Source: Cloacibacillus sp. (GTDB lineage Bacteria; Synergistota; Synergistia; Synergistales; Synergistaceae). From it: DNA of 52,830 bases. Positions 1-52,830 of the stretch are shown in pieces; position 1 is the stretch's first letter; each line of letters opens with the position of its first letter. The stretch is from contig JAVVPF010000022.1 in NCBI GenBank assembly GCA_036655895.1, positions 1-52,830 on the forward strand, written 5' to 3'. Below the pieces are notes generated by a model. The model saw only the letters and a list, made by a program, of their open reading frames with translations, was not told where the DNA came from and made no database searches. A program made the position numbers and the translations under genes.

Positions 1-1180
1 GGTATCTTTTTGAATTCGCGCCCGTGTCCGCGCGGCGTGGAGTCGATTTCGCCTTTGCCGGCAGCACCGGCGGCTCCTCGCGGCGTTTTTCCGGCGCCAT
101 GTCCGTTTTAGTCAGCGAATAGGCCGGTTCGTCAAAGGGTGCGGAATCTCCCTCTATCGTCTTTCTGCGAAGCTGCCCGCAGGCCGCGTCTATATCGGCG
201 CCCTGCTCCGAGCGTATCTCCGTCTCAAAGCCCGCGGTCTGAAGCACGCTGCGGAATTTCAGCACGTCTTCGGACTTAGGTTTTTCATAACGGCCGTCGA
301 CTGAGTTGTAGGGGATGAGGTTGACGAAGGAATGTATGCCCTTCAAATAACGCACGAGAGCGCGCGCGTGGTCGAGGCTGTCGTTCACGCCGCCAAAGAG
401 CGTGTATTCTATTGATATGCGGTCGCCGGTCGCGTCCTGGTATTCCTGCATCGCCGTGCGGAGCTGGTCTACCGGGTAGCTCTGGTTGACCGGCATGAGG
501 AAGCTGCGCAGTTCGTCGTCCGCTGCGTGCAGCGAAACGGCGAGGCGCACTCCAAGGCCGGACTGGGCGAGAGCCTTGATGCCGGGGATGACGCCGGAGG
601 TTGAGATCGTGATGTGACGAATGCCCAGATTTCTCATCTTCGGGTCGTTCAGCATTCTGACGGATTTCAGAACGGCGTCGGTGTTCATGAACGGTTCGCC
701 CATTCCCATGTAGACGACGTTGTTGACCTCGCGTCCGGCCCTTTTTTCGATAGCGAGCACCTGCCCCGCTATCTCGCCTGCGGTAAGATTGCGCACGAAG
801 CCTGAGAGGCCCGTTGCGCAGAATGTGCACTGGAGGGGGCAGCCTACCTGCGTGGAGATGCAGGCGGTGAGGCGTTCGCCGTATTTCATGAGCACGGATT
901 CGACGGAGTTGCCGTCGGCGAGCTGCAAGAGGAACTTGCGCGTGCCGTCCGAGGAGCGCTGCTCGCGCACGATTGACGGATAGTGGACGTTGACCTTTTC
1001 GTCAAGCTTCGCGCGAAGTTCTTTTGAAAGGTTCGTCATGCCCTCTGTGTCGTCTGTGTGCTTCTGCCAGAGCCACTGACATATCTGGTCCGCTCTGAAT
1101 TTGGGTTCCTGAAGGCCCTTTTCAAGGTATTCCTTCCACTCGTCGCAGTTCATATCTAAAGCGTATCTTTTTTCTGCCAT
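1..1180 (-). CDS. rlmN: 23S rRNA (adenine-C2)-methyltransferase RlmN, 3' end outside window
   Basis: This is a radical-SAM methyltransferase that methylates A2503 of 23S rRNA and, in many bacteria, A37 of some tRNAs. The frame is open from the ATG at 1180 to the left edge, so the stop is not visible. The start region reads MAEKRYALDMNCDEW, with a GAGG ribosome-binding site upstream. The radical-SAM Cys motif is seen as GCPLQCTFCATG near residue 115. Further family motifs follow: NVVYMGMGEP, ISTSGVIPGI, SLHAADDELR and a C-terminal GADIDAACGQL. About 50 residues of basic, proline-rich sequence continue past the usual end of RlmN, and the frame is still open at base 1. It starts about 115 bp after the stop of the upstream acyltransferase gene and probably has its own promoter in that gap. 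Identity is secure; the length of the tail is unknown. Confidence 0.95.
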   Translation of the reverse strand, partial: MAEKRYALDMNCDEWKEYLEKGLQEPKFRADQICQWLWQKHTDDTEGMTNLSKELRAKLDEKVNVHYPSIVREQRSSDGTRKFLLQLADGNSVESVLMKYGERLTACISTQVGCPLQCTFCATGLSGFVRNLTAGEIAGQVLAIEKRAGREVNNVVYMGMGEPFMNTDAVLKSVRMLNDPKMRNLGIRHITISTSGVIPGIKALAQSGLGVRLAVSLHAADDELRSFLMPVNQSYPVDQLRTAMQEYQDATGDRISIEYTLFGGVNDSLDHARALVRYLKGIHSFVNLIPYNSVDGRYEKPKSEDVLKFRSVLQTAGFETEIRSEQGADIDAACGQLRRKTIEGDSAPFDEPAYSLTKTDMAPEKRREEPPVLPAKAKSTPRRADTGANSKRY

Positions 1181-1296
1181 AATTATTAACCTCGTTCTTA
1201 TTTTCTTAATAACAGTTTAGCAGTTATTGGGGTTAAATGGCAATGTGCAATACACATAAATGATGGAGCTATTATTTTATGAAAGGGGCGTCCGCT

Positions 1297-2157
1297 CTAG
1301 TCCGTTATTATTTCGCGAAACCGCCTGTGCTGCCAGAGCCACTGTCCGGGGTTTTCCCTTATCATTTTTTCGTAGGCTTCGTTCATTTTCTTTGTGAGAT
1401 ATAGTATCGCGTCGTCGCGCTTCATGCCGACGGGATGGGCTATTGGCTCTTCGGCGCGTATTTTGAATTTAAAGGGCGCAAGCCGCTGTGTAAAGAACGG
1501 GATCATAGGCGCTCCGGTGAGCACAGAAAAGGCCGCGGGGCCGCATACCGTGGAGGTTGGCTCTCCAAAGAACGGGATCATTTCGCCCTCTCCGCCGCCG
1601 TGCTGGTCTCCTAAAGCGCCGAATATGTTATTGCGCCGCAAAAGCGAGACTACGCGCATCATGTTTTCTTCTTTTGAGATGGTGCGCAGGCCGGAGCTTC
1701 CGCGCAGCGTCTCGATAAGCTCCTTCATGAACGGGCTGTCGGAATGACGCACGATGCCGTAAAAAGGGTAATGACGGGCGAGCCAGGCCGCGGAAAATTC
1801 CCAGCTCCCAAGGTGGGCCGAAAAAACGACTGCGCCCCGGCCCGCCGCAAGCGCTTCGTCGATGCGCTCCATGTGCTCGCATTCGACGGCCATGCGGTCG
1901 ATGAGCGATGGGTCTTTCTGCCACGCGAGCATCTCGACGCCGGTCCATATCATGCTCTCGCATGAGGACGAAAATATCGCCGCGCGCTCCTGTCTGCTTT
2001 TTTCTGGAAAGCAGAGCGCGATGTTCCGAAGCGCGATGTCTTTTCTGACGCCGGAGAGCCTGAGAATGGGTATGATGAGCCCGGCCAGAGCGTTTGCGCT
2101 CCAGCCCGGCTTTATTTTGTGTGCGAATGCGAGAAAGGCCTTTACTTTTTTATCCAT
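1297..2157 (-). CDS. LpxL/HtrB-family lipid A acyltransferase
   Basis: Membrane-associated acyltransferase of the LpxL/LpxM (HtrB/MsbB) family, which transfers acyl chains onto lipid A precursors on the inner face of the inner membrane. At 286 residues it is close to the family's usual length of about 300. The catalytic HxxxxE/D motif is intact as SAHLGSWEF near residue 115. The C-terminal region has the family signature GQWLWQHRRF. The N-terminus lacks a strongly hydrophobic anchor. It starts just after the tyrS terminator, so it may be transcribed separately or by read-through. A second homologue at 50196-51026 lacks the catalytic residues. The exact acyl chain and acceptor cannot be told from sequence. 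Confidence 0.88.
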   Translation of the reverse strand: MDKKVKAFLAFAHKIKPGWSANALAGLIIPILRLSGVRKDIALRNIALCFPEKSRQERAAIFSSSCESMIWTGVEMLAWQKDPSLIDRMAVECEHMERIDEALAAGRGAVVFSAHLGSWEFSAAWLARHYPFYGIVRHSDSPFMKELIETLRGSSGLRTISKEENMMRVVSLLRRNNIFGALGDQHGGGEGEMIPFFGEPTSTVCGPAAFSVLTGAPMIPFFTQRLAPFKFKIRAEEPIAHPVGMKRDDAILYLTKKMNEAYEKMIRENPGQWLWQHRRFREIITD

Positions 2158-2176
2158 GATCTGTGAATAACAAAAA

Positions 2177-2196
2177 GCGGCCCGTGACTGGGCCGC
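2177..2196 (-). terminator. Rho-independent terminator after tyrS
   Basis: A perfect 7-bp GC stem (GCGGCCC/GGGCCGC) with a 6-base loop lies between the tyrS stop and the next gene. Read on the minus strand it is followed by TTTTTG, as expected for tyrS termination. The opposite strand also has a run of T, but no convergent gene is present. Confidence 0.85.
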
Positions 2197-2204
2197 CTTT
2201 TGTT

Positions 2205-3482
2205 TTATTTCACTTTCAGCAGACGGAAGTCCTTCTTGCCTACGTTGAGCTGAAGATAACGGCCCGAAAGAAGGTCCGCCTCCGTCACCACACGTCCGGC
2301 GTCCGTCAGTTTTTCGCCGTTGAGGTAGGCGCCGCCCTCTTTTATCTTTTTCTTCGCGTTGCCCTTTGAGTCGCAGGCTCCGCAGAGGACGAGCAAGTCT
2401 GTGACGCCGTTCGTCTCCGCTATGTCCGCTTCGGCGCAGGGTATCTCTTCGGAGAGGGTGTCCAGCACCTCGGCCGCCGCCTCTTTGATGTTCATCTCGC
2501 CAAAGAGCACGGCGCTTGCCTCGCGCACGCGCTCGGCCGCCGCCTCTCCATGGACGCGGCAGGTCATCTCCCAGGCAAGCTCCTGCTGGGCGCGGCGCAG
2601 ATGGGGAGCCTTTTCGTGTTCTTCAAGCAGAGCTTTTATTTCGTCAAGCTCCCTGAAGGTAAACAGCTTGTAAAGTTTTTCGAGATCTTTGTCATCGACG
2701 TTTATCCAGAACTGGTAGAACTTGTAGACGCTTGTGCGCTTTGAGGAGAGGTAGACCGCTCCGCTCTCGGACTTGCCGAACTTCTGACCCTGCGAGTTGA
2801 GCAGCAGCGGGAAGGTCATGCCGTAGCACTGGCCGCCGGATTTTTTGCGCGTAAGATCCATGCCGGCTATGATGTTCACCTGCTGGTCGTTGCCGCCCAT
2901 TTGCAGCGTGCAGCCGTATTCGTTGTAGAGGTGGTTGAAGTCGAAGGCCTGAAGCAGTATGTATGAAAGTTCCGTGTATGTTATTGATTTGTCCGGGTCA
3001 AGCACGCGGCTTCTCACATATTCGCGGTTGACGAGGAAGCTGACAGGGAAGAATTTTCCTGTGTCGCGCAGGAACTCTATGAATCTTTCGTTTTTGAGCC
3101 AGTCGTTGTTGTTGACCAGCATCGCGCTGTTTTCGCCGCTGTCAAAGTTCAGGAAGTGGCGCAGCTGGCCCGCTATGCAGGAGACGTTGTGCGCGATAAG
3201 ATCCTCCGAGAGCAGGTTCCTCTCCGAGTTTTTGCCGGACGGGTCGCCGATGCGTCCCGTGCCGCCGCCCGCTATCGCGATGGGGCGGTGTCCCAGCCGC
3301 TGGAGCCACGCAAGCCCCATGATGGCCACGAGGTTGCCGACATGCAGGCTGTCCGCGCTTGGGTCAAATCCGATGTAGCCCGTCACCATATTGTTTTTGA
3401 AGTGCTGCTGAAGCTCTTCATCGTGGCTGCTCCATTCTACGAAGCCGCGCTCTCTCAAGACCTGTAGTGCGTTTGTGTACAT
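2205..3482 (-). CDS. tyrS: Tyrosyl-tRNA synthetase
   Basis: Class I aminoacyl-tRNA synthetase that charges tRNA-Tyr in the cytosol. The protein is 425 residues, the usual bacterial length. The HIGH-like motif is seen as HVGN near residue 47. It is followed by GGGTGRIGDPSGK and the KMSKS-loop equivalent KFGKSESG near residue 235. The last 70 or so residues form an S4 RNA-binding domain (GGAYLNGEKL, VGKKDFRLLKVK). The ATG at 3482 has a good GGAGGG site upstream. The short upstream region shows a GC-rich hairpin but no recognisable T-box leader. A strong terminator follows the stop codon. Confidence 0.97.
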   Translation of the reverse strand: MYTNALQVLRERGFVEWSSHDEELQQHFKNNMVTGYIGFDPSADSLHVGNLVAIMGLAWLQRLGHRPIAIAGGGTGRIGDPSGKNSERNLLSEDLIAHNVSCIAGQLRHFLNFDSGENSAMLVNNNDWLKNERFIEFLRDTGKFFPVSFLVNREYVRSRVLDPDKSITYTELSYILLQAFDFNHLYNEYGCTLQMGGNDQQVNIIAGMDLTRKKSGGQCYGMTFPLLLNSQGQKFGKSESGAVYLSSKRTSVYKFYQFWINVDDKDLEKLYKLFTFRELDEIKALLEEHEKAPHLRRAQQELAWEMTCRVHGEAAAERVREASAVLFGEMNIKEAAAEVLDTLSEEIPCAEADIAETNGVTDLLVLCGACDSKGNAKKKIKEGGAYLNGEKLTDAGRVVTEADLLSGRYLQLNVGKKDFRLLKVK

Positions 3483-3507
3483 CTAAAAACCCTCCAGATT
3501 TATTGAA

Positions 3508-3552
3508 CCGCCGACCGTAACGCAGCGTCGCTGCTGCGCCTTAGGCCGGCGG
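3508..3552 (-). promoter_or_regulatory. GC-rich hairpin between the 531-aa gene and tyrS
   Basis: Outer arms CCGCCG (3508-3513) and CGGCGG (3547-3552) enclose an inner GCAGC/GCTGC hairpin. It sits 25 bases upstream of the tyrS start and just after the stop of the upstream gene. It could terminate the upstream gene or form part of the tyrS leader. The U-tract is poor on either strand, so the role is open. Confidence 0.4.
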
Positions 3553-3579
3553 AATATTGACAAATTATCGCCGCTTGCG

Positions 3580-5175
3580 CTATTTGGACGATTTATACCA
3601 GTTGATGCGGCCTGAAAGCGGCTCTTCCCATACGATGAGCACGCGGCCCATTTTTTTGAGCACGCTTCCGAAGGAGTCTGTTATGCCCTGGTCGAATGGC
3701 GTCAGCTTCATCTCCGGCTGTATAGGCTCCGGCTGTTCCGCGTCGGCCTCAGGCTGCTCCGGATAGTTTTCGTCGTAAGTTCCTTCCGCACCGTCGGCTA
3801 TGCCCGCGTCCTCTGAGTCCTCGTCGTTCAGGAAGCTGCTCATCTTCGTCATCTCAGATAACGCGCCTCCGATGCGCGGCAGGTCGGCCAGCATCCAGCC
3901 TACTACAGCCTCGTCGTCTTTCAGGAAACGGCCCAGGCCGTCCTTCATGTTCAGCGACGAAGGCGTCGTGAGGCCGAAGACCGCGATGTTGTCACGGCCC
4001 GCGCCGATGACCGAGAAGGGCAGATTTGTAGCGCCGCCCGCGGTGAAGCCGGCAAGAGGCTTAGGCTCCGCGCCGAAAAACAGGTTCTTCCAGAAAGAGG
4101 AGATCAGCCTGTTCATCAGGTCGGGCTTTCCCGAAAGTTCCACAAGGAAGCCGGGAAGGGAGAACCACAGTATTCTATTCTGACCGCCCAGGGAAAATAT
4201 CGTTTCCCCTGAGAGTATCTCGCGTATCTCTGCGTCGTTCATTTCAAGGTTTTCGGCTATCTCGCCCAGCGAGCTGAACGGGAACGGCCAGTCCTGTGGC
4301 GCGCCGTCAAGCGGCGGCAGCACTATTCCCATTGAAAGCAAAAGCGGCTCGGGGATTATGCTGTTTGCCGTGTCCCATTTTTTGACCTTCATGTTGGATT
4401 TGAGGTAGCTTTCGACGAGGCTCGGCAGTTTGACCAGGCGCCAGCGCACCTCGCCCGCAGGGTCGCTCGCGTTTTTCTTGTCGGTATCGCGCCATGCCGC
4501 CTCGACCGTGATCGGGAACTTGTATTGCGAGTTGACAGTAGCCGCCCCTCCGTCGGATATTTCTATGTGCCCCGGCCAGCTCCGTTCGTCGGACCATTTC
4601 TTGCCGCCCAGCCCGTCGGACGAATTTTTGCCTACCGCGATCATGCGCTCCAGCACTCCAAGCTCCGCCGCCATGAGGACGTTTTTGCCGGCCACGGTGT
4701 AATAGACCGGAGAGCTCATAGAGCCGGACTCGATCGCCATTATTTTTGAATCGTTCTCACGGCGCACCCTCGCTCCGCGAAAAACTGCGGCGAGGCTTTT
4801 GGGCAGCTCGCCCTTTTTGAGCTTCGACGTCTCCGCGTCCGGGAAGCGGAACGAACAGAAGACCTCAGTGGTCTCATCTGCGCCGTTCTGCACCAGCATC
4901 CCGACCTCCTTCGCGTAGGAGGCGGCGGCAAGCAGCGCGTTGCGAGGCGTCCCTTCTTTGAGCAGCGCATAGATACCGTCTGTGAGCATCGCGGAGACCG
5001 GCTTAGGATAGCTGTATTCTTTTGTCTCTATGACCAGATAGGGCTTCGTATCGTCCGGCTTTGGTATCGCGGAAAGGACGCCAGACGAACTCCAGAAGCA
5101 CCAAGTCAGTACGGCGGCAATTAAAATGACCGCCGCGGCTCCTGCCCCACAGGCAATTTTAACCTTGGTATTCAT
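3580..5175 (-). CDS. Membrane-anchored extracytoplasmic protein of unknown function
   Basis: I do not recognise this 531-residue protein. Residues 1-30 carry a basic start and one hydrophobic helix (ACGAGAAAVILIAAVLTW), suggesting an N-terminal anchor with the rest in the periplasm. The body is globular and rich in beta-type segments, with no catalytic motif I can name. Around residues 460-495 there is a low-complexity stretch rich in Asp, Glu, Pro and Gln, probably a flexible linker before a short C-terminal segment. Large single-anchor proteins built this way are common in Synergistota genomes, so it may be lineage-specific. It lies upstream of tyrS on the same strand and downstream of the MBL-fold gene, with gaps of about 100 bp on both sides. 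Confidence 0.75.
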   Translation of the reverse strand: MNTKVKIACGAGAAAVILIAAVLTWCFWSSSGVLSAIPKPDDTKPYLVIETKEYSYPKPVSAMLTDGIYALLKEGTPRNALLAAASYAKEVGMLVQNGADETTEVFCSFRFPDAETSKLKKGELPKSLAAVFRGARVRRENDSKIMAIESGSMSSPVYYTVAGKNVLMAAELGVLERMIAVGKNSSDGLGGKKWSDERSWPGHIEISDGGAATVNSQYKFPITVEAAWRDTDKKNASDPAGEVRWRLVKLPSLVESYLKSNMKVKKWDTANSIIPEPLLLSMGIVLPPLDGAPQDWPFPFSSLGEIAENLEMNDAEIREILSGETIFSLGGQNRILWFSLPGFLVELSGKPDLMNRLISSFWKNLFFGAEPKPLAGFTAGGATNLPFSVIGAGRDNIAVFGLTTPSSLNMKDGLGRFLKDDEAVVGWMLADLPRIGGALSEMTKMSSFLNDEDSEDAGIADGAEGTYDENYPEQPEADAEQPEPIQPEMKLTPFDQGITDSFGSVLKKMGRVLIVWEEPLSGRINWYKSSK

Positions 5176-5268
5176 GCCGCATCCATCCTTATCTTTTTCG
5201 CGCCGCTCAGGCGTCGTTACCGTCTTTATTCCGGCGGCCGTCCTCCGGCCCCGGCCCTCTATTGCGCC

Positions 5269-6927
5269 TTACTGTCGTTTTATTATTCTATTTTCGCTCA
5301 CAGCCGCGGCCGTTTCAAGCAGTATTCTTGCAGAAACGAGCAGCGGCATTATGTTATTATACTGCTCTTCGTTCTTTATAAGCACTTCTTCCATTTCAAG
5401 AGTACGCGCCGATATGGCCCCAAGCGTGCGTTCCACATCCTGCGGGTCTATATGGATGCGGTCCAGGATGCGCTGCGAGATTATCGGCATCGCCGTCTTT
5501 GCCGAAGGTGCAGCCGCCACGCCAAGCTCTATCGTGTCGCCTATCGCCGGCACCTGCGCCGCGTAGCCTTTGTCCTTCAAGCCCAGTGCGAGGGACTGCG
5601 CGGACTTCGGTTCGCCGTGGACCACGATAAAACGCGCCTTCTTCGGAAAATGTCCGGCCCATTCAAGCAGGTCGTCGCGGTCGGCGTGCGCGGAAAATCC
5701 GTTCAGCGTGTGGAACTGCGCCTTGACGGAGATCTCCTCGCCCGCTATGCGGACGGTCTTCGCTCCGTCGACGAGACGGCGGCCCAGCGTGCCGTAGGCC
5801 TGATAGCCCACGAAGAATACGTGAGTGTCGTTTTTAAAAAGGTTGTGTTTTAAGTGGTGCATTATGCGGCCGCCGGAACACATGCCGCTTCCGGCAAGGA
5901 CTATGCCTTCGGCCTTTTCGTTGATGGCGCGCGACTGTTCGGGAGTGCGCACGTAGCTGAAGCCGCGGGGCTCGAACGGATCTTCATTGTTGTTCAGCAT
6001 GTCTTTTAATTCGCGCGAGAGCAGGCCCACATATTTAGAATATATCTCCGTCGTCTTGACGCCCATCGGAGAGTCGAGATAGATGGGGCCCATGCGCAGG
6101 CCGGGGAGTTTTTTCTGGAGCAGCGTAAATTCATAGAGCATCCGCTGCGCGCGGTCCACGACGAAGGTCGGCACGAGCACTTTGCCGCCGTACCGTATCG
6201 CCTCTTCCATGGCGCTCTGAAATTCGGCGCGCGTATCCTCAAGGGATTTATGGAGGCGGTCGCCGTATGTGGATTCTATTAGAACGTAGTCAGCCTCTTC
6301 GAGGATGACGGGTGGTTTTTCTATTACGCCGTCAAACGGGCCGAGGTCTCCCGAAAAGACGACCTTGACCGTTTTTTCCGGCATATTTTCCGGGCCGTCG
6401 ACCTTATCCGTTATCCATGTTTCTATTATGGCGCTTCCCAGTATATGGCCCGCCTCGCGAAAACGCACCTTAAGCCCGGGGAGTATCTGCGTTATCTCGT
6501 CGTAATGCATTGCGGAGCGATGGCCTAAAGTATCTTCAACGTCTTGTTCAGTGTAGAGCGCGACGACCGGAGGCAGGCCCTTGCGCGCGTTTTTGCGCGT
6601 GCGCCATTCGGCGTCCTCCTGCATGATGTGCGCGGAGTCGCGAAGCAGTATCTCAATGAGCTGCGACGTGGCGTCCGTGCAGTAAACTTTTCCTTTGAAG
6701 CCCTGTTTGACCAGAAGCGGTATCCTTCCGCTGTGGTCGATGTGCGCGTGGGTGAGAAGAAGTGCGTCTATCTCCGCTGGATTGTAAGGCAATTGCTCGC
6801 TTTCGTGCCTATCTTCGTCAGCGCCTTGATGTGCGCCGCAGTCGACAAGCACCTTGTAACCGGATGTTTCTATCATATAATTGGATCCGGTAACTTCACC
6901 GGCAGCGCCGAATATTCGAAGTCTCAT
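5269..6927 (-). CDS. Beta-CASP metallo-beta-lactamase-fold RNA-processing protein
   Basis: Member of the metallo-beta-lactamase/beta-CASP family (CPSF73-like), usually RNA exo- or endonucleases in the cytosol. Zinc-binding motif THAHIDHSG is near residue 59, followed by GHILGSA and FSGDLG in the lactamase core. The beta-CASP insert includes GSGMCSGGRI. The C-terminal metallo motifs FSAHADRDDL and VVHGEP are present, as in the RMMBL domain. About 60 extra residues follow the fold, making 552 residues against about 450-540 for the family. The last part (VLIKNEEQYNNIMPLL) looks helical. It lies 57 bp downstream of the histidine kinase gene and could share its transcript. The substrate RNA is not known. 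Confidence 0.9.
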   Translation of the reverse strand: MRLRIFGAAGEVTGSNYMIETSGYKVLVDCGAHQGADEDRHESEQLPYNPAEIDALLLTHAHIDHSGRIPLLVKQGFKGKVYCTDATSQLIEILLRDSAHIMQEDAEWRTRKNARKGLPPVVALYTEQDVEDTLGHRSAMHYDEITQILPGLKVRFREAGHILGSAIIETWITDKVDGPENMPEKTVKVVFSGDLGPFDGVIEKPPVILEEADYVLIESTYGDRLHKSLEDTRAEFQSAMEEAIRYGGKVLVPTFVVDRAQRMLYEFTLLQKKLPGLRMGPIYLDSPMGVKTTEIYSKYVGLLSRELKDMLNNNEDPFEPRGFSYVRTPEQSRAINEKAEGIVLAGSGMCSGGRIMHHLKHNLFKNDTHVFFVGYQAYGTLGRRLVDGAKTVRIAGEEISVKAQFHTLNGFSAHADRDDLLEWAGHFPKKARFIVVHGEPKSAQSLALGLKDKGYAAQVPAIGDTIELGVAAAPSAKTAMPIISQRILDRIHIDPQDVERTLGAISARTLEMEEVLIKNEEQYNNIMPLLVSARILLETAAAVSENRIIKRQ

Positions 6928-6984
6928 TTTTCCGCCCGGAGGCTCCCACCTTTCAAAGCATCAAATAGTAGCACAAATACATCT

Positions 6985-8382
6985 CTATTCTACACTTTGT
7001 GACGGTACTTCACAACTTGTAATTGTGCCAAATCCAGGCTTTGAATCAATTATCAGAGTCCCCCCCGCAAGCCTGATGCGCTCTTTCATATTTGAGAGGC
7101 CTCTGTGCCCGTGGATGCGGAGTTCCTTTACATCCTCCGGCATCGTGAAGCCTGAGCCGTTGTCCTCGATGCGCATCAAGATAGCGTTGTTCCTTCGCTC
7201 AAGAAGCACCGAGATAAGCGTTGAATTGCCGTGATGCACGGAATTATTTATCGACTCCTGCGCCACGCGGTAAAAGGCGAGGCAGAGCGGCAGCGGCAGG
7301 ATGTTTTCTTCATATTCAAGGTCGTCCACTATCTCCAGATCTATCTTTACGCCAAGCTGCACCGACATCCGGTTGCAAAGCTCCTGCAATGAATGGGCGA
7401 GGCCCAAGTCGAGCCACGGCGGCGTCAGGTTGTTGCAGAACTCGCGCAGCTCCTTCACGCCTATCATCGCGACCTTTTCAGCGTTGTCGAGGCTCGCCAT
7501 TATCTGCTGGTTGCCGTCCACTTCAAGCTCGAGCAGACGCAGGCGCTGCACGAGCGCCGTCACGTCCTGGAGCGGCCCGTCGTGTATCTCGCGCGAGATG
7601 CGCTCGCGTTCCTCTTCCTGGGCCTTGATGATATCCGTGACGTAATCGCGAGAAAGCTGCTCCTTGTCTATCGCAGACTGAGCGAGCACTACAAAGGTAG
7701 AACGAAGCTGCTGGAGCTCCGGCACCGCCTCCGGAGCCTCTTCGGCTGGCAGCTCGTATCCGAGGCGCAGCGAAGAGACCTCGTCGTCAAAATCTCTGAG
7801 CGGCAATATGACTTTTTCATAAAGAAGATAGATGGCAAGTATCATAAAGACCGCCATCAGCCCCATGACGAACGGCCAGACGCTTACGAGCAGCACCATA
7901 GGGCCGAACAGCTTCTGCCACTGCACGGCCGCTACGATATATAAACGTTCCGATGGGATGCGGTAGGTCATGCCTGTCAGGTAGTTGCCGCCGGAGACGC
8001 GTATCTTGACGGGCGCAAGCGCGTTGAAGTCGGCGGCGTGCTCCATCAAAAGATTCACCTGCCCGGGAGTGCCGTAGACGAGGTCTCCGTCGTCCTGAAC
8101 GACGACGAAGATCCCGGGAAGGTTCATTTCGCTGAGCAGCGAGGCCATCGTGTTTATATCGCGCGCGACAGGCACCTTTTTTGCGCCGGCTTTGACGATG
8201 CTCCACTTTTTTGAATCGAGCCGGGCGGCCACGCTGTCTACAAGGTTTTGAACGTAGCTGCCCGAAATGGACTCCATGCTGCTCTCAAACTGGTCGTATA
8301 TGATCCACGCGAAAAACAGCGCCATCATAGTAGGCGTCAGAAGAGCGAATATCAGCTTGTACAGGAGTCCCTTTTTTTTCAT
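6985..8382 (-). CDS. NarL-type sensor histidine kinase
   Basis: Membrane sensor kinase of the HisKA_3 (NarX/DegS-like) class. Two hydrophobic segments near residues 10-28 and 162-188 flank a periplasmic sensing region of about 130 residues with no recognised ligand fold. A HAMP-like linker follows. The phosphoacceptor is in SREIHDGPLQD near residue 265, and the ATPase domain shows FYRVAQESINNSVHHG and DNGSGF with a final GFGTITS. Its ATG directly abuts the stop of the response-regulator gene (TAA then ATG with no gap), so the two are translationally coupled and surely cognate. The signal cannot be inferred from sequence. Confidence 0.93.
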   Translation of the reverse strand: MKKKGLLYKLIFALLTPTMMALFFAWIIYDQFESSMESISGSYVQNLVDSVAARLDSKKWSIVKAGAKKVPVARDINTMASLLSEMNLPGIFVVVQDDGDLVYGTPGQVNLLMEHAADFNALAPVKIRVSGGNYLTGMTYRIPSERLYIVAAVQWQKLFGPMVLLVSVWPFVMGLMAVFMILAIYLLYEKVILPLRDFDDEVSSLRLGYELPAEEAPEAVPELQQLRSTFVVLAQSAIDKEQLSRDYVTDIIKAQEEERERISREIHDGPLQDVTALVQRLRLLELEVDGNQQIMASLDNAEKVAMIGVKELREFCNNLTPPWLDLGLAHSLQELCNRMSVQLGVKIDLEIVDDLEYEENILPLPLCLAFYRVAQESINNSVHHGNSTLISVLLERRNNAILMRIEDNGSGFTMPEDVKELRIHGHRGLSNMKERIRLAGGTLIIDSKPGFGTITSCEVPSQSVE

Positions 8383-9021
8383 TTAATCAAGAAGCTCCTC
8401 CATGGTCACTATGCCGTATTTCAATGAAAGCAGCATCGCTTCCGTCTTATTTTTCGCGCCGAGCTTGTCGTAGATGGAGGCAAGATGCGTCTGCACCGTG
8501 CGTTCGCTGATAAAGAGCTGCGTCGCTATCTCCTTGCCGGAAAGTCCGCGCGCCGCAAGCAGAAGCACTTCGCGCTCGCGCACCGAGACTGGTTCTGGAA
8601 CGAAATCTTCGCCGTCCTCTACGGCGTTCGCAACATCGCTGTCAAGATAAAAACCGCCGCGTGCCGCGATGCGGATGGCGCGGGAGAGAGTGTCCATCGT
8701 CGCGGTCTTCAGCACATAGCCGCGCGCGCCGGCGCGCAGAGCCGCCATAACGTACTGATTTGAGTCGTATGAGGTGAGCATGAGGGAGGCCGTCGGTATG
8801 CCGGCTTCCTTGACCTTGCGCGCAAGAGCGATGCCGTCAAGCCCCGGCATCCTGATGTCAAGCAGCGCTATCTGGGGCCTGTGCGTCTGGATGCCGGCCC
8901 ATGTCGCGTTTCCGTCGGCGTACTCGCCCACAATGGTGAAGTCCGGCTCCTTTGAAAGATACCCTTTGATGCCCTCTCTTGTAAGCGGATGGTCGTCAGC
9001 AAGAATTATCGAAATAGACAT
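8383..9021 (-). CDS. NarL/FixJ-family response regulator
   Basis: Cytosolic transcription factor of 212 residues. The receiver domain (1-120) has the acidic pair in ILADDHP, the phospho-acceptor Asp in LLDIRMPGLDG, the Thr in MLTSYD and the Lys in YVLKTA. A LuxR-type helix-turn-helix follows near residues 148-205, with GLSGKEIATQLFISERTVQTHL. It is the first gene of the pair and is followed without a gap by its kinase. A TATAAT hexamer lies about 27 bases upstream of the ATG on the minus strand (9053-9048), but no clear -35 box was found at normal spacing. Confidence 0.95.
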   Translation of the reverse strand: MSISIILADDHPLTREGIKGYLSKEPDFTIVGEYADGNATWAGIQTHRPQIALLDIRMPGLDGIALARKVKEAGIPTASLMLTSYDSNQYVMAALRAGARGYVLKTATMDTLSRAIRIAARGGFYLDSDVANAVEDGEDFVPEPVSVREREVLLLAARGLSGKEIATQLFISERTVQTHLASIYDKLGAKNKTEAMLLSLKYGIVTMEELLD

Positions 9022-9085
9022 ATCGTTGGTGCTCCCTTCAGTTTTATATTATAGTATTAGTTTGCAACAAATATTGCGGTAAAAA

Positions 9086-9565
9086 TCACTCTGTAAAAAT
9101 ATCCGCGGGAAGTTCCGCGGGGTCGACATAGACGCACTCGACGCCGGATTCCGCCATGATGGCGCGCGCCAGTTCGTCAGGATACGGATGTAAGAAGAAA
9201 ACTTTTCTGCACCCGGCGTTTATCAGCGCCTTCGTGCAGTAGACGCACGGCTCGTGCGTGCAGTAAAGCCACGAATCCGCTGTAGAGGTGCCAGCGATGG
9301 CGGCCTGGGCTATCGCGTTTATCTCCGCGTGAGAGCCGCGGCAGATCTCATGGCGGCAGCCGGAGGCGATGCCAAGCGTCTCACGCAGACAGCCCGCCTC
9401 GTCGCAGTGCGTCACTCCACGCGGTGCGCCGTTGTAGCCGGTGCTCAATATCTGGCGGTCACGCACGAGCACCGCGCCCACTTTGCGGCGCAGGCAGGTG
9501 CTGCGGCTTGCCGCCACGCGCGCCATAAGCAAAAAATATGTATTCCAGTCAGGACGCTCTTTCAT
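9086..9565 (-). CDS. Deoxycytidylate (dCMP) deaminase, ComEB-like
   Basis: Zinc-dependent dCMP deaminase that supplies dUMP for thymidylate synthesis. The zinc and proton-shuttle motif is GSHAEINAI, and the second zinc motif is CTHEPCVYCTKALINAG. RRKVGAVLVRDRQILSTGYNGAPRG is the characteristic family N-terminal stretch. An in-frame start exists at 9631, but the ATG at 9565 (MKERPDWNTYF) has a GGGGAG site 8 bases upstream and matches the usual N-terminus, so it is chosen, giving 159 residues. It ends 64 bp upstream of the response-regulator start. It is transcribed divergently from the methionine transporter operon. Confidence 0.93.
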   Translation of the reverse strand: MKERPDWNTYFLLMARVAASRSTCLRRKVGAVLVRDRQILSTGYNGAPRGVTHCDEAGCLRETLGIASGCRHEICRGSHAEINAIAQAAIAGTSTADSWLYCTHEPCVYCTKALINAGCRKVFFLHPYPDELARAIMAESGVECVYVDPAELPADIFTE

Positions 9566-9752
9566 GCGATCGCTCCCCGCAATAGGTCTGATGTAAGGGA
9601 AAATACTAAGCTGATATATCAATAGGAGCATATCATGCTGACCCTTCGCTTAGTAATAATATCCCCTGCAACGATTATATAATCTATAATTCTTTTGTCT
9701 CTTTTTAAACGCAAAAATACCTATAAATTTTATGAATTAAGCAGTTTTCGCA

Positions 9753-9851
9753 ACGATAATTTATTAGTCTGCGATAATTTATGGCAGAATAAGAAAATAT
9801 TACCCCGTTTATCGCATGCAGTGCCTCTCTGCCGCGGCTGCAAAGCGATAA
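9753..9851. promoter_or_regulatory. Cluster of four GCGATAA-like boxes
   Basis: The 330-bp divergent gap between the dCMP deaminase and methionine operons is AT-rich on its left side. It has four copies of a short box: ACGATAA (9753), GCGATAA (9771), the inverted TTATCGC (9809) and GCGATAA (9845). The first two are followed by TTTA and form an 11-base direct repeat. The last two face each other and extend into a partial hairpin. They could be operator sites for a regulator of either gene, but no regulator is identified. Confidence 0.35.
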
Positions 9852-9895
9852 CAAGGGCCAGTTTGCCGCGCCCATCCGCTTTTTTGATTACGGGG

Positions 9896-9924
9896 TTGAC
9901 AATGTGGGAATTGCTGACTACAAT
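9896..9924 (+). promoter_or_regulatory. Sigma-70 promoter of the metNIQ operon
   Basis: TTGACA at 9896-9901 and TACAAT at 9919-9924 are separated by exactly 17 bases. This nearly consensus promoter would start transcription near 9931, giving a 5' end only about 25 bases before the leader peptide start codon. Confidence 0.85.
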
Positions 9925-9955
9925 GTGACCCATACTTTGAAAAGGAGGAGCGGAT

Positions 9956-10042
9956 ATGAAATTGAATACTCAGTATTTTGCAAACAACATGATGATGTGC
10001 ATCTACTCTGACGGCTCCTCTTATGATTCAACGGACGCCTAG
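9956..10042 (+). CDS. Methionine-rich leader peptide of metNIQ
   Basis: A 28-codon ORF lies between the promoter and metN. It has a consensus ribosome-binding site (AAAGGAGG, 9941-9948) 7 bases before the ATG. The peptide begins MKLNTQYFANN, then has three consecutive Met codons at 9989-9997 followed by Cys (MMMC), and ends DGSSYDSTDA with a TAG stop. The downstream RNA can fold either as a terminator or as an antiterminator. I infer that the peptide itself is dispensable and that its translation senses charged tRNA-Met, as leader peptides of trp, his and leu operons sense their amino acids. Ribosomes stalled at the Met codons would leave the antiterminator 5' arm (from 10013) free. The Cys codon could make the sensor respond to sulphur amino acids more broadly. 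Confidence 0.82.
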   Translation: MKLNTQYFANNMMMCIYSDGSSYDSTDA

Positions 10043-10074
10043 AGCGCCGCGCGTGAAAATCATGAGACCGAGCC
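10013..10074 (+). promoter_or_regulatory. Antiterminator pairing in the metNIQ leader
   Basis: The 5' arm is GGCTC (10013-10017) plus TCTTATGATT (10019-10028). It can pair with AATCATGAGA (10058-10067) plus GAGCC (10070-10074). This gives a 10-bp inner helix with one G-U pair and a 5-bp outer helix. The 3' arm is the 5' half of the terminator stem, so the two structures exclude each other. A ribosome finishing the leader peptide would cover the 5' arm. Confidence 0.72.
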
Positions 10075-10097
10075 TGACGACGGCCCGGTCTTTTTTT
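10065..10097 (+). terminator. Attenuator terminator upstream of metN
   Basis: AGACCG (10065-10070) and GCC (10072-10074) pair with GGC (10082-10084) and CGGTCT (10086-10091), with one A-C mismatch and a 7-base loop. Seven T residues follow at 10091-10097. It lies between the leader peptide stop and metN, so it must be bypassed for operon expression. Confidence 0.85.
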
Positions 10098-10134
10098 ATG
10101 CACTTTAAAAAGCGTTACAGCAAAGGATGATTTT

Positions 10135-11092
<958 letters not shown>

Positions 11093-11103
<11 letters not shown>

Positions 11104-11728
11104 GCTTACGGCGGCGCTTTGGGAAACTTTGTATATGGTGGCGGTCTCCACCTTTTTTTCGGGGATTTTCGGCTCCGGCGTCGCGGTGTTGATGATAATC
11201 ACCGGGCCGAACGGACTTAAGCCGAACAAGGCGGTCTACGGAGTGCTCGACATCGCCGTGAACCTTCTGCGCTCCTTTCCCTTCATAATACTGCTCATCG
11301 CGATAATCCCGCTTACGCGCATCATAGCCGGCACTTCGATAGGCAGCACCGCCTCCATCGTGCCGCTTACGATAGCGGCGACGCCCTTCGTAGCGCGCCT
11401 CATGGAGGGAAGCCTGCTTGAGGTGGACCGCGGGGTGGTAGAAGCCGCGCGCTCGTTCGGAGCCTCCACCTGCCAGATAATATTCGGCGTCATGATAAAA
11501 GAGGCGATGCCTTCAATAGTGCTCAACTGGGCCATAGTCGCGATAAACCTGCTCGGCTACTCCGCGATGGCGGGAGTGGTGGGCGGCGGCGGCCTGGGCG
11601 ACCTTGCGATAAAATACGGTTACAACCGTTTTCAGACGGACGTCATGGTCTACTCCGTAGCGATACTGATAGTCATCGTACAGGTGATACAGTACGCAGG
11701 AAATTACGTCTACGAGAAGATAAGGTAA
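11093..11728 (+). CDS. metI: Methionine ABC transporter permease MetI
   Basis: Inner-membrane permease of the MetNIQ system, 211 residues with about five hydrophobic segments, as usual for MetI. The coupling (EAA) motif is in VVEAARSFGASTCQIIFGV near residues 120-140. A glycine-rich AGVVGGGGLGDLAIKYGY follows, typical of the family. It overlaps the end of metN by 11 bases, indicating translational coupling, and is separated from metQ by about 100 bp. Confidence 0.94.
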
Positions 11729-11826
11729 AGGGGGCTGAGCTTTATAGAATACGATATGAGACCCCGCGCCCCGAAGACCGCACAGGATACGAAATTTTTA
11801 TTTAACTCATAAGGAGAGAATCTACA

Positions 11827-12606
11827 ATGAAAAAGATCGCACTCGCACTGATAGCAGCCCTTCTCATCCCCGCCGCGGCATTTGCGGCCGGCAAAGAAAT
11901 CAAAGTAGGCGTAACGCCGTTCCCGCACAAGGACATCATGAACGTAGTGAAGCAGCTCGTGGCCAAGGACGGCTACGACCTGAAGATAGTTGAGTTCACC
12001 GATTACGTGACGCCGAACACAGCGCTTGCCGAAAAGGCGCTCGACGCGAACTTCTTCCAGCACGTCCCCTACCTTGACAACACAAACAAGGAAAAAGGCT
12101 ACAACCTCGTCTGGATAGCGAAGATACACATCGAACCGCTCGGCCTCTACTCAAAGAAGATAAAAAAGATCGGCGAGCTGAAAAACGGTTCGCAGGTGGC
12201 CATCCCCAACGACGCGACGAACTGCGCCCGCGCGCTTCGCCTGCTTGAAAAGAACGGCCTCATCAAGGTAAAGGCCGGAGAGCTTGTAACGGCGAAGGAC
12301 ATCACCGCGAACCCGAAGAACCTCAAAATCCGCGAACTTGACGCGGCCCAGCTGCCCCGCACATTGCAGGATGTGGACGCCGCCGTCATCAACACGAATT
12401 TCGCAGTCGAAGCCGGCCTCGTGCCCGCGAAGGACGCGATCGTCATAGAGGGCAAAGAATCTCCCTACGCGAACGTCCTCGTAATACGCGGCGCAGACAA
12501 AGACACCCCCGCGGCGAAGGCGCTGAAAAAGGCGGCCAACTCCAAGGAAGTAAAAGAATACATCACAAAGAACCTCGTACCCAAAGGCATCGTACCCGCG
12601 TTCTAA
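11827..12606 (+). CDS. metQ: Methionine-binding protein MetQ
   Basis: Substrate-binding protein of the NlpA/MetQ family, 259 residues. The N-terminus is a signal peptide (MKKIALALIAALLIPAAAFA) with an AFA-AG signal peptidase I site. It has no lipobox cysteine, unlike most MetQ proteins, so it should be a soluble periplasmic protein. The mature part shows KVGVTPFPHKDIM, FTDYVTPNTALAEKALDANFFQH and PNDATNCARALRLLEKNGLI, all classic for the family. A strong AAGGAGAG site sits before the ATG and allows high expression relative to metNI. A bidirectional terminator ends the operon. Confidence 0.93.
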   Translation: MKKIALALIAALLIPAAAFAAGKEIKVGVTPFPHKDIMNVVKQLVAKDGYDLKIVEFTDYVTPNTALAEKALDANFFQHVPYLDNTNKEKGYNLVWIAKIHIEPLGLYSKKIKKIGELKNGSQVAIPNDATNCARALRLLEKNGLIKVKAGELVTAKDITANPKNLKIRELDAAQLPRTLQDVDAAVINTNFAVEAGLVPAKDAIVIEGKESPYANVLVIRGADKDTPAAKALKKAANSKEVKEYITKNLVPKGIVPAF

Positions 12607-12617
12607 ATCAAGGAAAA

Positions 12618-12668
12618 ATAAAAAGCGCGGCGCGTTCGGACAAACTCCCGAGCGCGCCGCGCTTTTTT
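12618..12668. terminator. Bidirectional terminator between metQ and the hybrid kinase
   Basis: GCGCGGCGCG (from 12625) pairs perfectly with CGCGCCGCGC, extended inward by TTCGG/CCCGAG pairing. A-rich sequence lies to the left and six T residues to the right, so it can serve both convergent genes. The right-hand T-run touches the hybrid kinase stop codon. Confidence 0.9.
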
Positions 12669-15600
12669 ATTTGAGTATTCCGGCGATAGTTTCGTAGAGC
12701 AGTTTCGGGTTCACAGGTTTGGTGAGGTGGGCGTTCATTCCGGCATCGAGGGAGGCTTTTCTGTCCTCCTCAAAGGCGTTTGCGGTCATCGCGATTATGG
12801 CTATGCTTTTTGCGTCGGCGCGCGGCAGAGCGCGTATGGCCCGCGTGGCGGCAAGGCCGTCCATCACCGGCATACGCACGTCCATCAGTATCGCGTCGAA
12901 GTCTCCGCTGGCCGATTCCGCAAAGAGGCGAAGCGCCTCTTTGCCGTTTTCGGCGGTATGGACGGTCATGCCGCGTTTTTCAAGGAGTTTTTTTGCGATG
13001 ATCGAGTTGAGCGGCTGATCTTCCGCAAGCAGTATTTTTTTGCCGAAGAGGTCGGTCATTGTTTCTTCTCCCGCCGGCGCCGCGCTTTCTTTTTCGCGGT
13101 ACAGATAACTGATGCTTACGGTGAATTTTGAACCGAGGCCCAGCTCGCTTTCGACCTTTATATCCCCGCCCATCTCCATAGCTATTCGCTTTGCGAGCGC
13201 AAGGCCGAGGCCCGTTCCCCGCACCGCGCCGGAATAAATGTTGCGTTCCTGTTCAAAGGGCGTGAATGCGCGCGTTAAAAATTCCTGGCTCATGCCGCAG
13301 CCGTCGTCCTCGATGATGATTTCGTCCACCGCGCTGCTTTCGTCGTGGCTCACGTGGCGCATCGCAAGCGTCACGCGACCGCCCGCCTTCGTAAATTTGA
13401 AGGCGTTGTTCAGCAGGTTCATCAGCATCTGCTTCGTCTTCAGGACGTCTACGAAAAATTCGTAGCGGCCAACGCAGGAAAGGTTTTGCGGGTAGACGAA
13501 GGTTATATTTTTCTCATGCGCCATCGGCATCATCATCTCCACGCAGGAAAGCGCTATCGCGGAGGGCGACGCCCACTCGCGGCTCAGCGTGAATTTTCCG
13601 CTTTCGATGCGGCTCATGTCCAGTATGTCGTTTATGACTCCAAGAAGGTACTGGCCGGAGGCGTCTATCTGCGCAAGATATTCGTCGGCCGCCGCCGCGT
13701 TGGAAAGTTCCTCGCGCGCCAGCTTCGTCATTCCGATTATAGCGTTCATCGGCGTGCGTATCTCGTGGCTCATGTTTGAAAGAAAGTCCGTCTTTGCGGC
13801 GTTGGCCCGCGTAGCCTCAGCGAGCGCTTTATTCAGGCGCTCCCTCTGGTTCAGCTCGGCCTCGTACTCGGCTGTGACGTCGCGCACGGAACAGACGACG
13901 TTCTTTTTATCCTCGTTCATATAGCTGTAGGCGGCGCGTTTGTAGCACGGCCTTCCATCATCGTCGCGCACGGTGAAAAATGTGGAGTAGCTTTGCACCT
14001 TTTCAAGCGCCTCTTTGACACGGCAAAGGGAGTGGTCGCGCACCACGCGTTCCACGTCGACGTCTATAGAGTGCCTGCGCAGGTATTCCGCTACGCCGGC
14101 GCTTACGTCGCCCATCTTTTTTTGTTCCTTTACAACTTCGTCGAGGCTACTGTTCATAAAGGGGCGCGGCACGCCGCTTTCCGCGTCGAAGGTGAATATT
14201 GAGTCGTATTCCGTGGCGACCAGCCTGTTTACGACGTCCTCGGCCCTTTTTTCGTCGCTTACGTCACGCGAGAAGCAATAGGCCTCAAGGTCTCCCGTGT
14301 AGGGGTTCTGCATCGCTTCGCAGACGCTCTCAACCCAAAACGAGGCGCTCGCGTAATGGTGGCGTATGACGCAGCGCGTCTCTCCGCGCTCGAAGGCTTC
14401 GCGTATTGCGCGGCGCGTGAATATCGCGCGGTAGCGCGCGCGCTCCGCCTCATACGGGATATGCGCCGTTATATAGTTGAAAATGGTGTCTCCGTCGTGA
14501 GAGAGGCAGAAGGCGGAGAACGGCTCCTCTTCGCTCTCCACCTCGGATACGGTGTTGCGCGTGACGTTCAGCAGCAGCGAGGCCTTTGAGCCTCTGGCAA
14601 GCGCCTTCCCGTAATTCGTGCGCTCCTCGAATTTGCGCGTCAGCTCCTCCTGTTGGCGCACCTGTTCGTCCACGTCGGTGAAACATCCGTAAATAACGGC
14701 GGTATCTTTTCCCGTCGGGGTCAGTATCGCGCTCAGCCGCACCCAGAGATACCGTTTTTTGCCGTTCAGCACGCGCAGGGTGACGTCTATTTTTTCCATA
14801 TTCTCTCGCGCCTTATGTAAGGCCGCAAGCACGCGAGGCACATCATCCGGGTGGACCGCCGAAAAGAATTTCTCGCGCTCGTAGACGCGGCGCTCCTCGC
14901 GCGTCGAATCCGTCATCCTGAAATAGCCGTCGTTCAGATAGCGCAGCGTCACTTGGTCTCCTCGCAGGTCATAGATGCCGATGCCGCTCGGTATGCGGTC
15001 TACAAGCTCCTGCAGCTCCGCCTCCTGCCGATGCGCCTCCGTCTCGTCGGAGATGTACTGGATGTAGGCGGGCCGCCCCAGCCACGTCAGAGCGCGGCAG
15101 CGCAGGCAGAAATAACGCCCGTCGTTTATTTTGAGGCTGTACTCGCTATATTCAGTCTCTGAAAGCGACGCCATCTGTTCATTCGTCATAAGCATCCTTT
15201 TATCGGGGAAAATTTCCGCCGTCTTCATTCCAGAGAGCTTCGTCTTTTCCGCACCGGGGAAAAATCTCAAAAGCGCGTTGTTGATGTAGAGCACTGTGCG
15301 CGTGTCGCGCTCCGCGACAAGCACAGCCGTTCGGGAGTCGGCCACCAGCCCCTGATACATCGAGCTCTCCTGCTCGGGAGCGGTGAAGACGGCGTAATAG
15401 AGCGGGCAGCCCTCCTCCTCGCGTATCGGCGTGGCCGACAGGTGGAGCCAGAACGAAGAACCGTCGGCGTCTATGCAGCGGAAATTCAATATTATAGGCT
15501 TGCGTTTTGTGACGCTCTCCACGGCGACTGCGCGAAAACGGTCGATGTCCTCCGGCGCGATAAGACGTTCCAGCGCGTCGGGAGAGCCGTTTATCGCGTC

Positions 15601-16119
15601 AAATTCCTCTCTCGTTCTGTGGCTCAAAGCGGGCAGCCCGTCGCTGTAATAGAGGCACGAAAGCTTAGCGCCGACCTTATAGACGGCGATGCCTCCGGGG
15701 ATAGCGTTGAGCAGCCCCTCTATCATCATATTTTTTTCGTAATTGTCGTTTATATCAATAATAGTGCCGATAGTCCTTGAAGGTGCGCCCTGTGCGTCTT
15801 TGCAAAAAATTCCAACAAGGCGGCTCCACCGGTAGGAGCCGTCCTTCATCTTAAGGCGCATCACAGCCTCGGCTCTTGCGACGCCGCCCTTTATTTCATC
15901 AAAAAAACGAAAAAGCGCGGGAGTATCCTGCGGGTGCACCATCTCAAGCGGCCCGCGATTATGGAGAATGTCGTCCGCGCCTACGTCGCTCAGCGCGTAG
16001 CGCAGATAGGAATCGGAGCGGTAGAAGGCGCCTGTCTTCAGATCCCACTCAAAGACCGCAGCGCCCGTTTCCTCCGCCGCTATTCGGTAACGGTCTTCGT
16101 CTAAATATTCCCTACCCAT
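12667..16119 (-). CDS. Multi-PAS hybrid sensor histidine kinase
   Basis: Soluble hybrid kinase of about 1150 residues with no membrane helix, so it likely senses cytosolic signals. The N-terminal two thirds hold several repeated PAS/PAC units, recognisable by segments such as RMKMKDGSYRWSRLVG, RVLNGKKRYLWVRLSA and repeated FTDVDEQ/RDVSDEK-type C-caps. A coiled region leads into HisKA with SNMSHEIRTPMNAIIGMTK. The ATPase domain shows LMNLLNNAFKFTKAGG, DDGCGMS and GTGLGLALAKRIA. A receiver domain ends the protein, with ILLAEDQPLN and the phospho-acceptor in ILMDVRMPVMDG. The frame extends to 16167, but the ATG at 16119 (MGREYLDEDRYR) has a G-rich site upstream and is preferred. No response regulator or output gene is adjacent. 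Confidence 0.93.
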   Translation of the reverse strand: MGREYLDEDRYRIAAEETGAAVFEWDLKTGAFYRSDSYLRYALSDVGADDILHNRGPLEMVHPQDTPALFRFFDEIKGGVARAEAVMRLKMKDGSYRWSRLVGIFCKDAQGAPSRTIGTIIDINDNYEKNMMIEGLLNAIPGGIAVYKVGAKLSCLYYSDGLPALSHRTREEFDAINGSPDALERLIAPEDIDRFRAVAVESVTKRKPIILNFRCIDADGSSFWLHLSATPIREEEGCPLYYAVFTAPEQESSMYQGLVADSRTAVLVAERDTRTVLYINNALLRFFPGAEKTKLSGMKTAEIFPDKRMLMTNEQMASLSETEYSEYSLKINDGRYFCLRCRALTWLGRPAYIQYISDETEAHRQEAELQELVDRIPSGIGIYDLRGDQVTLRYLNDGYFRMTDSTREERRVYEREKFFSAVHPDDVPRVLAALHKARENMEKIDVTLRVLNGKKRYLWVRLSAILTPTGKDTAVIYGCFTDVDEQVRQQEELTRKFEERTNYGKALARGSKASLLLNVTRNTVSEVESEEEPFSAFCLSHDGDTIFNYITAHIPYEAERARYRAIFTRRAIREAFERGETRCVIRHHYASASFWVESVCEAMQNPYTGDLEAYCFSRDVSDEKRAEDVVNRLVATEYDSIFTFDAESGVPRPFMNSSLDEVVKEQKKMGDVSAGVAEYLRRHSIDVDVERVVRDHSLCRVKEALEKVQSYSTFFTVRDDDGRPCYKRAAYSYMNEDKKNVVCSVRDVTAEYEAELNQRERLNKALAEATRANAAKTDFLSNMSHEIRTPMNAIIGMTKLAREELSNAAAADEYLAQIDASGQYLLGVINDILDMSRIESGKFTLSREWASPSAIALSCVEMMMPMAHEKNITFVYPQNLSCVGRYEFFVDVLKTKQMLMNLLNNAFKFTKAGGRVTLAMRHVSHDESSAVDEIIIEDDGCGMSQEFLTRAFTPFEQERNIYSGAVRGTGLGLALAKRIAMEMGGDIKVESELGLGSKFTVSISYLYREKESAAPAGEETMTDLFGKKILLAEDQPLNSIIAKKLLEKRGMTVHTAENGKEALRLFAESASGDFDAILMDVRMPVMDGLAATRAIRALPRADAKSIAIIAMTANAFEEDRKASLDAGMNAHLTKPVNPKLLYETIAGILK

Positions 16120-16434
16120 ACTGTTTCCCCACCCTCTGATTTTTTCACAAACGGCGCGCGGGAACATTTATGGCGCTGGAACGTTCCGCCGCAAAGCCGG
16201 GCCTTCGTTTCCCAGATGCTGTTTATTATTAAGCCGATAGCCACGCATGATTTAACGCACATCTATTTATATATTACTCTTAAATCTGCACGCTATCAAT
16301 ACGCCCGCAATACCGTCTCCATTTACGGCGGTCGTGCGAGAAAAATGAGGCCGCGCGCGCCGTTCTCATATATAATAATGCTCAGCGCGCAGCTTCGGCG
16401 CGCGCGGAAATTTTGATAAGCGAGGTAACTGTGG

Positions 16435-17055
16435 ATGAAGTGTAAAAATTATAGAAAACTGGCGTGCTGCGCGGCCATGCTGCTTCTTGTCTTCGCGGGC
16501 CGGGCCTTTGCCTACGATTTCAGCGCGGAGTTTGTTGAAAAGGACGGAGCCGAGATACAGAAGGGGAAAATATACATCTCAGGCGAAATGTCGCGCTACG
16601 AGGTGGACGGCAGCGAGGCCATACAGGTGACGCGCGCCGACAAAAAGGTGATGTGGATAGTCTTTCCGAAGCACAGAGTCTACGTCGAAGAAGCATTCGC
16701 AGGCCCCGTAAGCATAGGCTCCGGCACCGCCGCGCTTCCAAAAAACACGGGCGACCTGTCGCGCGAAGACCTCGGCTTTGAAGAGGTGGACAGCTACAGG
16801 CTGCGCAAATACCTCGTTACGGTAAAATACAACAAGGGCGAGACGCAGGACAAATATTACGAGTGGCGTCGCTCCGACTTCCCCGTCCCGGTAAAGACGG
16901 CAAACCCAAGCGGGACAGTCTCTTACGAATACAAAAAAATCAAGATGGGCCCGCAGAACCCGTCGTTCTTCGTAGAGCCAAAAAGTTACAAAAAAGTGAC
17001 CGCCGAAGAGCTTGAAAAACTAGAGGCCCAGTGGAGTGCGAAGAAGAAAAAATAA
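16435..17055 (+). CDS. Secreted LolA-fold-like protein (DUF4412-like)
   Basis: A 206-residue protein with a signal peptide (hydrophobic CAAMLLLVFAGRAFA, cleavage near residue 27). The mature part is beta-rich with repeated strand patterns such as GKIYISGEMSRYEVDGSEAIQVTRADKKVMWIV-type segments. This resembles DUF4412 and outer-membrane lipoprotein-sorting-like proteins that adopt a half-barrel fold. It ends in a lysine-rich tail. A GAGG site precedes the ATG at 16435. A TATAAT hexamer occurs at 16370, without a clear -35. The gene stands alone, facing away from the hybrid kinase, and is the last backbone gene before the AT-rich island. The exact role in envelope biology is unknown. Confidence 0.72.
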   Translation: MKCKNYRKLACCAAMLLLVFAGRAFAYDFSAEFVEKDGAEIQKGKIYISGEMSRYEVDGSEAIQVTRADKKVMWIVFPKHRVYVEEAFAGPVSIGSGTAALPKNTGDLSREDLGFEEVDSYRLRKYLVTVKYNKGETQDKYYEWRRSDFPVPVKTANPSGTVSYEYKKIKMGPQNPSFFVEPKSYKKVTAEELEKLEAQWSAKKKK

Positions 17056-17223
17056 CATACAAAACGCGCACAAGCGAGCCTCGGAATCAAACTCTGTAAC
17101 TATATCCTTCTGCCGAAATCCCAGATAATCTGGGCTAAAGTTAGTCTTCAGTCCCAAGAAAATTATTAACCAATTTGACGTTCAGTATCAATAAGACACT
17201 GGACGTCTTTTGCGTAATGAGAG

Positions 17224-17370
17224 CTATTCTGGCATCCGCTCTTCGTCCCTTACGGTCAATTCTCCAAGAATGCTTCGCCAATTGCAAACTGGCAGACTCC
17301 ATTTTTTAGTTGCTTCAAAGGTTGCAAGGTACAGGGCCTTTAAAAGCGCCCCTGCATTGGAAATACACTC
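17224..17370 (-). pseudogene. IS256-family (mutator) transposase, C-terminal remnant
   Basis: Translation of the minus strand gives ALLKALYLATFEATKKW, then WRSILGELTVRDEERMPE and a TAG stop. This matches the conserved C-terminus of IS256-family transposases. No further transposase coding sequence is found upstream, so only the tail of the gene remains. The 40 or so bases after the stop resemble an element end. A small palindrome (CCCAGATAATCTGGG) lies nearby around 17122-17136. Confidence 0.75.
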
Positions 17371-17376
17371 CTCTGA

Positions 17377-17515
17377 CTATGGATAGCCAAGACTTCTGAT
17401 CACCGCCGTAATTGCGCCCAGTTGATCATAAAGCGATAATGCTGCGTTTACCTGTTTTTCCGAATACATCTATTGCACCCCCTAGGTGGAGTCCAGGGTT
17501 TTGTCCGCACCCCCT
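17377..17515 (-). mobile_element. IS3-family element, left-end remnant with orfA start
   Basis: An ATG at 17469 opens a 30-codon frame (MYSEKQVNAALSLYDQLG, ending SLGYP) that stops at 17377. This is the start of an IS3-family OrfA helix-turn-helix domain. The upstream sequence, with GGGTGCGGACAAAA, resembles the terminal inverted repeat of such elements. It directly abuts the IS256 remnant and the first glycan gene, showing nested, decayed insertions at the island edge. The 17056-17525 gap is explained mainly by these two remnants. Confidence 0.65.
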
Positions 17516-17525
17516 TACCTTACCT

Positions 17526-19043
17526 CTAGAACACAGAGCATAAGCGTTTATAAATACCAAGCAATTGACTTCTCATAAACACAAAGTTAAAAAATAAAAC
17601 TATCAAACAAGCTATCCCTGTCAGCAAAGAACTTACAATACAGAATGATAAATATCCATGAATATATCTCAATGCAACAGGAGAGAATAATATACTTAAA
17701 AATAGAGTTAAAAACATATTAGGAATAAACATTGTAGAAAAACATTTCAGTGTCCCAGGTAATAATTTAACATGCACATATACAATTTCCATTGAAGCTA
17801 GCATCAAATTGCAAAATAAAGTATTCGTCAAAATCCCATAAAAACTCCAAGTTATGCCACAGGTAATATTCCCAACAGTCAAAATAATTAGTGTTATTAA
17901 TTGAATATTTCTGGCCGTTTTAAAATGGCCTCCCATAATGAGGCACAACCCACTTGGAATATGTATAAGTTGTGTATAGGCTATTAATATTAATAGTAGT
18001 GCTAGCCTGGTATTAAGATATTGAACATCTGTTATTCCTTGGGTATAAACGGACATAAAAGGTAAGATAACAGCTCCTAGCGGAGCAAATAATATGGTTA
18101 ACAATAAAATAACTAAAAATTCAAACTCATTCATTATCAAAATAATTTTCGCGGGGTTTCCTTCATGAAGAATCTGCCCAAGCGCGTTTTGTGGCGCTGA
18201 TATAAATATATTGATTATTGATGATGGCATGCTTATTATTGAAAAATAAACTGAATAAACACTAGCCATTGCCGTATTAGAAAAAATCGATATAAATAAA
18301 ATGGAAGAGGAGGAATACACAACACTAACAATTTTGCCAACCATTACATCTGTCGTTCCAAATATATATGATACTCCATCCCATTTCTCAAGTTGGGTGG
18401 CATACGGATATAAACGATTGTAACACATTTTAGTAGCCCATCCTGCAACACACGTAAATAGTAAATAAACACACCGTATCAGAATAATGTTTCCTGTATT
18501 ATATAATAAAACAATCATAGAGATTTGGCATATTAGATTTGTACACATCATGACAAATGTATATACATATTCATCTTGCGCAACTTGAAATAGAAGGCGA
18601 AAGCGCGTGGTATAAAAAAGCTGGAAAACTGTAGATAATAATGAAATGAGTAAGACTGCCACAATGGTAACGTAAGAAATTTTAGTTTGTATAAAAGCCC
18701 CATAGACAATTGCCCCGACAGTACCCACTAGTAACGACCATAGAGCTATTTTTTTAAATTTATAAGAGCTTTCTGCAAGTATCTCATTCATACGTTTAAT
18801 ATTACCCTGCGTAAAAGGTGAAAATAAGGCGACTAAAGAAGCCGTTGTAAAACCACCTTCTATCAGTGTAATTATTGATAAAAATTGAGTAACAATCGCA
18901 TTTAATCCATTATAATCAGAGCCTAGCCGTAACATCATAATTCTGGCAAGAATTAATGCCGACATGGCAGATATCGCAAAATTCAAAATAGAAGCCAACG
19001 CAGAGATAAAAGTTTTCTTCGTTCTAGTCATATTTTCAGCCAC
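17526..19043 (-). CDS. Wzx-type polysaccharide flippase
   Basis: Integral membrane protein of 505 residues with about 12-14 hydrophobic segments, of the polysaccharide-transport (Wzx/MOP) superfamily. It would flip undecaprenyl-linked repeat units across the inner membrane. The N-terminus (SALASILNFAISAMSALILA) and the loop RLGSDYNGLNAIVTQFLSII are typical of the family. The gene is AT-rich, unlike the backbone. It is the last gene of the island transcript and overlaps the preceding glycosyltransferase by 8 bases. Confidence 0.87.
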   Translation of the reverse strand: MAENMTRTKKTFISALASILNFAISAMSALILARIMMLRLGSDYNGLNAIVTQFLSIITLIEGGFTTASLVALFSPFTQGNIKRMNEILAESSYKFKKIALWSLLVGTVGAIVYGAFIQTKISYVTIVAVLLISLLSTVFQLFYTTRFRLLFQVAQDEYVYTFVMMCTNLICQISMIVLLYNTGNIILIRCVYLLFTCVAGWATKMCYNRLYPYATQLEKWDGVSYIFGTTDVMVGKIVSVVYSSSSILFISIFSNTAMASVYSVYFSIISMPSSIINIFISAPQNALGQILHEGNPAKIILIMNEFEFLVILLLTILFAPLGAVILPFMSVYTQGITDVQYLNTRLALLLILIAYTQLIHIPSGLCLIMGGHFKTARNIQLITLIILTVGNITCGITWSFYGILTNTLFCNLMLASMEIVYVHVKLLPGTLKCFSTMFIPNMFLTLFLSILFSPVALRYIHGYLSFCIVSSLLTGIACLIVLFFNFVFMRSQLLGIYKRLCSVF

Positions 19044-20280
19044 ACTTACGCTTATTTTTTATTATGCTAGTTATGATATGAAAAATTGTATCTCCAACAT
19101 ATTCAGGCGTGCATTTAGGATATAGATTTTTAATTTCTTCAAAAGAAATGTCCTTATGTTTGTTAGTCATACAAAAATCTGTGACTTTTGATAATGTTTT
19201 ATCATTTATGCCCTCGGCCTCCATAATTGTTAGTGAAGCAGGATATTTTTCTAAATAACGTAATGTGGGACATTGAGCTATTTTACATATATTAAGAATC
19301 GGTTTTCCGGATGCAATATATTCTATCACCTTACTAGGCATTTGATTTGGAATAGTGTTTCCAATGTTTACTAGGATGTCCGCATGCTGTATATATGCAC
19401 TTGCTTTTTTAGGGGACACCCTCCCGTGTAAGATAACATTAGGAGATAGAGTAGATTGATATTTTTGCGTTTTTGAATTGCCAACTATATGTAATAAGAC
19501 AGGGATCTGATTAATATTCAATTTATTAAAGAGATTAAATAAAAAAGCTGGACTTCTAATATCATCGTATAATTGGCCAACAAAAACACAGTTTCTCATA
19601 TTTTGAGAACACCACGCCTCTTTCTCTACTATTCCATTCGGTTTCTCAATATTTGGAAACTCGCATGATCGAATTTTATGTAATAACAAATTAGGTTGCT
19701 TAAGCGATTTATATTCTTGATAGATTTGGGGCGTAACAAGAATATAAGCACATTGAGAATCAGCCAAATCTTCATCCTTTTTATAGCGAATATCATTTTT
19801 GTGTAAATAGTGAGACCCCCAAGGGTCCAACTTATAACTAATTAACGGAATGCTACCATGTTCTTTGACACCAGCACAAATTGTATCGTAGGGGCTAGCT
19901 ACACACAGAATACAATCAATATCTGGCTCCTTCAGTAAAACTGTTCTTATATGTCTTTGGTACTCTCGACATTGTGGATATCTTGTAAGAGTACGTAATA
20001 TCCTACGAATCAGACATGACGGGTGAAATATTAAATATAAAATTTTCAAATAAGTGGGGAGAGAAGGAGGTATCAATTTTTTATAATTATATTGCTCCTT
20101 TATGTAGTAGGTCGTAAATTCCTCATTTTGCTTAGACTCCACAATAGAGGCCGACTGGTAGCCCAACAAGACAACTTTTATCCCGTACTTGTGATACAAA
20201 TAACGTGAGATTTTATAAACAATTGCTGAATTCGCATTTGTATACGGTTTTAAATCATTTGTTACCCATAATATCTTCAT
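19036..20280 (-). CDS. Glycosyltransferase, GT4-like
   Basis: A 414-residue cytosolic or peripheral enzyme of the GT-B fold. The N-terminal domain begins MKILWVTNDLKPYTNANSAIVYKI. The C-terminal donor-binding half shows VFVGQLYDDIRSPAF, LHIVGNSKTQKYQ, HGRVSPKKASAYIQHADILVNIGN and MPSKVIEYIASGKPIL, which is the GT4 nucleotide-sugar signature region. It likely adds one sugar of the repeat unit. Donor and acceptor are unknown. It overlaps the flippase gene and lies 64 bp after capG. Confidence 0.85.
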   Translation of the reverse strand: MKILWVTNDLKPYTNANSAIVYKISRYLYHKYGIKVVLLGYQSASIVESKQNEEFTTYYIKEQYNYKKLIPPSLPTYLKILYLIFHPSCLIRRILRTLTRYPQCREYQRHIRTVLLKEPDIDCILCVASPYDTICAGVKEHGSIPLISYKLDPWGSHYLHKNDIRYKKDEDLADSQCAYILVTPQIYQEYKSLKQPNLLLHKIRSCEFPNIEKPNGIVEKEAWCSQNMRNCVFVGQLYDDIRSPAFLFNLFNKLNINQIPVLLHIVGNSKTQKYQSTLSPNVILHGRVSPKKASAYIQHADILVNIGNTIPNQMPSKVIEYIASGKPILNICKIAQCPTLRYLEKYPASLTIMEAEGINDKTLSKVTDFCMTNKHKDISFEEIKNLYPKCTPEYVGDTIFHIITSIIKNKRKCG

Positions 20281-20344
20281 TTCTTATGTTCTCCAATATG
20301 CAAAGTTTTGTTTCATCCTCATAACTTGCTTATGTGCATTTACG

Positions 20345-21496
20345 TTAGGCTTTCCTCCACACCACCTTATCCACAACACTTGTGTAGCTTTGGATGATTT
20401 TCACAACTTTTACGCTAACATTCTCTTCCACGTAATCTGGAACGGCTGCCCCTAAATCACAATTATCTTGCATTTCAACTGCGACATTTACCGCTTGTAA
20501 AACATTTTCTTCAGTTATTGAGCCAAGAATAAAGTTCCCCTTATCTAAAGCCTCTGGCCTTTCGGTGCTTGTTCTTATACAAACGGCAGGAAAACATCTG
20601 AAGTAGGACGATTCTTCCGGGAGCGTCCCGCTATCAGAGACAACGCAAAAAGCATTTTTTTGCAAACAGTTATAGTCGGAGAAACCAAATGGCGTAAGGC
20701 TTCTTACATTGGGATGAAATCTAAAGTTGCGTAAATCTATAAATTTAGCACTTCTAGGATGCGTGCTGTAAATCACAGGCATGTCATACCTTTCTGCCAT
20801 AGCGTTCACCGCATTCATGAGGGCGAAAAAATTTTTTTCGATATCTATATTCTCTTCCCTATGGGCAGAAAGAAGTATGTATTTTTGTTTTTCTAATCCT
20901 AGTGTTTCTAGGATTGAGCTTGATTCTATTTTGTGTAGGTTTGCCGCCAATACTTCAGCCATAGGAGAGCCCGTTACAAATGTCCTTTCCTTAGGGCGTC
21001 CCTCCGCGTTGAGGTATCTTCTTGCATGCTCGCTATAGCACATATTGACATCGGCAATGTGATCCACGATCCTCCGGTTCATTTCTTCCGGAAGGTTTTC
21101 GTCAAAGCATCTGTTTCCAGCTTCCATATGAAAGATAGGGATTTTTAATCTCTTCGCCGCAATGGCCGACAAGGCCGAATTCGTATCACCCAGTATCAAA
21201 AGGGCATCAGGCCTGACCTGCGACATTAATTTATAGGATTTGGAAATAATATTACCTATTGTATCACCAAGCGTCTCTCCAACTGATTCCAAGTAGTAAT
21301 CAGGGGCACGAAGCTCAAGATCGTCAAAGAAAATTTGATTTAATGCATAGTCCCAGTTCTGTCCAGTATGAACTAAGATGTGGTCAAAGTATTGGTCACA
21401 CTTTTTTAGCACTTCAGAGAGTCTTATTATCTCTGGCCTTGTACCCAGTATTGTCATCAATTTTAACTTGCTGGTCATTGGATGCTCATCTCTCAT
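20345..21496 (-). CDS. capG: UDP-FucNAc-forming 2-epimerase (CapG/FnlC/WbjD-like)
   Basis: Hydrolysing or non-hydrolysing UDP-GlcNAc 2-epimerase fold, 377-383 residues. Motifs include ILGTRPEIIRLSEVL, VHTGQNWDYALNQIFFDDL, GDTNSALSA, HMEAGNRCFDENLPEEMNRRIVD-type region and SDSGTLPEESSYF. The HTGQN and DENLPEE variants, together with the adjacent capE and capF, point to the last step of UDP-N-acetyl-L-fucosamine synthesis rather than ManNAc formation. An alternative ATG at 21478 (MTSKLKLMTILGTRPE) matches the usual start better than 21496. It starts 4 bases after the capF stop. Confidence 0.87.
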   Translation of the reverse strand: MRDEHPMTSKLKLMTILGTRPEIIRLSEVLKKCDQYFDHILVHTGQNWDYALNQIFFDDLELRAPDYYLESVGETLGDTIGNIISKSYKLMSQVRPDALLILGDTNSALSAIAAKRLKIPIFHMEAGNRCFDENLPEEMNRRIVDHIADVNMCYSEHARRYLNAEGRPKERTFVTGSPMAEVLAANLHKIESSSILETLGLEKQKYILLSAHREENIDIEKNFFALMNAVNAMAERYDMPVIYSTHPRSAKFIDLRNFRFHPNVRSLTPFGFSDYNCLQKNAFCVVSDSGTLPEESSYFRCFPAVCIRTSTERPEALDKGNFILGSITEENVLQAVNVAVEMQDNCDLGAAVPDYVEENVSVKVVKIIQSYTSVVDKVVWRKA

Positions 21497-21499
21497 TTC

Positions 21500-22618
21500 T
21501 TATAGACATACCAGCTCGATATAGGTATCCGGTCTGTCTGGATCATACGGTTCATTTACCCACATAAACGTTATCAGGTCAGAAGTACCAGTGTTTGTGA
21601 TGCTGTGGGTATAACCAGTCGGAATATCAACTATTTCAATTTTATCTCCAGAGACATTATAATCTATTATCTCGTTTGTCCCCAGCCTGCGGAATGATAT
21701 TTTGGCATTTCCGCTTACTACGGCGAATTTTTCATTCTTAGTATGATGCCAGTGGTTGCCTTTGGTTATTCCGGGTTTGGTTATATTGACGGAGAATTGT
21801 CCTCTGTCGGTTGTTCTTATCATTTCTGTAAAGCTCCCTCTGCTGTCAATATTCATTTTCAGAGGGTAGGCAAACTGGTCTGTGGGGATGTAACTGAGGT
21901 AGGTGCTGTAAAGTTTTTTCGTAAAGTTGTCGGACATATCCGGGATAGACAAAAGTGCGCGCGTATCTTTAAAAGAGTAAAGCAGGTCGGCTATCTGCCC
22001 TAATGTAGCGGTGTAGGTGATGGGTACGTAGCAACGACCCGCGGCGTCTATATTGGCTTTGCCATTAAGAAGGTCACGCAGTTCTTTCAGTATGTCATCT
22101 ATATATACGAGGTTTACGGCCGTATTTCTGTCATTTACTTTTATTGGCAGCCCATTTGCTATATTGTGACAGAAGGTTGCTACAGCGCTGTTGTAGTTTG
22201 GGCGGCACCATTTACCGAATACGTTGGGAAAACGGTATATATAAGCTTGCGTGCCGTTTTCTTTCGCATATTCAAAAAGAAGCTCTTCGCCAGCCTTTTT
22301 GCTTTTACCATAGGGATTATCAAGCTCCGCCTGTATCGAGGAAGAGAGCATTATTGGAGATTTGTTGTTGTAACGTTTCAGTTTATTTAATAAGACGCTT
22401 GTGAAGCCGAAGTTGCCCTGCATAAACTCTTCCTGATTTTGGGGGCGGTTGATTCCGGCCAAATGGAAGATGAAGCCGCAGTCGGCCGTGAAGGCGTCAA
22501 GCTCGTCTTCGGTATTGTCTATATCATATTCATATATATCCGTATAGCCGTGGCTGCGAAGCTCTGTAATGAGATTTCTGCCTATGAATCCGTTAGCGCC
22601 GGTCACTAGTATTTTCAT
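21500..22618 (-). CDS. capF: UDP-sugar reductase/epimerase with cupin domain (CapF/FnlB/WbjC-like)
   Basis: Bifunctional enzyme of the UDP-L-FucNAc pathway. Residues 1 to about 245 form an NAD(P)-binding short-chain dehydrogenase domain with MKILVTGANGFIGRNLI and the YGKSKKAGE catalytic motif. The C-terminal 110 residues are a cupin, with the metal-binding pattern NHWHHTKNEKF and HSITNTG. This combination is diagnostic of CapF. The ATG at 22618 is preferred because it follows a GGAG site and overlaps the capE stop by one base (TAATG). A longer frame to 22633 would overlap more. The three cap genes are tightly packed. Confidence 0.92.
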   Translation of the reverse strand: MKILVTGANGFIGRNLITELRSHGYTDIYEYDIDNTEDELDAFTADCGFIFHLAGINRPQNQEEFMQGNFGFTSVLLNKLKRYNNKSPIMLSSSIQAELDNPYGKSKKAGEELLFEYAKENGTQAYIYRFPNVFGKWCRPNYNSAVATFCHNIANGLPIKVNDRNTAVNLVYIDDILKELRDLLNGKANIDAAGRCYVPITYTATLGQIADLLYSFKDTRALLSIPDMSDNFTKKLYSTYLSYIPTDQFAYPLKMNIDSRGSFTEMIRTTDRGQFSVNITKPGITKGNHWHHTKNEKFAVVSGNAKISFRRLGTNEIIDYNVSGDKIEIVDIPTGYTHSITNTGTSDLITFMWVNEPYDPDRPDTYIELVCL

Positions 22619-23643
22619 TATCTGTTTCTCCATGAGTTTAACTCTGTTTTTACATAATCTAATGCGAGTAACTTGCGCTTGACTGTTTCCACGTTGAGTA
22701 TCTCGGTATTTTCAGAGTTGAATTCAGTGACAGTTACGGCCTTTTTACTGCCATTGTCAAAATATTTCTCATAATTCAGGTCGCGCTTATCGCAAGGGAC
22801 GCGGAAGAAGTTTCCCATGTCTTCCGCGTGAGCGGCTTCTTCTTTGGTGAGCAGAGTCTCGTACATTTTTTCCCCGTGTCGTATACCTATGACGCGTGTT
22901 TCCGTCTCCGGGGCGAAGAGTTCTTTTATTGCCTGAGCCAACACCTCTATTGTGCAGGCCGGGGCCTTTTGGACCATGATGTCGCCGCTGTTCGCATGTT
23001 CGTACGCAAAGACAACAAGTTCGACTGCCTCGGCAAGGCTCATGATGAAACGAGTCATGGCAGGCTCGGTAAGTGTAAGGGGCTGCCCTGCTTTTATCTG
23101 CTCAACAAAGCGCGGGATGACAGAGCCGCGAGAGGCCATGACGTTGCCGTAACGAGTGCAGCAGATAAGTGTCTTCTCCTGAGATATGGTGCGGGATTTA
23201 GCCACTACGACCTTTTCCATCATTGCTTTTGAAGTTCCCATGGCGTTTATAGGGTATGCGGCTTTATCCGTAGAAAGGCAAATCACCTTTTTTACGCCGA
23301 ATTCAATACATGCGGTAAGAACGTTTTCCGTACCAATGACGTTGGTCTTTACAGCCTCAAGCGGAAAAAATTCGCACGAGGGTACCTGCTTCAGAGCCGC
23401 CGCATGAAATACATAGTCTACGCCGTGCATGGCATTCTTGACACTTTGGATATCACGAACGTCGCCTAGATAAAACTTGATTTTTTCGTTGTTCTGATAT
23501 TCAGTGCGCATCTCATCCTGTTTCTTCTCGTCACGGGAGAAAATACGAATTTCCGCTACGTCGGTTGAGAGAAAACGGTCCAGCACTGCGTGGCCGAAAG
23601 AACCGGTGCCGCCGGTTATTAAAAGAGTTTTATTTTTGGACAT
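22618..23643 (-). CDS. capE: UDP-GlcNAc 4,6-dehydratase/5-epimerase (CapE/FnlA/WbjB-like)
   Basis: First enzyme of UDP-N-acetyl-L-fucosamine synthesis, 341 residues. It has the NAD-binding LLITGGTGSFGHAVLDRF, FHAAALKQVPSCEFFPLEAVKTNV, ICLSTDKAAYPINAMGTSKAMMEK with a Met-x3-Lys catalytic variant, and RYGNVMASRGSVIPRF. These match the inverting dehydratases such as FlaA1, CapE and PseB. CapF and CapG immediately downstream decide for CapE. It is the first gene of the tight three-gene block and lies just downstream of the scar region at 23645-24265. Confidence 0.92.
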   Translation of the reverse strand: MSKNKTLLITGGTGSFGHAVLDRFLSTDVAEIRIFSRDEKKQDEMRTEYQNNEKIKFYLGDVRDIQSVKNAMHGVDYVFHAAALKQVPSCEFFPLEAVKTNVIGTENVLTACIEFGVKKVICLSTDKAAYPINAMGTSKAMMEKVVVAKSRTISQEKTLICCTRYGNVMASRGSVIPRFVEQIKAGQPLTLTEPAMTRFIMSLAEAVELVVFAYEHANSGDIMVQKAPACTIEVLAQAIKELFAPETETRVIGIRHGEKMYETLLTKEEAAHAEDMGNFFRVPCDKRDLNYEKYFDNGSKKAVTVTEFNSENTEILNVETVKRKLLALDYVKTELNSWRNR

Positions 23644-23644
23644 C

Positions 23645-23853
23645 TTACATACCTCTAATCACTTGCTCTATTAGGCAAGTAAATTTTTTTATATTATTAG
23701 ACTTTGAATATTTATCTTCATATAGACGACGCGCATTATTACCCATGGTTATATTTTCGGGACTATTATTCTTTAAAAATTTAATATATGCCGATAAATG
23801 TTGCGGTTGCCCCTGTAAGACAGAAAATCCGGCCGCGTATTCTTTATTGACAA
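23645..23853 (-). pseudogene. GT4 glycosyltransferase, C-terminal remnant
   Basis: On the minus strand an open frame without a start reads NKEYAAGFSVLQGQPQHLS, then NNSPENITMGNNARRLYEDK and ends with VIRGM and a stop at 23645. The segment is the donor-binding C-terminal end of a GT4 enzyme. It overlaps, in another frame, the end of the truncated pyruvyltransferase frame. The rest of the glycosyltransferase gene is missing. Confidence 0.65.
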
Positions 23854-24081
23854 TAATCTTCTCAAAAACTCTTTAGGTTTATTTTTTACCCCCAAGTCAT
23901 ATTTTGCAGGCAACATGAGCTGTGGTATATAAGGCAAGATAAGAGAATCTGGACGATAATTGATGATGGTAGTATCCGCTGCCGGACTCAAATGCGTTAA
24001 AAGCGAACGCAACGCGTAGGCTTGAAGTATTGCACCATAATTTTTTGCACAATGAAATGTGAGAATACCTATTTTCAACAA
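23773..24081 (-). pseudogene. Polysaccharide pyruvyltransferase, N-terminal remnant
   Basis: A 102-codon frame begins LKIGILTFHCAKNYGAILQAY, a clear N-terminus of polysaccharide pyruvyltransferases (CsaB/WcaK family). These enzymes normally have about 330-400 residues. The homologous part seems to end near the residues LRRLLSIKN. The remaining codons are the wrong-frame reading of the glycosyltransferase tail. The likely start is a TTG with an AAGGAAGG site. The gene is a 5' fragment fused by a deletion to another gene's 3' end and should be non-functional. Confidence 0.7.
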
Positions 24082-24210
24082 AACATACCTTCCTTCGCGT
24101 ACATAATATAAATATCAAAACCATAAAATGTTATTAATTTTTGACAAGCTATTTTTATAAATTGTAACCGACATTTTGTTGCTTGATCTATACAAATATC
24201 ACCTCTATAC
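24069..24210 (-). pseudogene. Unrecognised C-terminal gene remnant
   Basis: A minus-strand frame without a usable start reads LNALYRGDICIDQATKCRLQ, continues with IACQKLITFYGFDIYIM and stops at the start of the pyruvyltransferase remnant. The stop/start overlap is what one expects of two formerly adjacent operon genes. I do not recognise the family. The rest of the 24086-24265 gap is AT-rich and shows nothing else. Confidence 0.3.
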
Positions 24211-24265
24211 AGTGCATTTAGATTATAAATTTATTGTCTATAAAATACAGGATAGCTCCGTGTGT

Positions 24266-25360
24266 TTAGAGAAATTTGTAAGGAACTATATTTTGCCAAT
24301 TAGTAATTAGCATGAAAGCGTGATAAATTGTACATATTAAAATTATAATTAGATTAAACACCATTTTATCAAAAACAATTAGAGGAGATTGTTGTTTACA
24401 CACTTGTCTAGGAGTTGGCAAGAGAATCTGAGGAATAGCGACGGCGACAAATGGAATACACAACATCATCATCCTTGTAAGCATTCTCATGTTAACAAAG
24501 AGAAGCGCACACATACTTAATAGTATGGCATAGCCGAAAAATTCATTGCCAATTTTTATACGACACTGCCCTAAATTAAACCATAACGTCACCAGTATGA
24601 CAAAATACATCACACAAGTCTTTACCCCACCGCTAAATTCACCTACCCAAAACCCTATCTTCGAATATATAGAGGCGCTGTTTATTGCATTGAGGCTCCA
24701 CAGTACCATGGGGGTCAGATAAAAATATAACAAAATGGACGTCCCTATAATAAATAAAATTTTAAAATGCGTCCATTTAATATTATACATAAAATACAAA
24801 GGGATAAAAAGAACGGCTGACTTATGAAAAAAACTTGCAAGAATTATCAATAAAGTAAAGAAAAAAAATCTTCTTTGTCTCACAAGGCTATACCCAAATA
24901 AAAAAATAGAAAATGCTAGATATTGCCTTAAAATATCGAACGATGTGTAATAATAGGGCAGAGAAATAAACACAAACATACTATACAACAAACTATTCGA
25001 ATATTTATAAAAAAATAATACACATGATGATACTGTCACAAAACTACATACATACAACAGTGTTCTTGCATCTCCCCCCAAAAGAGCGATTCCCTTACAC
25101 AGTGCAACAAACCCTTTTTCAATCCAAGGAGCGCCTGTCAAACCGGGGCTAGAATCTATGATTTTAAATATAACAAAGTAGGTTTCTGTATCCCAACCAA
25201 CAGATTCGGCACGCGATCCTGCCAAAAAAGTAAATTGAAGTATTGAAAATAAGGCATAAAATTTTTTTCTAAGGCTCCACTGAGCACCTGTAGGCGCTCC
25301 ACAAAAGACTAAAACGCCAACAACAATATTAATAACAAAAGAAACGATATAAACTGTCAC
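24266..25360 (-). CDS. EpsG-family polysaccharide polymerase (Wzy-like)
   Basis: Integral membrane protein of 364 residues with about ten hydrophobic segments. It shows the EpsG pattern: an early GSRAESVGWDTETYF, then a YTSFDILRQYLAFSIFLFG segment and an ASFFHKSAVLF segment. In Wzx/Wzy-dependent pathways such proteins polymerise repeat units on the periplasmic face. As the only polymerase candidate in the cluster it most likely serves as Wzy. The gene is very AT-rich. It lies 14 bases after the upstream GT2 gene and just before the scar region. Confidence 0.83.
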   Translation of the reverse strand: MTVYIVSFVINIVVGVLVFCGAPTGAQWSLRKKFYALFSILQFTFLAGSRAESVGWDTETYFVIFKIIDSSPGLTGAPWIEKGFVALCKGIALLGGDARTLLYVCSFVTVSSCVLFFYKYSNSLLYSMFVFISLPYYYTSFDILRQYLAFSIFLFGYSLVRQRRFFFFTLLIILASFFHKSAVLFIPLYFMYNIKWTHFKILFIIGTSILLYFYLTPMVLWSLNAINSASIYSKIGFWVGEFSGGVKTCVMYFVILVTLWFNLGQCRIKIGNEFFGYAILLSMCALLFVNMRMLTRMMMLCIPFVAVAIPQILLPTPRQVCKQQSPLIVFDKMVFNLIIILICTIYHAFMLITNWQNIVPYKFL

Positions 25361-25374
25361 TTTATCTGTTCATC

Positions 25375-26292
25375 CTAGCAAATTGCTAATTTTAGTAGTC
25401 TATGTGGGACACAAAAGCACATTAATGTAGCTGCGTAACGCCAATTTCTTTTACAATGGACGGATTTTAGAAACACGATTGCTTCTGACCTACTACCTTC
25501 AAAGAGTGCCCTTCTACAACAAGACATATGATATCGATCTATCACACGTAGAATATGCTTTTTTTTCACCTGTGATATTCCACTATCATTCAATATATCC
25601 CCATTCCTTTTCGCAAATCGCCACGAATAAGTCCAAGCATCATTTTTGGTGGCAGTACTTTCCATGCGATTATAAACAGCTGTTGTCTCTTTAGCAAAGA
25701 CAATTGGGTAATATGCAGCTGCTCGAAACCACATATCCGTGTCTTCTCCGATTGTTTCGCCAGGTTCGAATAACCCCACTTTCTTAAACACATCTTTATG
25801 AATACAAATTGTATCTGTATTGAATACAATCGAAGAGTATCTTAGATATAAGTCAAAAAAATCTTCTATTAAGACCATATCTTTCAAATTTTCTTTAAGA
25901 AACCGCCCTGTATGTACCCTTTTCCCGTTAGGAAGGATTATTTCCACTGGCGTTGCAAATAATTTTTCCCCCGGGTAGGATTTTATCATCCTAACTAATG
26001 TCTCTAGGCGATTTGGTCTCCATATATCATCTGCATCTAAAAAACAGATATACTCCCCGTTGCTCTTTTTTATACCAGTATTGCGAGCGCACGAAACTCC
26101 TGAATTAGATTGATTCACAATAACCACTTGCTCATTTATATATTGTTTAAGAACATCTTCTACGCCATCGGTAGAACCATCATTAACAACTACCAACTCA
26201 TAGTTGGTATACGTCTGATTTAATACGCTTTTTATAGTTTGCTCCACGGTTGATGCTTTATTATATACAGGGATTATTATAGAAAACTTCAT
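25375..26292 (-). CDS. Glycosyltransferase family 2
   Basis: A 305-residue GT-A enzyme. The N-terminal 110 residues have the full GT2 signature: FSIIIPVYNKASTVEQTI, VVVNDGSTDG, SCARNTGIKKSNGEYICFLDADDIW with the DxD motif. The later EPGETIGEDTDMWFRAA contains the ED acid pair often used as catalytic base. It would add a sugar to the lipid-linked repeat unit at the cytosolic membrane face. The specificity is not predictable. It lies 30 bases downstream of another GT2 gene. Confidence 0.92.
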   Translation of the reverse strand: MKFSIIIPVYNKASTVEQTIKSVLNQTYTNYELVVVNDGSTDGVEDVLKQYINEQVVIVNQSNSGVSCARNTGIKKSNGEYICFLDADDIWRPNRLETLVRMIKSYPGEKLFATPVEIILPNGKRVHTGRFLKENLKDMVLIEDFFDLYLRYSSIVFNTDTICIHKDVFKKVGLFEPGETIGEDTDMWFRAAAYYPIVFAKETTAVYNRMESTATKNDAWTYSWRFAKRNGDILNDSGISQVKKKHILRVIDRYHMSCCRRALFEGSRSEAIVFLKSVHCKRNWRYAATLMCFCVPHRLLKLAIC

Positions 26293-26322
26293 TTTTTCAC
26301 CATCCTGGTTTGTCTAACGTTC

Positions 26323-27315
26323 TCATCTACTATTAATAAATTTTTTTACTTTAGCTAATAATGACAAGAGACTGACAAACGAATATTTAGCCAAGAATAA
26401 ATATGTCCTCTGGAACCGTGAGAAAAAAACAGCGTCTTTCTTTATTGGCTCAAGCAAAGCCTTTATATTAATAACATTTAATTCTTTTTTTATTTCATCT
26501 ATTGTGGCTCCTAAATAAAATCTCTTTATAATATTTGAATATATGACCTCCCTAACATAGAGTACTTTTAGTTCATAATCAAACCTGCCGGCCAATCTTT
26601 TCTCTATTTCTCTATAAGCTACTATAGAAGATTCAACTGAAATCAGTTTATCGTCATGCATTATCGAATGATCGCATTGCACATAGTAATACAACGCATT
26701 ACGTAGGTAATAAATTTTATTACAAAAGGCGAAAGCAACTTTAGTAAAAACCAAATCTTCATTTCTCATTAGATTAGCAAATTCAATATTATGCTCAATG
26801 AGCATATCTCGCAAAAACGCTTTTCCATGAATCGCAGCACCGGTATGCTTAATGGCATTTTCAATAGAGATGTAACAAGAAGGCTCATCTTTATAGACAA
26901 TATTATTTATCATATATTGTCTATTACCCCCGCATCGTTCAAAATAAACATCAAATATAATGGCTTCGGCTTTTACACGAGCGATAGTGTCTATTAACAG
27001 ACCAATAGTATTATGAGCCAGATAATCATCGCTATCTAAAAAGAGGATATAATTTCCTTTAGCTTGTTTTACTCCAAAATTCCGCGTTGGGCCGGGACCA
27101 AGATTGAGTTTATTTCTAAAAACAGATACTGCAAATAAACTAGAAACTTCATTCTTAAAATGACATAATACCCTTAAGGTATTGTCTGACGACTGATCAT
27201 CAACAAAAATAACCTCAAAGGAATGGCATGTCTGAGCCTTCAAAGATTCTAAGCAACGGCTGATTTTATTTTCACTGTTATATACCGGTATTATAATTGA
27301 AATATAATTTTCCAT
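26323..27315 (-). CDS. Glycosyltransferase family 2
   Basis: A 330-residue GT2. The N-terminal domain shows ISIIIPVYNSENKISRCLES, FVDDQSSDNT, GPGPTRNFGVKQAKGNYILF and the DxD in LDSDDYL. The later NLMRNEDLVFTKVAFAF carries the ED motif. The C-terminal 100 residues are helical and basic. It is distinct from the neighbouring GT2, so the repeat unit should contain at least four transferred sugars counting all transferases in the cluster. The first gene downstream starts after 30 bases. Confidence 0.92.
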   Translation of the reverse strand: MENYISIIIPVYNSENKISRCLESLKAQTCHSFEVIFVDDQSSDNTLRVLCHFKNEVSSLFAVSVFRNKLNLGPGPTRNFGVKQAKGNYILFLDSDDYLAHNTIGLLIDTIARVKAEAIIFDVYFERCGGNRQYMINNIVYKDEPSCYISIENAIKHTGAAIHGKAFLRDMLIEHNIEFANLMRNEDLVFTKVAFAFCNKIYYLRNALYYYVQCDHSIMHDDKLISVESSIVAYREIEKRLAGRFDYELKVLYVREVIYSNIIKRFYLGATIDEIKKELNVINIKALLEPIKKDAVFFSRFQRTYLFLAKYSFVSLLSLLAKVKKFINSR

Positions 27316-27357
27316 ATTAATTCTATTGCCCTCTCACTACAGCAACAACAATGGACA

Positions 27358-28404
27358 CTATCTAGGCTCATACTTGTTGAGAAACTGCTCCAAACACCAG
27401 ATTTGCCATTTTTGGTTGCCAGAAAATTTAGTTATATCAAGGTTTTTCTTAAATTCTGGACGTTTAGGGCCTTGCCATTCTGCAAAGTACATATCTACAG
27501 GTCGAGGCATGGGAATCTTATCGGGAATAGGCATCCCAGGATATTTCATAGAAAAAAGTTCGCGAATTAGATATTTAGGTTCTCCATGACGTACACGAAA
27601 GAGATCAAGAGTGTCCACCATTTCAAGGCGAGCGTATGGATCATAATATGGCATATTAGCTGCAGAAAAGGCGTTCCAGTAACTACTAGAACTCTCAATT
27701 GCAAACACATCTTTCATAAATAGTAAAAAATCTATACAGTGCCCCTTTGTACGATATCGTTCAAACAAATATTCCACCCCAACAGGATTTGCTAGAACCT
27801 CTGCCGGTTGAGTAAAGATATAGCGTTGCATAAATGCATCAAAGGTCCAATCACATGCAAGTAGTCCATCCATGCCCCCAAACAAAAGATCGCTACTTTC
27901 CCCAACAATCATCATTTCGATAGCATCCGATTGAGCCTCAATAGCTCCTTGTAAAATTTGAGGTTCAATAGAATGGACGGGAGCTGCTTTTGCCTCCATA
28001 ACAGCATCTAGATTCTTTTCCACTGTAGCCCACGTAATATCAATATAATGTAGATTTAAGTCGTAACATTCAGCGTAATATTTAGCACGCTGTAACTCTT
28101 CCTTTTGAAATTCGCCTCCCAAAAATCTAAAGGTATATGCATCACACCCGCGCATGTACGAAGCAAGAATCGCAGAATCCATCCCCCCAGAAAGGAGGAT
28201 ACCTAGTTTCTTGTGGCATATTTTTAAAAATTGATTTTCAATCATACGATTAATGTCATTCGCACTACGTACAAATAGTTTCTCCGAATCCGATACGGGG
28301 GGGATGCTCTCATGACGCATCCCTATATAGAAATTTTTCATGTCATCTTCAATATACCTAAAGGCTAAGTAGGAGCTCATACAATAATCCTTATCTACAC
28401 TCAT
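27358..28404 (-). CDS. Asparagine-synthetase-like PP-loop protein lacking the glutaminase domain
   Basis: About 348 residues with the ATP pyrophosphatase (PP-loop) domain of AsnB: KLGILLSGGMDSAILASYM near residues 65-85. Further parts match the synthetase domain, including AKAAPVHSIEPQ and VGESSDLLFGGMDGLL. The N-terminal glutamine amidotransferase domain with its Cys2 is absent. It therefore would need free ammonia or a partner, or it activates another substrate. In surface-glycan loci such proteins are suspected of amidating uronic acids or modifying acidic substituents; that is inference. The ATG at 28404 (MSVDKDYC) follows a GGGAG site and is preferred to 28425. It lies between a cytidylyltransferase and a GT2. 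Confidence 0.82.
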   Translation of the reverse strand: MSVDKDYCMSSYLAFRYIEDDMKNFYIGMRHESIPPVSDSEKLFVRSANDINRMIENQFLKICHKKLGILLSGGMDSAILASYMRGCDAYTFRFLGGEFQKEELQRAKYYAECYDLNLHYIDITWATVEKNLDAVMEAKAAPVHSIEPQILQGAIEAQSDAIEMMIVGESSDLLFGGMDGLLACDWTFDAFMQRYIFTQPAEVLANPVGVEYLFERYRTKGHCIDFLLFMKDVFAIESSSSYWNAFSAANMPYYDPYARLEMVDTLDLFRVRHGEPKYLIRELFSMKYPGMPIPDKIPMPRPVDMYFAEWQGPKRPEFKKNLDITKFSGNQKWQIWCLEQFLNKYEPR

Positions 28405-28514
28405 TTCACTCACTCCCTTTTCCATATCGGTTATTCATCTCATAGCATTTGCTATTTGTGCATATAGCAAAAAAACTCTTCACTATAAGACAGTATGCCC
28501 TAGCTTCACGGTTG

Positions 28515-28937
28515 CTAAAGTGAACTGCTACGAAGTTTCAGCAGTGTTTGGTTTAGTATTGTTGAACTTGTGCCTTGAGTGTAGGGGAAATAAATTATTT
28601 GAATCCCTTCTTGTGAAAATTGTTTGTCAAATTCTTGCCATTTTTGAGTATTATACCAATCGTCACCCACAAACATAATATTTGCTTTTAACTTTTTGCA
28701 CATTTCCAGCTTGTTCATATCGTACTGAGGGACTACAGCATCAACAAATTTTATGCTTCTCACAATCTCCATCCGCTCACTAAATGGAATTACAGCCTTT
28801 TTACCTTTATAAAGCACAAGTTCATCAACTGTGACAGCAACAATCAGCCTATCGCACATTCCTTTTGCATTCTTGAGAAGGTTTACATGTCCAATGTGAA
28901 ACAGGTCATACACGCCTGCTGTATAGCCTATAATCAT
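28515..28937 (-). CDS. Cytidylyltransferase, TagD/GCT-like
   Basis: A 140-residue nucleotidyltransferase. The HxGH motif is in GVYDLFHIGHVNLLKNAK, and the protein continues with VAVTVDELVLYKGKK, IPFSERMEIVRSIKFVD and FVGDDWYNT. The C-terminal TQGTSSTIL corresponds to the RTEGISTT signature of glycerol-3-phosphate cytidylyltransferases, but with altered residues. It probably activates a phospho-alcohol as a CDP derivative for the LicD protein encoded just upstream in the transcript. The alcohol could be glycerol, choline, ribitol or another. A 155-bp AT-rich gap separates it from licD, in which I see no feature. Confidence 0.87.
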   Translation of the reverse strand: MIIGYTAGVYDLFHIGHVNLLKNAKGMCDRLIVAVTVDELVLYKGKKAVIPFSERMEIVRSIKFVDAVVPQYDMNKLEMCKKLKANIMFVGDDWYNTQKWQEFDKQFSQEGIQIIYFPYTQGTSSTILNQTLLKLRSSSL

Positions 28938-29093
28938 GTATCATATCCTCCTATTTATATAAATATTAGTTGCTTCCCTTACTAGATTACCCGTATCTAT
29001 AATGTATGCAGCTGATAGAGAACATTCAAAGTATTTTATTGAAGAAACAAATAGTAGTATGGATGTGGATACACATTGTTAATTATCATCAAC

Positions 29094-29930
29094 TTACTCC
29101 TTATCTAACTTAATCTTGTAAGGCCTATGCCCATACCGCTTTTTTTCAGGTGGTAACTGCGTATAATTTCCAAACAACCTATGCAAAAAAACGTCATAGT
29201 CTTGCGGCGCACATATTGTTGTGGTTTCAAACTCTTGCCTTGTTATGGGGTAAATTTCTGATGTAGTTAGGTACTTTTTATATCCATAACCACTTGGCAG
29301 TGTCAACTTTCCACTTCCGCAATCTCTATATCGTTTCAGTGTGGTATCTAATTTATAATAAATAAATTTTTTATGTATTGGCCTCATCAGAACAAATAAA
29401 GCGGCTCTAATGGCTGCGCGCATTAGACCTTTTAGATCATCAACCGACCCCATGGTCTTATAAGTATTTTTGGCCACGAATAGTTGTTCCCAAAAGAAAC
29501 ATTGTCTGCAAAATTTTTTTGATTCATCGCCGTTTCGTGGTATCTCATCCAACGGGAATATATCAAGAAAGATTCCTTGATGCATATTCCGTTTTATCGT
29601 ACTTGACTCTATAAACAACGTACCATTAAGTCTTAACTTTGCTTGATATGCGGTAGTCCCAGGATCCGTTTCGAATGTTTGCAAAAAAAATTCTTTTCCT
29701 AGTTCGCGTGCGGCCAAATTAAGAAATTTTTCGTAGTCTTCTCGTTTCAACGCAACATCAATATCATCGTCCCATGGGATGAAACCGTGGTGGCGAATTG
29801 CTCCCAACAAGGTGCCTCCAATGGCAATGTATTGAATTTCGAGAATGTTACATAGTCTTTCAAATTCATTAAGTAACTCCAGCATCCTTTGATGTAGTAT
29901 CTTAAGCTCATTTTCGCTAAGTCTTTGCAT
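29094..29930 (-). CDS. LicD-family phosphotransferase
   Basis: A 278-residue member of the LicD family of nucleotidyltransferase-fold enzymes. These transfer phospho-alcohols such as phosphocholine from a CDP donor to glycans. The signature is IGGTLLGAIRHHGFIPWDDDIDVALKREDYEKF, which contains the catalytic Asp residues (WDDDIDV) near residue 53. Later GIFLDIFPLDEIP is also typical. The cytidylyltransferase encoded next in the operon may make its donor. The gene lies 33 bases after a GT2 gene. Confidence 0.92.
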   Translation of the reverse strand: MQRLSENELKILHQRMLELLNEFERLCNILEIQYIAIGGTLLGAIRHHGFIPWDDDIDVALKREDYEKFLNLAARELGKEFFLQTFETDPGTTAYQAKLRLNGTLFIESSTIKRNMHQGIFLDIFPLDEIPRNGDESKKFCRQCFFWEQLFVAKNTYKTMGSVDDLKGLMRAAIRAALFVLMRPIHKKFIYYKLDTTLKRYRDCGSGKLTLPSGYGYKKYLTTSEIYPITRQEFETTTICAPQDYDVFLHRLFGNYTQLPPEKKRYGHRPYKIKLDKE

Positions 29931-29963
29931 ACAGTTTTCTCCAATTAATAGATTATTTTTTAC

Positions 29964-30791
29964 TTAGCTTCTTAAAAATCTTTTATATACCCATTCTCGT
30001 AAAGAATTAGGCATAGTGGCTATGATGAATTGAAGCCATATCGTGCAGAGATAGTCCAACTGTGAAATGTACCCGGTCTCTAGGATCCTTTTCTTGCCAG
30101 AGCGGTATTTTCTAAAATATCCCAATCCGCCCCTGCGTTCATACATATCTTTTCCCGTTCTTACAAAAACAAGAGAATCGTCAATATTGCAACAAGTTGC
30201 CCCGGCCAGAATCATATTGATCCACAACAGGCTGTCTTCCATCAACATTGCGTGTTGATAATTCCCTGCTTTTAGAACAGTGCTTTTTTTATACATAACG
30301 CTCATATGATTAAATGCGTCACGTCTTCTTTCGTATTTTTTTATTTCTTTATCCACAAGTGGAACGATACGCCTTGCAATAATTTTTTCGGGGGTATCAT
30401 AAAATTCACTTATATGGCTGCCGCAAATATCTAGACTGGGATTTTTTACAAATTCGTTCAGTTGTTTTTCAAAGCGATCATTTCTTGCAACATCATCCGT
30501 ATCCATTCTGGCAATAAGTTCATTGGAACATTGTATTATTCCTTCTCTGAGCGCCAGTCCCAGCCCTCGATTTTGAGTTAATGGCACTCGTTTAATAAGG
30601 TTAGGATATTTGTTGTTATATTCTTCAAGTAGTAAATATAACTCGTTCGTTAATGGACCGTCTTCAACAACAACCCATTCATCGGCTGGAACAGTCTGCC
30701 TTAACAGGCTTTCAAAACAGGCTCTGACGTATTCCGGCTTTTCTTTGATATAGAGCGACATTAGAACGCTGAATTTAGTTTCTATCATCAT
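29964..30791 (-). CDS. Glycosyltransferase family 2, AmsE-like
   Basis: A 275-residue GT2 with FSVLMSLYIKEKPEYVRACF, VVVEDGPLTNEL, NRGLGLALREGI and ARMDTDDVARNDRFEKQ, where DTDD is the metal-binding DxD. The LMEDSLLWINMILAGA segment has the ED pair. The short N-terminal spacing and MSLY start resemble AmsE-type transferases of exopolysaccharide clusters. It overlaps the priming transferase by 4 bases, so it is a good candidate for the second sugar on the lipid carrier. Confidence 0.9.
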   Translation of the reverse strand: MMIETKFSVLMSLYIKEKPEYVRACFESLLRQTVPADEWVVVEDGPLTNELYLLLEEYNNKYPNLIKRVPLTQNRGLGLALREGIIQCSNELIARMDTDDVARNDRFEKQLNEFVKNPSLDICGSHISEFYDTPEKIIARRIVPLVDKEIKKYERRRDAFNHMSVMYKKSTVLKAGNYQHAMLMEDSLLWINMILAGATCCNIDDSLVFVRTGKDMYERRGGLGYFRKYRSGKKRILETGYISQLDYLCTIWLQFIIATMPNSLREWVYKRFLRS

Positions 30792-31498
30792 TCCACCATA
30801 GCCAGCACTGTTCTTGCCATTGTCTGTATATCTTTGTAGAAGCTGAAATTTTTCAAACTGTTCAGGTTATATTTCATCTTCCCTGGTAAAACTTTGCTTA
30901 TATAGACGTCATCAACAAAATCAGCCGTGGCAAGCAACTTTTCCTCGTCTTTGTATATGATGCTGGTTTCCGAGGTGACTCCAGCGGGCAAAAGCAGTGT
31001 GGCGTACATCTCATCGTTATATTTATTCACATATTTTTCTACCTCAGGCCGCGTTCCAACAAAGCTCATCTCACCAACTATGATGTTGATGAGCTGGGGA
31101 ATTTCGTCCATCCTATACTTCCGGAGTATTTTGCCGATTTTCGTAACACGCACGTCATTTTTTACTGTGACCTGCGCCCCGAGTTTTTCCGCATTGGCAA
31201 TCATTGTGCGGAATTTGAATATCCGAAATTTTTTACCATACTGCGTGACGCGCTCCTGACGGAAGAATACTCCGCCTTTTCCGTCAATAACTATCGCAAG
31301 CGAAATGATGAGGATTATCGGCGAAAGGATAACGAGCATCAAACTGGCTGACACAATGTCGAATACACGCTTCAAGAGCAAGGCCTCTTTTTTTGCTATT
31401 AGAAGATCATAGTAAGGACGCACAGCTTCAGTCCTCATATAATCCGGTAGCTCTTCCCATGTTTTGAGCATTCTTCTTACAGACATCTTTTTACACAC
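30788..31498 (-). CDS. Priming sugar-phosphate transferase (PglC/WcaJ-type)
   Basis: Polyprenol-phosphate sugar-1-phosphotransferase of 236 residues that starts the repeat unit. It has one hydrophobic segment (ASLMLVILSPIILIISLAIV), then FFRQERVTQYGKKFRIFKFRTM, KYRMDEIPQLINIIVGEMSFVGTRPE, all signatures of the bacterial sugar transferase family. It is small like PglC and lacks the N-terminal multi-helix domain of WcaJ or WbaP. The adjacent aminotransferase and acetyltransferase suggest its substrate is a UDP-diacetamido sugar of the bacillosamine type. Its frame overlaps the aminotransferase by 22 bases; a later start at 31486 is possible. Confidence 0.92.
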   Translation of the reverse strand: MCKKMSVRRMLKTWEELPDYMRTEAVRPYYDLLIAKKEALLLKRVFDIVSASLMLVILSPIILIISLAIVIDGKGGVFFRQERVTQYGKKFRIFKFRTMIANAEKLGAQVTVKNDVRVTKIGKILRKYRMDEIPQLINIIVGEMSFVGTRPEVEKYVNKYNDEMYATLLLPAGVTSETSIIYKDEEKLLATADFVDDVYISKVLPGKMKYNLNSLKNFSFYKDIQTMARTVLAMVE

Positions 31499-32673
31499 TC
31501 TATTACATAGGCTACCTCTTCATCTGTGTAGCATGTATGAAGTGGCAACGTGACTTCGTTTTTGAACTGTTCATACGCATTGGGGTAGTCGGCAATGTTA
31601 AAGCCTAATTTCTGATAGGCTGTGTGCATTGGCAATGGTTTGTAATGAACGTTTGTCGCCACTCCCATTTCCGCCATTTTTTCAATGAAACTGTTTCTCT
31701 CTTTAACGTCTTTTCCTTTTAACCGCATGACATAGAGATGCCCGGAAGAGATATATTCTTTTGCATAATGCCTCGCTGTTTCTACCGGCAACTCAGCGAA
31801 AGCTGCATCCAGTCGTTCTACTATTTCTCTCCTGCGCGAAAGAATCGCATCGTATCTTTTAATTTGGGCAAGCCCGATGGCCGCGTGAATGTCGGTCATA
31901 TTGCATTTGTACCACAGCCCAGCCACATCGTATTCCCATGTACCAAGCTTCGTTTTCGCCAAAGCGTCTTTGCTTTGTCCATGCAGACTTAGCAACATGT
32001 AACGGTGATAGAGTTCTTCGTTGTCTATGCCTGCAATATCGTTCCAGGTAACTGCGCCACCCTCGGCAGTGGTCAAGTTTTTGACGGCGTGGAATGAGAA
32101 GTCCGTAAAATCGGCGACGGAGCCTATCGGTTCTCCTTTGTATGAAGCTCCGAAAGAATGTGCCGCATCACCTAAGATTATTACTCTGCCCACCGCTTGC
32201 TGTATTTTGTTGTTAGATGGAATGAAGATGTCGCGTTTTTTCTCTACGATTTCCCTAATGCGGTCATAGTCGACTGGGATGCCAAATAAATCCACCGGTA
32301 TTATCACTTTGGTATTCTCTGTTACGGCGGATTCAAGCTGGTCATAGTCCATAGTAAATTTGTCTTGCGCACAGTCAACCATGACAATCTTAGCGCCAAC
32401 ATGTTCGACAACACTAGCACTTGCCGTATATGTATAAGCAGGGACAATGACTTCACTACCAGACCCAACGCCTAAAAGTCGGAGTGTCATCTCGGAACAT
32501 GCCGTGTTAGAGTTTAGGCAGACAGCCTTTGACGTATGACAGCGCTTTGCTATCGCACGTTCCAGCTCTTTTGTTCTAGGGCCAGTGGTGATCCAACCAG
32601 ATTTCAGCGTATTTATAACTTCGTTAATTTCTGCCTCTGTGATATCCGGAGGACTAAATGGTATATGCTTCAT
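31477..32673 (-). CDS. DegT/DnrJ/EryC1 nucleotide-sugar aminotransferase (PglE-like)
   Basis: PLP-dependent aminotransferase of 398 residues that converts UDP-4-keto-6-deoxy-sugars into 4-amino sugars. The N-terminus IPFSPPDITEAEINEVINTLKSGWITTG is classic. The PLP lysine is in FSFHAVKNLTTAEGGAV near residue 200. Further matches are SNTACSEMTLRLLGVGSGSEVIVPAYTYTASASVVEHVGA-type segments and GDAAHSFGA. It overlaps the acetyltransferase by 4 bases and the priming transferase by 22, forming a tight PglD-PglE-PglC-like block. The dehydratase that would supply its 4-keto substrate is not adjacent. Confidence 0.92.
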   Translation of the reverse strand: MKHIPFSPPDITEAEINEVINTLKSGWITTGPRTKELERAIAKRCHTSKAVCLNSNTACSEMTLRLLGVGSGSEVIVPAYTYTASASVVEHVGAKIVMVDCAQDKFTMDYDQLESAVTENTKVIIPVDLFGIPVDYDRIREIVEKKRDIFIPSNNKIQQAVGRVIILGDAAHSFGASYKGEPIGSVADFTDFSFHAVKNLTTAEGGAVTWNDIAGIDNEELYHRYMLLSLHGQSKDALAKTKLGTWEYDVAGLWYKCNMTDIHAAIGLAQIKRYDAILSRRREIVERLDAAFAELPVETARHYAKEYISSGHLYVMRLKGKDVKERNSFIEKMAEMGVATNVHYKPLPMHTAYQKLGFNIADYPNAYEQFKNEVTLPLHTCYTDEEVAYVIECVKRCL

Positions 32674-33209
32674 ACAGTTGCCTCCGCTTTATCTTTTAGA
32701 AATTTTTGTTTATCTTGCCCCGCCACTTCGCCAAAGCCCATCTTCGTCCCGGCAAGGATTACAGAATTCGGCCTGACTACGAAACCACAGTTGATATGGC
32801 ATCCGTCGCCTATGAAGACGTTATGGCCCACTACTGCTCCTGCGGAGACAATGACACCTACGGACAGCTCCGTATTGGTTTGTATAACGGCCATAGGTTC
32901 AATGATGCTGCCCTTCTTTACGACCGCCGAAGGGCTGACGTAGGCTTGCGGGCTTATCAATATTGCGACATGTAAAAAGGTTTTGCTCAGTTTTTCTATC
33001 CACCGCAGACGAATATCAGCGTCACCGATAGCAACGGCGGTATATGCATATTCTCCGGAGTATTTTTTGTAGTCAGTAAGACACCCTATTGCCAGAGCAC
33101 TGTTATCGTCCAACAAATCTATCTTGTCGAAATATTTCATGGATATGGCAATTTCTTTTGCCATCATGCCGTATACTCCGGCTCCGAGGATAAGTAGGTT
33201 ATTGTTCAA
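32670..33209 (-). CDS. Sugar N-acetyltransferase, PglD/NeuD-like
   Basis: A 179-residue acetyl-CoA-dependent enzyme of the left-handed beta-helix type. The N-terminal Rossmann-like part begins NLLILGAGVYGMMAKEIA. Hexapeptide repeats follow from about residue 88 (ISPQAYVSPSAVVKKGSIIE and VGHNVFIGDGCHINCG). In PglD it acetylates the 4-amino group made by PglE. The start overlaps the end of the helicase gene by 11 bases, so the helicase and the glycan genes are one transcript. Confidence 0.88.
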   Translation of the reverse strand: MNNNLLILGAGVYGMMAKEIAISMKYFDKIDLLDDNSALAIGCLTDYKKYSGEYAYTAVAIGDADIRLRWIEKLSKTFLHVAILISPQAYVSPSAVVKKGSIIEPMAVIQTNTELSVGVIVSAGAVVGHNVFIGDGCHINCGFVVRPNSVILAGTKMGFGEVAGQDKQKFLKDKAEATV

Positions 33210-35769
33210 CTCCCCACACCATCCTTTCCGGATTATTATGCGTTGCCGTTTTTGTAATATTCAGAGCATTCAGTTTCTCTATCTGCTCTCGCGATAGTTT
33301 GCCATGTTTGCACAATATCTTTTGTCTGGCCATCCATTGTTCTATGCGGATTTCATCTTCGGCCTTGCAGCAGTTTGCAACATTGATATTGCCCCTTGCC
33401 TCAAGTAGACGCTCTGCTGTCTTATATTTCTCGCACCATGCCCGTTCAAACGGTGTGCGCCAGTCAACACCCAACTCCTCTAGCTGCTGTATCTGTCTAT
33501 TGGTCAATTTTTTGCCCTTTAGTTCACCTCGGTACATCCGCCGGCATTCATAGAGCCATTTTCCAAGCCAGATTCCACCAACCACATAGTGGGCTGGAAT
33601 CGCCAAATCGCCATGCTCCATTAAGTACTCTCTGCAGGCCGTGATGCGTGTCTGCCATGAATCTTCCGCTGTCCATTTAAAACCAAGTTCGTCCAGCTTC
33701 GCGCGGCGTTCCGGCGTGACTTTGATCGAAGTTCTACCTGTTTTAGAATTGACATCGACATGATTCTTTAACCACCCGCCCAGGGGAAATCCGTTTTTAT
33801 TGACATAAGACAGTGGGACGTCTAAAGAACCGAACTCTCTATAGTAGGCTACGGCCTGTTCATAGCCGTATGCCCATCTGCGAGTGTACGCGTCAACCCA
33901 GTCCATCTGAATGGCATCAAGTCGTTCTATTTGGGAGGCAGTGAGCGGGGCAGAGCCGTACAGCCTCCCGCTTCTTATCTTTCTCATTCTGCTTACCCAT
34001 GCCCCAATACGCATCCCATTAGGATCTATATATCCTGCCGGTATGTTGAGATGATGGTGTATTAGGTAATATTCCGCGCAGGCAAGGTAGTTCTTCTCCC
34101 ATATATAGTCAAGTTTGTCCCATATCATGCCCAGTTTGTTCAAAACCGCGATACGCTCGTCCGTAAGATAGCAACCACGCCTACCGTTGTTTTTAGACTG
34201 GCGGAGGTTGCAAAGATATTTCCCAAGCTCAAGTCCATCCGGGGTCACATAATCAGCGCAAATATCGATATTGCCGTTCTTTGAGCGATATCGGCAGAGC
34301 GCATCATAGTATCTTTCCCATAAGTACTCGTAGCGATTCTTCCAGCGCATTGCAATACTGTCCAGTTGGGCGATCCTATCATTTCCAAGAATGCCTGGAA
34401 TCTTACCGGAACGCACAAGGCGCTGCGTGTTGAGCCATGAACCAAGGGAGCACCCCTCCGGGGTCCTATAACGTTTGGGAACATCAAGATGGCCATGTTC
34501 GTTATAATAAGCCCTTGCGTAGCTGAACATAATTTCCCATGAGGTGGACAGCATCTCTTCTAGTTCGTTGAAGAGCAACCTGCTGTCGCGCGCCTCATCG
34601 ATAATGGTGAAGCTGTCATTGACGACAAGCGAATTTTCTCCCAAAGCGTTGTATGATTCTATGGCAAAACACATCTCCTCTTGTAGCACGGAGATGCTGT
34701 AAAGGTTTTCGATATTGTTCACGACATCAATGATGACGGTTTTTTGGGGACTTCCCGCAGACAACGCACGTCCTATCTGCTGTTTGTAAATAATAGGAGA
34801 CACCGTGGGACGAAATAGAATCACGCCAGAAATATCATCTATATGGACGCCTTCGTTGAGCATGTCAATGCATAGCAGGAGCTTTAATCCTGCGCTCTTA
34901 TCCGTCTTGAAAGCCGCAAATGATTTACTCGTTGCAGGATCGTCGGCGTATACTTTGTATATACGCGGGTTATTGTCTACTTTACCAAACCACTCATGTA
35001 TGTGACAGATTGCCTCTTTCAAATGTTCTACGTTGGAACAGAATACGATGTATTTGCCATTGGTATCAGTTATATGCTTTTGGAAAATAACATCTAGGCC
35101 CTCTGATTTTTCAAGTTGACGGCGAAGGGCGTCAAGACGTTTCTGAGCCTCGTCGCGAACAACTTTGTTTTTCGCTCCCTTGACGCGGAATTGATATCTT
35201 TCTAAATCTTTCTGACACGAATAAAGAGATATAACATAAGTTGGCGGGGCTAGGATGCCACGCACGACAACTTCACCAAGCGTCATTTGTGATGCGATGT
35301 TACCGTCAAAGAGCTCGTCAGCCATATCGCGCTGATTGTCCAGATAACGAATGTTCGTAGCGGAGAAACCCAAGATTTGCGACTCTGTGTACATGTCAAG
35401 CAACTTCCGCACGCCTACGCCCCACGCCTGAGCACCGCAACGGTGGAATTCGTCGAGGATGATATAGGCGGGACGAAGGGCTGAAAGTTCGTGCTCTCCC
35501 ATCAGCATGAGCCTGGCATAGGTGAAGAAACGGATATTCCGTGGCGTTACTCCTCCGGTGGCCTGCAAGTTTTCTATCTGTGTTTTAAAGATATTTTCGC
35601 TTGGAGAGAGCCAGCATACAGTGGCCTCGGGGTTATCCTCCGCAAGTTTAAAACCTATAAAAGATTTCCCCGTGCCGGTAGGATGGATGACGGCGGCTTT
35701 GCCTCTTTCTCTCAACATTAAAGCCGCTGATTCATAAGCTATTTGGTTATGTTTAAATAAGCCTATCAT
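33199..35769 (-). CDS. SF2 helicase with six helicase-associated (HA) repeats
   Basis: An 856-residue DEAD/DEAH-like superfamily 2 helicase. Walker A is HPTGTGKSF near residue 30, the Walker B box is DEFH (ILDEFHRC), motif III is FSATN and motif VI is QQIGRALS. The C-terminal half has six tandem repeats of about 70 residues. Each has the pattern of an aromatic-rich helix, G-x-L-x-V/I-P, G-x-x-LG-x-W and a final LD-x-x-x-x-x-W, matching the helicase-associated domain. These repeats may bind nucleic acid. The gene heads the glycan operon, overlapping the acetyltransferase gene, and is preceded by a palindrome and a serine recombinase. Its role in a glycan locus is unknown; candidates are locus mobility, transcription control or defence. 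A GGAGGGGG site precedes the ATG. Confidence 0.9.
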   Translation of the reverse strand: MIGLFKHNQIAYESAALMLRERGKAAVIHPTGTGKSFIGFKLAEDNPEATVCWLSPSENIFKTQIENLQATGGVTPRNIRFFTYARLMLMGEHELSALRPAYIILDEFHRCGAQAWGVGVRKLLDMYTESQILGFSATNIRYLDNQRDMADELFDGNIASQMTLGEVVVRGILAPPTYVISLYSCQKDLERYQFRVKGAKNKVVRDEAQKRLDALRRQLEKSEGLDVIFQKHITDTNGKYIVFCSNVEHLKEAICHIHEWFGKVDNNPRIYKVYADDPATSKSFAAFKTDKSAGLKLLLCIDMLNEGVHIDDISGVILFRPTVSPIIYKQQIGRALSAGSPQKTVIIDVVNNIENLYSISVLQEEMCFAIESYNALGENSLVVNDSFTIIDEARDSRLLFNELEEMLSTSWEIMFSYARAYYNEHGHLDVPKRYRTPEGCSLGSWLNTQRLVRSGKIPGILGNDRIAQLDSIAMRWKNRYEYLWERYYDALCRYRSKNGNIDICADYVTPDGLELGKYLCNLRQSKNNGRRGCYLTDERIAVLNKLGMIWDKLDYIWEKNYLACAEYYLIHHHLNIPAGYIDPNGMRIGAWVSRMRKIRSGRLYGSAPLTASQIERLDAIQMDWVDAYTRRWAYGYEQAVAYYREFGSLDVPLSYVNKNGFPLGGWLKNHVDVNSKTGRTSIKVTPERRAKLDELGFKWTAEDSWQTRITACREYLMEHGDLAIPAHYVVGGIWLGKWLYECRRMYRGELKGKKLTNRQIQQLEELGVDWRTPFERAWCEKYKTAERLLEARGNINVANCCKAEDEIRIEQWMARQKILCKHGKLSREQIEKLNALNITKTATHNNPERMVWGVEQ

Positions 35770-35817
35770 TTTGCCATCCCCCTCCCATTACGTTATGCGA
35801 ACCTCTTCAAAGTTTTC

Positions 35818-35865
35818 TAATGCTGTGCGGCGAAAAAGGTGTACCTTTTTCGCCGCACAGCATTA
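35818..35865. repeat. 48-bp perfect palindrome with a 2-bp centre
   Basis: Arms of 23 bases (35818-35840 and 35843-35865) are exactly complementary around a central GT at 35841-35842. The inner part is AAAAAGGT/ACCTTTTT and the outer part is GCTGTGCGGCG/CGCCGCACAGC. It lies in the 210-bp gap between the serine recombinase and the helicase genes. The two-base centre fits a serine-recombinase crossover site, but no activity is shown. It lacks a trailing T-run, so it is not a standard terminator. Confidence 0.9.
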
Positions 35866-35952
35866 ACTCAGTTATTGACTTTTATGTTGATTCGTTGTAT
35901 TAATAGTAGAGGGTTTAAAAAAGAGGAACGATATTGTTAGCTTTTTTATAGT

Positions 35953-35979
35953 GGTGTAAAAGATACACCTTTTTCGCCG
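35953..35979. repeat. Half-copy of the palindrome arm plus a short inverted repeat
   Basis: ACCTTTTTCGCCG at 35967-35979 is identical to 13 bases of the right palindrome arm (35843-35855). Just before it, GGTGTA (35953-35958) and TACACC (35964-35969) form an inverted repeat. The element abuts the recombinase stop codon and is about 125 bases from the palindrome centre. It could be an accessory recombinase site. The rest of the 35770-35979 gap shows no clear promoter. Confidence 0.6.
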
Positions 35980-36582
35980 TTATTGCTCTTTGCCGCAGCC
36001 AGAGACCCAGCGCTTGAATGTCATGTGATTGATTTTAAGACGCTGAGCAGCATATCTGGCAGAGATTTCCCCTCTTTCCCATGCGCTTTTGAGGGCTTCA
36101 AATTCCATGGGGCGCTCTTTGGGTTTACGGCCCAGATTGCAGCCTCGCGCTTTTGCTGCGGCGATCCCTTCAGCTTGCCTTTGTCGGATGAAATCTCGCT
36201 CGGTCTCCGCGACGTAGCTAAGCAGTTGCAATACTATGTCAGCAATTAAAATGCCCGTAAGGTCTCGGCTCTGTCGAGTATTAAGAAGGGGCATATCCAA
36301 TACAACGATTGCAGCCTGTTTTTCTTTTGTCAGAATCCGCCATTGTTCAAGAATTTCGTTGTAATTACGCCCTAGCCGGTCAATACTTTTTATCACTAGA
36401 ACGTCGTCCTGTTTTATTTTTCGCATCAACCTTTTGTAGCCGCGCCGTTCAAAATCTTTGCCCGACTGTTTATCAAGAATGATATTTTCCACCGAGACGC
36501 CATATTCCAACATCGCGGCTCGTTGCCTCTCTTCATTTTGTTCCTTGGAAGAGACTCTTATGTACGCATATTGTTTACCCAT
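35980..36582 (-). CDS. Serine recombinase, resolvase/invertase type
   Basis: A 200-residue small serine recombinase. The catalytic serine is in AYIRVSSKEQNEERQ near residue 8. The arginine motifs follow as VIKSIDRLGRNYNEILEQW, and the E-helix region as LLSYVAETERDFIRQRQAEGI. A C-terminal helix-turn-helix of the Hin type ends the protein (ISARYAAQRLKINHMTFKRWV). The domain order separates it from IS607-type TnpA, whose DNA-binding domain comes first. The ATG at 36582 (MGKQYAYIRVSS) has a GGAGG site 8 bases upstream. Codons read upstream include this site and are not used. It lies at the right end of the AT-rich island and is transcribed toward the palindrome. Confidence 0.93.
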   Translation of the reverse strand: MGKQYAYIRVSSKEQNEERQRAAMLEYGVSVENIILDKQSGKDFERRGYKRLMRKIKQDDVLVIKSIDRLGRNYNEILEQWRILTKEKQAAIVVLDMPLLNTRQSRDLTGILIADIVLQLLSYVAETERDFIRQRQAEGIAAAKARGCNLGRKPKERPMEFEALKSAWERGEISARYAAQRLKINHMTFKRWVSGCGKEQ

Positions 36583-36838
36583 CTGCCATTCCTCCAATAA
36601 TAACCTACCGTTATTTTTGCCCCCTTACAGGAGAAAGTTTCTGCGCACTCTGTTATGTAAGCAGCGTGCGCGCTTTACTGAGACATCTTACTACACATAA
36701 GAATACAGAATCCCGGACGGATACCGCGATGTTGTATCACCAAGAGTTCGTGTGATACGCGACACACACTGTTAATTTGCTGAACTAAATATCAGCTTGA
36801 AAATATTGGACATCAATTAGAATGGCAAGTAACCAGGT

Positions 36839-36853
36839 CCCGCTTCGTGCGGG
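36839..36853. other. Small hairpin at the island's right edge
   Basis: CCCGC and GCGGG form a 5-bp stem with loop TTCGT, 10 bases before the proC-like promoter. There is no T-run. The remaining part of the 36598-36926 gap shows no gene or repeat I can recognise. Confidence 0.4.
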
Positions 36854-36863
36854 CTGTCGTCTG

Positions 36864-36892
36864 TTGACATAACAGGCTTGGTGTTATATCAT
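36864..36892 (+). promoter_or_regulatory. Sigma-70 promoter upstream of the ProC-like gene
   Basis: TTGACA at 36864-36869 and TATCAT at 36887-36892 are separated by 17 bases. Transcription should start near 36899, ahead of a small ORF and the proC-like gene. Confidence 0.75.
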
Positions 36893-36926
36893 GTCCTGAC
36901 TTTTAGGAAGGCAGGGTGAGTACGCT

Positions 36927-36992
36927 ATGAAAAAAGACATGACGAAATACGGCGAAACCGCCCCCGGCTTTCGACCTCGTCCCTTCAATTAA
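36927..36992 (+). CDS. Putative small leader ORF with proline codons
   Basis: A 21-codon ORF starts about 28 bases after the predicted transcription start, with AGGGTGAG six bases before its ATG. The peptide starts MKKDMTKYGE and ends APGFRPRPFN, with three prolines in the last nine residues. It lies upstream of a gene related to proline biosynthesis, which suggests a leader peptide. However, I could not build a consistent attenuation mechanism from the RNA pairings, so it may be a chance ORF. Confidence 0.4.
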   Translation: MKKDMTKYGETAPGFRPRPFN

Positions 36993-37049
36993 CAGCCTTT
37001 AAAACTTCGTTCACTGCGCAAGTTGAATATCTATGTATCCGTCTGCCGT

Positions 37050-37065
37050 GGCCGCGGGCCTTTTT
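37050..37065 (+). terminator. Weak terminator-like hairpin before the ProC-like gene
   Basis: GGCC, loop GCG and GGCC are followed by five T residues. The stem is only 4 bp. Its bases 37051-37059 can also pair with 36960-36968 inside the small ORF, with one mismatch. The evidence for termination is weak. Confidence 0.3.
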
Positions 37066-37108
37066 GCGCGCGCACGGGGGCATGGCTTTTACTTTGAAGG
37101 GGAAAATG

Positions 37109-37942
37109 ATGATGACTGACACAATATACGGCGCGGAAAATCTTTTAAGCGGAAAAACTATAGGGATGGCGGGCTTCGGACACCTTGGAAGCTCTATCGG
37201 CAGGGCGTTTATTGCAAACGGGATGCCGCCTGAGCGTATCGCCATATCATGCGCCGGCAGCGAAAGAACGCTTGCGGCGGCGCGTGAGCTTGGCGTCGCC
37301 GTCTACTCGACAAAGCAGCTTGCGCTGCGTTCTGATTTTCTCATTTTAGCGGCGCGGCCTCAGGAGCTCGGCGCCTTTGCCGGCCTTGCGCTTAAAAAAG
37401 AGGCGAGGGTGCTTTCGTTTATGGCGGGGGTGACGAACAGGATGCTTTCAAAGGTATTTTCCGCGCCGGTAAAAAGAGCGATGTGCAGCGGGCCGGAGAC
37501 GATAGGCGAAGGACGCGGCGTTGGCGCGGTCTTTCCAACGGGCGGCTGGGCGCGCGCTCTGCTTGAAGCGGCGGGGCTTTCGGTCTTTGACGCTGCGTTG
37601 GAGGAGGAGCTGGACGCCTTCACCGTCGCCATCTGCATCCCTCCTATATTGCAGAACGTTGCGGCGCCGGCAAAGCAGGTGGAGGCGGCGCTGCAAATGA
37701 TGGCGCAGCGATACGCTGTCTGCGGGAAGCTTGCGCCGTGGATACGGGAAACGGCCGCCTCAGCGCATGGAGCCGCCCGCCCCGACGCACTCAAAAACGT
37801 CTCGACGAAGGGCGGCGTCACGGAGGCGATGACTGCGGCGCTTGCCGCAGGAGCTGATTTTAGCGGCGCGGTGGAGGCGGGCCTTCGCAGAAACGGCGAG
37901 CTTGCGGCGCGGCTTGGAAAGCTTTTGGAAGACGCGGCGTAA
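37109..37942 (+). CDS. Pyrroline-5-carboxylate reductase-like protein (divergent ProC)
   Basis: About 277 residues with a Rossmann N-terminus (GKTIGMAGFGHLGSSIGRAF) and the AARPQELG segment that corresponds to VKPQ/VRPQ of ProC. The C-terminal dimerisation region has NVSTKGGVTEAMTAAL, comparable to the SPGGTT-x-AGL motif. The middle motif of ProC (MPNTPA) is replaced by AMCSGPETIGEG, so reductase activity on pyrroline-5-carboxylate is plausible but not assured. A frame from a TTG at 37064 is longer, but three consecutive ATGs at 37106-37114 follow an AAGGGG site; the second is chosen. The gene stands at the right island border and has its own promoter. Confidence 0.72.
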   Translation: MMTDTIYGAENLLSGKTIGMAGFGHLGSSIGRAFIANGMPPERIAISCAGSERTLAAARELGVAVYSTKQLALRSDFLILAARPQELGAFAGLALKKEARVLSFMAGVTNRMLSKVFSAPVKRAMCSGPETIGEGRGVGAVFPTGGWARALLEAAGLSVFDAALEEELDAFTVAICIPPILQNVAAPAKQVEAALQMMAQRYAVCGKLAPWIRETAASAHGAARPDALKNVSTKGGVTEAMTAALAAGADFSGAVEAGLRRNGELAARLGKLLEDAA

Positions 37943-37981
37943 GCAAATAGACTAAGGAAGGCCCCGCCCTTTGTGCGGTCT

Positions 37982-38938
37982 TTAGATTATTTTCCTTGGG
38001 CGGCCTACCGGCTTTTTCTTTTCTCCGGTAAGTATCTCGCCCGCGTAGACGGCGGCGTTTTCGTAGAAGGGCGCGAGCGTCTGGCGGAACGGGTGTTCGC
38101 CGCGCCAGAAGGGAAAGTCGTTCATGACGCCTAAAGCAGCGGCGCGGCGCTGGATGTCCGGCTCCGGCCTTTCAAAGGAAAATTCTCCAGATTTATACCA
38201 GTCGGCGTCTATCCGCGGCACGTCGTCTGCGGCAGGCATCGGCGGCTCTTCGTCGTCGGAGCCGCCAAGCAGCGCCTCTTCGCGTTCTTCGTCCCATTCG
38301 TATCCCGGCTCGCACTCGCCGTCCGCCTCGTCCGACGCGCTTTCAAGCGTCAGCAGGTTTATCAGCGATTCTTTGTCAAGGCCGCGCAGCCGCAGCAGTA
38401 TGAACGGGTCGTCCTCCAGCTCTTCGGCCAAAATGAGCAGCACCGCGATTATGTGTTTGCAGGGAGAGGCGTCGTCCGGGCAGGTGCATTTGAAGCGGCG
38501 CAGCGCATTTCGCGTCGGAAAGAGCGGCGTGCCCGCCTCTTTGAATATCTCTTCCATCTCCGCCGGCATCTCTCCGGCCAGCAGTTTCGCGGCAAAGGTG
38601 GCGCTTTCGCGGCACCGGAAGAGGATAAGGTCCCGCGCCTCGGAAGTTATCGTCTCAAAGCCCAGCCGTATCTGGTAGGGAGTCTTGCGCGTGCCCTGTA
38701 CGAAGGCTGTGACAAGCCCCGGCTCTATCTGTATGTTGACCACCTGTCCGCGGCGCGCGTAGCTTTTGCCGCGCGCGAGACGCCCCGCGTCGATGCACTG
38801 TTCCATTATCTCGACCCAGCGGCGCGACCACCAGTTTGAACCGTAGCTGTGCCCGCGCGCCGTGCGTGATTTTATCCCGCAGCGCGTCTCGCGCGGCTTT
38901 TTATATTTGTAGAATTTCACTTCGCCATCGAATGCCAT
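37982..38938 (-). CDS. SWIM zinc-finger protein
   Basis: A 318-residue protein with the SWIM motif RFKCTCPDDASPCKHIIAVLL near residues 157-177 (C-x-C-x-n-C-x-H). The N-terminal region contains GSNWWSRRWVEIMEQ, a segment typical of bacterial YwqB-like proteins. The C-terminal third is acidic (DEADGECEPGYEWDEEREEAL) and ends with a basic GRPRKII tail. SWIM domains bind DNA or proteins. The gene starts one base before the stop of the SNF2 gene is complete (TAATG), so both proteins are coupled and probably act as a complex. Confidence 0.88.
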   Translation of the reverse strand: MAFDGEVKFYKYKKPRETRCGIKSRTARGHSYGSNWWSRRWVEIMEQCIDAGRLARGKSYARRGQVVNIQIEPGLVTAFVQGTRKTPYQIRLGFETITSEARDLILFRCRESATFAAKLLAGEMPAEMEEIFKEAGTPLFPTRNALRRFKCTCPDDASPCKHIIAVLLILAEELEDDPFILLRLRGLDKESLINLLTLESASDEADGECEPGYEWDEEREEALLGGSDDEEPPMPAADDVPRIDADWYKSGEFSFERPEPDIQRRAAALGVMNDFPFWRGEHPFRQTLAPFYENAAVYAGEILTGEKKKPVGRPRKII

Positions 38939-41900
38939 TATAGATTCTCCACCGCGTCCTTATCCAATGAGAACAGTTCGTGCAGATCGCTGTCGGAAAT
39001 TTCGGTGAGCCAGCTTTCGCCTGTGCCGACCAGCATCTGCGCAAGTTCTTTTTTACTCTCTATCAGTTTTTCTATTTTTTCTTCAAGCGTTCCGCGGCAG
39101 CAGAAGTAGTGCACCTGAACGTTGTTCTCCTGCCCTATGCGGTAGGCGCGGTCTACAGCCTGCTGCTCGACGGCTGGGTTCCACCAGCGGTCGAACATTA
39201 TGACGTGGTTTGCGCGCGTGAGGTTCAGCCCAGTGCCTCCGGCCTTAAGCGACAGCACGAAGAATGGCGGCGCGTCTTCGTCCTCCTGGAAGCGGCGCAC
39301 CATCTCCGCGCGTTTTTCGCGAGGCACGCCGCCGTGAAGGAAGAGCGCCTCGCGCCCGAAGGTCTCCTGAAGGAATTTTTTGAGCAGCGCGCCCATCTCG
39401 GCGTACTGAGTGAAGATGAGAGCGCGGTCGCCGGCGGCGAGCATCTCCTCCGCAAGCTCCGAAAGCCGCGCCATCTTGCCGGAACGGTTGTCATATTCCG
39501 ATTTGTCTTTTATGTAAAGCAGCGGATGATCGCATATCTGTTTGAGCGCCGTTATCGCGCCAAGCACGATGCCTTTGCGCTGTATGCCCTCCGCGCCCGA
39601 AAGAGAACGCGCAAGCGCCGTTGTGACCGTGCTGTAAAGCGTCGCCTGCTCGCGCGAGAGCGGGCAGAATTCTTTTGTCTCTATCTTCTCCGGCAGGTCG
39701 CTGATTATTTCTTTGTCGGTCTTCAAGCGGCGCAGGATGAACGGAGCGGTGAGACGGCGCACCTTGTCCATCGCCTTTTTTTCTCCCGCCTGCACGGGGC
39801 GCAGTATTTCGCGCGAGAAGCGCGCGCGGTTTGGCATTAGGCCCGGCATCAGAAATTCCATAAGCGACCACATGTCGCCCACGTGGTTCTCCACCGGCGT
39901 TCCCGTGAGAGCGATATGCCAGTCGGCGCGTATGGAGCGAGCCGCGCGCGACTGGCAGGTGTCGGGGTTCTTTATGTTCTGCGCCTCGTCGAGAATGACT
40001 CCGGCCCAGTCTACCTTTGAAAAGAGTGTGTTGTCGCGGTAGAGCAGCGAGTATGACGATATTACAATGGTGTCGGCGAGCGCCTCCGCCGTGAAGGCCT
40101 CTTTTTTGTTGCGTTTCTGGCCGTGGTGGAGCAGCGTCTCCATGCCGGGGACGAATTTCTGCGTCTCGCGGCGCCAGTTTTCCATTACGGAGGTGGGGCA
40201 GATGAGCAGCACGGGACGTTTTTCGCCCATCGCGCGCAGTTTTTTTATCAAAGCGAGCGTCTGTACGGTCTTGCCGAGTCCCATATCGTCTGCAAGACAG
40301 GCGCCCATGCCCATTTTGACCAGCCGCGCAAGCCACGCAAGCCCTTTTCCCTGATAGGGCCGAAGCGTGCCGACAAAGCCGTCCGGCGGCTCCATCTCTT
40401 CCAGCGGCGCGGCTCCCGTGAGCATCGAGCGCACGGAGGCGAGCCACGGAGAGCCGGTCACTTCGGAGATGGGCGCGTCGTTGTGCTCCTCTCGCAGCGA
40501 GGAAAGCAGCGCCTCTTTGCGCTCCATCTTCTCCGGCAATTTTTTGAGCGCGGATGTTATTTTTTCTATTTCGTCGCGGTAAAGTATCACCCAACGGCCG
40601 CGTATGTTGGTAAGCGGCGTCTTAAGCTCCGTAAGCATCTCAAGTTCGTCCGCGGTCAGTGTGTCTCCGCCGAGCGCGACGGACCAGTCTACGTCGAGCA
40701 TGTCCGTCAGCTTTATCTGCCCCTGCGCGGAGAAGGAGGCGGGGTCGCTCAGCGTCGCCTTAAGCGATAGTTTCGGGCGTCCCGAGAGGTCGCCCCACGC
40801 GCTTGGGAACTGCACCTGTATGCCTTCGTCCATGACGGCGGGCAGGTGGTTTTCAAGAAAATCGAACAGTTCATCGAGCGAGAGCCGGCATTCGCACGGG
40901 TACGGGGCGTCGAGGCTCGCCGCTATCGCGGGCACCCGCGCGGCCGTCTGCCCCAGTATCTGAAGCATGTAGCGGCGAGGGTTCGTCTGTGTGTGCTCAA
41001 ACCACCGGCGTTCGGCCTCAGTCGGGCTCCATACGCGTTCGGCGGGGATTATCAAGGTCGGGTCCTGCGTGGACTGGAGATGCCACGAGAGTATCCATTC
41101 CTTTTCTTTGGGCTTTTGTTTGCGCTTTGACTTCGGCGCGTCGCCTTCCAGCTCCTCTTCCGGCTCGTACGGCTCTTCGAGGCGCATAAAAAGCCGCCAC
41201 GGCTGCGCCGTCACCGCCTTAAGCGAGTCGGCCCAGGCTCGTATCTGCGGGTAGAGCGAGGTCATCTCTTCGTCCCATTTAAGAAGCGGCGCCTTTTGCC
41301 ATATAAGCGAACGAAGCCATATCTCGTGCGGGTTGCCGGCGTTCACCTTGCGCCCGCGTTCCGCGGCCTGAGACTGCGAGGCGCGTATCATCATGTCAAG
41401 CAGCGATTCAAGCAGGGAGAAGGAAGCGGCCCTCCGTCCGCGCGGCGCGGTAAAAGGCGCGGAGGCCGAAAGCCCGCAAAGAAGCGCCGGCATCGCCGAA
41501 GCGAACGCGGTAAATTCGTCCTGATATTTTGCAAGTATCATCGGACGCCATTGCGAGACGTAACCCGCCTCTTCCCGCTTCATGTCTGGCATGTAGGAGC
41601 CGCGCTGCACCAGCGCCGCCGTGTATTCGGCGGCGCGGCACAGATATTTTATGTCGTCGCCAAAGAGAACGCCGGGGATGCTGAGCCGCTCGTCGCTTTC
41701 GCGGTATAGGCGGATGAGCTCCATAAATTCGTCAAAGCTGAGCACGACGGCCTCCGTGGAATATAAAGCGGCGGTAATCGGCCCGTCGCTTGCCGCGTCG
41801 CCCAGTATCGGGTTTGAGGGAACCGGCAGGCCGCCGCGTGAGGGCAGAAGCAGAAATATCTCCGCCGTCTCTTCGGAAGAACTTTTTCTGCCGTGGCGTA

Positions 41901-42078
41901 TAGCCGCCTCTTTCAGCGCCGCGCGCAGCTCACGCGAGTCCGCGCCCCACGGATGCCTCGGCGCGCGCTCTGTTTCATTATTCGAGATATGCGAGAATTT
42001 TCTATGTTCAAAGGAGCACTCGCCCCATAGATATATTTTATCGTTTTCAAGTCCGCAGTGAAGAATTAACATAAACAA
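38938..42078 (-). CDS. SNF2/Rad54-family helicase
   Basis: A 1046-residue SF2 ATPase of the SNF2 family, like bacterial YwqA/HepA-type enzymes. The C-terminal half has LADDMGLGKTVQTLALIKKL (Walker A), LDEAQNIKNPDTC (motif II, DEAQ), ALTGTPVENHVGDMWSLMEF (motif III) and SLKAGGTGLNLTRANHVIMFDRWWNP plus QAVDRAYRIGQ (motifs V and VI). The N-terminal half is a less conserved SNF2-associated region with a linker rich in charged residues around position 310. It presumably translocates on double-stranded DNA. The SWIM protein is its partner. The start is either 42078 or the second ATG 6 bases downstream. Confidence 0.93.
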   Translation of the reverse strand: MFMLILHCGLENDKIYLWGECSFEHRKFSHISNNETERAPRHPWGADSRELRAALKEAAIRHGRKSSSEETAEIFLLLPSRGGLPVPSNPILGDAASDGPITAALYSTEAVVLSFDEFMELIRLYRESDERLSIPGVLFGDDIKYLCRAAEYTAALVQRGSYMPDMKREEAGYVSQWRPMILAKYQDEFTAFASAMPALLCGLSASAPFTAPRGRRAASFSLLESLLDMMIRASQSQAAERGRKVNAGNPHEIWLRSLIWQKAPLLKWDEEMTSLYPQIRAWADSLKAVTAQPWRLFMRLEEPYEPEEELEGDAPKSKRKQKPKEKEWILSWHLQSTQDPTLIIPAERVWSPTEAERRWFEHTQTNPRRYMLQILGQTAARVPAIAASLDAPYPCECRLSLDELFDFLENHLPAVMDEGIQVQFPSAWGDLSGRPKLSLKATLSDPASFSAQGQIKLTDMLDVDWSVALGGDTLTADELEMLTELKTPLTNIRGRWVILYRDEIEKITSALKKLPEKMERKEALLSSLREEHNDAPISEVTGSPWLASVRSMLTGAAPLEEMEPPDGFVGTLRPYQGKGLAWLARLVKMGMGACLADDMGLGKTVQTLALIKKLRAMGEKRPVLLICPTSVMENWRRETQKFVPGMETLLHHGQKRNKKEAFTAEALADTIVISSYSLLYRDNTLFSKVDWAGVILDEAQNIKNPDTCQSRAARSIRADWHIALTGTPVENHVGDMWSLMEFLMPGLMPNRARFSREILRPVQAGEKKAMDKVRRLTAPFILRRLKTDKEIISDLPEKIETKEFCPLSREQATLYSTVTTALARSLSGAEGIQRKGIVLGAITALKQICDHPLLYIKDKSEYDNRSGKMARLSELAEEMLAAGDRALIFTQYAEMGALLKKFLQETFGREALFLHGGVPREKRAEMVRRFQEDEDAPPFFVLSLKAGGTGLNLTRANHVIMFDRWWNPAVEQQAVDRAYRIGQENNVQVHYFCCRGTLEEKIEKLIESKKELAQMLVGTGESWLTEISDSDLHELFSLDKDAVENL

Positions 42079-42116
42079 CCTCTTTACATAACATTACGAT
42101 TTATTGAACCAAACGA

Positions 42117-42139
42117 GCGCGGCGCGCAAAGCGCCGCGC
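42117..42139 (-). terminator. GC-rich hairpin after the nucleoside kinase gene
   Basis: GCGCGGCGC and GCGCCGCGC form a perfect 9-bp stem around a GCAAA loop, nine bases beyond the kinase stop. The downstream sequence on the minus strand is TCGTTTGGTT, a poor T-run, so termination may be partial. Confidence 0.55.
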
Positions 42140-42147
42140 GTGCAGCA

Positions 42148-43833
42148 TCATTCAAAGCAGCTTCCGCCTATGAACTCCCTTATGATGGAGAGGTTCGGCA
42201 CGTCGTCCGACGGTATGACGGGAACATAGTCAAGCAGCGCAAGCAGACGGTTCGCCTCTCCGTAGACGGGAGAGCTTTCGCGGACGGTCTTAAGCAGCGG
42301 CAGCACGTAGCCTTTCAGCACGGGGATCTCATAGGCTAAAGAGGTGTTGAAGGTGGCGTCGGCCCGCTCCTGATAGGGGAAGATGTGTTTGTGGGAGCCG
42401 CGAACGACAGAGGGCCACTGTGAAAGGGTGGCCTCCGCCCCGTGTCCGCGCGTGCGCGCGTCGCGCACCATGCGGCGCAGGAGGCGGGTGTCGGTCGTGC
42501 CTATGCGGTTGTGGAAATCTATGTTCGTCCCAGTGAGGGGGCAGATGAAGATGCCGTATTTATTTTCAGCGGGGATGCTTGCGGTAAGTTTCTGATTGAG
42601 GCCGTGTATCCCCTCTATGACCAGCATCTCGTCTGGCGCCAGGCGCATTTTGAAGCCCTTCGTGCGGCTTCCTGTTATGAAGTCGAACTTCGGCACATCG
42701 ACCTCTTCTCCCGCAAGCAGCGCCGATATGTGCTCGTTGACGAGTTCAAGGTCAAGCGCCTCCAGCGCCTCGAAGTCCGGCTTGCCGGAGCGGTCAAGCG
42801 GCGTCTGCGCGCGGTTCACAAAATAATTGTCAAGCTCAAGCGTCGCGGAGTTTATGCCTGATGAGAGCAGCTGCACGCGCAGACGGCGCGACGAGGTGGT
42901 CTTGCCGGAGCTTGACGGCCCAGCGAGGCAGAGCAGCCGCACGTTTGGGCGTTCCTCTATCTGGCGCGCGATGTCGCTGAGCAGCCTCGTGTGCAGCGCC
43001 TCGCAGACCATCACCAGGTCACGCGAACGGCCAGCGGAGACGTGGCTGTGGATGCCGGCCATAGTGCTTATTTTAAGGCGCTCTAGCCACCGAGTGTGTT
43101 CCTGTATGAGGTGGAATATTTTCGGCGACTCCTCAAAGGGCATCACTTTTTTAGGGTTCCCAAAGCTGGGGCCGGAGAGGAATATCCCTCCGTGATAAGA
43201 GTGGAGTTCAAAGGTGGGAGCAAGCGCCGTGTTGTCGGCGAGCGCCCCTCCAAAAAAATCATAGATGCCGCAGCAGTTGTAAAGGATCACGGGGTCGTTG
43301 CCGACCCAGCGCAGCAGCTCTTCTTTGTCGAAATAGCCCTGCTCGTGCATTATAGCGCGCGCTACGTCTATCGGGAAGACCTCGCGCGTTATCGGCACTG
43401 CGCCCTCCACCATACGGCGCATCTCGGCCGCCAGCTCTTCACATTCCTCGCTTGATATCTCTCCGTCCGGGGACTCGTAAAAATATGAATAGAGCATGGA
43501 CTGAGTGAGGTTCAGCCTTATTTTTTTAAGCAGCGACGCAGACGACGTCAGCATGAACGATAATGTTTTGAGGTAGACTTCTATGCCCTCGATGCTTTCG
43601 ATGGTTATAAATTCCACAAACGAATCCATCACTATCTCCCACGAAAGCGGGCGCTGCACCCTGTTGACGCGGCAGGCCATTACATCTCCCTTGTTGGGGA
43701 AATCTACCCGCTGAAGCAGATTTTTCGCGGTGATGGGTTTTTCTGTCCTGTATGGGAGCATCTCTTTGAATCGTATCTCTATACTCAAGTTATTTACCCC
43801 ATTTCGTGTAAAGTGGCAGACATTAAACTTCAT
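42148..43833 (-). CDS. Uridine-kinase-like nucleoside kinase
   Basis: A 545-561-residue protein whose C-terminal half is a uridine kinase/phosphoribulokinase P-loop domain: CLAGPSSSGKTTSSRRL, ATLELDNYF, KFDFITGSRTKGF and VIEGIHGLNQKLT. The N-terminal half (to about residue 290) is the long extension found in a family of bacterial udk-like proteins; it includes GIFLSGPSFGNPKKVMPF, a TGS/ThrRS-editing-like arrangement. The natural substrate of this family is not settled. The frame can start at 43833, but a TTG at 43788 (SIEIRFKEM) with a GGGGT site matches the usual N-terminus. It lies between terminators and is probably a single-gene unit. Confidence 0.82.
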   Translation of the reverse strand: MKFNVCHFTRNGVNNLSIEIRFKEMLPYRTEKPITAKNLLQRVDFPNKGDVMACRVNRVQRPLSWEIVMDSFVEFITIESIEGIEVYLKTLSFMLTSSASLLKKIRLNLTQSMLYSYFYESPDGEISSEECEELAAEMRRMVEGAVPITREVFPIDVARAIMHEQGYFDKEELLRWVGNDPVILYNCCGIYDFFGGALADNTALAPTFELHSYHGGIFLSGPSFGNPKKVMPFEESPKIFHLIQEHTRWLERLKISTMAGIHSHVSAGRSRDLVMVCEALHTRLLSDIARQIEERPNVRLLCLAGPSSSGKTTSSRRLRVQLLSSGINSATLELDNYFVNRAQTPLDRSGKPDFEALEALDLELVNEHISALLAGEEVDVPKFDFITGSRTKGFKMRLAPDEMLVIEGIHGLNQKLTASIPAENKYGIFICPLTGTNIDFHNRIGTTDTRLLRRMVRDARTRGHGAEATLSQWPSVVRGSHKHIFPYQERADATFNTSLAYEIPVLKGYVLPLLKTVRESSPVYGEANRLLALLDYVPVIPSDDVPNLSIIREFIGGSCFE

Positions 43834-43852
43834 CTTGTCATTTTAACACAAA

Positions 43853-43889
43853 GGCGGGGGATGTGCACGCTGTGCATCACTCCCCCGCC
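43853..43889 (-). terminator. Hairpin terminator after the cyclophilin gene
   Basis: GGCGGGGGA (43853-43861) pairs perfectly with TCCCCCGCC (43881-43889); an inner TGCAC/GTGCA helix extends it. On the minus strand it is followed by TTTGTGTT. It separates the cyclophilin gene from the nucleoside kinase gene. Confidence 0.7.
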
Positions 43890-43925
43890 ACCGGCTTTTT
43901 TAAAAAACGCTGCCGCTTTATTGTG

Positions 43926-44489
43926 TTAGTTTATGACGACCTTCTCTACGATTACCTTTTTGAGGGGCCTGTCCATCGAGTCGGTGTCCACTTTGCCGAT
44001 TTTCTCAACTACGTCCATGCCGGAGACGACATGGCCGAAGATGGCGTGCTTGCCGTCAAGCCACGGCGTGGGGACAAGCGTGATGAAGAACTGCGAGCCG
44101 CCTGTGTTCGGGCCTGCGTTCGCCATTGAGAGTATGCCGGGCTTGTCGTGTTTGAGGCCCTTGCCAAACTCGTCGGGAATGACATATCCGGGGCCGCCGG
44201 TTCCGTTGCCCTTGGGGTCGCCGCCCTGGATCATGAACTGGTCGATGACGCGGTGGAATGAAAGACCGTTGTAATAGCCCTTCTTCGCAAGGTCTACGAA
44301 GTTCTTCACCGTCTTGGGGGCGAGGTCGTTGTAAAGTTCGATCTTGAATGTGCCGTAGTTTGTATCAAAGACCGCCACTTCGCGTTTTGCAGCCGCTTCC
44401 GCGGGCTCCGCTCCGTCCGTCTGGGGAGAGGCGAGCGGCATGATCACCGCGGCCGCAACCATTGCGCTAAGCGCCAACATTTTCATCAT
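43926..44489 (-). CDS. Secreted peptidyl-prolyl cis-trans isomerase, cyclophilin type
   Basis: A 187-residue cyclophilin with a signal peptide (MLALSAMVAAAVIMPLAS and an Ala-rich stretch), so it should fold proteins in the periplasm. The catalytic core is intact: YYNGLSFHRVIDQFMIQGGDP with the active-site Arg, GSQFFITLVPTPWLDGKHAIFGHV. The mature domain is of the compact bacterial PpiA/PpiB type. It stands between the DUF2156 gene and the nucleoside kinase gene and is followed by a hairpin terminator. Confidence 0.94.
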   Translation of the reverse strand: MMKMLALSAMVAAAVIMPLASPQTDGAEPAEAAAKREVAVFDTNYGTFKIELYNDLAPKTVKNFVDLAKKGYYNGLSFHRVIDQFMIQGGDPKGNGTGGPGYVIPDEFGKGLKHDKPGILSMANAGPNTGGSQFFITLVPTPWLDGKHAIFGHVVSGMDVVEKIGKVDTDSMDRPLKKVIVEKVVIN

Positions 44490-44560
44490 GTTAATCCTCC
44501 GTTTTTATTAAAGTTTTTATCTTTGTGATTCTAACATATTTTACGCGCTATGACACTCGC

Positions 44561-45475
44561 TCAACTGTCGAAAATTATCCTCACCTGACACTCTTTGATG
44601 AAGCCTACCGGCATGTAGGACATTTTAGCCGCGCGCAGCCCGGCGTCGTTCATGTCCTCCTCCCTGTTTACGATTTGAAGCTCCGGGTGCTCCTCCACCA
44701 TGTGCGAGAGAAATTCCTTGTTTATCACCTGATAGGCGGCGCCGTATTCGAGGCTCGCCTTTTCGTAATGCACGACGAGCGTGCTGCCGGCAAGCTCTCC
44801 TATCGTATATGCGATTATATTGCCGTCAAGCGTTATCGCGCCGCCGCAGAGGTTCGGTATCCGGTACCAGTTTTGCAGTATCTTTTGTATGCCGTGGTTT
44901 TCCTGCATCAGCCCCATCGTCGTCCCGCAGTGGTTCACCTGACACCACGAGTACTGAAAGTCGACTATCTCGGGAAGGAGCTGTTCCGTAATCGGCTGAT
45001 AGATATAATCGTAGTTTTTGCGGAACTGGTTGACGCGGTTGCGCTTCTTCATATATTTATTGCCGGCGAGAGAGGCGAGCTGCCTGATGTCATAGAGGTA
45101 TTCCCACGTGCCGCGGTCATCCACGACCTGAACTGTGGCGCAGTCCGCAAGCTCCGCGCTCCATATATTGGCGAGCTCCTCCGGCACCAGCGACAGCGTT
45201 ATCTCATGCCCGTAGCGCTCGCGGAGTATACGCGGCCAGTCGTCGCGCATCCAGTTGCCGACGGGAGCCAGGTCTGAAAGCCCTACCTTGCTCTGGTGCA
45301 GCCAATATAGATCCGTCGTCTCGTCATAGGCCAACTGTGTGCCGAAATCGGCCCCGAGGCTCCATATAACGGGGAAACAGTAATCCGACGCGAGCTGCGA
45401 ACACATCTCCCAGTGTTTTACATATCTGGGCGCCTCCGCTAATGTTATTTCCTGAAAATTCAATTCCACGCACAT
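44561..45475 (-). CDS. DUF2156 protein (phosphatidylglycerol lysyltransferase C-terminal-like)
   Basis: A 304-residue soluble protein with the double GNAT fold of DUF2156. Recognisable segments are SLAGNKYMKKRNRVNQFRKNYDY near residue 135, GAITLDGNIIAYTIGELAG and HYEKASLEYGAAYQVINKEFL, then VNREEDMNDAGLRAAKMSYMP. In MprF the related domain transfers aminoacyl groups from tRNA to lipids, but stand-alone DUF2156 proteins lack the membrane part and have no agreed role. It is transcribed divergently from the TPR gene, with a 187-bp AT-rich gap between them where I see no convincing promoter at normal spacing. Confidence 0.82.
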   Translation of the reverse strand: MCVELNFQEITLAEAPRYVKHWEMCSQLASDYCFPVIWSLGADFGTQLAYDETTDLYWLHQSKVGLSDLAPVGNWMRDDWPRILRERYGHEITLSLVPEELANIWSAELADCATVQVVDDRGTWEYLYDIRQLASLAGNKYMKKRNRVNQFRKNYDYIYQPITEQLLPEIVDFQYSWCQVNHCGTTMGLMQENHGIQKILQNWYRIPNLCGGAITLDGNIIAYTIGELAGSTLVVHYEKASLEYGAAYQVINKEFLSHMVEEHPELQIVNREEDMNDAGLRAAKMSYMPVGFIKECQVRIIFDS

Positions 45476-45662
45476 TCCCTCCGTGCTTTCTATATACCGT
45501 ATCGTTTTATATAAAAATATTCTAGATTGACGTTACCGTATAAGGATATACTTTTTTTTGAAAATCGGCCATAGCAAAAAGGCATATATCTGATAAAATT
45601 CTATAGTGAGATATGATGCCGTAAGGCAATTATAAATAGATCAGCGAAGAGGGCCTGTTTTC

Positions 45663-46976
45663 ATGAGTAATGACGATAAAGAAATAAAAACAATAGATGA
45701 AACTACCGACAACAACGTCGGAGAGATAAAATGCCCCGAGACCGTCCCCCACGACCAGCAGGGAATGACGGACGAGGAACGCGAGTGGAGCGCAAAAACG
45801 CCGCCGCGCCGCAAGGTGCCGCGCTGCGTCTTCATAGGCATAGCCATAGCGCTGCTTGCCGCCTTCGGCGGCGGCGGCTGGTGGTATTACCGTGTCAACG
45901 TGCTGCCGGAAAAATATTATCTGCGCGCCGAAGCGCTCTTCAACCAAAAGGAATACGCGAAGGCGGAGGAGCTCTACAAAAAAATAATGCGCATACGCCC
46001 CGAGCGCCGCGACATCCTCTTCAAGATAGGAAACTGCCGCGAAGAGCGCGGAGACAGGCGCGCCGCCATCTCCTATTACGAAGAGCATCTAAAGACCGCG
46101 AAAAACGACGTCAAGGCGATGACGCGCGTAGGCTGGCTCTACATGGAAAACGGCGAATATGAAAAGGCGCTGAAATGGCTCAAAGAGGCGGCGAAACGCC
46201 GCAACAAAGACGCCGAGATATGGAACCTCACTGCGCAAGCCGCGGAAAAGGCGGGCGACATCCCCGAAGCGGCTCATGCCTTGTCGCGCCTCTCGCAGAT
46301 ATATAAAGAGCCTGAAAAGAAAATGGCAAGCGGCAAAGAGCTGCTTCGCATAGGCGCCTATAAAGAGGCGATAGACGCATTTTCGCTCGCGGCGAAGCTC
46401 GCGCCCGACGACAAGGCGCCTCTGCACGCCATACACGCCGCGAAGGTGATGCTTGGCGCGCCGACGAACCCGCGGCTCGTGATCGTGCCCGGCAAATCGC
46501 TTGGTTCGGTGCTGCTTGATTCAACAAAAGACGAAGTGAAGGCCGCAATGGAAAGCCGCGGCCCCGACCGCAAGGAGTTCGGCCATGTCGGCGGAAAATC
46601 TATAATAGCGGAAAATCCTGTTGAGATATGGAGCTACAACATAAACGACCCCTCGCGCGAATTTAAAATAATCTTCATGAACGGCAAGGTCTTTGAAATA
46701 GAGACGGCCTCGCCCAGCTTCAAAACCGAAAACGGCCTTGGCCTTTCAAACTTCCTCATGGCAAAAAACTCAGATAAGCTCAAATGGCGCAAAGAGGCGC
46801 GCAACAGCGCGATACTCTGCCTCGCAAAAGAGGGCGGCCTTACATTCTACGCGGCAGACGTGACGCCGGACGGCGCGGAGGCGCGGTACAAACGTCTGCG
46901 CGTACACCACGGCGACGTCGGCATAGACAACATAGACGGCTTCTCGCTGCTCGACCTTTTTGAAAACAACCGTTAG
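45663..46976 (+). CDS. Membrane-anchored TPR protein
   Basis: A 437-residue protein with a cytosolic N-terminus of about 60 residues, one transmembrane helix (CVFIGIAIALLAAFGGGGWW), and a periplasmic part. TPR repeats occupy about residues 85-260: ALFNQKEYAKAEELYKKIMR, KIGNCREERGDRRAAISYYE and MENGEYEKALKWLKEAAKR. The last 150 residues form an unrecognised domain with SVLLDSTKDEVKAAM and VEIWSYNINDPSREFKIIFM. This suggests a protein-interaction scaffold in the envelope. It starts divergently from the DUF2156 gene. Function unknown. Confidence 0.8.
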   Translation: MSNDDKEIKTIDETTDNNVGEIKCPETVPHDQQGMTDEEREWSAKTPPRRKVPRCVFIGIAIALLAAFGGGGWWYYRVNVLPEKYYLRAEALFNQKEYAKAEELYKKIMRIRPERRDILFKIGNCREERGDRRAAISYYEEHLKTAKNDVKAMTRVGWLYMENGEYEKALKWLKEAAKRRNKDAEIWNLTAQAAEKAGDIPEAAHALSRLSQIYKEPEKKMASGKELLRIGAYKEAIDAFSLAAKLAPDDKAPLHAIHAAKVMLGAPTNPRLVIVPGKSLGSVLLDSTKDEVKAAMESRGPDRKEFGHVGGKSIIAENPVEIWSYNINDPSREFKIIFMNGKVFEIETASPSFKTENGLGLSNFLMAKNSDKLKWRKEARNSAILCLAKEGGLTFYAADVTPDGAEARYKRLRVHHGDVGIDNIDGFSLLDLFENNR

Positions 46977-47036
46977 ACGAACGTCGGCTCTTTCGCCCCA
47001 ACTGTAAAGCTCTATTTACCCGCGCCCGCGCGAATT

Positions 47037-47066
47037 TTGATTCACGAAACGGCGGACATGTTATAC
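47037..47066 (+). promoter_or_regulatory. Possible promoter of recQ
   Basis: TTGATT (47037-47042) and TTATAC (47061-47066) are separated by 18 bases, just upstream of recQ. The match is moderate. Confidence 0.4.
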
Positions 47067-47099
47067 TTTTTCCGTGTATGACGGGAAGGGAATGTTTTT

Positions 47100-48929
47100 A
47101 TGGCAGCAGATCCGCTTATAGTTTTAAAAAAAGTATTCGGCTACAGCTTTTTTCGAAAAGGCCAGGCAGAGATAATAGAAGCGGTGGCCGGCGGACGCGA
47201 CGCGTTGGGCGTCATGCCCACCGGAGCTGGAAAGTCGCTCTGTTATCAGATCCCCGCTATAATGGCGGGAGGCCTCTCCGTCGTCATCTCCCCGCTCATC
47301 TCGCTCATGAAGGATCAGGTAGACGCGCTGCTGCAAAACGGCGTGCGCGCAGCCTCAATAAACAGTTCTATGGAATGGGAGCAGTCGGCCGACATCTTCC
47401 GCCGCGTCCGCGCGGGCGAGATACGCCTTCTGTACGTAGCGCCGGAACGTCTTGAGGGAGAGGGCTTCGGCGAGTTTCTGCGCTCCATTTCGATAAGCCT
47501 CATCATAGTGGACGAGGCGCACTGCGTCTCGCAGTGGGGACACGACTTCCGGCCCTCATACCTGAACATCGCGCCTGTGATAGCCTCGCTTCCCAAAAGG
47601 CCGCCGGTCGCCGCCTTCACTGCAACAGCGACTCCTGAGGTGAGCCTGGACATAGTGCGTCAGCTTGCGCTGCGCGACCCTTTTCTGCTCACTACCGGGT
47701 TTGACCGCGAAAACTTATTCTTCCACGTCGACCACCCCGCGGACAAAAACTCGGCAATGATGCAGTACGTATCGCAGTACCCGAACGTATCGGGCATAAT
47801 CTATTGCTCGACGCGCAAAAACGTTGAGGCCGTCTGCGAACGGCTTCGCGCGCACAAGATAAACGCGGTGCGCTACCACGCAGGTCTTGCCGACGAGGAG
47901 CGCCGTATAAACCAGGAAAAATTCATCTACGACAAAGCCTCCGTGATAGTGGCCACGAACGCCTTTGGAATGGGCATAGACAAGTCCAACGTGCGCTACG
48001 TGCTGCATTACAACATGCCGTCGAACATAGACGCCTATTATCAGGAGGCGGGGCGCGCAGGGCGCGACGGGCTGCCCTCGGACTGCATACTTTTTTTCAG
48101 CCAGAAGGACGTCATGACGGCGCGCTTTTTTATTCAGCAGAGCCCGGAGGAGGCACGGCCAGCCGCGCGGCGCAAGCTTCAGGCGATGGTCGATTACTGT
48201 CATACGGCTGATTGCCTTCGGGGGTATATATTAAAATATTTCGGAGAGAGCGACGTACCAGAAAAATGCGCCGCCTGCGGCAACTGCACCGAGACGCGCG
48301 AGATGGTTGACGTCACTGTGGAGGCCCAGAAGATACTCTCCTGCGTCTACAGGATGGCGGAGGCCACGGGAGGCGGCAAATACGGCGCCTCCATGCTGGT
48401 GAACGTGCTGCGCGGCTCAAAACGCGAAGATATTAAAAAACTCGGCTTCAACGCCATCTCCACCTACGGCCTGTTGAAGGACAGAAGCCAGCAGAACGTC
48501 CGCGACATGGTGAATTTCCTCGTGGCCGAAGATTATCTGCAAACTGAAAACGGAGACTTCCCCGTGCTCGCCTTCACGGAACGCACAATGCCATTTCTTC
48601 GCAACGCTGCGCCGCTTGTCATGCGCCGCACAGAAGAAAAGGCGGCAAAGGAAGAAAAGCTCAAAAAACACACAAAGAGCGCGGAAGTGATAAACAGCGA
48701 TCTCTTTGAGGAGCTGCGCCAGCTTCGCAAGGCGATAGCGGACGAGGACTCCGTGCCGCCCTATGTCGTCTTCTCCGACAGGACGCTCACCGCCATCTGT
48801 GACATGCTGCCTTCGACCGACCAGGAATTTCTCGAGGTTCCCGGCGTCGGCGCGGCAAAGCTGGAGCGCTATGGTGACGCCTTCCTCACCGCCGTCAACG
48901 ACTGGAAGGCGAGGCGCCCGCATCAATGA
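47100..48929 (+). CDS. recQ: ATP-dependent DNA helicase RecQ
   Basis: A 609-residue 3'-5' DNA helicase for recombination and repair. Motifs: GVMPTGAGKSLCYQIPA (I), DEAHCVSQWGHDFRPSY (II and aromatic loop), AFTATATPEV (III), NAFGMGIDKSNVRYV (V) and YYQEAGRAGRDGLPSDC (VI). The zinc-binding RQC subdomain shows CHTADCLRGYILKYFGE and CAACGNC. The HRDC domain near the end contains FSDRTLTAICDMLPST and VPGVGAAKLERYG. Length and domain order are as in standard RecQ. Its stop overlaps the start of the MFS gene (ATGA). Confidence 0.96.
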   Translation: MAADPLIVLKKVFGYSFFRKGQAEIIEAVAGGRDALGVMPTGAGKSLCYQIPAIMAGGLSVVISPLISLMKDQVDALLQNGVRAASINSSMEWEQSADIFRRVRAGEIRLLYVAPERLEGEGFGEFLRSISISLIIVDEAHCVSQWGHDFRPSYLNIAPVIASLPKRPPVAAFTATATPEVSLDIVRQLALRDPFLLTTGFDRENLFFHVDHPADKNSAMMQYVSQYPNVSGIIYCSTRKNVEAVCERLRAHKINAVRYHAGLADEERRINQEKFIYDKASVIVATNAFGMGIDKSNVRYVLHYNMPSNIDAYYQEAGRAGRDGLPSDCILFFSQKDVMTARFFIQQSPEEARPAARRKLQAMVDYCHTADCLRGYILKYFGESDVPEKCAACGNCTETREMVDVTVEAQKILSCVYRMAEATGGGKYGASMLVNVLRGSKREDIKKLGFNAISTYGLLKDRSQQNVRDMVNFLVAEDYLQTENGDFPVLAFTERTMPFLRNAAPLVMRRTEEKAAKEEKLKKHTKSAEVINSDLFEELRQLRKAIADEDSVPPYVVFSDRTLTAICDMLPSTDQEFLEVPGVGAAKLERYGDAFLTAVNDWKARRPHQ

Positions 48930-50143
48930 TGACGAACCTTTTATACGGCCGCAGCCGCAGGGGTGGTGCCGTGATTGACAGCGATTCTGGAAGACAGAGC
49001 AAACGCAAAAAAATAGTGCTGCTCGCCCTGGGATTTTTCTTTATGTTCGGCTACTCCAACGTCTCCTACCTGCTGCCCATCTATTACGCAAACGCAGGTT
49101 TCACGCAGGCTCAGTCCGGGCTGCTCGTCTCTGCCTTTTATTTTGCCACGCTCATTTTCCGCCTGCTTTTAGGAAACCTTCTGGTGCGCAGCGGATTCAA
49201 ACGGCTTTTCGCAATAGGAGGCGTACTTACGGTGGCGGCCTCGCTTTGGATAGTATTTGCCGGCAACTCGTTCGTCTGCGCCTTTGCCGCCCGTTTTATG
49301 CTCGGCGCAGGCACCGCCTTCTCTCAGATAGCGCTTGCCACCTATCAGTCGCTCGCCTTCGATGAGAAAGAGCGCGGCTTTGCCTTTTCCCTCATCATGG
49401 CGGGCGGCCTCGCTCCGATGATGACCGTAGTGCCGCTTGCGGACTGGCTTTTATCGCACGGGCATTTCACATCCTATATCCTGATTCCTATGTCCCTTGC
49501 GGCCGCAATGGCCCTCCTAACCGTCTTTGTGCTGAAGACGGAAGACGTCGCGCTTGAAACTCCAAAAAACAACGGCAACATCTTCAAGGGCATCGCCGAC
49601 TGCTTCAAGATACCGGGGCTGTCGCTTGCGCTCTTTTCGATGTTTCTCTTTTCGCTGACGGACGCGGCCTCCGCCTTTATGGCCTCAATGACCAGCAGCT
49701 ACGGCCTCATGGCCTCATACTTTCTCTCGACAAACGCCGTCATAGGCGTTGCCGTGCGCCTCTTTTTCGGCAAAGTACTCGACCGCTACCCGCGCAAAAA
49801 ACTCTCCGTGCCGATAATAGCGGGAATGTCGCTGATGCTGCTCTTTGCCTCCATCCACCCCAGCCGCGCCTCGCTGATGGCCCTAGGCCTTCTCTTCGGC
49901 GTCGGCATGGGATTTGGTTTCCCGCTGCATCTGGCGCTCGTCTCGGACAACGCGCCAAAAAGAGTGCAGCCTCAGGCGATAGCTCTGATGTGGTTTTTCA
50001 CGGCGCTTGACTTCGCGCTGGTGCCCCTTGCAACGTCATACATAAGCGCCTTCACCACCCCCGTCGTCGGTTTTCGCGCCGTCGTCCTCTTCGTGCTCGC
50101 GGGAGCCGCCTTCGCCCAATACAAATGGCGCAGGCTGGCATAA
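48926..50143 (+). CDS. Major facilitator superfamily transporter
   Basis: A 405-residue inner-membrane protein with about 12 hydrophobic helices. The loop between helices 2 and 3 is LLGNLLVRSGFKRLF, an MFS motif A variant, and GKVLDRYPRKKLS is its second-half counterpart. There are no substrate-specific features I recognise; drug or metabolite efflux is possible. The ATG at 48926 overlaps the recQ stop by 4 bases, but a GTG at 48971 has a better ribosome-binding site (AGGGGTGG) and removes an unusual 15-residue hydrophilic start. Confidence 0.88.
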   Translation: MMTNLLYGRSRRGGAVIDSDSGRQSKRKKIVLLALGFFFMFGYSNVSYLLPIYYANAGFTQAQSGLLVSAFYFATLIFRLLLGNLLVRSGFKRLFAIGGVLTVAASLWIVFAGNSFVCAFAARFMLGAGTAFSQIALATYQSLAFDEKERGFAFSLIMAGGLAPMMTVVPLADWLLSHGHFTSYILIPMSLAAAMALLTVFVLKTEDVALETPKNNGNIFKGIADCFKIPGLSLALFSMFLFSLTDAASAFMASMTSSYGLMASYFLSTNAVIGVAVRLFFGKVLDRYPRKKLSVPIIAGMSLMLLFASIHPSRASLMALGLLFGVGMGFGFPLHLALVSDNAPKRVQPQAIALMWFFTALDFALVPLATSYISAFTTPVVGFRAVVLFVLAGAAFAQYKWRRLA

Positions 50144-50183
50144 AGACCGGCCCGCGCCTCACACCGCGCATGCGATAACTTAA

Positions 50184-50214
50184 AAAGGCGTACCGCTACT
50201 GCCGGTACGCCTTT
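50184..50214. terminator. Bidirectional terminator after the MFS gene
   Basis: AAAGGCGTACCG and CGGTACGCCTTT form a perfect 12-bp stem with a 7-base loop. Being flanked by A and T runs it can serve the convergent MFS gene and the acyltransferase-like gene. It overlaps the last codons of the latter. Confidence 0.88.
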
Positions 50215-51026
50215 ATTATCTCTTCAAAACGATTCTGCTGCCATAGCCACTGTTCCGGCTCCAATATTATTCGTTTTTCAAGTTCGAGGCATATCGCCTG
50301 AGTCAGTTCAAGCGCCGCCTCTGGAGTATTTTCACGCGGCGGCTCCATCGCACAGCCAAAAGATATCTTAGCCTTGTAAGGCGCCGCCCGCGTGCAGGTG
50401 ACGGGAACCACCGATGCGTCGGCCGCCAGCGCGCAGCGCGCCGGCAGCGTCGTAGTAGATGTCTCTTGCCCCAGGAAGGAGACTTTCGCCCCTTCGCGCA
50501 CCGCGCGTCTGTCTCCGGCGACCAGCAGTATCTCACGGCCCTCCAGCTCTTTTTCCAGATAGGCGGCCAGCCCTTGCGGCGTATATTTTTCTATCTCGCC
50601 GTGTCGGTGGAACGAGCAGCCCGCGCCGTAATTTCTTTTGAGCCAGGCGCTGAGAAAAGCCCAGTTGCCCATACGAGCGGAGACGGCGATCACCTTTCTG
50701 CCCGAGGCAAGCGCCGCGTCCAGCTCTTCGCGCATTTTTATATCTACGGCCATGCTGTCTAAAAGCCCAGGGTCGTTCTGCCACGCCGCGTACTCCAGCA
50801 GATTCCAGACAAGATTGTCATACGAACGCCGGAGTATCTGTTTTTTCCTAAATTTAGGCTTTGTTGGAAAAATAAGTTCTATGTTTCTACGCGAGACGTC
50901 TTGGCGCAACCCCGTCGTCCTCATTGCAAAAGCAAAGAAGGAGGCGGCTTTGTCTGCCCGCCATCCCTCTTTTATTATCCTATTGAAAATTTTAAAAAAT
51001 ACTTCTTTATGCTTGTTGTGGTCCAT
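50196..51026 (-). CDS. LpxL-family acyltransferase homologue lacking catalytic residues
   Basis: A 276-residue homologue of the gene at 1297-2157, with the shared features RRNIELIFPTKP, LEYAAWQNDPGLLDSMAV and EQWLWQQNRFEEIIK. In the catalytic motif, where the family has HxxxxE/D, this protein reads SARMGNWAF, so the His is Arg and the acid is Ala. I checked the codons (CGT and GCT) directly. The frame is intact and its base usage is like the backbone. It is either an inactive regulator or partner of lipid A acylation, or an enzyme with a changed mechanism. It lies 11 bp downstream of the bactofilin gene and may share its transcript. Confidence 0.85.
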   Translation of the reverse strand: MDHNKHKEVFFKIFNRIIKEGWRADKAASFFAFAMRTTGLRQDVSRRNIELIFPTKPKFRKKQILRRSYDNLVWNLLEYAAWQNDPGLLDSMAVDIKMREELDAALASGRKVIAVSARMGNWAFLSAWLKRNYGAGCSFHRHGEIEKYTPQGLAAYLEKELEGREILLVAGDRRAVREGAKVSFLGQETSTTTLPARCALAADASVVPVTCTRAAPYKAKISFGCAMEPPRENTPEAALELTQAICLELEKRIILEPEQWLWQQNRFEEIIKAYRQ

Positions 51027-51037
51027 ACTTTAAAGAC

Positions 51038-51682
51038 TTAACCCTCGTTTGCAGCTTTAGCAAATTTCTGGTTGCCGGCTCGCGCGCAGTCGGAGAACAT
51101 ACCCTCAGCCTTTTCGACCTTGCTGATGCAGACCTCGCCGCAGATGATGCCGCCCTTTTCGATTGCGATCGTGTTAGTCGTAACATTGCCGAGAACGAAC
51201 GCGCTCTGCTTGAAATAGACGTCCGTCGCGGAGAAAATGTCGCCCTTGACCTTGCCGTCTATAAAAAGCTCCTTCGCGGAGAGAGAGCCTATGACCTCTG
51301 TTCCCTTGTTGACCTTTATCGTTCCGTTCGCGGTAAGGTCGCCGCTTACAGTGCAGGATCTCAGTTCTATGTTCTCACCTGAGACGTTGCCCTTGATGTT
51401 GCCGGCGAGCACGACGTTGCCCTTGGTGGAGATATTTCCTGTGATCTCGCCCCTCATGTCGATATCGCCGCTTGAAAGAAGCTCTCCCACGATGCAGGTC
51501 CCCTCTGATATTACGGAAACCTCCGACTTGCGGACCTCTTTTCTCTCCGGACGAGGTATTATAACAGGTTCTGCAACCGTTCTTTCTTCGATCACCATCG
51601 GCTGTACCGACTGCTCGTCGTCATTCTTTTTTAAAGGGAAGATCTCTCCCAGCGCCGTTTTGAAATTCCGCATATAATCCAT
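51038..51682 (-). CDS. Bactofilin (polymer-forming cytoskeletal protein)
   Basis: A 214-residue protein with a central right-handed beta-helix of repeating short strands: SVISEGTCIVGELLSSGDID, MRGEITGNISTKGNVVLAGN and IKGNVSGENIELRSCTVSGD. Bactofilins form filaments at the inner membrane that localise cell-wall enzymes. The N-terminal 60 residues are disordered and charged. It lies 13 bp downstream of the polysaccharide deacetylase gene. The pairing suggests that the filament places that enzyme, as seen for bactofilins with peptidoglycan enzymes elsewhere; this is inference. Confidence 0.92.
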   Translation of the reverse strand: MDYMRNFKTALGEIFPLKKNDDEQSVQPMVIEERTVAEPVIIPRPERKEVRKSEVSVISEGTCIVGELLSSGDIDMRGEITGNISTKGNVVLAGNIKGNVSGENIELRSCTVSGDLTANGTIKVNKGTEVIGSLSAKELFIDGKVKGDIFSATDVYFKQSAFVLGNVTTNTIAIEKGGIICGEVCISKVEKAEGMFSDCARAGNQKFAKAANEG

Positions 51683-51695
51683 AATAACTACTCCT

Positions 51696-52589
51696 TTATT
51701 TTGTAAAAGTAAGAGGCCTGCAACTTGATTTCAATGGCTTAAAGACATAGTTTTTTGCCTTCAGTGAAACAACGATAGCGTCCAGCGCGCTCAGCGACAG
51801 CTCGGAGGTATCGTGCATCAATACGACGTTCGGATGCCTTCGGCTGACATTATCCGCTACATTCGAGACAATATTGGCGCGTAGCACCCTCTTTGCGGCA
51901 TCTCCCGCGGATACGTTCCAGTCGAAAAACCGGAACCCCCTGCGCAGCATTTCAGCCGTAAGCTCCTCGTATATCCTGTAATTGAATACATTGATACTGC
52001 CTCCCGGGAAACGGAAAAGCCCGCTTTGTTTGCCAGTCAGCGAATAAATTGCGTTATTTACCTTGGCAAAGTCGCTCAAATAAGCGTCAACGCTCGAATA
52101 TATCTCCTTATAGCGGTGGCTGTACGTATGAACCGCTATAGTATGCCCCTCTTTGTGCATCCTGCGGATAATGTCCGGATATTTTTCAACGTTCGTCCCC
52201 ACTACGAAAAAGGTGGCGTGGATGTTATGCTTTTTCAAAATATCAAGAAACGCTCCGGTATGCTTTGACGGACCATCGTCAAAGGTCAAATACACGTCGT
52301 TGTTGTCAAGTTCCTTTTCCTCATCGGGAACCGCATAAAGCTTTGCATATTTATTTTTGTATGGAAAATAGGTTGCTTTGGACGCGGCAGGCTTCTGTGT
52401 ATCAGACGGCGTATCTACAGCGTCGGTACGTTTTTGTATAGGCGCCTCTTTTGCGGGAGCCCGGTCGTCCCCTTTATAAAAATAAACACGAACGCTAAAA
52501 TAACATAAAACGCTCGCAGCCACTAGTAATATCGTTAAAATAAGATGCCTGAAAAATTTTACACTGCCCAAATATCCCATAAAACTCAC
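51696..52589 (-). CDS. Polysaccharide deacetylase (NodB-homology domain)
   Basis: A 297-residue protein with an N-terminal membrane helix (LILTILLVAASVLCYFSVRV) and a linker of about 75 residues with many charged and Pro residues. The catalytic NodB domain begins near residue 97: DVYLTFDDGPSKHTG (metal-binding Asp pair), NIHATFFVVGTNVEKYP and GHTIAVHTYSHRYKE (two His ligands), then FRFPGGSINVFN. It would deacetylate peptidoglycan or another periplasmic glycan. The first gene of a likely three-gene unit with the bactofilin and the acyltransferase homologue. Confidence 0.92.
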   Translation of the reverse strand: MSFMGYLGSVKFFRHLILTILLVAASVLCYFSVRVYFYKGDDRAPAKEAPIQKRTDAVDTPSDTQKPAASKATYFPYKNKYAKLYAVPDEEKELDNNDVYLTFDDGPSKHTGAFLDILKKHNIHATFFVVGTNVEKYPDIIRRMHKEGHTIAVHTYSHRYKEIYSSVDAYLSDFAKVNNAIYSLTGKQSGLFRFPGGSINVFNYRIYEELTAEMLRRGFRFFDWNVSAGDAAKRVLRANIVSNVADNVSRRHPNVVLMHDTSELSLSALDAIVVSLKAKNYVFKPLKSSCRPLTFTK

Positions 52590-52761
52590 GTCACCTGACT
52601 ATGCACCATACAGACTACATCATAATATTTTTAAATACTATTGTTCACGAAGTAAGTGTATCAGCAACCCCATCATTTTGCAAGACTTTTTGAGCGCAAG
52701 ATGAATGCTATTTAAGTGCGGCGGCTTTCAAAACTTCTAAACGCGCAGACTGTCTGCCAAC

Positions 52762-52795
52762 AAAAAAGAGAGCCAAGACCGAAGTCTCAACTCTC
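52762..52795 (-). terminator. Terminator of the rRNA operon
   Basis: On the minus strand GAGAG, AGAC, a TTCG tetraloop, GTCT and CTCTC form a two-part stem followed by six T residues. It lies about 15 bases after the 5S rRNA 3' end. The 52590-52760 stretch between it and the deacetylase gene shows no gene. Confidence 0.88.
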
Positions 52796-52809
52796 TTTTT
52801 TTAATTAAT

Positions 52810-52830
52810 CTCGGCGCCGATCTACTCTCC
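52810..52830 (-). rRNA. rrf: 5S ribosomal RNA, 3' end only
   Basis: On the minus strand the window's last bases read GGAGAGTAGATCGGCGCCGA, which corresponds to the conserved 3' end of bacterial 5S rRNA (GGAGAGTAGGTCG-CCGCC). It runs off the right edge. The terminator immediately after it supports this. Confidence 0.8.

Follow-up and report, generated by a model that had tools for sequence, protein, structure and literature searches.

The palindromic region between a serine recombinase gene and a surface-glycan operon is, with a probability of roughly 93%, an inverton, an invertible promoter through which that operon phase-varies. All positions refer to the window, that is, the whole stretch of 52,830 nucleotides analyzed. 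In the proposed mechanism, the adjacent serine recombinase would bind two 26-bp sites, cut at their GT cores, rotate and rejoin the ends, so that the 126-bp segment between the cores is inverted. In the assembled state, transcription from the promoter would run toward the recombinase 3' end, leaving the glycan operon OFF; in the inverted state, it would fire into an HA-domain helicase gene and the ~18-kb glycan operon, which would then be ON. Established at the level of sequence are the anatomy of the element, the inverted and matching cores, the promoter-like sequence with its conservation, and the inversion of homologous segments in relatives.

The starting point is a 48-bp perfect palindrome at 35818-35865, which proved correct as given in the preliminary description, with exact 23-bp arms and a GT center at 35841-35842. 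Elsewhere in the 52.8-kb window, no exact hairpin arm (loop of at most 10) is longer than 12 bp, so chance is excluded as the origin of the 23-bp arms. Alignment with the sites of relatives places the predicted helicase-proximal recombination site at 35829-35854 on the plus strand, where it reads GGCGAAAAAGGT-GT-ACCTTTTTCGCC (12+2+12, core GT 35841-35842). The palindrome thus consists of this 26-bp site and an 11-bp palindromic extension on each side, and the extension is not generally conserved. The predicted recombinase-proximal site lies at 35953-35978 on the minus strand and reads GGCGAAAAAGGT-GT-ATCTTTTACACC, with its core at 35965-35966. It is inverted relative to the first site, and the two have GGCGAAAAAGGTGTA and the identical GT core in common. 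The half-copy that had been described at the recombinase stop is the inverted partner site, but its reported length of 13 bp was too short: positions 35964-35979 (TACACCTTTTTCGCCG) repeat 35828-35843 exactly over 16 bp in inverted orientation, and the entire partner arm comprises 27 nt with 89% complementarity, 98 nt away, directly abutting the stop codon. The search for extra copies that the preliminary description had called for, carried out genome-wide in the 160-contig assembly, returned no other exact copy of the site. The argument that a genome lacking a second site would speak against recombination does not apply here, because the half-copy itself is the second site. An Rfam search of the window matched no RNA family.

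Since the cores are identical and inverted, recombination between them would invert 35841-35966 rather than delete it. This predicted invertible segment measures 126 bp from core to core, and homologous segments occur in both orientations among relatives. The suggestion that the palindrome is a serine-recombinase inversion site with a 2-bp core is thus very probably right, given the inverted partner, the shared core and the inverted segments of relatives. What would invert is not a part of the glycan locus, as had been proposed, but a promoter piece upstream of it. The other proposal, a resolvase site at which DNA is deleted or mobilized, or a transposon end, is very improbable. The closest solved structures to the recombinase by sequence are indeed the resolvases Sin and gamma-delta, but the cores are inverted in the window and in nearly all relatives, the relatives show inversion and not deletion, and neither an accessory resolvase subsite nor a second flanking copy was found in the window or the genome. 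Inverted cores together with a promoter segment upstream of the operon point to an on/off switch and not to a mobilizer or resolvase site.

The recombinase gene (35980-36582, minus strand) encodes a small serine recombinase of ~200 aa, presumed to be an invertase, that scores 98.8 bits against Pfam Resolvase. Its likely start is the ATG at 36582 behind GGAGG; a TTG at 36597 is an unlikely start. It is the sole PF00239 gene in the 160-contig genome assembly and presumably performs the inversion at both sites. Its catalytic motif residues are present (S in YIRVSS, R in IDRLGR, ER in VAETERD) in an intact frame, and their combination with two inverted sites of identical 2-bp core is that of a serine invertase with a dedicated switch. 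The same facts bear on the idea of a degenerate, locked switch, in which the inverted pair is real and this strain has ceased to invert. The inner half of the recombinase-proximal site is imperfect (ATCTTTTACACC), which would fit such decay; however, imperfect inner half-sites are common among the site pairs of relatives, and together with the intact recombinase this makes a locked state improbable. Flipping presumably still takes place in this strain. Further out, on the other side of the recombinase, lie a SWIM zinc-finger protein and then a 1046-aa ORF (37982-42078, minus strand).

The inverted repeats flank a segment with a promoter that, judged by its motifs, can face the target gene in one of the two orientations. 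This predicted promoter, TTGACT-17 nt-TATTAA (35875-35903, plus strand), points toward the recombinase 3' end in the assembled orientation and away from the helicase and glycan operon, corresponding to OFF. A simple promoter scan missed TATTAA, which lacks the final T, and the promoter was recovered by a weight matrix and conservation. Compared with shuffles, the window promoter by itself does not reach significance (p 0.32), and its support is its conservation: TTGACT-17-TATTAA is kept in five loci of close relatives (L096, L097, L117, L138, L144). In the window and in L096, L117 and L138 its direction is away from the helicase; in L097 and L144 it is directed at the helicase. Where recombinase and helicase adjoin each other in loci of the same bacterial family, the promoter of L096 has the orientation seen in the window, and the promoters of L097 and L144 (=L070) face the helicase. 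Near-consensus promoters are also enriched over 31 homologous segments, not all of them independent because some loci are related (12 at p <=0.05, combined p ~2e-13).

Inversion is indicated by five pairs of related loci whose segments are reverse complements of each other. In L054/L061, the collinear flanks are 93% identical, and the segment matches in reverse complement at 93.8%, with the match stopping precisely at the sites. The flanks of L043/L047 are 81% identical and the segment 92% in reverse, and the paralogous loci L138/L144 within one genome also reach 92% in reverse. The remaining pairs are L096/L097 (73% in reverse) and L016/L023 (76% over part of the segment). Both orientations are therefore found between related species as well as between paralogous loci of one genome, and, as read from these alignments, segments homologous to that of the window evidently invert naturally in relatives.

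A family of 51 relatives of the window recombinase was collected in a scan of the sequence collection. A comparable inverted pair lies at the recombinase 3' end, within ~130 bp of the stop, in 27 of the 51, against a background of 10 in 520 shuffles (2%) and 25 in 821 windows elsewhere in the same loci (3%). The family site has a half-site ending in AAAGT, a 2-bp core and ACTTT, and is found at the recombinase 3' end in many Clostridia. In a blind test of the core, for which site pairs were picked without regard to it, 18 loci had cores matching in inverted orientation, five had the self-complementary AT, one matched in direct orientation and one in neither; the last two look like spurious pairs. 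The core varies between loci (AG, GT, AC, AT) and matches within each locus, a pattern as expected of a crossover dinucleotide, which would have to match within the pair and be otherwise free. The first genes downstream are often related to the surface, including Wzz, Bac_transf, CpsB/CapC, flagellin, S-layer/cohesin and repeat-containing surface proteins, and some are not, such as a metallo-beta-lactamase-fold protein and a SIR2-like protein. Two loci (L033, L036) carry an inverted pair with an AT core upstream of a flagellin gene (Pfam-checked in L033); this core is self-complementary, so orientation is not fixed there. The loci L071 and L072 of genus g5 have a recombinase without adjacent sites, and sites occur elsewhere in those genomes. 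In L062, two perfect 30-bp palindromic sites lie ~1.1 kb upstream of the recombinase, each extended to ~44-48 bp by different flanks; one of them ends in a T-run and resembles a bidirectional terminator.

The unusual length of the window palindrome raises the question of a second function. As a hairpin insulator, it would block read-through from the recombinase gene into the glycan operon, and only in the OFF state, as inversion breaks it. Palindrome extension was compared in the observed and computationally inverted states. The predicted RNA hairpin has -38.6 kcal/mol as assembled vs -12.3 kcal/mol after inversion, which agrees with such a role. However, the hairpin has a U-tract behind it on neither side; in most relatives, the part of the extension beyond 26 bp is close to chance level (mean 3.8-4.8/12 vs ~3 expected); and in the close relative L097, an extension of similar kind at this site accompanies the ON state. 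Nor does the region look like an intrinsic terminator, as there is no T-run beside the palindrome and the one feature picked up by a terminator scan is a weak 6-pair stem (35953-35969). The transcription-blocking hairpin of the preliminary description is consequently disfavored, and an insulator of this kind is unlikely. The extra length around one site is probably incidental and arose perhaps by template switching at an existing palindrome.

The first gene of the operon under the inverton encodes a DEAD/DEAH-type helicase with six helicase-associated (HA) domains (33199-35769, minus strand), which is the only HA-domain gene in the assembly. Downstream, all on the same strand, are the surface glycan biosynthesis genes (17526-33209, minus strand). 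Directly behind the helicase come a PglD-like gene, a DegT aminotransferase and a sugar transferase (Bac_transf), followed by glycosyltransferases, LicD, EpsG, polysaccharide epimerases (Polysacc_synt_2, UDP-GlcNAc 2-epimerase) and others. Terminator-like sites within the glycan operon (17526-33209) showed no excess over chance expectation, and the entire operon would follow the promoter. Just past the far end of the glycan locus, at 12667-16167 on the minus strand, lies a gene for a 1166-aa hybrid histidine kinase/response regulator. A defense role for the helicase was considered and is not supported, since the defense-system models match only its generic helicase domains. Eight complete copies of the helicase gene turned up in the bacterial family, and each of them stands first in a set of polysaccharide genes. 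Nothing relevant emerged from a literature search that combined HA helicases with phase variation or with polysaccharide. The association of the helicase reaches beyond the family of the window, since in a Ruminococcaceae assembly (L027:5138-9715) an HA helicase is found together with two recombinase genes and one inverted site pair.

Some related genomes contain several switches. No sites adjoin the recombinase (C12) of G005; the same sites instead precede three HA-helicase/polysaccharide operons, one with an intact pair and two on contigs that start exactly in a site. Another intact pair lies ahead of a gene recognized by eye as that of an MBOAT-like O-acyltransferase. Several contigs of this genome (L117-L119, L139-L142) end in or beside a recombination site, which would fit an assembly broken up by repeated or polymorphic switches. 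The two switches of G044 are paralogous, and one is in the opposite state to the other. A second helicase occurs in both G014 and G015, at the head of a polysaccharide locus whose upstream region is not invertible (L120, L121); read by eye, this region seems to contain a divergent XRE-like HTH gene. The window genome, in its 160-contig assembly, has a single site pair and not several promoters served by one recombinase; additional switches could be lost at contig breaks, as in G005.

Invertible promoters of this type are known from other bacteria, and the mechanism of the promoter switch is not new. The sites of Hin and Gin, hix and gix, are 26-bp imperfect palindromes with a 2-bp core. The present element resembles the Hin/Gin systems (Hin: PMC4513852) in its 26-bp imperfect palindromic sites with a 2-bp core in inverted orientation and, in L033 and L036, in a downstream gene that is or appears to be flagellin. 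It differs in that the window recombinase lies outside the invertible segment and the segment is merely 126 bp. The master DNA invertase Mpi of Bacteroides fragilis acts on invertible capsular polysaccharide promoters (PMC4747536). Shared with Mpi are a small serine recombinase, short promoter segments flanked by inverted repeats, the control of whole polysaccharide operons and, in G005 and G044, several switches with one recombinase per genome. In contrast, the window genome shows one switch adjoining its recombinase, the first gene of its operon is an HA-domain helicase and not upxY, and the recombinase scores 61.5 bits on the Mpi family model (NCBIfam NF009949), well below the curated cut-off of 272. 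Gut inverton catalogues (PMC11892184, PMC5903667) likewise describe intergenic promoter segments between inverted repeats beside surface genes. One of them reports inversion signatures in one of two Synergistetes species and in many Clostridia (PMC5903667), and passages of the other associate invertons for the most part with tyrosine recombinases (PMC11892184). In neither main text does the word 'helicase' occur (PMC11892184, PMC5903667), and neither the lineage nor the helicase-headed design of the operon seems to have been described in the literature searched.

A broader, tentative proposal is that the lineage has evolved a capsule-switching system of its own, comparable to that of Bacteroides, in which one serine invertase serves several promoters, each heading a polysaccharide operon with an HA helicase first. 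In this arrangement, the helicase may be an operon-specific expression factor in the position of the UpxY antiterminator, an analogy drawn from position. The inverton described here would add a phase-variable surface-glycan switch in a lineage for which the literature searched holds no detailed description. As the exact crossover points are defined, the orientation of the segment can be read directly from metagenomic reads. The analysis also defines a recognizable family of serine invertases and their sites, some of them ahead of capsule, S-layer or flagellin genes, and identifies HA-domain helicases as regular first genes of polysaccharide operons in the bacterial family of the window.
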